A DNA stretch of 32,933 nucleotides. Source: a virus. The stretch is from positions 1 to 32,933 of IMG/VR virus record IMGVR_UViG_3300044825_001094; one strand, written 5' to 3'. A program made the position numbers and the translations under genes. Shown here in pieces: positions 1 to 32,933 of this stretch (position 1 is the stretch's first letter; each line of letters starts with the position of its first letter). A model generated the notes under the pieces. It made no database searches, was not told the DNA's origin, and worked only from the letters and a program-made list of their open reading frames with translations.

Positions 1-57
1 CAGTCGTTGGAAGAGATCCGTGATGCCGCGGCTGCGGCAGGGGGCAACTGCTCTTAG
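1..57 (+). other. Possible tail of upstream coding frame
   Basis: Frame 1 from the first base reads QSLEEIRDAAAAGGNCS and stops at 55-57. Its composition (acidic-helical, alanine-rich) and codons look more coding-like than the overlapping start of the next frame. It is either the 3' end of an upstream gene or the true upstream part of the following tail protein, separated from it by a one-base shift at the GGGGG run at 40-44. The stretch is too short to decide from this window. Confidence 0.3.
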
Positions 58-766
58 TGCTTTGATTGATGTTGATGTTTCTACTGATCCTCCTGCCGAC
101 GATGACGTTTTTGCTTGGGATGCTGACGCCCAGAAGTGGACTCCGGCATCTCTTGCCGCCGCAGGCGCTCAGTCAGCCTATACTCCTCCCCCATATTTTG
201 TACGCCCAATGTTTGTTGGTATTGATACAACTGGTTTGGATAATGCACATGGAACGCTTCCTTGGGATACGGCAGGAAACTGGGGCGACGTCACTCTTCC
301 TAAAGGAACTATGTCTGGTGGTTGGTGTGATAGAAGGGGAACCCTAAACGCCGTTGGTATTAGTGTTACCTCAACCCTATTGGGCCCAACAGAAGGCGTT
401 AAGTTTTTGTGTTACGCACTTGACGCAAACGGTAAATTCACGGGCAACCCTGTTTGGGAAGTCCCAATTTCAATTGGTACAACTACCGGGCCTATTGGTA
501 CCACCGTTGGACTCACACTTCCAGCTAATGGGTGTTGTCTGTTTATTCTTAATCCGTTTTCAAACACGAACTCGGTTACGATCAAACATTTTCAGCCAAC
601 AGGACCATATAACTTTGCCACAGTTGGTTTGAATGTGCGGCCGTCTTTGTTGTCAAACGCTGATCTAACAACGGCGCCCGATCTTACTAGCTATACTGTC
701 AACTCTGCTGTTGGTCCAGGAAGATTCGCCGCATCACAGCGAATGCCGTCCTTTTTCTTGAGGTGA
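20..766 (+). CDS. Minor tail protein, start uncertain
   Basis: A protein of about 248 residues with the tail-fibre linker pattern 'LIDVDVSTDPPADDDVFAWD' followed by 'KWTPASLAAAG', common at the start of phage tail proteins that display a beta-rich distal domain. The rest is rich in Thr, Gly and Asn with alternating hydrophobics, as in receptor-binding beta structures; no enzyme motif is visible. GTG at 20 or ATG at 23 could start it, with GGAAGAG at 9-15 as ribosome site. However, the frame is open to the window edge, and a one-base shift at the G-run 40-44 would join it to the coding-like upstream frame. The 5' end should be treated as unresolved. It heads a run of tail genes, and the next gene starts four bases after its stop. 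The role is inferred from context and linker pattern only. Confidence 0.6.
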   Translation: MMPRLRQGATALSALIDVDVSTDPPADDDVFAWDADAQKWTPASLAAAGAQSAYTPPPYFVRPMFVGIDTTGLDNAHGTLPWDTAGNWGDVTLPKGTMSGGWCDRRGTLNAVGISVTSTLLGPTEGVKFLCYALDANGKFTGNPVWEVPISIGTTTGPIGTTVGLTLPANGCCLFILNPFSNTNSVTIKHFQPTGPYNFATVGLNVRPSLLSNADLTTAPDLTSYTVNSAVGPGRFAASQRMPSFFLR

Positions 767-770
767 AAAA

Positions 771-962
771 ATGGCAACTAGAACAATTGCAATTGGAACC
801 CCTAGTTTCACGCTAGGTACAGCTGCAGGAGCAAGTTTGTTGGATGAAGATGACATGTCATCTAATTCCGCTACAGACGTTCCAAGTCAGCAGTCGGTAA
901 AAGCGTACGTCGATTCAAATTCCGGGTCCTCCGGTAATATTGACGGCGGAACATTCTTCTAA
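771..962 (+). CDS. Small tail fibre-associated protein
   Basis: A 63-residue protein with the pattern 'DDMSSNSATDVPSQQSVKAYVDS' split over residues 27-50. This resembles the 'D-DM-SDS-T-VPTQQSVK-YVD' element in many phage tail fibres and neck appendages. It ends in Gly-Gly-Thr-Phe-Phe, nearly the same C-terminus as the next gene product. The ribosome site GAGG lies over the end of the previous gene. The segment is usually embedded in larger fibre proteins, so a stand-alone version suggests a fibre split into small subunits or an adaptor. The family pattern is known; the stand-alone role is inferred. Confidence 0.65.
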   Translation: MATRTIAIGTPSFTLGTAAGASLLDEDDMSSNSATDVPSQQSVKAYVDSNSGSSGNIDGGTFF

Positions 963-985
963 AAAAGTTTCTGAAAGGACACATC

Positions 986-1438
986 ATGGCACGATTTCAG
1001 CTGAAGCGTGGTCTAAAATCAGCACTCCCAACTACCGGAATGCTAGCAGGCGAGCCTCTTGTCACTACTGATCGAGGAACTCTCCATGTGGCTACTGGTG
1101 CCACCACTAAACTTCCGGTTGTTCCGGCTATTGAGGATCTGACTGCTATTGGCGCGATTGACCCTGCAGCAGATCTCTTGATCATTCACGACGCTTCCGC
1201 CACAGGGCAGATGGAGCGCAAAGTTACCGTTGATGACTTTAAGACGGCGCTGAACATCCCATCTGGGAGCGCAGACGAGAAGGTAGCTGTTGTTTCCGGC
1301 GGAACCTCTGGGTATATTTGGGGGACCAATGGCACCGATGGTGTTGTTCGTCTGAATGCATCTTTGTCTTGGACTAAAGATGCTGGTAACGGTTTTGTGA
1401 CCATCGCGGTTGAAACGGTTGATGGAGGTACGTTCTAA
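986..1438 (+). CDS. Tail protein with Mtd_N-like N-terminus
   Basis: A 150-residue protein. The first 45 residues, 'MARFQLKRGLKSALPT' then 'LAGEPLVTTDRGTLHVATG', match the N-terminal beta-prism pattern of phage major tropism determinant and many tail fibres, which begin with a QxRRG-like strand and an 'aGE..vdtd...l.vhdG' segment. Residues 60-90 hold 'PAADLLIIHDASATGQMER', a second common fibre pattern. It ends in VDGGTF, like the 63-residue neighbour. The start ATG is supported by AAAGGA seven bases upstream. Probable role: a trimeric fibre or adaptor at the tail tip. No reverse transcriptase or template repeat is present, so there is no sign of a diversity-generating retroelement. Confidence 0.7.
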   Translation: MARFQLKRGLKSALPTTGMLAGEPLVTTDRGTLHVATGATTKLPVVPAIEDLTAIGAIDPAADLLIIHDASATGQMERKVTVDDFKTALNIPSGSADEKVAVVSGGTSGYIWGTNGTDGVVRLNASLSWTKDAGNGFVTIAVETVDGGTF

Positions 1439-1439
1439 C

Positions 1440-1670
1440 ATGGCTCTCCTCCGCTTCAAGAGGGGTACTAAGTCTCAGGTTGAAGCGGCGGCTACCGCCA
1501 GTACTCTCAACCAGGCAGAACCATACCTCGTTACCGATTCCACACAACCACTCCTAGTTGTTGGGCTTGGGGTGAACTCTTACGCAACATTCACCCCGAC
1601 CATTGTTCTTGCTAACGCAGCCGCAGTCCCAGCAGGGTACAAAGGCCTTATCGTTAGGTTGCCAGCATGA
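1440..1670 (+). CDS. Small tail protein with Mtd_N-like fold
   Basis: A 76-residue protein beginning 'MALLRFKRGTKSQVEAA' then 'LNQAEPYLVTDSTQPLLVVG', the same N-terminal pattern as the preceding gene. It is essentially that domain alone plus a short strand. An in-frame upstream ATG at 1410 lies inside the previous gene; ATG 1440 is preferred because GGAGGT at 1424-1429 sits nine bases upstream and the family motif begins there. Its stop overlaps the start of the esterase gene, suggesting translational coupling. It may be a trimerisation base for the following enzyme-bearing protein. Confidence 0.65.
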   Translation: MALLRFKRGTKSQVEAAATASTLNQAEPYLVTDSTQPLLVVGLGVNSYATFTPTIVLANAAAVPAGYKGLIVRLPA

Positions 1671-3505
1671 CCCTTCTTTACCAGAGTAAAGCATTTACGG
1701 CTAACTCCACTATTGACCCCCCGATGCCTGGATCTGGAGGCGTCGGTGATGTTGGAACCGCAACTAACGGTAAGTATGATGTTGGTTATAACAATATCCG
1801 CTTTGGCACCTATGCGATGGCTACCAGAACGTTGGAGACAATTCGATTTGTCGACAATAGTCTTGGTGGTGAGCCTCAATGGGAAATCATTCTTGGGGCT
1901 GAGCCAAATAAAACTGCGCCTGTAGTTCGTAACGGCCCATATTCTGTAAAGTTTTACTTTAGACAAACTTCAACTGCATCAACGGTTACTCAGCCAATCA
2001 TGAAATTTATGAATGGTGCTACAACGCAATATTCTCTGGTTTCAGTTGAACAAACAAGGCCTGCGTTTTCTGGTCTTGGTGGTGGAGTGACAGCAATGTC
2101 GCCCGCAACAGGCATGTTCCGTTACGAACTACAGGTCGATCCTGCCGCATCTCCAAAGTGTACTTTGAATATTTATGTTGAAGACTCAACAACTGTTCAT
2201 CGGACACTTACTGCAAGCCCAACAGATGTGTCAATCGACCGTCTTGTTATTGGTCACTATATTTCTGGTAATTATTCCTCAAGCGAGGTTGTTTACTCAA
2301 ATATTGAGGTTTATGACACCTACAACTTTGATGGAAACGTAAATACACCGACCACAACACCATCGTATCCTACAAAATACAACTATAATCCATCAACTTT
2401 TAAAACTGACCCTCAAAATACTCTGGTTGCTGGTGTTGATTACACTGTACATGCCAACCTTAGCTACACCACCGCGGGCACGTTTAATCGGTTTCTAGAT
2501 CTTTATATTCCAACTGGAACCCCCCCTGCGGATGGTTGGCCAGTTGTTGTTTGGGCACACTCAGGATTCTTCACTAATGGTTCCAGAACAGATCTTCCAC
2601 CAGCTTGGCGAGATGATCTTATTTCTGCTGGGTATGCTGTAGCAACAGTTGAATACGTTCTATCAAACGTTACCGCTCTAGCGTATGACGAGTATGGCGG
2701 GGCTAGTAACCATGGCGGTCGTTATCCGTCGCATATTGTTGACTTTAAGCGTGCTTGCGCCTGGCTTCGTGATCAAACCACCTACAACATTGACGGGCTT
2801 CGAATGTTTTCTACTGGTTATTCGGCTGGTGGAAAAATTGCTTTGGATGCGGCGTCAACCAGGGATCTTTCTACTGACACTGTTGGTAATCCACTGAGTC
2901 TTCTAGCCTGCACAAGTGCTAGCCCGACAAAACCTTGGTCTGATGGGTATACTGGTCCGGACCCTATGTTTTTGGGGTGCCTTGTTTATTGCGCTCCAGT
3001 TGACATGGATCTTGCTAATGCTTGGGATCCAACTTACCCAACAAGCGGTAGTGTTATTAAACTCCTAGCTTACCGGGCCTTCCAAGGATTGACTGCAAAT
3101 GGAACACCGGCGCCAGCTATGCCACAACAGAACACTGCTTTACATATTGCAAACAATGCGGCAAATCTCTGCCCTATTGCGTATGTGAAAGGCGCATCCG
3201 ATTATCTAGTTCACTGGGAGCATGAAAATGCTCTTGCCGCAGCTATGAGTACTCATGCTGCATCAATTCCGGCGCCAGCAGCAGGGGCTAAATACACACG
3301 TATTGATTCCCCAAACAATCATCCGAAAGCTGCTGATGTTTATAGTGTGGATGACCTTCTTAATTGGATGAATCCTTTGCTTTCGGCAAGTTATCCTTAT
3401 ACTGGGCCAACCGTGAGCTACTATAATGGAACGACGGAAGTTACTGGCACTCTACATTATTACGATGGAACAACCGAGATTCCAGTCACCCTAGAAGTTT
3501 CATAG
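1667..3505 (+). CDS. Tail-associated alpha/beta-hydrolase (esterase)
   Basis: A 612-residue protein. Residues about 1-240 are a beta-rich, lectin-like region. From about 255 to 575 there is an alpha/beta-hydrolase of the carboxylesterase / feruloyl-esterase-like type: 'RFLDLYIPTG', the oxyanion strand 'WPVVVWAHSGFF', nucleophile elbow GYSAGG with Ser386, Asp512 in 'KGASDYLVHWEHE', and His552 in 'NNHPKAADVY'. The triad order and spacing fit an active enzyme. The C-terminus carries two copies of a 'YYNGTTEVTGTL / YYDGTTEIPVTL' repeat resembling the start of the gene at 4878. As a virion protein it probably removes ester groups (acyl or acetyl) from a host surface polymer or lipid during adsorption; the substrate is not visible. 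It overlaps the previous stop by four bases. Confidence 0.8.
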   Translation: MTLLYQSKAFTANSTIDPPMPGSGGVGDVGTATNGKYDVGYNNIRFGTYAMATRTLETIRFVDNSLGGEPQWEIILGAEPNKTAPVVRNGPYSVKFYFRQTSTASTVTQPIMKFMNGATTQYSLVSVEQTRPAFSGLGGGVTAMSPATGMFRYELQVDPAASPKCTLNIYVEDSTTVHRTLTASPTDVSIDRLVIGHYISGNYSSSEVVYSNIEVYDTYNFDGNVNTPTTTPSYPTKYNYNPSTFKTDPQNTLVAGVDYTVHANLSYTTAGTFNRFLDLYIPTGTPPADGWPVVVWAHSGFFTNGSRTDLPPAWRDDLISAGYAVATVEYVLSNVTALAYDEYGGASNHGGRYPSHIVDFKRACAWLRDQTTYNIDGLRMFSTGYSAGGKIALDAASTRDLSTDTVGNPLSLLACTSASPTKPWSDGYTGPDPMFLGCLVYCAPVDMDLANAWDPTYPTSGSVIKLLAYRAFQGLTANGTPAPAMPQQNTALHIANNAANLCPIAYVKGASDYLVHWEHENALAAAMSTHAASIPAPAAGAKYTRIDSPNNHPKAADVYSVDDLLNWMNPLLSASYPYTGPTVSYYNGTTEVTGTLHYYDGTTEIPVTLEVS

Positions 3506-3513
3506 GAGGAACA

Positions 3514-3762
3514 ATGCCCGCACCAGAATCAGCAACAGTTAGGGTCTTCACTGCTGCTCGAATGCAGGAGATCGAAGACAATTGTGTTGTCTCTGCTTAT
3601 ATCGAGGTTGGCGAAGACTCTGCACGAAACCTGATTCTCGTTAAGAATAACGGGATTCAGATCAACGTAGGTAATGTTGGAGGTACGGGTACAGTTGTAG
3701 TAGACCCCAACCCGACCAACCAGCCAGGACTAGTGACGCAAGTCGTCCAGGAGGTAGTGTAA
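3514..3762 (+). CDS. Small tail protein, paralog of 17514 N-terminus
   Basis: An 82-residue protein. Residues 7-60 ('ATVRVFTAARMQEIED', 'NLILVKNNG', 'NVGNVGGTG') match the first 50 residues of the C1q-like protein starting at 17514, so the two share an anchoring domain. Here the domain stands alone with a Pro/Val-rich tail ending 'VTQVVQEVV'. The strong ribosome site AGGAGG precedes ATG. Its last base is the first base of the next start codon, and that next gene carries collagen-like triplets. The pair together therefore mirrors the anchor-collagen-globule layout of 17514. The probable role is fibre attachment; this is inference from the paralogy. Confidence 0.65.
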   Translation: MPAPESATVRVFTAARMQEIEDNCVVSAYIEVGEDSARNLILVKNNGIQINVGNVGGTGTVVVDPNPTNQPGLVTQVVQEVV

Positions 3763-4874
3763 TGGCCGCAATCATCCCCCCTAACAATGTGGTAGCTGGC
3801 GATAACCGACACGTCGCTTTTCATAACGACATCGCAGACGTCTTGACTGACCATAAAAGCCGTCTTGATGGCATTGATGCAGCTTTTCCTACACTTCGCG
3901 GCTATCTTAATACCACAGATGATCTCCCGATGCCTGGTTCTCTTGGGGATATGTATGCTATTGGTGAGGACATGGCTCTGTACTACTGGGGCGTTAAAGA
4001 TCCTGATCCGTCACCGGCTTGGCATTTTTCTGGAACTATTCGAGGACCTCAGGGCCCCCCAGGACCTTCTGGGACAATCATTGGTATTCTTCCAGCTGGA
4101 ACTAATCCGCCTTCTGGTGCCCCAATCAACTCTTTGTGGTGGGTTGCAGACAGTGGAGTGATCGTTCCGCCGACAGATTTCACCCCAACGTTTGTTGGAT
4201 CAGCCGCCGTTGTTACAAATAACTCAACCGCTACGGTTCCCGTTACCGATTCCGGAATCACCACCCAGGCCGATGATGTGGCCGTTCTCTGTGTCGTTCA
4301 TGGTTCCGGGGTTACGATCCCAACGCCTTCTGGGTGGGAGAACCCAACCGCAGTGGACGCCGCGTATACTCGAACTGTGGATGGAAACCTAACCGCGACC
4401 ATCTTCACTAGGGTCTGCCCTAACGCTATGGGTAACGTTTCTGTTGCTGCGGGCGCCTCGGTCAAACTTAGTGCCTCGTTGATGGTATTTCGTAATGTCA
4501 CTCTTGGCACTGGCGGAGTGGGCTCCGCTATCAGCTCTGTAATCACAACCACAGATTCGCTTACGCGTGCCGCACCAACACTTACGCCGACTGTCAACTC
4601 CATTGTTTGTGGGTTCTACTTTGACCGATACGGTCCGACACAGACCACCCCGCTTGCTGCTAGCGTTGATAAACCCGCGGCGTTTACAATTGCCTCAGCG
4701 GCTGGCGTTAGCCAAACCGGAAGTAGCGGTATTGTTTCTTCCCAGGGCGCTTACGACTTGACGGTGGCTGCCAATGCATCGCGCCCATCTGGGACACAAG
4801 ACTGGGTTAAGACCGGCCCTATGGCCAGTCAGTTGGGAGCCTTTACACTGGCCTTGGCAAAGAGGACGGTATAA
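3762..4874 (+). CDS. Collagen-like minor tail protein
   Basis: A 370-residue protein. The N-terminal 90 residues contain 'LPMPGSLGDMYAIGEDMALY', similar to the 'dLp..g..GD.Y.v..d..lYvW' segment of many phage tail proteins. Residues 94-104 are short collagen-like triplets (RGPQGPPGPSG). A linker follows, then about 215 residues of Thr/Ser/Val-rich beta sequence ('FVGSAAVVTNNSTATVPV', 'APTLTPTVNSIVCGFYFDR') that looks like a jelly-roll or Ig-like display domain. No catalytic motif is seen. It begins on the last base of the previous stop (TAATG), consistent with coupling. Likely a trimeric tail fibre that contributes to binding. Confidence 0.7.
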   Translation: MAAIIPPNNVVAGDNRHVAFHNDIADVLTDHKSRLDGIDAAFPTLRGYLNTTDDLPMPGSLGDMYAIGEDMALYYWGVKDPDPSPAWHFSGTIRGPQGPPGPSGTIIGILPAGTNPPSGAPINSLWWVADSGVIVPPTDFTPTFVGSAAVVTNNSTATVPVTDSGITTQADDVAVLCVVHGSGVTIPTPSGWENPTAVDAAYTRTVDGNLTATIFTRVCPNAMGNVSVAAGASVKLSASLMVFRNVTLGTGGVGSAISSVITTTDSLTRAAPTLTPTVNSIVCGFYFDRYGPTQTTPLAASVDKPAAFTIASAAGVSQTGSSGIVSSQGAYDLTVAANASRPSGTQDWVKTGPMASQLGAFTLALAKRTV

Positions 4875-4877
4875 CTT

Positions 4878-6821
4878 ATGAGTGTAAAGTTGTGGAATGG
4901 AACGGCGCTAGTTAGCGGTACGGTTAGACTTGCTGATGGCACGGGAGGACCAAATCAGCCTGTTGGTGAAATTCTTCAATGGCCCTGGGTTGGAGGCGCC
5001 GATCTAGTTGGCGAACTTAAGCCGGTAGCTTACGGTGGCGCTAGAGGTTTTGGCGGTAACGAGTTTGCCAACAACACAATCTATGCAGCTAATGCTTTCT
5101 TTAATGACACAAGGCTATCCCTACTTAGCGACCGACTTATCGGGGCCGTTGATCTTAGAATTCTAACTGGAACCGCTGGACCCGAAAAACTGGTCCTAAG
5201 CTATAATAGCACAGTTACATATTCTGGTGGAACAGGGTCTGTTGCCTCTCTGACGGAAGCTAACTGGAACACGGCCGTAATTCCTTCTCCAGTTGGTGGC
5301 GCAGACCAACCAGCAACTTTCTGGGACAACCCAACATATCCGGAAAAGAGTATTGCTCCGGAGTGGGTTGGCAAACAGATTCTTGCCCCTCTCATCAGAG
5401 ATGCAAATGCTCTAACGCCGTTTATCAACTGGGTTACTGCGCATCCTGGAACAAACAACCAGATCATTGGGGTAAGCGACACATATTCACACTGCGTTGC
5501 TATGGAAGCCGCAAACATGTACGCCATGCAGAGGTGGGGAAGTTCTACCCCAACGCTAAGTGACTTACAAACTGCTGCCGCTGATGGTATGTATGGTGTT
5601 CTTGTTTCGTCAACATACCTTACAGGAACCATGGTCACTAACGCAAAGGGCGTTGGGCTTAAAGTCTGGGTGTATAACGCCGATACTGCTGCTCTTGTTG
5701 ATTCATATACTTCTATGGGCGTTGATGGTATTTACACGACAACTCCGATTGCTGCTTTGACCGGAACTATTCCTCCACCCCCACCCAGTGCTAATAAGAC
5801 AATCTGGGGTTATGACTCGGAGAGTTGGGCTGACGTTCAAGGTAAAATGGCGGATGGATTGCTCACACCGAGAATTATTCGAAGCTATAACGGTGGTTCC
5901 ACCACAGCAAACCCCGATATCAACACCGATATGCGCGGTCGAAGAGACCCACAAGGAAACTATATTGCCATCTGGGATAGCGTTAAACCAGCTATGTCAA
6001 TTATGAAATCGGCTGTTGAACGGGAAAATCTTGCTGTTAGGATTACTAATTACCTAACAACAAACATTCCTAAGGGACAGCATGTTTACCTGACCATCTG
6101 GCACGAACCAGAAGAGACCTCGGCAACCACTGCGTACCAGTGGCGAGATCATTTCTCTTCTCTGTCGGCTTGGCAGGATGCTTGGCGAGCAGCCCATACC
6201 GCTTTGTATGAGAAATTTGTTCTCGCAAGAGCTGACGGTCATAAATTCTTTGTCACACCACTTATTTGTGACTGGACAATTTGGAATACCAGCAAAGGCT
6301 CGGCCACGTCCTGGTATCCTCTTAGCTGGACTACATATGATGTAATGGGTTGGGATATTTACCCAACTGGTCAGGAAACAAGTACGACGAACAAACAAAT
6401 TTGTCGTCTTTGGTGCGATGCCGATTACATGCCAGTAGCATACACAAACAGGTCAAGCACAGAAAACCCGAATGGTCAGGGTTGGTACGCTATCGAAACA
6501 GCCGCAAAGATGGCTCGAGATAGAAACAAACCTTGGGGTAGTGGCGAGTGTGGTTTGGTTAAAGGTTACCCAGCCGGTAGTTCTTACTACCGATATTCTG
6601 GACGTCAAAGAGCACAGCGCTTCCTTGATATGATTCAGCATATGAGTAATCTTCCCAATCCTCCACTAATCTGGAGTTGGTATGATGCTGGAGGCTGCAC
6701 TCTAACTAATGGTGGCGACCCAGCTGGTAGTGGCGGTGGGGATAATTGGCCTTCGGGCTTGTCTATTGCCGCTTGGAATACAACGCTTACACCATCTTAC
6801 AACGGAGTTCCAGCACCATGA
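4878..6821 (+). CDS. Minor tail protein: decayed GDPD plus glycosidase
   Basis: A 647-residue protein. Residues 1-30 hold a duplicated 'VKLWNGTALVSGTVRLADG' strand repeat, typical of actinophage tail proteins. Residues about 50-300 have the outline of a glycerophosphodiester phosphodiesterase barrel, ending with the typical 'GLKVWVYNADTAALVDSYTS' then 'GVDGIYTTTP'. The usual His-Arg, Glu-x-Asp and second His are replaced by YGGARG, VDLR and SYN, so this half looks inactive. After a polyproline linker, residues about 310-640 form a second barrel with GH26-like signs: 'YLTIWHEPEE' gives a candidate acid/base (Glu410) and 'WGSGECGL' a candidate nucleophile (Glu557). It probably binds with the first half and cuts a surface glycan with the second; the substrate is unknown. 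Confidence 0.7.
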   Translation: MSVKLWNGTALVSGTVRLADGTGGPNQPVGEILQWPWVGGADLVGELKPVAYGGARGFGGNEFANNTIYAANAFFNDTRLSLLSDRLIGAVDLRILTGTAGPEKLVLSYNSTVTYSGGTGSVASLTEANWNTAVIPSPVGGADQPATFWDNPTYPEKSIAPEWVGKQILAPLIRDANALTPFINWVTAHPGTNNQIIGVSDTYSHCVAMEAANMYAMQRWGSSTPTLSDLQTAAADGMYGVLVSSTYLTGTMVTNAKGVGLKVWVYNADTAALVDSYTSMGVDGIYTTTPIAALTGTIPPPPPSANKTIWGYDSESWADVQGKMADGLLTPRIIRSYNGGSTTANPDINTDMRGRRDPQGNYIAIWDSVKPAMSIMKSAVERENLAVRITNYLTTNIPKGQHVYLTIWHEPEETSATTAYQWRDHFSSLSAWQDAWRAAHTALYEKFVLARADGHKFFVTPLICDWTIWNTSKGSATSWYPLSWTTYDVMGWDIYPTGQETSTTNKQICRLWCDADYMPVAYTNRSSTENPNGQGWYAIETAAKMARDRNKPWGSGECGLVKGYPAGSSYYRYSGRQRAQRFLDMIQHMSNLPNPPLIWSWYDAGGCTLTNGGDPAGSGGGDNWPSGLSIAAWNTTLTPSYNGVPAP

Positions 6822-7234
6822 GTAGAATCCGAACGTACTCTGAGCTAGCTAGATTCTCAACTTTTGAGGACCGCTTTGATTACTTAAATCTAGCCGGGGA
6901 AGTTGGCCAGAGTACGTTCGGATTCGATAGGTACCTTAACCAAAGGTTCTATCAGTCTCATGAGTGGAAAACCGCTAGGCGACACGTAATTGTGCGGGAT
7001 AATGGATGTGACCTCGGCATCGAAGGCTACAACATTCACGCCGAAATCCTTATCCATCACATCAATCCGATGGTCGGAGACGATATTCGTCATGGGGAGG
7101 AATGGATCATTGACCCTGAATTCCTCATTACAACGACCAAAAGAACTCACAACGCCATTCATTTCGGCGACAAAAGTCTTCTTGTGCCTCAGATTGTGGT
7201 CGAAAGACTACCTGGGGACACGAAACTCTGGTAA
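6818..7234 (+). CDS. HNH endonuclease-like protein
   Basis: A 138-residue protein with the phage HNH arrangement: 'ILIHHINPM' (His80-His81), then 'DPEFLITTTKRTHNAIHFGD' (His111, Asn112, His115). It lacks the zinc-binding Cys pairs of some HNH proteins, as do many phage members. ATG 6818 is chosen because it overlaps the previous stop as ATGA; the frame is open further upstream, but those residues are a shadow of the previous gene. The gene sits between tail fibres and head genes, near the terminase. It could be an HNH protein assisting packaging or a free-standing homing nuclease. The context close to terL favours the first, without proof. Confidence 0.75.
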   Translation: MSRIRTYSELARFSTFEDRFDYLNLAGEVGQSTFGFDRYLNQRFYQSHEWKTARRHVIVRDNGCDLGIEGYNIHAEILIHHINPMVGDDIRHGEEWIIDPEFLITTTKRTHNAIHFGDKSLLVPQIVVERLPGDTKLW

Positions 7235-7252
7235 CTCGAAAGGGGGTTGGCC

Positions 7253-7600
7253 ATGGAAGCAAGCATTCTCAACAGCACTAAGAAAGTCCTGGGTCTTGAT
7301 GAAGGGTACGATGCGTTTGATCTAGACGTCATGACCTTCATCAATTCCGCGTTGGCGACGCTGGATCAGCTTGGCATTGGCCCAGCAGGCGGACTAGTCA
7401 TTGACGGTCCTGATGAAACCTGGGCTGACCTCTCGTTGCCAGACAACCAACTAGGTCTTGCGAAGACCTACCTCTTCCTCAAAGTTCGAATGTTGTTCGA
7501 TCCACCTGCAACCTCTTTTGCGATCAATGCTTTCAATGAGCAGATCAAAGAAGTTGAGTGGCGGCTGAACATCTTTAGTGAAACGGAGCCGGCCCCATGA
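7253..7600 (+). CDS. Head-tail connector (gp6-like)
   Basis: A 115-residue helical protein with the pattern of the phage gp6-like head-tail connector family: 'SILNSTKKVLGLDEGYDAFD' at the start, 'INSALATLDQLGIGP' in the middle, and 'AKTYLFLKVRMLFDPP' then 'IKEVEWRLNI' at the end. Members form the ring below the portal. ATG 7253 has GAAAGGGGG at 7238-7246 upstream; TTG 7247 is less likely. Such genes usually lie just after the capsid gene, but here it lies before terL, with the usual slot held by the genes at 14589 and 14902. The stop overlaps the next start (ATGA). Confidence 0.75.
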   Translation: MEASILNSTKKVLGLDEGYDAFDLDVMTFINSALATLDQLGIGPAGGLVIDGPDETWADLSLPDNQLGLAKTYLFLKVRMLFDPPATSFAINAFNEQIKEVEWRLNIFSETEPAP

Positions 7601-8172
7601 GCGGTGTTGCAGAATTCCTAGAGCACTACGGTACCAAAGGTATGAAGTGGGGCGTTCGAAAGCGTCCTGACCCTAACCGTTCTGCGTCTAAGTGGAAAGA
7701 GCGCAAAGACAAGGAACGAGAAGCCAAAGGCGGCCAGCCCGCGCCTGCTGGTAAATCCAAAAAGGGCAAGCCGGATGAGGTGGCACCGATCACCGGGCCT
7801 AAGAAGCGCTTCAAATCTGAAGTGTCAGGCCCAAATGGTGAGAAGCCAAAAGCTGGAACTACCGTTGAGTCGGATGGGCTGACTTACCGAATCGATGGTG
7901 TTGGTAAGAAACTCGGTGCTGGCTACGAAGTCCAAATGTCCCGTAGACTCACAGACGATGAGCTTCGAGCTGAGGTTTCTCGAATGCAGCTGGAAAAGCA
8001 GTATCGAGAGCTTTCTTCTACCCCAGCCCCGGCTAAGCAGATGACCCGTGGTCAGAAGTTTGCTAAAGAAGCTGGCACTGTTGGTATGAAGATCGTCACT
8101 AAGTCGATCACAGAGGTCGGTACCCAGGTCGTCAAGAAAGAGCTTCAGAAGCAACTCAAAATCAGCCAGTGA
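7597..8172 (+). CDS. GTKGMKWGVRK-motif virion-module protein A
   Basis: A 191-residue, very basic protein. Residues 8-22 are 'LEHYGTKGMKWGVRK', a short motif that recurs in phage head-module proteins as 'HHGIKGMKWGVRR' and has no assigned function that I know. The middle (residues 23-70) is Lys/Pro/Gly-rich and probably disordered. A compact stretch follows, 'GTTVESDGLTYRIDGVGKKL', then a helical Lys-rich tail. The gene overlaps the connector stop and lies 18 bases before terL. The same N-terminus recurs in the gene directly after terL. It may be a minor head or packaging-associated protein; it shows no HTH or ATPase motif that would make it a small terminase. Confidence 0.6.
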   Translation: MSGVAEFLEHYGTKGMKWGVRKRPDPNRSASKWKERKDKEREAKGGQPAPAGKSKKGKPDEVAPITGPKKRFKSEVSGPNGEKPKAGTTVESDGLTYRIDGVGKKLGAGYEVQMSRRLTDDELRAEVSRMQLEKQYRELSSTPAPAKQMTRGQKFAKEAGTVGMKIVTKSITEVGTQVVKKELQKQLKISQ

Positions 8173-8190
8173 GACAAGGAGGCGGTCTAG

Positions 8191-9936
8191 TTGACACTAT
8201 CTAACACCGCCGTCCCAGAGCATTACGGGAAGTTCAGAGATGCAGTGCTTCGTGGTGATATTCTGGTTAACCGAGAGATCTCTCTCGAGATGAACCGGAT
8301 CGATGACCTTATCGCCAACCCAAAGATCTACTATGATGACCGGGCAATTGACGGCTTCATTAAGTACTGTGAAATGGAACTCACCCTCACCGATGGTGGA
8401 GACCTATATTTGCTCGACAGTTTCAAGCTGTGGGCAGAACAGATCTTTGGTTGGTGGTACTTTGTCGAGAGAAGTGTTTACCAACCAGGAGCCCCTGGTG
8501 AAGCAGGCCGATACGTCAAGAAGCGGATCAAGAAACGACTCACGACCAAGCAATACTTGATTGTGGCTCGAGGATCGGCTAAGTCGATGTATGCGGCTTG
8601 TCTTCAGGGGTATTTCCTGAATGTTGACACTGCCACGACTCACCAGGTCACTACAGCTCCGACGATGAAGCAGGCTGACGAAGTCATGTCTCCTTTGAGG
8701 ACTGCGATCACAAGGGCTCGTGGGCCTTTGTTCAAATTCCTCACCGAAGGGTCGATCAGAAACACTTCTGGTAGTGCCGCGGAAAGAGTTAAGCTCGCTT
8801 CCACAAAGAAAGGTGTTGAGAATTTCCTCACCGGGTCTTTGTTGGAAGTTCGCCCAATGTCAATCAACAAGCTACAGGGTTTGAGGCCTAAGGTCTCTAC
8901 TGTGGATGAGTGGTTGTCCGGCGACATTCGTGAAGACGTCATTGGTGCCTTGGAACAGGGCGCCTCTAAGATGGATGATTGGTTGATCGTTGCTATCAGT
9001 TCTGAGGGAACTGTTCGTAATGGGTCAGGCGACACCATTAAGATGGAGCTTCACAACATCCTGAAGGGTGAGTACCAAGCCCCCCATATTTCAATCTGGC
9101 ATTACAAACTTGACTCTGTTGAGGAAGTTGGTAATCCGGAGATGTGGGTTAAGGCCAACCCGAACATTGGAATCACAGTCACTTACGACGTGTATCACCT
9201 CGATGTGGAAAGAGCTGAGAAAGCTCCTGCTGCGCGGAACGATATTCTGGCTAAGCGATTCGGGATTCCGATGGAGGGGTACACTTACTTCTTCACATAC
9301 GAGGAAACTCTCCCCCACAGATCTCGTGGCTTCTGGCAGATTCCCTGCGCACTTGGAGCGGACCTTTCACAAGGCGACGACTTCTGTGCGTTCACCTTCT
9401 TGTTCCCGCTACCGAACGGTTCGTTTGGCATCAAGACGCGAAGTTACATCACGACACTAACTCTGATGAAACTACCGGCAGCCATGCGGATCAAGTATGA
9501 CGAGTTCATCCACGAAGGATCTCTTCAAGTCATTGAGGGTAACATCCTCGACATGATGGAAGTCTACGACGATCTCGATGCTCACATCGAAGAAGCTCAG
9601 TACGACGTCCGATGTCTTGGGTTCGACCCCTACAACGCCAAAGAGTTTGTTGAGCGTTGGTCGACCGAGAACGGTCCTTATGGGATTGAGAAAGTCATTC
9701 AGGGCGCTAAGACCGAGTCCGTTCCTCTAGGGGAACTCAAGATCCTTGCTGAACAGCGGGCGCTCATATTTGATCAGTCGTTGATGACCTTTGCGATGGG
9801 TAATGCCATCACGCTTGAGGACACTAACGGTAACCGCAAGCTGCACAAGAAACGCGCCGAAGAGAAGATCGACAATGTGTCGGCTCTTATGGACGCGTAC
9901 ATCGCATACAAGGCCAACAAGGAGGCGTTCGAATGA
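8191..9936 (+). CDS. terL: Terminase large subunit
   Basis: A 581-residue packaging motor of the HK97-like type. The ATPase carries a variant Walker A, ARGSAKS (Lys131), and a Walker B 'VSTVDEWL' (Asp239-Glu240). The RNase H-like nuclease domain shows Asp391 in 'LGADLSQGDDFCAF', Asp479 in 'CLGFDPYN' and Asp568 in 'NVSALMDAYIAY', so both activities look intact. Translation starts at TTG 8191, placed by AAGGAGGCGG at 8176-8185. The stop overlaps the next gene by ATGA. No small terminase subunit is recognisable nearby; it may lie outside the window or be one of the unassigned neighbours. Confidence 0.95.
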   Translation: MTLSNTAVPEHYGKFRDAVLRGDILVNREISLEMNRIDDLIANPKIYYDDRAIDGFIKYCEMELTLTDGGDLYLLDSFKLWAEQIFGWWYFVERSVYQPGAPGEAGRYVKKRIKKRLTTKQYLIVARGSAKSMYAACLQGYFLNVDTATTHQVTTAPTMKQADEVMSPLRTAITRARGPLFKFLTEGSIRNTSGSAAERVKLASTKKGVENFLTGSLLEVRPMSINKLQGLRPKVSTVDEWLSGDIREDVIGALEQGASKMDDWLIVAISSEGTVRNGSGDTIKMELHNILKGEYQAPHISIWHYKLDSVEEVGNPEMWVKANPNIGITVTYDVYHLDVERAEKAPAARNDILAKRFGIPMEGYTYFFTYEETLPHRSRGFWQIPCALGADLSQGDDFCAFTFLFPLPNGSFGIKTRSYITTLTLMKLPAAMRIKYDEFIHEGSLQVIEGNILDMMEVYDDLDAHIEEAQYDVRCLGFDPYNAKEFVERWSTENGPYGIEKVIQGAKTESVPLGELKILAEQRALIFDQSLMTFAMGNAITLEDTNGNRKLHKKRAEEKIDNVSALMDAYIAYKANKEAFE

Positions 9937-10475
9937 CCGACCCAGATCCAGTTCAAGACTTCATCGAGCACTTCGGCACAAAGGGTATGAAGTGGGGCGT
10001 CCGTAAAGATCGTGGAAGCAATAGTGCTGCAACTAAACTAAGCACTAATGCTCGGACCAATGGTAAAGACGCCTACCCAGGCCTCAGCACCAAGTCTGGA
10101 AATCACGCGGGCAAGAACCTCAAGACTTTGAAGCCGAAGCAGAAGCACGCTCGTAATCTGGCAATGGATTACGTGACTTCTGGGTTCGCAAGGAAAGCTC
10201 GAGCTCACGCAGCAAGACGCAAGCTCAAGAAGCTTGAGGGTAAAAGCGGAAACCCAGACACTCGTCGTGGACGAAAGAAGCAGAAGAAGATCGATCAAGC
10301 CAAGCTTGATGCGGCCTTTACGTATGCTCTTTTGAAACCACGAAAGAGCCTGTACGTGACTCAAGACATGATCGAGAGACGAGTCAAAGGGAAGAAGTTT
10401 GTCAAGGAAACGATGACTCGATACCGCCGAATGCCATACGAAGACATTCGTATCCGACCAACCCCTGAATCATGA
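9933..10475 (+). CDS. GTKGMKWGVRK-motif virion-module protein B
   Basis: A 180-residue, strongly basic protein. Residues 9-25 are 'FIEHFGTKGMKWGVRKD', almost identical to the motif in the protein before terL; the remainder does not resemble that protein. It has a Lys/Arg-rich helical body ('RKARAHAARRKLKKLEGK', 'RRGRKKQKKIDQAKLDAA') that could contact DNA or an acidic surface. It is translationally coupled to terL and followed by the portal gene. Possible roles are a minor head protein, portal or scaffold partner, or injected protein. The motif is seen; the function is unknown. Confidence 0.6.
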   Translation: MTDPDPVQDFIEHFGTKGMKWGVRKDRGSNSAATKLSTNARTNGKDAYPGLSTKSGNHAGKNLKTLKPKQKHARNLAMDYVTSGFARKARAHAARRKLKKLEGKSGNPDTRRGRKKQKKIDQAKLDAAFTYALLKPRKSLYVTQDMIERRVKGKKFVKETMTRYRRMPYEDIRIRPTPES

Positions 10476-10490
10476 AGGAGGTGACGCCAA

Positions 10491-11810
10491 ATGGCAGTGC
10501 TAGATAGAGTCAAAAGTGCCTGGAATGCTTTCCGGGATGGTAGCATTCTGACACCTGCAGGTTCGTCGAATGGCTACTACAACTCTTCGCGCCCAGACCA
10601 GAATCGCTTCCGTAGCTACGCAAACGATCGGTCCATCGTCACCTCTATCTATACTCGAATGAGTATCGATGTCTCAGGAGTCGCATTTAGGCACATCAAA
10701 CTCGATGAGAAACTCCGCTACAAGGAGGATCTCAAGAGTTCGTTGAATGGCGCTCTGACTCTTGAGCCAAACATGGACCAAGGGCCTAGGTCGTTCCGCC
10801 AAGACATCGCGCAGACGTTGTTTGACAGGGGCGTGGCAGTAATCGTCCCAGTGGACACCACAGTCAACCCAAACAAGTCTGAAGTGTTTGACATCCACAC
10901 ACTTCGGGTCGGTGAAGTTGTTGAGTGGTATCCCAAGCATGTTAGGGTGAGTCTGTACAACGAAACTACTGGTAAACGCGAAGAGATCACTCTCGAGAAG
11001 CGTTTTGTAGCTATCGTGCAGAACCCACTCTACCCGGTGATGAACGAGCCAAACGGCACTCTGCAGAGACTGGTTCGAAAGCTTACTCTTCTTGACGTCG
11101 TTGATGAGCAGTCAAGCTCTGGTAAGTTGGATCTAATCATCCAGCTTCCATACGTGGTCAAGTCTGATGCTAGGAAGAAAGCGGCTGAAGAACGACGGGA
11201 CAACATCCAGCTCCAGCTGAAGGAATCCCAGTACGGAATTGCCTACACCGACGCAACAGAGAAGATCACTCAGCTTAACCGTCCCGCGGAGAACAACCTC
11301 ATGGGTCAGATCGAGTATCTGACTAAGATGTTGTATGGTCAGTTGGGAATCACTGAAGAAGTCATGAACGGCACAGCTGACGAAGTCGCTATGCTGAACT
11401 ACTACAATCGCTCTATTGAGCCGATTCTTCAGGCGATTACAGAAGCAATGCAGCGAGCATTCATTGGCCCTATGGGCACTGATGCTGGTGAACGAATTCA
11501 GCACTTCAAGGATCCGTTCAAGCTTGTTCCGGTTGGCGAACTTGCTGAGATTGCAGACAAGTTCGCAAGGAACGAAATTCTCACCGCCAATGAGATTCGA
11601 GGCTTCATGGGGATCGAACCGTTCCCTGATGAGAAAGCCGACAAACTCATCAATAGCAACATGCCACAGCAGCTAGACGCAGGTGTAACTCCTGCTGCAC
11701 CTATCGAAACAACTGGGGTTCCGGTTGAAGAGGTAGATGCCATGATGGCCGACGTGTTCGGTTCTCTTGAAGCTGAGCTTGATGGCGTAGCTAGGGGGTT
11801 GGATGGCTGA
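10491..11810 (+). CDS. Portal protein
   Basis: A 439-residue HK97-type portal. Recognisable stretches are 'DRSIVTSIYTRMSIDVSGV' near the N-terminus, 'QTLFDRGVAVIVPVD', 'LYGQLGITEEVMNGTADE' and 'FARNEILTANEIRGFMGI', the wing, stem and clip-region patterns common to these portals. The C-terminal 40 residues are Pro/Ala/acidic and end 'EAELDGVARGLDG'. GAAGGAGGTG precedes the start at good spacing. The portal forms the dodecameric ring at one capsid vertex through which the terminase pumps DNA. Its 3' end overlaps the following coiled-coil gene by eight bases. Confidence 0.9.
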   Translation: MAVLDRVKSAWNAFRDGSILTPAGSSNGYYNSSRPDQNRFRSYANDRSIVTSIYTRMSIDVSGVAFRHIKLDEKLRYKEDLKSSLNGALTLEPNMDQGPRSFRQDIAQTLFDRGVAVIVPVDTTVNPNKSEVFDIHTLRVGEVVEWYPKHVRVSLYNETTGKREEITLEKRFVAIVQNPLYPVMNEPNGTLQRLVRKLTLLDVVDEQSSSGKLDLIIQLPYVVKSDARKKAAEERRDNIQLQLKESQYGIAYTDATEKITQLNRPAENNLMGQIEYLTKMLYGQLGITEEVMNGTADEVAMLNYYNRSIEPILQAITEAMQRAFIGPMGTDAGERIQHFKDPFKLVPVGELAEIADKFARNEILTANEIRGFMGIEPFPDEKADKLINSNMPQQLDAGVTPAAPIETTGVPVEEVDAMMADVFGSLEAELDGVARGLDG

Positions 11811-12501
11811 GGAAGTATACGATCCTGTAGCCCGCCGCGAAAGGTACCTTAGAGAACGGGAACTAGCGGGCCCAAGGAAGAAGCAGCCACCGCCAGTTGG
11901 TAGTGTTGGCCGCCATCAACCTAAAGGTCCGAAGGAGAAAGGGGAAAAGAAGGGTTCTGCTAGGGCAAAGGCCTCAAAAGCCGTTAACGCTGCCCACAAG
12001 AAGGACACCGACCGAATCCGGTCCTCCGCCAATGCCCACAAGGCTGCCTTGACAGCCAAACTCAAAGAGGTCCTTCAAAAGCTCAACACTGAGCAGGACA
12101 TCAAGAACAAGGCGCTTGTTATCGAAAGAGACAAGAAGCTAGTTAAGATTGCCACCGACATGGATGCAAAGCTAGCCGCCATACCTCCCATTCCAACTAA
12201 CGCAAGCCCAGAAGAGTATGCTGCTCTTCGTGAACGTCGATCTAGAGCAATTGGTAAGATCAAGACCGACGCTTCCAGAAAGTCAGCAGCAGTAAACGCC
12301 GACATTGCAAGTCGTACAGCCAAGGTAAACAAAGAGGCTAATACGACTAAGACCTTTGTCAAGGCTGTTACTAGGGCTCAGCAAGAACAAGCACGATCAT
12401 CGCTTAAGACTAGCATCGATGGCGCTAAGAAGCGCTACGAAACTCTGAAGAAGGGGCTTGGTCCAAAGGAAGATGATGCCAAGGAAACAGAAACCCGCTA
12501 G
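11803..12501 (+). CDS. Basic coiled-coil head-module protein
   Basis: A 232-residue, highly charged protein with long Ala/Lys/Glu helices ('AAHKKDTDRIRSSANAHKAA', 'IKTDASRKSAAVNADIASRT') and a Pro/Gly/Lys-rich N-terminus. It has no transmembrane segment and no catalytic motif. The position between portal and the protease-capsid gene is where minor head (MuF-like) or scaffold proteins are found, but I see no MuF signature. It may be a scaffold-like assembly factor or an internal head protein. It overlaps the portal stop and carries no strong ribosome site of its own, fitting translational coupling. Confidence 0.55.
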   Translation: MAEEVYDPVARRERYLRERELAGPRKKQPPPVGSVGRHQPKGPKEKGEKKGSARAKASKAVNAAHKKDTDRIRSSANAHKAALTAKLKEVLQKLNTEQDIKNKALVIERDKKLVKIATDMDAKLAAIPPIPTNASPEEYAALRERRSRAIGKIKTDASRKSAAVNADIASRTAKVNKEANTTKTFVKAVTRAQQEQARSSLKTSIDGAKKRYETLKKGLGPKEDDAKETETR

Positions 12502-12530
12502 TCGACAAGTAGATTCGAAAGGATGTCAAA

Positions 12531-14573
12531 ATGGAAGCTGATTTCAGCGGCTACGCCACAAAGGCCGGACTTAAGTGTTCCGATGGCCTGACCATCATGC
12601 CGGATGCTTTCAAACATCAGGATACCATGACGGTTCCTCTTGTTTGGCAGCACGGCCATACCGACCCAGAGAATGTTCTGGGCCACGCAGTTCTTGAGGC
12701 TCGACCGGATGGTGTCTACACCTACGGTTTCTTCAACAACACTGCCAAGGCTCAGGCTGCACGGGAGCTCCTTGTTCACAAGGACATTACCCGTCTGTCC
12801 ATCTGGGCAAACGACCTCATCAAGAGGGCGGACCGCGTTCTTCACGGAGCAATTCGTGAGGTTAGCCTGGTCCTGAGCGGTGCCAACCCGGGCGCAATCA
12901 TCGAGAATGTCACCATCCGTCACGACGGTATGGACATGGACCTTGAGGATGAGGCAATCATCTACACGGGTCTCGAGATTGAGCTCACGCATTCAGCAGA
13001 CGCGGATGAGGACGACAAGTCCGAGACTGAGACGCTGGAGCATTCTGACTCTGAGGATGATTCCAAGGATAGCATCGAGCATGCTGCCGGGGATGACGCC
13101 GAGGGCGATACCCTTACTGAGGAGACCATCGCGGACATCTATGACACCATGGATGAGAAGCAGAAGGACGTTCTCCACTACCTGGTCGGTGAAGCCATGG
13201 GCGAAGCCGAAGCAGAAGCCGACATTACAACCGACGAAACCACCCCCGATAATCTTCAGCAGGACAACCTCCAGCTGGACCCCAATCAGAAAGAAGGCGA
13301 CGACATGGGTCGTAGTAACGTGTTTGAAGGCAAGACCGAGGACGAGACGACCGTGCTGTCTCACTCCGACATCAAGGGTATCGTTGACGATGCCAACTCG
13401 CTGGGCTCCCTGCGTCGGGCCGTTGAGAGCTACGCGCTTTCGCACGGCATCACCGACATCGACATGCTCTTCCCCGAGGCTGTTGCAGCCACCGACACCC
13501 CCGAGTGGTTTGGTCGTCGGACCGATTGGGTCGAGAAGGTCCTGGGTGGGGTTCGTAAGAGCCCGTTTGCTCGGATCAAGACCCTCTCGGCTGACATCAC
13601 CGAGGAAGAGGCCCGCGCCAAGGGTTACATCAAGGGCACGCTCAAGAAAGAGGAGTTCTTCTCTCTGGCGAAGCGCGTCACCACCCCCACCACCATCTAC
13701 AAGAAGCAGAAGCTCGATCGTGACGACATGATCGACATCACTGACTTCGACATCGTTGCGTGGCTCAAGGGTGAGATGCGTCTCATGCTCGACGAGGAGC
13801 TCGCTCGCGCCGTCCTGATCGGTGATGGTCGTAGCGATGCCTCGGATGACAAGATCAGCTCCACCAACATCCGCCCGATCGCCAAGGATCACGAGCTGTA
13901 CACCACCAAGGTGTTCGTCAACATTGACGATGCCAGCTCCAGCGTCCAGGAGATCATCGACGCGATCGTTCTGAACCGTCGCTTCCTTCGTGGTACCGGT
14001 CTCCCGACCATGTACACCACGGAGACCTACATCGCCAAGTTCCTCCTGCTGAAGGACACGCTTGGTCGTCGGATCTACAAGAACCTCGCTGAGGTTGCGG
14101 ATGAGCTCCGCGTGGCTGAGATCGTTCCGGTCGAGGTCATGGAAGAGGAGCCCACGATGGTTGCCGTTCTGGTGAACCCGGTGGACTACGTCGTTGGTGC
14201 TACCAAGGGCGGCGAGGTCGGCATGTTCGACGATTTCGACATCGACTATAACCAGTACAAGTACCTGATTGAGACCCGTTGCTCGGGCGCTCTGACCAAG
14301 CTCAAGGCCGCGATGGTCGTCGAGAAGGTTGGCGCTTCCGCAGTCCTGGTGACCCCGGTCGCCCCGACGTTCAACGGTGATCAGGTGACCATCACCAACA
14401 CGACTGGTGTCGTCTACAAGAACGGCGCTGGTACCGTGATCAATGCGGCTGGTTCGCCGTACACCGTTGCTGATGGCGTGACCTACACGGTTACCGCTGA
14501 GCCTGCCTCGTCCTCGTACTACTTCTCGTCCAGCGAGGATGACACCTGGACCTTCGTCGGCGACGTCGGTTGA
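12531..14573 (+). CDS. Prohead protease-scaffold-major capsid fusion
   Basis: A 680-residue fusion. Residues 1-130 are a U35/S78-type prohead protease: 'VPLVWQHGH' with His41, and 'IREVSLVLSGANPGA' with Ser112. Residues about 135-255 are very acidic and replace the scaffold (delta) region. From Met259 the HK97-fold capsid follows ('FARIKTLSADITEEEARAKG', 'TTPTTIYKKQKLDRDDMIDI', 'IGDGRSDASDDKI', 'GLPTMYTTETYIAKFLLLKD'). Residues about 605-680 are an added beta domain ending 'DDTWTFVG', shared with the major tail protein. An internal ATG at 13305 with its own ribosome site could make capsid alone. Codons are strongly C-ending, unlike most neighbours, as expected for the most abundant virion protein. 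Confidence 0.9.
   Translation: MEADFSGYATKAGLKCSDGLTIMPDAFKHQDTMTVPLVWQHGHTDPENVLGHAVLEARPDGVYTYGFFNNTAKAQAARELLVHKDITRLSIWANDLIKRADRVLHGAIREVSLVLSGANPGAIIENVTIRHDGMDMDLEDEAIIYTGLEIELTHSADADEDDKSETETLEHSDSEDDSKDSIEHAAGDDAEGDTLTEETIADIYDTMDEKQKDVLHYLVGEAMGEAEAEADITTDETTPDNLQQDNLQLDPNQKEGDDMGRSNVFEGKTEDETTVLSHSDIKGIVDDANSLGSLRRAVESYALSHGITDIDMLFPEAVAATDTPEWFGRRTDWVEKVLGGVRKSPFARIKTLSADITEEEARAKGYIKGTLKKEEFFSLAKRVTTPTTIYKKQKLDRDDMIDITDFDIVAWLKGEMRLMLDEELARAVLIGDGRSDASDDKISSTNIRPIAKDHELYTTKVFVNIDDASSSVQEIIDAIVLNRRFLRGTGLPTMYTTETYIAKFLLLKDTLGRRIYKNLAEVADELRVAEIVPVEVMEEEPTMVAVLVNPVDYVVGATKGGEVGMFDDFDIDYNQYKYLIETRCSGALTKLKAAMVVEKVGASAVLVTPVAPTFNGDQVTITNTTGVVYKNGAGTVINAAGSPYTVADGVTYTVTAEPASSSYYFSSSEDDTWTFVGDVG
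13292..13307 (+). promoter_or_regulatory. Internal ribosome site and start for capsid alone
   Basis: AGAAGG at 13292-13297 lies seven bases before an in-frame ATG at 13305. That ATG begins MGRSNVFEG, which resembles the N-terminus of stand-alone capsid proteins of this family. Initiation here would give a 422-residue capsid without protease or acidic domain and would set the protease:capsid ratio. Seen: the site and spacing. Inferred: its use. Confidence 0.5.
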
Positions 14574-14588
14574 TCCTGAGGAGTTGAG

Positions 14589-14918
14589 ATGGCAAAGTTC
14601 CACGGAAAGGTTGGATACGGCACCGCCGTTGAAAACCCTCAAGCTCCTGGTGTCCACGAGGATCGAATCACTACTGTGACTTACACGGGTGATGTGGTTC
14701 GTAACAGCGTGAGACCTGGGCCAGGAGAGTCGCTTAACGGCGATATTTCTGTGGGTCACTCAATCAGCATCATCGCTGATGGTTATGCCATCGAACACTT
14801 CATGAAGATCAAATACGTAGAGTGGGCGGGGGTGAACTGGACTGTGACAGATGTCGAGATCCAGCGCCCCCGTCTCATTCTCAATCTTGGGAGTGTCTAC
14901 AATGGCCCCACGCCTTGA
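14589..14918 (+). CDS. Head closure / head-tail connector protein
   Basis: A 109-residue beta-rich protein with the C-terminal pattern 'YVEWAGVNWTVTDVEIQRPR' then 'LILNLGSVYNGP'. This recurs in small proteins directly after the capsid gene in actinophages and is taken to be a neck (stopper or closure) component. GAGGAG lies upstream of the start. The 3' end overlaps the next gene by 17 bases. The neck assignment rests on position and the familiar C-terminal pattern, not on a catalytic motif. Confidence 0.6.
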   Translation: MAKFHGKVGYGTAVENPQAPGVHEDRITTVTYTGDVVRNSVRPGPGESLNGDISVGHSISIIADGYAIEHFMKIKYVEWAGVNWTVTDVEIQRPRLILNLGSVYNGPTP

Positions 14919-15207
14919 GCTTCATACCATTCTTGTTGGCCTTCTAGGCAATGGGAATGTGTACTTCCAACCACCCTCGACAGTGCAGATGAAATACCCT
15001 TGCATTGTCTATGGTCGCGATGATGCTGAAACAGACTTCGCAGACAATCGACCGTATGGTGTCAAGGTTAGATACAAGGTGACAGTCATTGATAGGGACC
15101 CCGATAGTGAGATCCCAATGAAAGTGGCCATGCTCCCAACCTGCACCTTTGTCACCTGGTTCACGGTCGACAAACTCAACCACGACGTTTACCAACTTTT
15201 CTTCTAG
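14902..15207 (+). CDS. Tail terminator / tail completion protein
   Basis: A 101-residue protein with the pattern 'LELHTILVGLLGNGNVYFQP' followed by 'MKYPCIVYGRDD' and 'VRYKVTVIDRDPDSEIP'. This is the usual form of small neck proteins of the lambda gpU-like terminator group in this slot: an opening helix, 'yPciVY', and a strand with 'D.DPDS'. ATG 14902 is chosen over the longer frame because GGGAG at 14890-14894 gives proper spacing. It sits directly before the major tail protein, where terminators are expected. It would cap the tail tube and join it to the head. Confidence 0.7.
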   Translation: MAPRLELHTILVGLLGNGNVYFQPPSTVQMKYPCIVYGRDDAETDFADNRPYGVKVRYKVTVIDRDPDSEIPMKVAMLPTCTFVTWFTVDKLNHDVYQLFF

Positions 15208-15219
15208 AAGGAGATAGCA

Positions 15220-16110
15220 ATGGCAGAACTGATCTGGGACGCTGATGGCGCCCGGAAATACGAAACCGGTGTAGATCGCGGCGTGCTCTACATCCCTGAT
15301 GGCGCTGGTGCATACACCACTGGCGTTCCGTGGAACGGCCTTGTGTCCGTTTCAGAAGCACCGTCTGGCGCTGAGGCCAATCCTCAGTACGCGGACAACT
15401 TCAAGTACCTGAACCTGTACTCCGCTGAGGAGTTTGGCGCAACCATCGAGGCATTCACTTACCCTGATGAGTTCGCTCAGTTTGATGGTATTGCCGAGCC
15501 CAAGACTGGCGTTTACGTTGGTCAGCAGTCTCGCGGTACTTTCGGTCTGTCCTACCGGACGAAGATCGGAAACGACATCGACGGCGACGATCATGGTTAC
15601 AAGCTTCACCTGGTCTACGGTTGCTCGGCTAGCCCTTCTGAGAAGGCCTACACGACGATCAACGACTCGCCTGAGGCAATTACCTTCAGCTGGGAGGTCA
15701 CCACGACTCCTGTTGCTGTTACTGGCCTGAAGCGCACGGCGATCATCACGATCGACTCCACCAAGGTCTCCCAGACCGACTGGACCGAGTTGACCAACCT
15801 CCTCTGGGGTAGTGGTGGCGGTTCCGCTCAGCTGCCCTCCGCCGACACGGTTATCGGGCTGTTCAACGTGGCTGCTCAGACTTCGGTCATCGCCAATGCC
15901 CCGACGTTCGTTTCGGGTACCGGTGTCATCACCATCGTGGCTACCACTGGTGTCCGTTACTACCGCGCCGATACCGGTGCTACGGTCAACCCTGGCGCAA
16001 TGGCCGCAATCCCTGCGGCAAGCACGCTGGTCATCCGGGCCGAAGCAGCCAGCAGCACCTACGTTCTGGATCCGCTGTCGGACGACTCCTGGTCGTTCAC
16101 GCGCCCTTGA
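15220..16110 (+). CDS. Major tail protein (tail tube)
   Basis: A 296-residue tube protein. The core (about 1-220) has 'LDRGVLY'-type ('VDRGVLYIPDG') and 'GLSYRTKIGNDIDGDDHGYK' segments followed by 'FSWEVTTTPVAVTG', typical of actinophage tube proteins. Residues about 226-296 form an added beta domain ('APTFVSGTGVITIVATTGV' ... 'DDSWSF') that closely resembles the capsid's C-terminal domain. The core is paralogous to the protein at 16693. Codons are strongly C-ending, as in the capsid gene. AGAAGGAGA precedes the start. The subunit polymerises around the tape measure to form the tail tube, with the extra domain probably on the outside. Confidence 0.9.
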   Translation: MAELIWDADGARKYETGVDRGVLYIPDGAGAYTTGVPWNGLVSVSEAPSGAEANPQYADNFKYLNLYSAEEFGATIEAFTYPDEFAQFDGIAEPKTGVYVGQQSRGTFGLSYRTKIGNDIDGDDHGYKLHLVYGCSASPSEKAYTTINDSPEAITFSWEVTTTPVAVTGLKRTAIITIDSTKVSQTDWTELTNLLWGSGGGSAQLPSADTVIGLFNVAAQTSVIANAPTFVSGTGVITIVATTGVRYYRADTGATVNPGAMAAIPAASTLVIRAEAASSTYVLDPLSDDSWSFTRP

Positions 16111-16137
16111 TGAACAATTGACTGAGGAGACCAAAGA

Positions 16138-16680
16138 ATGCTTAAGATTGATGTGGATGGAGTTGAGTCATTCAACAATGAAACATCCGAGTTTACTACC
16201 GGCCCAGGGTTCACTCTGAGGTTCGAGCATTCTTTGGTCTCACTGTCAAAATGGGAGTCAAAACACAAAGTACCTTTCCTGAGCACAACAGACAAAACTC
16301 AGGAACAAATCATGGACTACTTGGGGTTCATGCTTCTCGACGATGTAGACCCAAGTTTACTCCTGTTTCTCAACGCGAGTCAGCTCAACTTGATTAACGA
16401 CTACATTGAATCTCCAGAATCAGCTACGACATTCGGACAGTTGCCTTCAGAGCAAGCCTATCGCGGAGAGATCATCACCGCAGAGTTGGTTTACTACTGG
16501 ATGGTTGCTTTCACGATTCCGTTTGAGTGTGAGACATGGCACATCAACCGATTGTTTGCCCTGGTCAAGATCTGTAACATCAAGAACAGCCCTGGGAAGT
16601 CCATGCCAAAGGCTGACATTGCACGACGCAACCGTGAGCTTAACGAACAACGAAAAGCTCAACTCGGAACTAGGGGATAA
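16138..16680 (+). CDS. Tail assembly chaperone
   Basis: A 180-residue acidic-helical protein with 'FEHSLVSLSKWESKHKVPFL' then 'STTDKTQEQIMDYL', a hallmark of tail assembly chaperones in many siphoviruses. These bind the tape measure protein and recruit tube subunits. Such genes usually produce a longer -1 frameshift product before the tape measure gene. I find no canonical slippery heptamer near its end, and the gene is followed not by a second chaperone frame but by a second tube paralog. GAGGAGACC supplies the ribosome site. Confidence 0.8.
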   Translation: MLKIDVDGVESFNNETSEFTTGPGFTLRFEHSLVSLSKWESKHKVPFLSTTDKTQEQIMDYLGFMLLDDVDPSLLLFLNASQLNLINDYIESPESATTFGQLPSEQAYRGEIITAELVYYWMVAFTIPFECETWHINRLFALVKICNIKNSPGKSMPKADIARRNRELNEQRKAQLGTRG

Positions 16681-16692
16681 CAAGGAGGGTAG

Positions 16693-17502
16693 ATGGCAAC
16701 GCTAACGTGGGACGAAGTTGGAACCAGAACGTTTCAGTCCGGTCTAGACCGTGGAGTTCTTTACTTCCCCGACGGACGAGTGTATCCATGGAATGGCCTC
16801 ACCAACGTCCAAAAGAACTTTGGTCAGAGTGCAGAACCAATTCACTTTGACGGCGTGAAGATTGCTGACATTGTGAGTACGGAGGGCTTTTCTGCCACCA
16901 TCTCAGCAATCACTTACCCGGAGGAATTCGAGGAGTTCTACGGTCACGCAGAACTTCGCAGTGGTGTGTACCTTGGTGATCAGCCATCAAAGACGTTTAC
17001 TCTGGCGTACAGAACCAAAGTTGGTAATGACGTCGCTGGTGATTCGGCTGGGTACAAGATTCACATCATCTACAACGCATCGGCAGTTCCATCAGATCAC
17101 TCATATTCTACGGTCTCTGATGATCCTGAGTTGAGTGAGTTTGAATGGGAGCTAACAGCAACTCCTGTCCCGCTGACAAACTACAGGCCTTCTGCGCACA
17201 TCACGTTGGATTCAACGAAGATGGTTCCATCGCTGATGAATTACATCGAGAGTCAGCTGTATGGGACGTCTACTACAGCGCCGATCATGATCCCGCTTCA
17301 AGGACTGGTTAACCTCATCAACGAGTGGTATCTGCTTCTTGTTGTTGACAACGAAGATGGGACATTCACTGTGTCCACGGATTATCCAGAGTACATTGAG
17401 ATGATCAACGACACAACGTACGACATCCACAGCGCAACCATCACGTGGATTGACGCAAACACATACGACCTCACTGGAACGAAAGACATCCCAGAACCCT
17501 AA
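16693..17502 (+). CDS. Second major tail protein paralog
   Basis: A 269-residue protein colinear with the main tail tube protein: 'TWDEVGTRTFQSGLDRGVLY', 'YPEEFEEFYGHAELRSGVYL', 'TLAYRTKVGNDVAGDSAGYK' and 'FEWELTATPVPLT' all align with 15220-16110. The C-terminal domain differs: 'VVDNEDGTFTVSTDY' onward is a short beta domain found at the ends of other phage virion proteins. Codon use is ordinary, without the C-ending bias of the first copy, so it is probably made in lower amounts. It may form a distinct ring at one end of the tube or a minor tube subunit. The paralogy is seen; the specialised role is inferred. Confidence 0.8.
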   Translation: MATLTWDEVGTRTFQSGLDRGVLYFPDGRVYPWNGLTNVQKNFGQSAEPIHFDGVKIADIVSTEGFSATISAITYPEEFEEFYGHAELRSGVYLGDQPSKTFTLAYRTKVGNDVAGDSAGYKIHIIYNASAVPSDHSYSTVSDDPELSEFEWELTATPVPLTNYRPSAHITLDSTKMVPSLMNYIESQLYGTSTTAPIMIPLQGLVNLINEWYLLLVVDNEDGTFTVSTDYPEYIEMINDTTYDIHSATITWIDANTYDLTGTKDIPEP

Positions 17503-17513
17503 AGGAGGATGAC

Positions 17514-18149
17514 ATGCCAGAGGCAACTGTTAGAGTCTTTACTGCCGCTCGAATGCAAGCAATTGAAGACGACACCATCGTCAGCGGCACGGTGACTGGA
17601 GACAACCTCATCCTCACCAAGAAGGGCGGTGGGACTGTCAATGCCGGAAACGTTCGAGGCGAGCAGGGTATTCCAGGCCCAATCAACCAGACCGCTCTTG
17701 ATAATGCGATTGCGGCAAGCCACCCCGGGTGCGTTCTTACCACTTCCGCAAATCAGTCAGGTCCAACGACGTCTGGATCTTGGTGGAATATCTCCTGGAA
17801 TGGAGTCGATCTTCGTGACACAGGTAATCTTTTCCACCCAACGCCTGGGAGTGATGTAATCAATATTCCGTACACGGGTTGGTATCTTCTGTCTGGTTCG
17901 ATTGTGTACGAGGCTAGTGTTGTTGGGCCTCGTATGGTTCGATACACCATTGGCGGCATTGGCGATAACAGGTTGGCAGCTATTGGTTCTGAAGGAATGG
18001 GTGCTTTCTCATGTCGCGTTCCATTCGCTCAGGAAGTTTTCTTAAACTCTGGAGACCTTCTCAGAATCTCTGGCAGGCAGGTTTCTGGCGGGCAGCTGAA
18101 CATTCTTGCTGGATGTAACTTAGCAGTCAGGTTCTTGTCAGCAGCTTAA
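17514..18149 (+). CDS. Collagen-like / C1q-like virion protein
   Basis: A 211-residue protein. Residues 1-47 repeat the anchor domain of the small tail protein at 3514. Residues 49-56 are short collagen-like triplets (GEQGIPGP). Residues about 70-211 look like a C1q/TNF-like jelly roll ('IPYTGWYLLSGSIVYEA', 'FLNSGDLLRISGRQ', 'LAVRFLSAA'). Such trimers often decorate heads or tails and can bind surfaces. It sits between the second tube gene and the gp10-like gene, an unusual slot for a fibre. AAAGGAGGATG precedes the start. Confidence 0.7.
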   Translation: MPEATVRVFTAARMQAIEDDTIVSGTVTGDNLILTKKGGGTVNAGNVRGEQGIPGPINQTALDNAIAASHPGCVLTTSANQSGPTTSGSWWNISWNGVDLRDTGNLFHPTPGSDVINIPYTGWYLLSGSIVYEASVVGPRMVRYTIGGIGDNRLAAIGSEGMGAFSCRVPFAQEVFLNSGDLLRISGRQVSGGQLNILAGCNLAVRFLSAA

Positions 18150-18185
18150 AGTAAACTGAGCAATCCGTCAAAATGGGAGTAGATT

Positions 18186-18563
18186 GTGTCTTTTGGATTC
18201 ACAACTCACGGAGACTTCAAAGTCATTGAGACTTTCTTGAAGCGGGTTTCCACTGGGGACCTCTACTCTCAGCTTGATTCGTACGGGCAGCAGGGCGTTG
18301 AAGCTCTAAGGAAAGCCACACCAAAACGAAGTAGTGAAACAGCCGAAAGCTGGGGCTACCGAGTTATCAAGAGCAAGACCAACCCTGGGATTGAGTGGTA
18401 CAACACCCACACCAATCGAGGAGCTAACATCGCGATTCTCATTCAGTATGGTCACGGTACTGGCACTGGCGGTTACGTTCAGGGGATTGACTACATCAAC
18501 CCGGCGATGCGTCCCCTATTCGAGAAGATCGCAGACGACATCTGGAAGGAGGTCACCAAATGA
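18186..18563 (+). CDS. HK97 gp10-like tail completion protein
   Basis: A 125-residue protein with the pattern of HK97 gp10-like neck proteins: 'GVEALRKATPKRSSETAESW' then 'IQYGHGTGTGGYVQGIDYIN' and 'AMRPLFEKIADDIWKEV'. GTG 18186 is the likely start, with GGGAG at 18174-18178. In most phages this gene is among the neck genes after the capsid, but here it lies directly before the tape measure and overlaps it by ATGA. The family call is fairly firm; whether it acts at the neck or in tail assembly here is open. Confidence 0.7.
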   Translation: MSFGFTTHGDFKVIETFLKRVSTGDLYSQLDSYGQQGVEALRKATPKRSSETAESWGYRVIKSKTNPGIEWYNTHTNRGANIAILIQYGHGTGTGGYVQGIDYINPAMRPLFEKIADDIWKEVTK

Positions 18564-21500
18564 GTGGATCAGTTGACAACAAAGTCGTTAAGATGACGTT
18601 TGATAACTCATCTTTCCAGAAGAACGTCGCGGACACAATGTCCACGCTCGACAAACTCAAAGCCGCACTGAACTTTGATGGCGCTAAGAAGGGTATGAGT
18701 ACCCTTGGCGCAGAAGCGGGTAAGGTCAATCTGGGGCCGATTCATACCCAGATCGAAAGTGTCAATGCTGGCTTCCTGGCTATGGCTACAGTAGCCGCAA
18801 CAGTGCTTTCGGGGATCACCTCAAAGGCTCTGGCTGCCGGTGGCTCCATGGTCAAAGCACTTTCTCTTGAGCCAGTCATGGACGGCTTCAAAGAGTACGA
18901 AGTCAACATGGAGTCTATCCAGACCATCTTGGCTAATACAAAGGGTGACGGGACCAACCTCGAACAGGTTAATGCCGCTCTTGACGAGATGAACACATAC
19001 TCGGACAAGACCATCTACAACTTCTCGCAGATGTCAAAGAACGTCTCGAAGTTTACCGCGGCTGGTATTGACCTGGAAACTTCAGTCTCCTCGATCAAGG
19101 GTCTGGCGAACGTTGCCGCTCTTACCGGCGTGAAGAACGAAGAAGCTCAGCGAGCAATGTTCCAGTTGTCACAGGCTTTGAGCTCTGGCACGGTCAAGCT
19201 CAGGGACTGGGTTTCTGTTGAGCAGACAGGCGGTATGGCTGGTGAGCAGTTCCAGAGCGCACTTGTCACGACAGGTATGGCTCTAGGCGAGCTTACTCAG
19301 ATGCCGGTTGGCTCTACGTTTGAGGACTGGACCAACAAGAACGGTAAGTTCCGTGACTCGCTTGAGTCCGGCTGGCTGACCGCAGACGTCCTCACGACCA
19401 CTCTTGGGGCTATTGCTGGAGACCTCGACGCAATCGAGTTGTCCGACATGGGCTTCACTGATGAGCAGGTCGTCAAGATGGTTGAGTTGGGGCAGACCGC
19501 TCTGGCTTCAGCTCAAGACGTCAAGACTGCTACTCAGCTTTTCCAGACAATCAAGGAGACCATCGGTTCTGGTTGGGCTAAGTCCTTCCAGACTGTGATT
19601 GGTAACTTCGTCGAGGCTAAAGCCCTCTTCACAAACCTCAACAACTACATCGGCGGCTTCATCGCTAAGAACGCTGAGGCCCGTAACAAGGTCCTTGCTG
19701 AGTGGAAGTGGTTTGGTGGTAGAGAGCAGCTGATGGGCGGCCTGATGGCCTCTCTGGGGGCTCTACGGAGCATCCTGAAGCCTGTTGGTGATGCGTTCCG
19801 TGAAGTCTTCCCCAAGAAGACCGCAGTAGACCTCTACAACATCACAAAAGCATTCCGAGAGTTTGCCGAACGGATGATCTTGAGTGAAGATGGGGCTAAA
19901 CGCCTCAAGCAGATCTTCACTGGTCTGTTCTCCATATTCTCGATTGCCATTGCCATCGTCAAGGGGCTCTACAGCGTCTTCACGTCGTTGGTTTCGGTTT
20001 TCGTCGAAATCATCGGTGGCTTCGGAGGCGCAGCTGGCTCCGCGGGAGATTTCATCTCAAAGCTTCGAGAGATGCTCGTCGATGAAGGCGGTATCGCGAA
20101 GTTCTTCAAGATGATCACTGACAACATCGCTAAACTTGGTGATGCAGTCAAGTGGGTCAAGGAGAAGCTCAGCAACGTCTTCACCTTCGGTAAGGGTGGG
20201 GGCGGTAAGGGCGGAGACCCTGGTGCTTTTGCTGGGATCGTCGAGAAACTCAAGAACCTCTTCGAGCGGCTCGGTGAGATTGCCAATGAGATTGGCAAGA
20301 AGATCTCTACGGCCAAGAACGCTATTGGTGACTTCTTCGGGGCTATTGGCGATGGAGCCAGCAGTGCTGGTGAAGGTATCGCGAATGGTGTTGAGGGCTT
20401 CATCCAGAAGATCACCGATGCTCTGAATTCTGATGCATTTGCTCCGGCTCTGGCCGCGGTAGGCGTCGGTATATTTGGGGCGATCGGTATGGGCATCCGT
20501 AGCTTCCTCAAGAGTGGTCAGGGCGTCTTTGACTCTCTGAAAGAGGTCATGGCTCAGATCGGTACCAGTGCTGCTGATGTTCTTGATAGCGTCAGTGGCG
20601 CAGTCAAGTCCTTCCAGAACAACATTCGAGCGGATACGCTTCGCAAGATTGCTGTTGCTATGGCCATCCTTACTGTCTCTTTGATCGCTCTGTCGTTCAT
20701 TGATGGTAAGAAGTTGGCCAAGGCTCTTGCTGGTGTGGCTGCTGGTATGGGCGCTTTGGTTGCTTCGCTAGCCCTACTCTCAAAGATCGAAACAAACCCC
20801 GTCAAGATGACCGCCCTTGCAGTGTCAATGAGCCTCGTTGCTGTAGCAGCGGCTCTCCTAGGTGTAGCTGTGACCATATTCTCCAAGATGAATCTTGGTG
20901 AGATGGCTAAGGGTCTACTTGGCGTCTTTGTTGCTATGGACATCATGGCTCGAGCAGCACAGGTCTTCAGTAAGAACAACAGCAGCTTCATTGCCACTGG
21001 GCTCAGTCTCATCGTCATGTCCGCGGCGCTTTGGATCTTTGCTCAGGCAATCAAGATGTTCAACGCCATTGATGCTGGGGTTCTCCTCAAGGGGATGCTT
21101 ACCATCGCGGTTATTCTTGGTGGGTTTGCTCTATTCACCAACTTGGTGGATAAAGACGAGCTCATGAAGTTGTCCATTGCCTTCGGTTTGATGGTGATCA
21201 GCCTTCATGGAATGAAGCGTGTCATCGAGCAGATGGCTGCTATTCCAGCAGGAGAATTGATCAAGGGTCTGCTTGCGGTTGCTGCCTCACTTACGATCAT
21301 TGTTATTGCGGTCAAGAATCTCCCTGAAAAGAGCGAGATGACCAAGGCAGGCGCAGGCTTGCTTCTGATCGCAGCGTCTCTTTGGATCGTAGCTGAAGCT
21401 GTGACTAAGCTGTCCCAAATCAACCTGGTTGGTCTTGGCGCTGCTTTGTTCTCAGTTCTCTTCATCATGACAATTATGGTGAACGCAGCTAACCTCATGA

Positions 21501-23284
21501 CCACGGCAATGCCTGGTGCTGCAGCTATGGTAGTCATGGCTGGGGCTCTTTGGTTGCTAGCTGAAGTAATCGAGAAAATCGGGTCGATCCCATTTGGTGA
21601 TCTACTCAAGGGTCTTCTTGGTCTTGCTGGGATCCTGCTCATCCTTGGTCTTGCCGCAGCTGCACTAGTTGCTTTCCCGCTTCTTGGTGTTGCTCTAGAA
21701 GTCATTGGTACCTCGCTTATTCTCATTGGTGTAGGCTTCGCGGCCTTTGGCGCAGGTATCTACTTGGCTGCTAAGGGTCTTGAGACCTTCATTGCCCTTG
21801 GTGATGAAGCTGGACCTGCTCTCGTAGAGATGCTATCGAATGTTGCATCAGTCGTCCCAGAGATGGCTAAGGCGTTCGGTGAGGCATTCGTCGAGTTTGT
21901 CAAGGTGATTGCTGATAAGGCTGGCGAGATCGTTGACGCGATGGGTGAACTTCTTACTAAGATCTTGGATAAGATCATTGAGCTGGCGCCTAAGTTTGGT
22001 GAAGCGATGAACGCCATCATGACCGTTATTCTCGACGTCCTCGAGGCTCAGGGTCCTCGTATGATCGAAGTGGGTCTTATGCTGCTTACGAATTTCCTTA
22101 CTGGTGTTCGTGACAATATGGAACAACTAACAACACTTGGCCTTGAGATTCTGACGAACTTCATAAACGGTCTCACGGCCGGTCTTCCGAATCTTGCCAC
22201 GTCAATCACGTTCTTTATCCAGGTGATGGCAGAGCAGTTCCGCCTTAATATTCCGATTATTATTCAGGCGGGCGTCGATATGTTAGTGGCCTTCTTGAAC
22301 GGAGTTGCCTTGGCGATTCCACAGATTGGCGCGGCTATTGGAAACGTCATTGTGGCACTAGTCACAGCTGTCGGCAATGAGGGCGGTCGTATTGCTGCCG
22401 CAGGCGTTAATGCGTTGGCTCAGTTTATATTTGGAATTCTTGGCGAGCTTCCCGGAATTGTGACAACCGCGGGTCAGATGATTGAAGACCTCGTTACTGC
22501 GATTGGCGACGAGGCTAAAGATGTCGCTACTGCTGGTAAAGACACGGCCATCGAATTCCTTGATGGTTTGGTCGATGACACAATTGACTTCATCAATAAA
22601 GCAGGTAAGCTCTTGATCAAGCTCCTTGATGGGATTGAATCGGCTATTCGTCGATATTCTCCTCAGATCAGGGAGAAGGGTAAGGGTATTGCTGGCGCGT
22701 TGATCGACGGCATTACTGGTGGTCTTGGCGACAACGTAGGAAAGGTTGTCAGTAAGATCAAGTCGGTTGCTGGGGATGCTATTGGTGCTGCACTCAAGGT
22801 GTTTGGTATCAACTCTCCGTCTCGAGTGTTCCGAAAGATTGGTCGCGGACTTAACGAGGGCTTGGTCCTCGGTATTCAGGACGACACCAGTAAGTCTGTC
22901 GGAGCAGTCAAGGGTATGGCTAACTCCACCATCGTCGCTTTCGGGCAGGCTATGAGTGGTATCGACCTCAGCAACATGGACGAGTTCAACCCCACAATCA
23001 CACCTGTTCTTGACCTCACACGAGTCAGTCAAGATGCCCGTGGTCTTGCAGGAATGCTAGGGACGGCACCAATGACGGCAAGTCTGTCTGCTCAGCAGGC
23101 ACGATATTTGTCGGGCGCTCAGACTTCCTCTTCGGCTACTCCGGATGCTACGGCTACTGGTGGACCCACTGAGATCAAGTTCGAGCAGAACATCTACGCC
23201 CCGGAGGCCCTCTCCGCGGACGACATCTACCGCAGCACTAGAGGCCAGATTGCAATGGCGAAGGAGGAACTCCAAATCCCATGA
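18560..23284 (+). CDS. Tape measure protein
   Basis: A 1574-residue protein, the largest in the window. Residues about 105-265 are the phage tape-measure domain ('YEVNMESIQTILANT', 'MNTYSDKTIYNFSQMSKNV', 'KFTAAGIDLETSVSSIKGLA'). Residues about 290-560 are amphipathic helices. Residues about 712-1070 are highly hydrophobic and built from about six roughly 60-residue repeats, probably membrane-inserting during DNA delivery. The C-terminal part has 'FGINSPSRVFRKIGRGLNEG', a common tape-measure motif. At about 1.5 angstrom per residue the tail would be roughly 240 nm. The gene is coupled to the one before it and to Dit (ATGA at both ends). Confidence 0.95.
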   Translation: MSGSVDNKVVKMTFDNSSFQKNVADTMSTLDKLKAALNFDGAKKGMSTLGAEAGKVNLGPIHTQIESVNAGFLAMATVAATVLSGITSKALAAGGSMVKALSLEPVMDGFKEYEVNMESIQTILANTKGDGTNLEQVNAALDEMNTYSDKTIYNFSQMSKNVSKFTAAGIDLETSVSSIKGLANVAALTGVKNEEAQRAMFQLSQALSSGTVKLRDWVSVEQTGGMAGEQFQSALVTTGMALGELTQMPVGSTFEDWTNKNGKFRDSLESGWLTADVLTTTLGAIAGDLDAIELSDMGFTDEQVVKMVELGQTALASAQDVKTATQLFQTIKETIGSGWAKSFQTVIGNFVEAKALFTNLNNYIGGFIAKNAEARNKVLAEWKWFGGREQLMGGLMASLGALRSILKPVGDAFREVFPKKTAVDLYNITKAFREFAERMILSEDGAKRLKQIFTGLFSIFSIAIAIVKGLYSVFTSLVSVFVEIIGGFGGAAGSAGDFISKLREMLVDEGGIAKFFKMITDNIAKLGDAVKWVKEKLSNVFTFGKGGGGKGGDPGAFAGIVEKLKNLFERLGEIANEIGKKISTAKNAIGDFFGAIGDGASSAGEGIANGVEGFIQKITDALNSDAFAPALAAVGVGIFGAIGMGIRSFLKSGQGVFDSLKEVMAQIGTSAADVLDSVSGAVKSFQNNIRADTLRKIAVAMAILTVSLIALSFIDGKKLAKALAGVAAGMGALVASLALLSKIETNPVKMTALAVSMSLVAVAAALLGVAVTIFSKMNLGEMAKGLLGVFVAMDIMARAAQVFSKNNSSFIATGLSLIVMSAALWIFAQAIKMFNAIDAGVLLKGMLTIAVILGGFALFTNLVDKDELMKLSIAFGLMVISLHGMKRVIEQMAAIPAGELIKGLLAVAASLTIIVIAVKNLPEKSEMTKAGAGLLLIAASLWIVAEAVTKLSQINLVGLGAALFSVLFIMTIMVNAANLMTTAMPGAAAMVVMAGALWLLAEVIEKIGSIPFGDLLKGLLGLAGILLILGLAAAALVAFPLLGVALEVIGTSLILIGVGFAAFGAGIYLAAKGLETFIALGDEAGPALVEMLSNVASVVPEMAKAFGEAFVEFVKVIADKAGEIVDAMGELLTKILDKIIELAPKFGEAMNAIMTVILDVLEAQGPRMIEVGLMLLTNFLTGVRDNMEQLTTLGLEILTNFINGLTAGLPNLATSITFFIQVMAEQFRLNIPIIIQAGVDMLVAFLNGVALAIPQIGAAIGNVIVALVTAVGNEGGRIAAAGVNALAQFIFGILGELPGIVTTAGQMIEDLVTAIGDEAKDVATAGKDTAIEFLDGLVDDTIDFINKAGKLLIKLLDGIESAIRRYSPQIREKGKGIAGALIDGITGGLGDNVGKVVSKIKSVAGDAIGAALKVFGINSPSRVFRKIGRGLNEGLVLGIQDDTSKSVGAVKGMANSTIVAFGQAMSGIDLSNMDEFNPTITPVLDLTRVSQDARGLAGMLGTAPMTASLSAQQARYLSGAQTSSSATPDATATGGPTEIKFEQNIYAPEALSADDIYRSTRGQIAMAKEELQIP
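20696..21780 (+). repeat. About six degenerate 60-residue repeats in tape measure
   Basis: At the protein level a unit recurs at residues near 712, 775, 835, 893, 953 and 1008. Each opens with a short turn and 'G..L.KGLL.v...L' (for example 'IPAGELIKGLLAVAASLTII', 'IPFGDLLKGLLGLAGILLIL'), followed by a second hydrophobic helix. Spacing is 55-63 residues. DNA-level identity is low, so the repeats are old. Confidence 0.6.
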
Positions 23285-24126
23285 ACTTCACCGATGTATA
23301 TCTCCTCAACGGTAGCGGTGCTGAAGTAATGCACATGAGCCGTGTGAACTCCGCCGGGTATCCCTATATTCTCAAGGCCTTCACGGGTCTTGATGTTGAC
23401 GGGATCTCGGCGAGGTTCTACGGTAAAAGCACTACCGGACAGAACTTCTACAGCATGGGCCTCGGTAAACGAGAGATCGTGCTTAGGGTTGTCATCAACC
23501 CCGATTACTCTGCCGGACAAACAGTTGACTCACTTCGATCTGCGGTGTACAAAGCCATTCATTCTAATCGTACAGCTCTAATGACGCTGCGATTCGATAA
23601 CAATGAGTACTCTCAAGCAGTAATTAGTGGCTTTGTCACCAAAGTCGAGGTGGGGCACTTCAACAGTGTTCCGGAACTTCAGATCACGCTTGACTGTAGC
23701 CGCGATCCTCTGTTGCGTAGTGAAGCCGAAAACGTGGTGAGCATATTTCCCAACGCGCCGACGATCGACGTTGTTGATAACGAGTCCACAGCTCCTCACG
23801 GATTCAAGATGACTCTTGAATGCTCAACAAACGTATCGTTTATCCGGTTCTCAGACACAACGCCGGATTCATGGACGTTTGAGGTTACCCCTGGGACGAT
23901 CAATGGATTGGTTGGTTTTCGTGTTGGCGATATGCTATATTTCTCCAGCGAAGACAAGAATCGGTACTTTTACATTGTTCGCAATGGAGATGCGTACCAC
24001 CTAGCGCATAAAATCAAGGCGCTTTCGATCTGGCCATACATGTTCCCAGGTGAGACTTCGTTCCAGATGACCTCTGGGTTTGGTCTCATTGAACTGTCCT
24101 ACAAGAATGCGTACTGGGGGGTCTGA
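23281..24126 (+). CDS. Distal tail protein (Dit)
   Basis: A 281-residue protein with the Dit layout. The N-terminal ring domain reads 'MNFTDVYLLNGSGAEV', 'YILKAFTGLDVDGIS', 'NFYSMGLGKREIVLRVVINP' and 'TALMTLRFDNNEYSQAVI'. It is followed by 'PELQITLDCSRDPLLRSEAE' and a C-terminal beta domain. The order tape measure, Dit, baseplate protein is the standard siphovirus order. Dit forms the hexameric hub at the tail tip on which receptor-binding proteins are mounted. It overlaps the tape measure by ATGA and shares one base with the next gene. Confidence 0.85.
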   Translation: MNFTDVYLLNGSGAEVMHMSRVNSAGYPYILKAFTGLDVDGISARFYGKSTTGQNFYSMGLGKREIVLRVVINPDYSAGQTVDSLRSAVYKAIHSNRTALMTLRFDNNEYSQAVISGFVTKVEVGHFNSVPELQITLDCSRDPLLRSEAENVVSIFPNAPTIDVVDNESTAPHGFKMTLECSTNVSFIRFSDTTPDSWTFEVTPGTINGLVGFRVGDMLYFSSEDKNRYFYIVRNGDAYHLAHKIKALSIWPYMFPGETSFQMTSGFGLIELSYKNAYWGV

Positions 24127-25310
24127 TGGATCTGTTCACTTTCGGTAAAACTTCCACCGCATTCAATCTTCAATCTGCACAAATGGTCAATGGCTATGAC
24201 AGCGCGACTTGGACTGAAAAGTTTCGAGACGCGTCGGACTTTGTCATTGTTGGCGGATTGGACAGTAATCTTGAGGCGCAACTTCCGATTGGTAATCTGA
24301 TCTCCCACGTCGATACCGAAGAAGTGATGGTCATTGAGAACCATCAGATCAAAGTAGGTAAAGACAAGTCTGAGGTCGTCATATCTGGGCGAGGGTTTGA
24401 GACTTTCCTAGAAAACCGTATTGTTGGAAGTAACCGAGCTTGGCCAGCCACCTCTTTCCCTCAAAGCCAGTGGTCCTTGATCGGCAACAGAAACGATGTC
24501 ATTGCTCGACAGATGATCGCAGAGCACATTGACTGGCAAGATCTGATCATGGATAGCGATTCTTTGGCTTACGTAAACACGTATGTGGACGGATTCATCA
24601 GTGAGTTGTTCAAACCAATGTTCGACCCTGTTGAAAGCGAATTCACAAGAGATACGGTTTACAAACATGTCATCGATCTGTTGGCAATCGATAATCTTGG
24701 CTTCACTGCAGTTCGCCCAACCGGGAAGAACTATGATGATGGTCTAGACCAGCCAACTCGCTACGGTGCAGATTACGTAACCCTTAAGATCTACCCTGGG
24801 TTTGAGCGTACTCAAGACGTGGTGTTCTCTCATGAACTCGGCGATATTGAGGAAGCTGAATACTTGAGGTCCAATAAGTCACTCAAGACATCATGTCTGG
24901 TTGTTAGTCGATGGTTTGTTGTTATGGTCCACGGACCGGAAGCAAACTACTCGCGGCGGACGATGGTTCTTGATGCAAAAGACCTTGATGAGCAGTACGA
25001 TCAGGTTCCTTGGCCTCCAATCGATGCCAGAACTAAAGCCATCATGTCCCAAAGGGGTCGTGCGGCGATTCAGAAGAAGCGTGCGGTTGCTATCAGCAGC
25101 ATCAAGATCAACCAAACGCAGCAGTCGTTCAAGTACCGCGAACACTACAATCTTGGTGATTTGGTTACCGTCCACGGGGAGTACAACTCCTCTTCGGTTC
25201 AGCAAGTCATGGAGCACGTAGAGATTGAGGACGAGAACGGCTCTGTCAGCTACCCAACCCTAACAGAACCCTTTGCAGGAGGTTACTATGTCCCCCGTCA
25301 GTTCTTTTAG
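24126..25310 (+). CDS. ReqiPepy6 Gp37-like tail tip protein
   Basis: A 394-residue protein matching the ReqiPepy6 Gp37-like family, a tail hub of the gp27 type. Seen are 'NLISHVDTEEVMVIENHQIK', 'VVISGRGFETFLENRI', a middle beta region, and 'AISSIKINQTQQSFKYREHY' then 'NLGDLVTVHGEY' near the end. It follows Dit and would close the tube until contact. No peptidoglycan hydrolase domain is attached. Its last 23 bases overlap the holin gene, which marks the end of the structural run. Confidence 0.85.
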   Translation: MDLFTFGKTSTAFNLQSAQMVNGYDSATWTEKFRDASDFVIVGGLDSNLEAQLPIGNLISHVDTEEVMVIENHQIKVGKDKSEVVISGRGFETFLENRIVGSNRAWPATSFPQSQWSLIGNRNDVIARQMIAEHIDWQDLIMDSDSLAYVNTYVDGFISELFKPMFDPVESEFTRDTVYKHVIDLLAIDNLGFTAVRPTGKNYDDGLDQPTRYGADYVTLKIYPGFERTQDVVFSHELGDIEEAEYLRSNKSLKTSCLVVSRWFVVMVHGPEANYSRRTMVLDAKDLDEQYDQVPWPPIDARTKAIMSQRGRAAIQKKRAVAISSIKINQTQQSFKYREHYNLGDLVTVHGEYNSSSVQQVMEHVEIEDENGSVSYPTLTEPFAGGYYVPRQFF

Positions 25311-25539
25311 TATGTCGAATACGGCATACGATCTGATCAAACGATTCGTGACGATTGTGTCACCAGCCCTGATTACCCTCTACATCACTCTGGCCCAGGT
25401 TTGGGGTTGGGTTGGTTACGAGAAGGTTGTCTTGAGCATGGCTGCAGTCACCACCTTCCTTGGCGTCATCATCGGGCTCAGCTCGAAACGGTATAATCAG
25501 GAAGTCACGGACCTGTTTGCTTCTGACGAATCAGTCTGA
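25288..25539 (+). CDS. r1t-like holin
   Basis: An 83-residue protein with two transmembrane helices (about 19-37 and 47-65) separated by 'QVWGWVGYEK', ending in a charged cytoplasmic tail 'SKRYNQEVTDLFASDESV'. The size, 'YDLIKRFVTIVSPALITLYI' and topology fit the phage r1t holin family, which makes membrane holes that release endolysin. ATG 25288 is preferred because AGGAGGTT at 25278-25284 precedes it; ATG 25312 lacks a ribosome site. No endolysin gene is visible next to it. Confidence 0.8.
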   Translation: MSPVSSFSMSNTAYDLIKRFVTIVSPALITLYITLAQVWGWVGYEKVVLSMAAVTTFLGVIIGLSSKRYNQEVTDLFASDESV

Positions 25540-25550
25540 GGAGGCTTGTC

Positions 25551-26012
25551 ATGTGGTCTCAAATCTTGGCAGTATCTGAGGGTAACGAAGTTCAGTTGGC
25601 ACTAATTGCCGTAATCGCTACCTCAGTTGGCGCTTTGGTATTTGTGATCCGCAATGGGAAGGTTGCTAAGGACACGAACAAGGTTGCTGTTGACATGAAC
25701 AACCAGATCAGTGAGGTTAACGCAGCAGTTAACAACATTGACCCTGGTGAACACCGGCTGTACGACAAAGTGACGCATATTGCTGGCGAACTCAGTTTCA
25801 TCAAAGAGAACGTGAGTCATCTCACAACTCAGATGGAGCAACATCGTCTTTTCTGGGAGGATTTCCACGAGAGGTGGGGATCAAAGACCCATGGGCTTTC
25901 ACCAGAAAACGAAATTGTGGTCGCTTTAGGGCAGATTCAATCAGAGGTGGGTAAGTTCAGCACCATCTTGGAAGCTCACATCAAAGAAGACAAACCGAAG
26001 GGACGTAGGTAG
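25551..26012 (+). CDS. Membrane-anchored coiled-coil protein
   Basis: A 153-residue protein with one transmembrane helix at about 16-33 and a long helical, coiled-coil-like tail ('DMNNQISEVNAAVNNID', 'LSFIKENVSHLTTQMEQHRL'), ending in 'KEDKPKGRR'. It resembles the small membrane proteins next to holins in actinophages (DUF2746-like), but I am not sure of the family. GGAGG lies upstream. A second lysis protein (antiholin or spanin-like partner) or a membrane adaptor are both possible. Confidence 0.55.
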   Translation: MWSQILAVSEGNEVQLALIAVIATSVGALVFVIRNGKVAKDTNKVAVDMNNQISEVNAAVNNIDPGEHRLYDKVTHIAGELSFIKENVSHLTTQMEQHRLFWEDFHERWGSKTHGLSPENEIVVALGQIQSEVGKFSTILEAHIKEDKPKGRR

Positions 26013-26015
26013 TAG

Positions 26016-26228
26016 ATGAACGTTACGCAGGTAGTTCTAGCGTTACTTGTTGGCATGCTGATTGGTGCCATTTTCATGGGATTCGCATTCCGCTTCCGGA
26101 AGTCTACAGGAAGACTCCTGTTCACTGAGACGGAAGATGGACGCGTCTACACGCTACAGCTCGAGGAGGAACCTGAAGAGCTCATCAAGCGTCGGTATAT
26201 TCTGTTCCGGGTTTCTAGGCAGTCGTAA
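26016..26228 (+). CDS. Small single-pass membrane protein
   Basis: A 70-residue protein with a transmembrane helix at about 5-26 ('VVLALLVGMLIGAIFMGFAF') and a cytoplasmic segment 'GRLLFTETEDGRVYTLQLEE' that looks like a beta hairpin. It starts three bases after the previous stop with only a weak ribosome site, so it is probably coupled. It belongs to the run of four membrane proteins after the tail genes. The function is unknown; a lysis-related role is suggested only by position. Confidence 0.55.
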   Translation: MNVTQVVLALLVGMLIGAIFMGFAFRFRKSTGRLLFTETEDGRVYTLQLEEEPEELIKRRYILFRVSRQS

Positions 26229-26253
26229 ACAATACACCGCCTATAATGGAGAC
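26221..26253 (+). promoter_or_regulatory. Promoter-like repeat, copy 1
   Basis: TACACCGCCTATAATGGAGA at 26234-26253 contains a perfect -10 hexamer (TATAAT, 26242-26247). It is the first of three copies of the same element in this part of the window. No good -35 box is seen. The expected start point is about 20 bases before the gene at 26272, giving a short leader with its ribosome site. Confidence 0.65.
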
Positions 26254-26271
26254 CCCTACAGAAGGAGAGCA

Positions 26272-26559
26272 ATGAGTCTGTTTCGACAGAGTAATGACGA
26301 GCACCTCGACTCACTGATCGAACGTGTCGTTGAAGACATGCAGATGTATGGCCCGGACTCCGAAGAGTACAGCAAGCTGCTCAAGCACCTGAAGGCGCTC
26401 AACAAGCTGAAAGCTTCCAAGAAGCCCAAGCGCGTGAGCCCCGATCTGGTGATTGGCGGCCTGTTCAACCTCCTCGGCATCCTGGTCATCGTCATGTACG
26501 AAGAACGACACGTGATCACGAGCAAGGCGCCCAGCATGACCCAGAAGTTCAAACTCTGA
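26272..26559 (+). CDS. Small C-terminally anchored membrane protein
   Basis: A 95-residue protein. The N-terminal half is charged and helical ('LDSLIERVVEDMQMYGPDS', 'LKALNKLKASKKPK'). A single transmembrane helix lies at about 59-76 ('LVIGGLFNLLGILVIVMY'), and the tail is 'EERHVITSKA'. I recall similar small proteins in actinophages without a known function. GAAGGAGAG at 26261-26269 sets the start. It is framed by a promoter-like repeat upstream and a strong terminator 22 bases after its stop, so it appears to be its own short transcription unit. Confidence 0.7.
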   Translation: MSLFRQSNDEHLDSLIERVVEDMQMYGPDSEEYSKLLKHLKALNKLKASKKPKRVSPDLVIGGLFNLLGILVIVMYEERHVITSKAPSMTQKFKL

Positions 26560-26580
26560 GTCAACGGACGTAGGACCCGG

Positions 26581-26626
26581 CACAGGAGTCGTGTATTGAG
26601 AGATCTTTACACGGCTTCTGTGTTTT
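26581..26626 (+). terminator. Rho-independent terminator
   Basis: CACAGGAGTCGTGTA (26581-26595) pairs with TACACGGCTTCTGTG (26608-26622). This gives a 15-bp stem with two G-U pairs and a 12-base loop, followed directly by TTTTGTCCTTT. It follows the gene at 26272 and would end transcription from the structural/lysis operon and from promoter copy 1. Confidence 0.85.
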
Positions 26627-26684
26627 GTCCTTTACATCGACTGGTAATTTTTCCCGGGGGGTGATTTTCGGAGAGCAAATCTGA

Positions 26685-26717
26685 GCCCGCAAGATTTACA
26701 CCTCCTGTAATGGAGAG
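26685..26717 (+). promoter_or_regulatory. Promoter-like repeat, copy 2
   Basis: This 33-base block differs from copy 3 at only a few positions: GCCCGCA, then TTTACACCT, then TAATGGAGAG. The -10 reads TGTAAT (26706-26711). It points to a region with no recognisable gene before copy 3, so its product, if any, would be a short RNA. Confidence 0.6.
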
Positions 26718-26753
26718 CAAACTAGCTTTCCAACTACCAAAAGGAAGAGAATA

Positions 26754-26769
26754 CTCAGGGGCCCCTGAG
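26754..26769. repeat. Perfect 16-bp palindrome
   Basis: CTCAGGGGCCCCTGAG is a perfect palindrome. As RNA it folds into a CTCAGG stem with a GGCC loop. A T-rich stretch (CTTTCTTTTT) follows about eight bases later, so it may be a weak terminator for copy 2 transcripts. As DNA it could be a dimeric protein site. Confidence 0.6.
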
Positions 26770-26787
26770 CAATGACTTTCTTTTTCG

Positions 26788-26820
26788 GCCCGCAGGTTTT
26801 ACACCTGCTATAATGGAGAG
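26788..26820 (+). promoter_or_regulatory. Promoter-like repeat, copy 3, with operator-like dyad
   Basis: The block contains an extended -10, TGCTATAAT, with TATAAT at 26809-26814. Directly upstream is an inverted repeat, GCAGGT-TTTAC-ACCTGC (26792-26808), that abuts the -10 and could be a repressor or activator site. It is the likely promoter of the membrane/DUF6353 cassette and the helicase gene beyond. Confidence 0.7.
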
Positions 26821-26907
26821 ATCTGGTCTGGAGACCCAGATGAAAGTACGCCCTGTCAGAGTAATCTGAAAATTGTACACTCTTCTTTTCTTTTTCTTGG
26901 AGGCCAA
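26821..26907 (+). other. Folded leader of the 26956 operon
   Basis: The stretch from the predicted start point of copy 3 holds two small hairpins: ATCTGG/CCAGAT with a nine-base loop (26821-26841) and TCAGA-GTAA-TCTGA (26856-26869). A pyrimidine-rich run and GGAGG at 26899-26903 follow. The first hairpin would lie at the very 5' end of the RNA, where such stems protect mRNA. No known riboswitch is recognised. Confidence 0.4.
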
Positions 26908-26955
26908 ATGGCTCGAAAAGTGCAAATCTACCAACCAATAGGAGAAGCATACATC

Positions 26956-27075
26956 ATGAGCAACAGCTCGAATAACTACGGGTGCGGCATGTTCCTTCTG
27001 GACTGCTTGCTGACACTCGTCACCGGTGGTCTGTGGCTGATCTGGGTCTTCGTGCGGGAGATGCGTAAGCGATGA
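26956..27075 (+). CDS. Tiny membrane protein
   Basis: A 39-residue protein, 'MSNSSNNYGCGMFLLDC' then 'LLTLVTGGLWLIWVFVREMR', with one transmembrane segment and a basic end. I recall small proteins with this 'LT..TGGLWLIW.FVREM' pattern in actinophages. The frame can also start at ATG 26908 (55 residues), with GGAGG four bases before it; ATG 26956 has AGGAGA ten bases upstream and starts at the familiar part. It overlaps the next gene by ATGA and is the first gene after promoter copy 3. Confidence 0.6.
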   Translation: MSNSSNNYGCGMFLLDCLLTLVTGGLWLIWVFVREMRKR

Positions 27076-27806
27076 TCTCAGACTTCATCCGAAAGACCAA
27101 CAAGTACACCCACCGTCATTCGCCAGGCATCATGACTGCGATTGGCGTCGCGGGGGTAATCACCACTGCATATTTGACGGCAACGGCTTCCTTTAAGGCT
27201 GCCAGAGCCATCGACGCTGTCCCTGATGAGTCGGATGACCCAACTCAGCGACTCAAGGACAATGCTTCACTGATCTGGAAGTTCTACATTCCACCAGTGA
27301 CTACCGGCGTTGCCACGATTGGTGCTATCGCTTACGCAAGTCGACTTGGCTCGAAGCGTACGGCAGCAGCAGTCAGCGCATACGCCATCACAGAACGGGC
27401 CTTTGCCAACTACCGCGACAAGGTCGTTGACGAGATTGGTGCACACAAAGAGCAGGTCATTCGTGACGATATTGCTCGTGAGGTTGTGAACCAGAAGTCG
27501 TCGACGGAGATCATCGTCGCTGGTCGAGGCGAGGTGTTGTGCTGTGAACTGTACACACGGCGATATTTCATGTGCGACATGGAACAGCTTCGTCGTGCAG
27601 CAAACGACATCAACGCGCTGATCAACAACGAGTTGTATGTCAGTCTGGACGAGTTCTACGACATGATTGGGCTTGACGCAACAGCTCACTCAAGTGAACT
27701 TGGATGGGATTCGGACAAGCTCATGGATCTCGAGTTCTCGACGGTCCTTTCCCCTGATGGTCGACCCTGCTTGGCATTCGACTACAACTACATCAAGCCG
27801 ATCTAA
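27072..27806 (+). CDS. DUF6353 family membrane protein A
   Basis: A 244-residue protein of the DUF6353 phage family. Two hydrophobic segments (about 19-40, 'GIMTAIGVAGVITTAYLTAT', and 72-90, 'YIPPVTTGVATIGAIAYAS') are separated by a short polar loop. A helical stretch with 'KRTAAAVSAYAITERAFANY' follows, then a beta-rich C-terminal domain with 'LYVSLDEFYDMIGLD', 'LGWDSD' and the end 'FDYNYIKPI'. The function is unknown. The C-terminal domain recurs in the genes at 28426 and 29087. It is coupled to the tiny membrane gene upstream. Probably an inner-membrane protein with a cytoplasmic C-terminal domain. Confidence 0.75.
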   Translation: MISDFIRKTNKYTHRHSPGIMTAIGVAGVITTAYLTATASFKAARAIDAVPDESDDPTQRLKDNASLIWKFYIPPVTTGVATIGAIAYASRLGSKRTAAAVSAYAITERAFANYRDKVVDEIGAHKEQVIRDDIAREVVNQKSSTEIIVAGRGEVLCCELYTRRYFMCDMEQLRRAANDINALINNELYVSLDEFYDMIGLDATAHSSELGWDSDKLMDLEFSTVLSPDGRPCLAFDYNYIKPI

Positions 27807-27825
27807 CTACTTCACGGAGGCACAC

Positions 27826-28005
27826 ATGTCAAAACTCTTCCAGTTCTACAAGGAGGATCCAGATCCGATGAGTCATCAGCTGGCTAAGCTAGCGTTGACC
27901 ACATTCGGTTCCTGGTTGACCATCAAGCTCATCGAAACCGCGTACAACGCACACTTTGGTCTTGGCGACAAGGCTACCGACAACACGAAGGATTTCAATG
28001 CTTAA
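27826..28005 (+). CDS. Small hypothetical protein, possible membrane segment
   Basis: A 59-residue protein, 'MSKLFQFYKEDPDPMSHQ' then 'LAKLALTTFGSWLTIKLIET', ending 'KATDNTKDFNA'. Residues about 20-42 form a moderately hydrophobic helix, either a weak transmembrane or an amphipathic segment. ATG 27826 has CGGAGG at 27815-27820; the longer upstream frame is a shadow of the previous gene. It overlaps the next gene by eight bases. The function is unknown, and it belongs to the DUF6353 cassette by position. Confidence 0.6.
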   Translation: MSKLFQFYKEDPDPMSHQLAKLALTTFGSWLTIKLIETAYNAHFGLGDKATDNTKDFNA

Positions 28006-28429
28006 GCGATCGATCACCTACACCGACTTCGAGGACCGTGAGGTCACTGAGGTTTTCTACTTCAACATCTCGAAGCCTGAGCTCATTGACATGGAGGTTG
28101 AGCACGAGGGCGGATACGTTGCGGCAATCCAGCGCATCATCGACGCAAATGACCCGAAGCAGCTCGTCGCCGAGTTCAAGAAGCTCATCTTGCAGGCATA
28201 CGGCATCAAGTCCGACGATGGCAAGAAGTTCATGAAGAGTGACGCTCTCCGCGAAGAGTTCATTCACCATGCCGCTTACCAGACGCTCTGGATGGAGTTG
28301 GCTAGCAACGAGAAGGCAGCTTCGGAGTTCGTGATTGGCGTGCTTCCGGCGGATCTCTCAGCCGCTCGAGACGAGGACAAGCCTGTCACGCAGACGAGCC
28401 CTGCGCCCGCATTGGAGGCCGAAGGATGA
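27998..28429 (+). CDS. Conserved phage protein, soluble
   Basis: A 143-residue protein. Seen are 'MLKRSITYTDFEDREVTEVF' then 'YFNISKPELIDMEVEHEGGY', 'AAIQRIIDANDPKQLVAEFK' and 'SDALREEFIHHAAYQTLWME', with a disordered acidic end. I recall this pattern from many phages of Gram-positive hosts without an experimentally fixed role. The shape (an N-terminal beta hairpin, then helices) is reminiscent of tail assembly chaperones, but the place in the genome does not fit. ATG 27998 has GAAGG just upstream. The stop overlaps the next start (ATGA). Confidence 0.6.
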   Translation: MLKRSITYTDFEDREVTEVFYFNISKPELIDMEVEHEGGYVAAIQRIIDANDPKQLVAEFKKLILQAYGIKSDDGKKFMKSDALREEFIHHAAYQTLWMELASNEKAASEFVIGVLPADLSAARDEDKPVTQTSPAPALEAEG

Positions 28430-29073
28430 CGACGGACTACCAGGGTAACAGCAAGAAGAGCAAGGCGGAACACCCTGCTTCTGGGGAACCTGCTCCCGAG
28501 AAGAAGCATGTCGAGAAGGCTGCTCTGCAGAGCAAGGTCATCGCTCGAAAGAAGCCTCTTGGTCTTCGGATCAAGGAGGTCATCTTCGGTGGTGAGGTGA
28601 ACTCTGCGGCACGCTATATTGGCGCCGAGGTGCTCTTGCCGGCCTTCAGGAACTTGCTTGTCGATGCCACCACAAAGGGTATCGAGAGGATGGTGTACGG
28701 AGACTCTGCATATTCTCGGCCTCGCAATGCAACAGCCGAGTACAGGCCGAAGGTCACGTACCACAACCCCATCAACCAAGGTGGACCACCTCGTAGGCCT
28801 GGAAATCTTCCAGATCAGCCAAGCCCGAGGCCACGTCGTGACGATACCGAGATCATCTTCGGTACACATAGCGACGCCGCCCTGGTTCTCGAGCGTCTTC
28901 AGGACGTCATTGACCAGTACCAAGTTACCTCCATGGGTGACCTCAATGAAATTGTCGGGCTTCCGACCAACCACATGGACAACAAGTGGGGTTGGGAAAA
29001 CCTTCGATACGCAGAGATCCGTCAGACCCGCGATGGGTTTGTTCTGAATCTCCCACCAGCACAGCCGATCTGA
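28426..29073 (+). CDS. Cassette protein with shared C-terminal GW domain
   Basis: A 215-residue protein. The N-terminal 45 residues are Lys/Glu/Pro-rich and probably disordered. Residues about 50-85 are helical with Ala/Leu-rich faces ('SAARYIGAEVLLPAFRNLLV'). 'GIERMVYGDSAYSRPR' and a Pro/Arg-rich linker come next. Residues about 140-215 form a small domain: 'AALVLERLQDVIDQYQ', 'VTSMGDLNEIVGL', 'NKWGWENLRYAEIRQTRDGF' and 'VLNLPPAQPI'. This layout matches the ends of both DUF6353 proteins. I recall similar proteins in Firmicutes phages. No catalytic residues are recognised. It may be the soluble or peripheral partner of the membrane proteins. Confidence 0.65.
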   Translation: MTTDYQGNSKKSKAEHPASGEPAPEKKHVEKAALQSKVIARKKPLGLRIKEVIFGGEVNSAARYIGAEVLLPAFRNLLVDATTKGIERMVYGDSAYSRPRNATAEYRPKVTYHNPINQGGPPRRPGNLPDQPSPRPRRDDTEIIFGTHSDAALVLERLQDVIDQYQVTSMGDLNEIVGLPTNHMDNKWGWENLRYAEIRQTRDGFVLNLPPAQPI

Positions 29074-29086
29074 TACGAGGAGTACA

Positions 29087-29980
29087 ATGCGATTTGTCCC
29101 TAACACCATCACGAGGTCCATCGCGACCTCCCTACTCAAGACCAAGAAGAACTCACCACAGGTCTTCTTCGGCGTCGGGATTGTCGGCGTTCTGACTGGC
29201 GCAGTCATGGCGTGCAAGGCTACTCTCGAGTTGCCTGAAACTCTGGAGGACTTTGAGGAGGAACTCACTGAGCTCAAGGAGCAGAAAGAGCGTCGCGTAG
29301 AGAGTTTCGAGGACGACTACACGGAGGCGGACTTCAAGAAGGACGTTGCGTACGTCTACGGGAAGAACGTCGCCAAGGTCGCTCGGCTGTATGCCCCTGC
29401 TGTTGCAGTTGGAGGTGTCGCAATTGGTTGCCTGACAGGCTCTCACGTGACCCTACAGCGTCGTAATGCTGCAACGACCGCGGCGTTTGCTACCGTCGCT
29501 ACGGCGTATGACGAGTACCGTAAGCGCGTCACATCGGAGCTGGGTAAAGAGCGCGAGCTCGATATTTACCACGCTGCTGAGAACCGCATCATCCACACGC
29601 CTGACGGCACCACAGACGTCATCAAGGTCGTGGATCCGAACCGGTGGTCCCCGTATGCTCGGGTCTTTGACGAAAGCTGCTCTGCTTGGGAGAAGGGTGT
29701 CGGTGTCAACCGCATCTACGTCCAGGCCGCGCAGAACTACTTCAACTCGAGGCTCCAAGTACGAGGTCACGTCTGGCTGAACGAGGTGTATGACCACTTC
29801 GGATTCGAGCACACCCAGCAGGGCGCAATCGTTGGGTGGCTCATTGGCGGAGACGGCGACAACTACATCGACTTCGGCATGTTTGACGCGTACAACGCCG
29901 ACTTTGTCAACGGAGCAGAGAGGTCCATCATCCTCGACTTCAATGTCGACGGAATCATCTTCGATAAGCTTGGGAGGTAG
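29087..29980 (+). CDS. DUF6353 family membrane protein B
   Basis: A 297-residue second DUF6353 member. The first hydrophobic segment is at about 24-43 ('SPQVFFGVGIVGVLTGAVMA'). A long charged helix (about 50-95, rich in Glu/Lys) is inserted before the second segment at 104-124 ('LYAPAVAVGGVAIGCLTGSH'). It then has 'RRNAATTAAFATVATAYDEY' and a C-terminal domain with 'HVWLNEVYDHFGFE', 'VGWLIGGDG' and 'SIILDFNVDGI'. The layout equals the paralog at 27072, with an added helix and a longer C-terminal domain. GAGGAG precedes the start. The two paralogs may form a hetero-complex in the membrane; this is inference. Confidence 0.75.
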   Translation: MRFVPNTITRSIATSLLKTKKNSPQVFFGVGIVGVLTGAVMACKATLELPETLEDFEEELTELKEQKERRVESFEDDYTEADFKKDVAYVYGKNVAKVARLYAPAVAVGGVAIGCLTGSHVTLQRRNAATTAAFATVATAYDEYRKRVTSELGKERELDIYHAAENRIIHTPDGTTDVIKVVDPNRWSPYARVFDESCSAWEKGVGVNRIYVQAAQNYFNSRLQVRGHVWLNEVYDHFGFEHTQQGAIVGWLIGGDGDNYIDFGMFDAYNADFVNGAERSIILDFNVDGIIFDKLGR

Positions 29981-29982
29981 TC

Positions 29983-30849
29983 ATGTTGAATCATATTCGT
30001 GGCTATGCTACGAGTTTGTCCACGAGGCAGAAAGGGGTCGCGGCTGGCGTGTTCTGCGCTGGCTTCGGCCTCGGCATCCTCATTGGGCTTCCACGTAAGC
30101 CGAAGGTGATCGTCGTTGAGCCGGATCCAAACGTACATCAGAATCTCACGGACGTCAAGCTTCACGAGGTTTCTATGGATCTTGAGCCGGGTACGCCTGG
30201 CTCAGTGATCTTAGACATCAGCAATCGTCTTCCGGATCCCATGGAAGACAACGTGCTGGTTCCGATGCTTGACGAGGAAACCCTCAACCAGGTAGGGATT
30301 GTCACTTCTCCCCCGGAGAATGACCCACGCCTCATTGATGTTGACCTTGACCGCCTCAGGGCACGTGATGCCTTGATCGAGGAACACGGGTTTGCAGAGG
30401 GCATGCGTCTTTACCAGGAGCAGTACATGTCTGAGGAACCACAGCGACAGTCCATCTTCAGCGGAGAGGATGATATTTGGGACACCGAGGTTGAGGAGCA
30501 ATCCCGTTCAACCGAAGCACCCTACGTCATCCACAAAGACGAGTTCTGGCGCGAAGAGATGGGATACTCGCAAACCACGCTAACCTACTACGTCGGTGAT
30601 GATATTCTCGTCGATCAGGAGGACGTGCCTGTCTACAACCACTCGGAAGCTACGGGTGAGTTGAAGTTTGGGCATGGTTCTGGCGATCAGAATGTTGTCT
30701 ACATCCGAAACGACAGGCTCCGAGCTGAATACGAGATCATTCGTGATCGAGGCAGCTACGAGCAGGTCGTGTTGGGTCTGCAGGCTGAAGAGGACCTTGA
30801 ACGGTCTTCGCTGAAACACTCACTCACCCGCTTTCGACCGGATGATTGA
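29983..30849 (+). CDS. N-terminally anchored cassette protein
   Basis: A 288-residue protein with one transmembrane helix at about 18-36 ('GVAAGVFCAGFGLGILIGLP'). A long acidic, probably disordered middle follows. The compact C-terminal domain (about 185-288) reads 'PYVIHKDEFWREEMGYSQTT', 'LTYYVGDDILVDQEDVPVYN', 'NVVYIRNDRLRAEYEIIRDR' and 'GSYEQVVLGLQ'. I recall this C-terminal domain in phage cassettes with DUF6353 proteins; no function is assigned. GGGAGGTAG lies before the start. The acidic linker suggests that the C-terminal domain acts in the cytoplasm while tethered to the membrane. Confidence 0.65.
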   Translation: MLNHIRGYATSLSTRQKGVAAGVFCAGFGLGILIGLPRKPKVIVVEPDPNVHQNLTDVKLHEVSMDLEPGTPGSVILDISNRLPDPMEDNVLVPMLDEETLNQVGIVTSPPENDPRLIDVDLDRLRARDALIEEHGFAEGMRLYQEQYMSEEPQRQSIFSGEDDIWDTEVEEQSRSTEAPYVIHKDEFWREEMGYSQTTLTYYVGDDILVDQEDVPVYNHSEATGELKFGHGSGDQNVVYIRNDRLRAEYEIIRDRGSYEQVVLGLQAEEDLERSSLKHSLTRFRPDD

Positions 30850-30851
30850 TC

Positions 30852-31376
30852 ATGAACCAGCCAGTGGAAGCGATGTACTTCGATTGGCTCTACGCAAAGG
30901 TGATGCTGTCGGACCAACCGGCATTGTCATATTTTCGTCTGATTCAGACACTCTATGAAACTGAGTTCATCTGGCTCATCGTCGGTGACGACAACCGAGC
31001 TGAAGACGGACTCGAGCTTCGTAAAGAGTTCATCCTGGCCGCAAACCGGGAAGACATCAGTCTATCAGACTTTTCGTCTGGCTGCTCAGTTTTGGAGATG
31101 ATGATAGCATTTACCAAACGAGCAGAGTTCCAGACAGACATTCGTCCAAGTCGGTGGTTCTGGGAGTTCTTGAGCAATCTTGAGCTCTCAGACCACTACG
31201 ACGACAACTTCGACCACGAGAAGGTGGCTGACGTACTGTACAACTTTGTGTGGAGGACATACGGCTACAGTGGTAAAGGAGGGATGTTTCCTCTCACTAA
31301 CGCCGAAACGGATCAAAGGCAAGTTGAGATTTGGTATCAGTTCTGTGCCTATCTCATCGAGAAGCACTACTTCTGA
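30852..31376 (+). CDS. Conserved phage protein, soluble
   Basis: A 174-residue protein, rich in aromatic residues: 'YFDWLYAKVM', 'SGCSVLEMMIAFTKRAEFQT', 'RWFWEFLSNLELSDHYDDNF', 'SGKGGMFPLTNAETDQRQVE' and 'IWYQFCAYLIEKHYF'. I recall this pattern, especially 'GK-GG-FP', 'R-VEIWYQ', from phages of Gram-positive hosts, where it remains uncharacterised. ATG 30852 is preferred to TTG 30846, which overlaps the previous stop; neither has a strong ribosome site. It lies between the membrane cassette and the helicase gene and could link them. Confidence 0.65.
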   Translation: MNQPVEAMYFDWLYAKVMLSDQPALSYFRLIQTLYETEFIWLIVGDDNRAEDGLELRKEFILAANREDISLSDFSSGCSVLEMMIAFTKRAEFQTDIRPSRWFWEFLSNLELSDHYDDNFDHEKVADVLYNFVWRTYGYSGKGGMFPLTNAETDQRQVEIWYQFCAYLIEKHYF

Positions 31377-31387
31377 AGGGAGGTTCT

Positions 31388-32933
31388 GTGGATTTTTACA
31401 ATGTCGTGGTAAGAGAGAAGAAAGACGGTACTTCGCAGATCCGCCCTGACTTCAAGATCGGTCGGTCCAAGGACCTGATGACTCGCGGTGGCTCGTTCTA
31501 CGCCATCTGGGATGAGGAAGCAGGTCTTTGGTCTACCGATATTTACGATGTGCAGCGACTCATCGATGCCGATCTGTTCCGGCATAAGGAGGAACTAGAG
31601 AAGAAGCACTCACAGGTCTTCACAGTAGCAACGTTGGAGTCTAACTCCACAAAGCTGTGGGATGAGTTCCAGCGCTTCATTCGGAACAGCGGTAACAACA
31701 GTCACAACCTGGACGAGAAGTTGACCTTCGCGAACACGGAAGTGAAGAAGAGCGACCACGTCAGTCGTAGGCTTCCTTATTCTCTGCACCCTGGAGATTG
31801 TAGTGCATGGGATCAGATTGTAGGGACGCTATATTCTGAGGAGGAGCGTGAGAAGATTGAATGGGCAATCGGAGCAGTTGTCTCAGGAGACTCGAAACAC
31901 ATCCAGAAGTTCCTTGTGTTTTATGGCCCTCCCGGCAGTGGAAAGTCCACGATTCTCAACATCATCCAAAAGCTGTTTCATGGTTACACGGCTGTCTTTG
32001 ATGCTAGGGAGCTTGCCGGTAACAATAATGCCTTTGCCACAGCCGCCTTTAAGTCAAATCCGCTCGTTGCAATCCAGCATGACGGAGACCTCTCCAGAAT
32101 CTACGACAACACCAAGCTGAACTCAATCGTTGCGCACGAGACGATGACAGTGAACGAGAAGTACAGGATGCCTTTCGAGGCGAAGTCCAACGCCTTCTTG
32201 TTCATGGGAACGAACCTTCCAGTTAAGATCACTGATGCCAAGTCCGGTATCATTCGGAGGCTCATCGATGTTGTTCCTACTCAACGGACGATTGATCATG
32301 ATACCTATCATGTACTCATGGATCGAATCGATTTCGAGCTCGGCGCAATTGCTCATCATTGTGTACAACGATACCTATCCCTCGGGTCGAATCATTATAG
32401 TGGTTATCGGCCCACGGAGATGATGCTTCAGACCGACGTCTTCTACAACTATGTTGAGGCTAACTTCGACATATTCAAGGCAGAAGATGGCGTTTCGCTC
32501 AAGAGGGCTTGGGTCCTCTACAAAGAGTTCTGTTCTGACACTGGCATCGAGAAGATGCTGCCTCAGTACAAGATTCGTGAGCAGCTGAAGGACTACTTCG
32601 ACGAATTCCTGGATAGGACCACTGTTGACGGTAAGGAAGTGCGCAGCTACTACAAGGGTTTCAAACATCTTGGCCCTGCTCCACCGAGGTCTCAAATGCC
32701 TGTAAAGACAGATGAGCCATATTCGATCGAGCTTGGTGAGAACCCTTCAGTCTTCGATGAGATGTTCGCCACACAACCTGCTCAGTACGCCAAAGAAGAT
32801 GGCACTCCTGAGAAGAAGTGGGAGAACGTCACAACGCAGCTTCGCGATCTGGACACTTCCAAACTTCACTACGTCAAAGTCCCTCGGGACCATATTGTGA
32901 TTGATTTCGATCTCACAGATGAAGACGGTGTGA
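31388..32933 (+). CDS. SF3 helicase, probable helicase-primase (3' truncated)
   Basis: The frame is open from GTG 31388 to the window edge, at least 515 residues. GGGAGG at 31378-31383 marks the start. Residues about 135-300 form a superfamily 3 (D5/P4-like) helicase: Walker A GPPGSGKST (180-188), Walker B region 'LVAIQHDGDLSRIYD', sensor 'FLFMGTNLP', and arginine finger 'GIIRRLIDVVP'. A helical region follows. Near the edge 'HIVIDFDLTDEDG' (Asp506, Asp508) fits the hhhDhD first motif of archaeo-eukaryotic-type primases. The protein would thus carry helicase first and primase second, the reverse of P4-type proteins. It would unwind and prime phage DNA. It is the first replication gene after the membrane cassette. 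Confidence 0.88.
   Translation, partial: MDFYNVVVREKKDGTSQIRPDFKIGRSKDLMTRGGSFYAIWDEEAGLWSTDIYDVQRLIDADLFRHKEELEKKHSQVFTVATLESNSTKLWDEFQRFIRNSGNNSHNLDEKLTFANTEVKKSDHVSRRLPYSLHPGDCSAWDQIVGTLYSEEEREKIEWAIGAVVSGDSKHIQKFLVFYGPPGSGKSTILNIIQKLFHGYTAVFDARELAGNNNAFATAAFKSNPLVAIQHDGDLSRIYDNTKLNSIVAHETMTVNEKYRMPFEAKSNAFLFMGTNLPVKITDAKSGIIRRLIDVVPTQRTIDHDTYHVLMDRIDFELGAIAHHCVQRYLSLGSNHYSGYRPTEMMLQTDVFYNYVEANFDIFKAEDGVSLKRAWVLYKEFCSDTGIEKMLPQYKIREQLKDYFDEFLDRTTVDGKEVRSYYKGFKHLGPAPPRSQMPVKTDEPYSIELGENPSVFDEMFATQPAQYAKEDGTPEKKWENVTTQLRDLDTSKLHYVKVPRDHIVIDFDLTDEDGV

Follow-up and report, generated by a model that had tools for sequence, protein, structure and literature searches.

A conserved gene cassette preceding a GP55-type phage replicase, with a probable relocated tail assembly chaperone and a candidate membrane complex

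The window, by which we mean the whole stretch of 32,933 nucleotides analyzed here (IMG/VR virus record IMGVR_UViG_3300044825_001094), contains eight consecutive open reading frames on the plus strand at positions 26956–31376, which overlap or are separated by gaps of no more than 20 nt. The first, g1 (26956..27075, with an alternative start at 26908), encodes a protein of 39 aa with a single hydrophobic segment (residues 10–33); its homologues were found in 62 of 90 loci, mostly directly upstream of g2. The products of g2 (27072..27806; 244 aa; phrog_2152) and g6 (29087..29980; 297 aa) are the first and second DUF6353 paralogues, matching PF19880 with E-values of 8e-70 (235.7 bits) and 5e-66 (223.3 bits), respectively, against a cut-off of 25. 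Three genes lie between them. The 59-aa product of g3 (27826..28005) has no clear membrane segment and is confined to close relatives (homologues in 19 of 90 loci only), g4 (27998..28429; 143 aa) belongs to the tail assembly chaperone family PF23803 (E 1e-38), and g5 (28426..29073; 215 aa; phrog_4079) encodes a soluble protein with a C-terminal motif possibly in common with DUF6353. The g7 protein (29983..30849; 288 aa; phrog_4695) comprises an N-terminal anchor (segment 17–37), an acidic linker, and a conserved C-terminal part, with 56 D/E versus 27 K/R residues, and g8 (30852..31376; 174 aa; phrog_4678) encodes another soluble protein. The original prediction had thus correctly described the packed gene run, the tiny membrane protein, the two DUF6353 paralogues, and the protein with one anchor and an acidic linker.

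Directly downstream, g9 (31388..32933, plus strand) starts with GTG and runs past the end of the window. The available part matches phrog_4210 (E 9e-223, positions 1–532 of 1304) and is homologous to gp55 of Lactococcus phage 1706, with 34% identity over the N-terminal 515 aa, which establishes homology to the N-terminal helicase part of GP55-type replicases. GP55 of phage 1706, a four-in-one replicase, has helicase, primase, and polymerase activities and functions in vitro (PMC12205980). Relatives of g9 are annotated as DNA primase/polymerase. A helicase gene had been predicted at this position; the placement was right, but the product is a primase/polymerase replicase, of which the window covers the N-terminal part.

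Upstream of the cassette, the sole notable feature is a promoter-like 22-nt element, TTTACACCNNNTRTAATGGAGA, which occurs three times on the plus strand (0 expected in shuffles): with two mismatches at 26231..26252 and as TTTACACCNNNTRTAATGGAGA at 26695..26716 and 26798..26819, the last being closest to the cassette. No sigma-70-type match was found in this upstream region, and the single probable promoter proposed earlier is unproven. We also considered the element as a shared phage promoter and rejected this possibility: among the other loci it was seen once, in a single relative (L025), and it is therefore local.

Homologues of the cassette genes occur in the same gene order in hundreds of phages, far above chance. 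In 133 of 139 metaviral loci, which were retrieved with two different anchor genes, g5, DUF6353, g7, and g8 stand in identical order directly before a GP55-type replicase, and every locus that contains all four of these core genes keeps the order (58 of 58 and 75 of 75). The replicase follows g8 in 64 of 65 loci from bacterial genomes. Records in the "phages" collection, which include GenBank and RefSeq duplicates and are not independent, number 253 for the replicase, 247 for g5, and 238 each for g6 and g8. Thus, the eight genes are a conserved module preceding one replicase type in phages of Gram-positive bacteria. That members of the cassette recur together in such phages had been suggested, and the gene-neighborhood analysis, in which co-occurrence could have failed, supports this more strongly than it was claimed. 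One record with the cassette and a different tail module (G018, locus L148) was dropped from consideration: it contains a second polymerase and primase and is probably two joined prophages.

Conservation of this kind could arise without any physical link between the proteins, if the core genes and the replicase were simply co-inherited as a single transcription unit. Phage replication genes often stay together, and many relatives have g2, g4, and g5 separated by inserted HNH and further genes, both of which fit this explanation. However, the four core genes beside the replicase keep their order across a very wide range, and in one lineage g8 is fused to an anchor; we consider co-inheritance alone unlikely. 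Host takeover or superinfection exclusion, also raised by the original prediction, is in our view very improbable. The small membrane protein g1 and the origin of the membrane proteins from the middle region of the genome speak for such a module, but the core genes are invariant across phages from several bacterial phyla and tied to a single replicase, whereas typical exclusion genes vary among close relatives. Matches of PADLOC models to the cassette were at chance level only (best E 0.0067 over 62 residues). The takeover or exclusion proposal is thus unsupported.

Among the cassette genes, g4 stands apart in having a recognizable function. Its product matches PF23803 (Phage_TAC_17) at 133.6 bits, above the curated cut-off of 27, and FortCran gene 54 matches the same family (E 4e-42, 144.7 bits). 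The AF2 model of g4 has a pLDDT of 90.6; a fold search with it returned only four PDB chains at Z ≥2, including HK97 2ob9 (2.2) and YqbN 3klu (2.4), and these matches are weak (Z <4, VIA-align). Foldseek gave no match between g4 and solved tail assembly chaperones, and matches to APC15 in the PDB sequence search (E 0.02–0.14) were rejected as short. The claim that the cassette genes have no assigned function therefore fails for g4 and holds for DUF6353, g5, g7, and g8. Likewise, the label "uncharacterised candidate new system" is incorrect where g4 is concerned and too strong for DUF6353 per se, as the GenBank record of ReqiPepy6 already notes the likeness of these genes to Lactococcus phage 1706.

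A position between the major tail protein and the tape measure gene is a typical feature of this chaperone family, although it lies outside the profile definition, and g4 of the window departs from it. Firmicutes relatives have their single copy in the classical chaperone slot, flanked by the major tail protein gene and the gene that we call X; FP_oengus, 1706, CHPC971, D_HF5_2C, MT835495, and MT835616 all have their single g4 homologue there. In the window's clade, this slot is closed up, and the sole copy is in the DUF6353 cassette. The borders of the vacated slot in the window are the gene for major tail protein 1 (15220..16110, plus strand; phrog_2645, E 3e-106) on the left and X (16138..16680, plus strand; phrog_4338), which in Firmicutes phages is downstream of the chaperone, on the right. 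The chaperone locus was single in 40 of 41 genomes searched. Among these 40, it lies within 99 bp of X in 21 and 11.6–34.6 kb from X in 19, and no genome has both arrangements. In the replicase tree (n = 141), 98 members with the cassette position group in one clade, with a single long-branch exception outside it, and constraining all 99 cassette-position replicases together gave a better likelihood (p-AU 0.82), which fits a single relocation.

Programmed frameshifting would tie a chaperone gene to its neighbor. The frame relation between the chaperone and X is mixed among 27 tail-slot loci, X often opens only past the chaperone stop, and in the window the two genes are too far apart to form a frameshift pair of the lambda G/GT type. 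A –1 overlap in the window suggested a g4–g5 frameshift fusion, which we rejected because about 0.4–1 kb separates these genes in many relatives. With no programmed frameshift tie to the next gene in this family, a move of g4 would have been possible. We consider it highly probable that this phage has no tail assembly chaperone other than g4, that the gene moved once to the cassette, and that its product still serves tail assembly. The gene would have left the gap between X and the major tail protein gene for the DUF6353 cassette in the common ancestor of the window's clade, and the protein would chaperone the tape measure protein as before. The identity of g4 as a chaperone follows the name of PF23803, itself an annotation, and X could be a second chaperone.

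Two other accounts of g4 were weighed. If g4 were a former tail chaperone now acting as a chaperone or adaptor for the cassette membrane proteins, X alone would do the tail work. The presence of g4 in the cassette throughout the actinophage-type clade agrees with this, but g4 retains its N-terminal domain and is 45% identical to the protein in the tail slot of FP_oengus, and Firmicutes phages have the cassette core without g4. Moreover, X adjoins g4 in every tail-slot genome and therefore did not replace it. X has no profile similarity to g4. We regard such a change of role as improbable. (A PDB sequence search with X found no relative.) It is similarly doubtful that the core proteins are membrane morphogenesis or ejection factors that the chaperone joined as their working partner: roughly half of the genomes sampled do have a tail protein gene inside the cassette, but the other half keep the chaperone among the tail genes with the core unchanged, and the core always precedes the replicase rather than a structural gene.

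Relocation of g4 bears on a published puzzle. In 56 cluster DJ genomes the tail assembly chaperone "has not been identified", and the authors ask whether it is located elsewhere or tails are formed by another mechanism (PMC12859696); in Powelldog of cluster AW, the chaperone frameshift was not found (PMC12760985). On our account, annotators of such phages would have missed the chaperone because of its move, some 11 to 35 kb away from the tail genes, and a candidate can now be named: FortCran gene 54, Pherobrine gene 56, and positions 27998–28429 of the window. The tail assembly chaperone is normally among the most fixed genes of long-tailed phages; here, a family without frameshift coupling appears to have moved once and stayed moved.

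The remaining proteins, two DUF6353 paralogues, g5, g7, and g8, form the core. The g6 protein has membrane segments at 24–47 and 98–116, and its AF2 model (pLDDT 90.6, pTM 0.54) consists of a long helical hairpin and a C-terminal alpha/beta domain. By the positive-inside pattern, the C-terminal parts of g7 and DUF6353 are predicted to be cytoplasmic. In the 1706 lineage, g8 forms a single fusion protein with an anchor and a linker (hhalign score of 54.7 versus a shuffled maximum of 21.8). The C-terminal motif of g5 matches DUF6353 with hhalign probabilities of 88% and 64% and reciprocal HMM hits, which is suggestive of a shared motif, with the DUF6353 model built iteratively and possibly including one g5 sequence. 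Searches of PDB found no relative of DUF6353 (including g6), g7, or g8, either by sequence or by fold; macro-domain matches of g6 (E 0.03–0.05) were rejected as they cover a helical stretch. The DUF6353 fold search returned coiled coils and helical bundles only, and therefore we claim no fold for the hairpin.

These features can be assembled into a model in which DUF6353 would be a two-pass base with its C-terminal domain in the cytoplasm, and g7 an anchor with an acidic tether that holds the soluble g8 as its partner; g5 may join via the motif that it possibly shares with the DUF6353 C-terminal domain. The complex would sit on the cytoplasmic side of the membrane and dock or organize the GP55-type replicase, whose gene comes next. 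Such a complex and its replication role are suggested by synteny, predicted topology, and a single gene fusion, and of the proposals made for the cassette, replication anchoring best accounts for the core, excluding g4. On the other hand, synteny is not interaction, and because 1706 GP55 is active in vitro (PMC12205980), any complex is unnecessary for catalysis. We put docking at slightly less than an even chance. The more specific proposal that DUF6353, g5, g7, and g8 are a dedicated membrane replication platform that recruits the replicase, with the chaperone having moved in within one clade, is more tentative still. If true, the platform would be a previously unrecognized accessory system common to a very large set of phages from gut and soil. 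The core genes are inherited almost without exception with a biochemically characterized replicase, which makes them strong candidates to encode the missing partners of this enzyme in the cell. Our preferred account, a relocated chaperone and a replicase-docking core in one operon, has a probability of roughly 0.6.

In comparison with known tail assembly chaperones (lambda gpG/gpGT, HK97 2ob9, and PF23803), g4 is of similar size, matches PF23803, and has a weak fold match to 2ob9 and YqbN, and its relatives sit between the major tail protein and the tape measure, as the known ones do. Unlike chaperones of the lambda gpG/gpGT type, g4 has no frameshift product, and in this clade its gene is 11.6–34.6 kb from the tail genes, in a replication-linked cassette. 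The phi29 proteins p16.7 and p1, both small and membrane-bound, are regarded as organizers that position DNA replication at the membrane. The cassette resembles them in its predicted membrane anchors, whereas it differs in comprising several proteins and in its replicase type; we know of no sequence or fold relation between the two. The closest parallel is Lactococcus phage 1706, which has the same order, with gp43 corresponding to g5, gp51 to DUF6353, gp53 to an anchor with a g8-like domain, and GP55 to the replicase. It differs in that only one DUF6353 protein was found, a single fused protein replaces g7 and g8, and the chaperone, gp15, is still in the tail cluster.

Packaging, capsid, and tail genes occupy the first 26 kb of this 32,933-base virus record: the large terminase (from 8191), portal (from 10491), capsid-protease (from 12531), tail terminator (from 14851), major tail protein (from 15220), gene X (phrog_4338, from 16138), a second major tail protein (from 16693), a neck-like protein (from 18186), and a long ORF at 18560-23284, a putative tape measure gene judging by position and size. 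The two major tail proteins (15220-16110 and 16693-17502), on either side of gene X, are related (44% identical); such twins are also reported for cluster DJ phages, and mostly one copy is found in relatives that carry a chaperone gene beside X. The virion gene region further encodes (1667-3505) a 612-aa protein whose residues 277-400 form an alpha/beta hydrolase (BD-FAE esterase) domain. The cassette comprises, all on the + strand, g1 (26956-27075), g2 (DUF6353, 27072-27806), g3 (27826-28005), g4 (PF23803, 27998-28429), g5 (28426-29073), g6 (DUF6353, 29087-29980), g7 (29983-30849), and g8 (30852-31376), followed by g9, the replicase start (+, from 31388). Three near-identical promoter-like elements precede it (26231-26252, 26695-26716, and 26798-26819), of the form TTTACACC, three bases, then TRTAATGGAGA; one also precedes the preceding gene at 26272. 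Conservation of these elements in relatives was not found; they are possibly a phage-specific early promoter. Between two of them lies a near-perfect palindrome, CTCAGGGGCCCCTGAG (26752-26771), which could be an operator or a terminator.

We predict, with a probability of roughly 0.85, that g4, which matches PF23803 (Phage_TAC_17), is a relocated tail assembly chaperone. In six phages (Lactococcus 1706 and CHPC971, Faecalibacterium FP_oengus, saliva phage D_HF5_2C, and two fecal phages), the only g4 homologue follows the major tail protein and is upstream of X, the neck protein, and the tape measure gene, whereas in the window and in Pherobrine X directly follows the major tail protein. BLAST showed that the major tail protein, X, and the neck protein are homologous between the window and these six phages, and that g4 and FP_oengus gp76 share 45% identity. 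When 41 records were searched for PF23803, X, and the major tail protein, 40 had one chaperone locus (matched in two pieces in one record) and none of the 40 had two; it was at most 99 bp from X in 21 of them and 11.6 to 34.6 kb away in the other 19. The 41st, G018 (L148/L199-L202), was left out because it probably merges two prophages into a single record: one end of this 73.8-kb virus record has the cassette and replicase, and it also carries a second, unrelated polymerase and a helicase-primase with packaging genes. The PF23803 gene of cluster DJ phage FortCran is gene 54.

The AlphaFold model of g4 is confident (pLDDT 90.6) and shows a beta hairpin with helices after it. Foldseek gave no match in the PDB, and on re-alignment to the 286 top chains only four had Z of at least 2: 5ir0 (3.8), YqbN (3klu, 2.4), the HK97 tail assembly chaperone (2ob9, 2.2), and a designed protein (2.0). 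YqbN is presumably an XkdN-like chaperone from a defective Bacillus prophage. With Z values this low, the only thing to note is that so short a list includes known chaperones. The best matches in a viral library came from g4's own family, and UniProt names two of them tail assembly chaperone; thus, the name is already in databases.

It is established that a programmed frameshift ties lambda-type chaperones to the next gene (references cited in PMC12859696). At 27 loci with the chaperone in the tail slot, the frame relation of the g4 homologue to X is mixed (same, +1, and -1) and X often opens only beyond the g4 stop; thus, no frameshift couples this family to X. The lack of coupling would explain why the gene could move, and an uncoupled family fits reports that a chaperone or chaperone frameshift could not be found in cluster DJ (PMC12859696) or in cluster AW phage Powelldog (PMC12760985).

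When the N-terminal parts of 141 replicases were placed on a tree, 98 of the 99 rows with the chaperone gene in the cassette fell into a single clade. The 99th, L097, is on a very long branch; its other cassette genes are closest to that clade, and a tree holding all 99 cassette rows together had a higher likelihood than the free tree (p-AU 0.82). Thus, a single move explains the data. Because the tree was a quick one, rooted at midpoint only, the direction of the move is judged from how widely the tail position is spread and from its sister groups.

The cassette core (the two DUF6353 proteins, g5, g7, and g8) is tightly linked to the replicase. In 50,697 phage records, tblastn detected the replicase in 253, g5 in 247, g6 and g8 in 238 each, and g4 in 229, all five queries landing in the same groups (Arthrobacter, Gordonia, Streptomyces, Rhodococcus, Curtobacterium, Microbacterium, and Faecalibacterium phages and human-associated samples). 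The replicase and g5 were also found in Lactococcus 1706-type phages, as was the chaperone with the FP_oengus query; there, g6 and g8 have diverged beyond the reach of tblastn. We collected two independent sets of metaviral loci, 80 anchored on g8 and 80 on the replicase (with 1706 GP55 as the first sequence). Profile searches identified g5, DUF6353, g7, and g8 in 75/75 g8-anchored loci and in 58 of the 64 replicase-anchored loci with enough upstream DNA, and all 133 metaviral loci carrying all four have them in that order (g5, DUF6353, g7, g8). Many relatives have inserts, HNH endonucleases included, between g2, g4, and g5; the window version is compact. Among g8 loci of bacterial genome contigs with enough downstream DNA, 64 of 65 had the replicase. 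At the sole exception, in Allobaculum (L270, 8983-10706), the replicase was not found; this locus has two g8-like ORFs, and its DUF6353 match and g7 are rearranged.

In the g6 model (pLDDT 90.6, pTM 0.54), a hairpin of two long helices precedes an alpha/beta C-terminal domain. Membrane segments are predicted at 24-47 and 98-116, and in 124 of 156 DUF6353 members the charges flanking the segments place both ends on the cytoplasmic side. An N-terminal anchor is present in 138 of 158 g7 members, and because positive charge lies mostly after it (110 versus 8 before), the acidic part of g7 is probably cytoplasmic too. In the 1706 lineage, a single protein (gp53, with relatives in CHPC971 and L099) joins an N-terminal anchor, a linker, and a region aligning with g8 (110 columns; score 54.7 versus a maximum of 21.8 in 50 shuffles), which is a gene-fusion argument for g7 and g8 acting in concert. 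g5 and both DUF6353 proteins have in common a C-terminal motif built around a conserved GW (hhalign 88% and 64%), which suggests a shared interaction surface. No solved structures resembling g6, g7, or g8 were found.

Given that the core is always found ahead of the replicase and that its soluble parts apparently face the cytoplasm at the membrane, our best guess, a tentative one with slightly less than even odds, is that it docks or organizes the GP55-type replicase at the membrane. In vitro, GP55 of 1706 acts on its own as helicase, primase, polymerase, and exonuclease (PMC12205980); the core would therefore affect its location or regulation rather than catalysis. Elsewhere in these phages, FP_oengus gp55 (L008, 28591-31365; 925 aa), lies beside the exonuclease gene and carries the annotation RNA-dependent RNA polymerase, and an 876-aa protein with another annotation occupies the same place in Streptomyces phage RosaAsantewaa; these may be a phage RNA polymerase shared across the group.

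The literature searched yielded no papers on DUF6353 and no link of the PF23803 name to the vacated slot and the missing-chaperone reports. Annotators had already noted the likeness of ReqiPepy6 gp067, gp069, and gp072 to 1706 genes; the new points are how widely and how strictly the core genes accompany the replicase, the fusion of g8 to an anchor, and our identification of a relocated gene as the missing tail chaperone.
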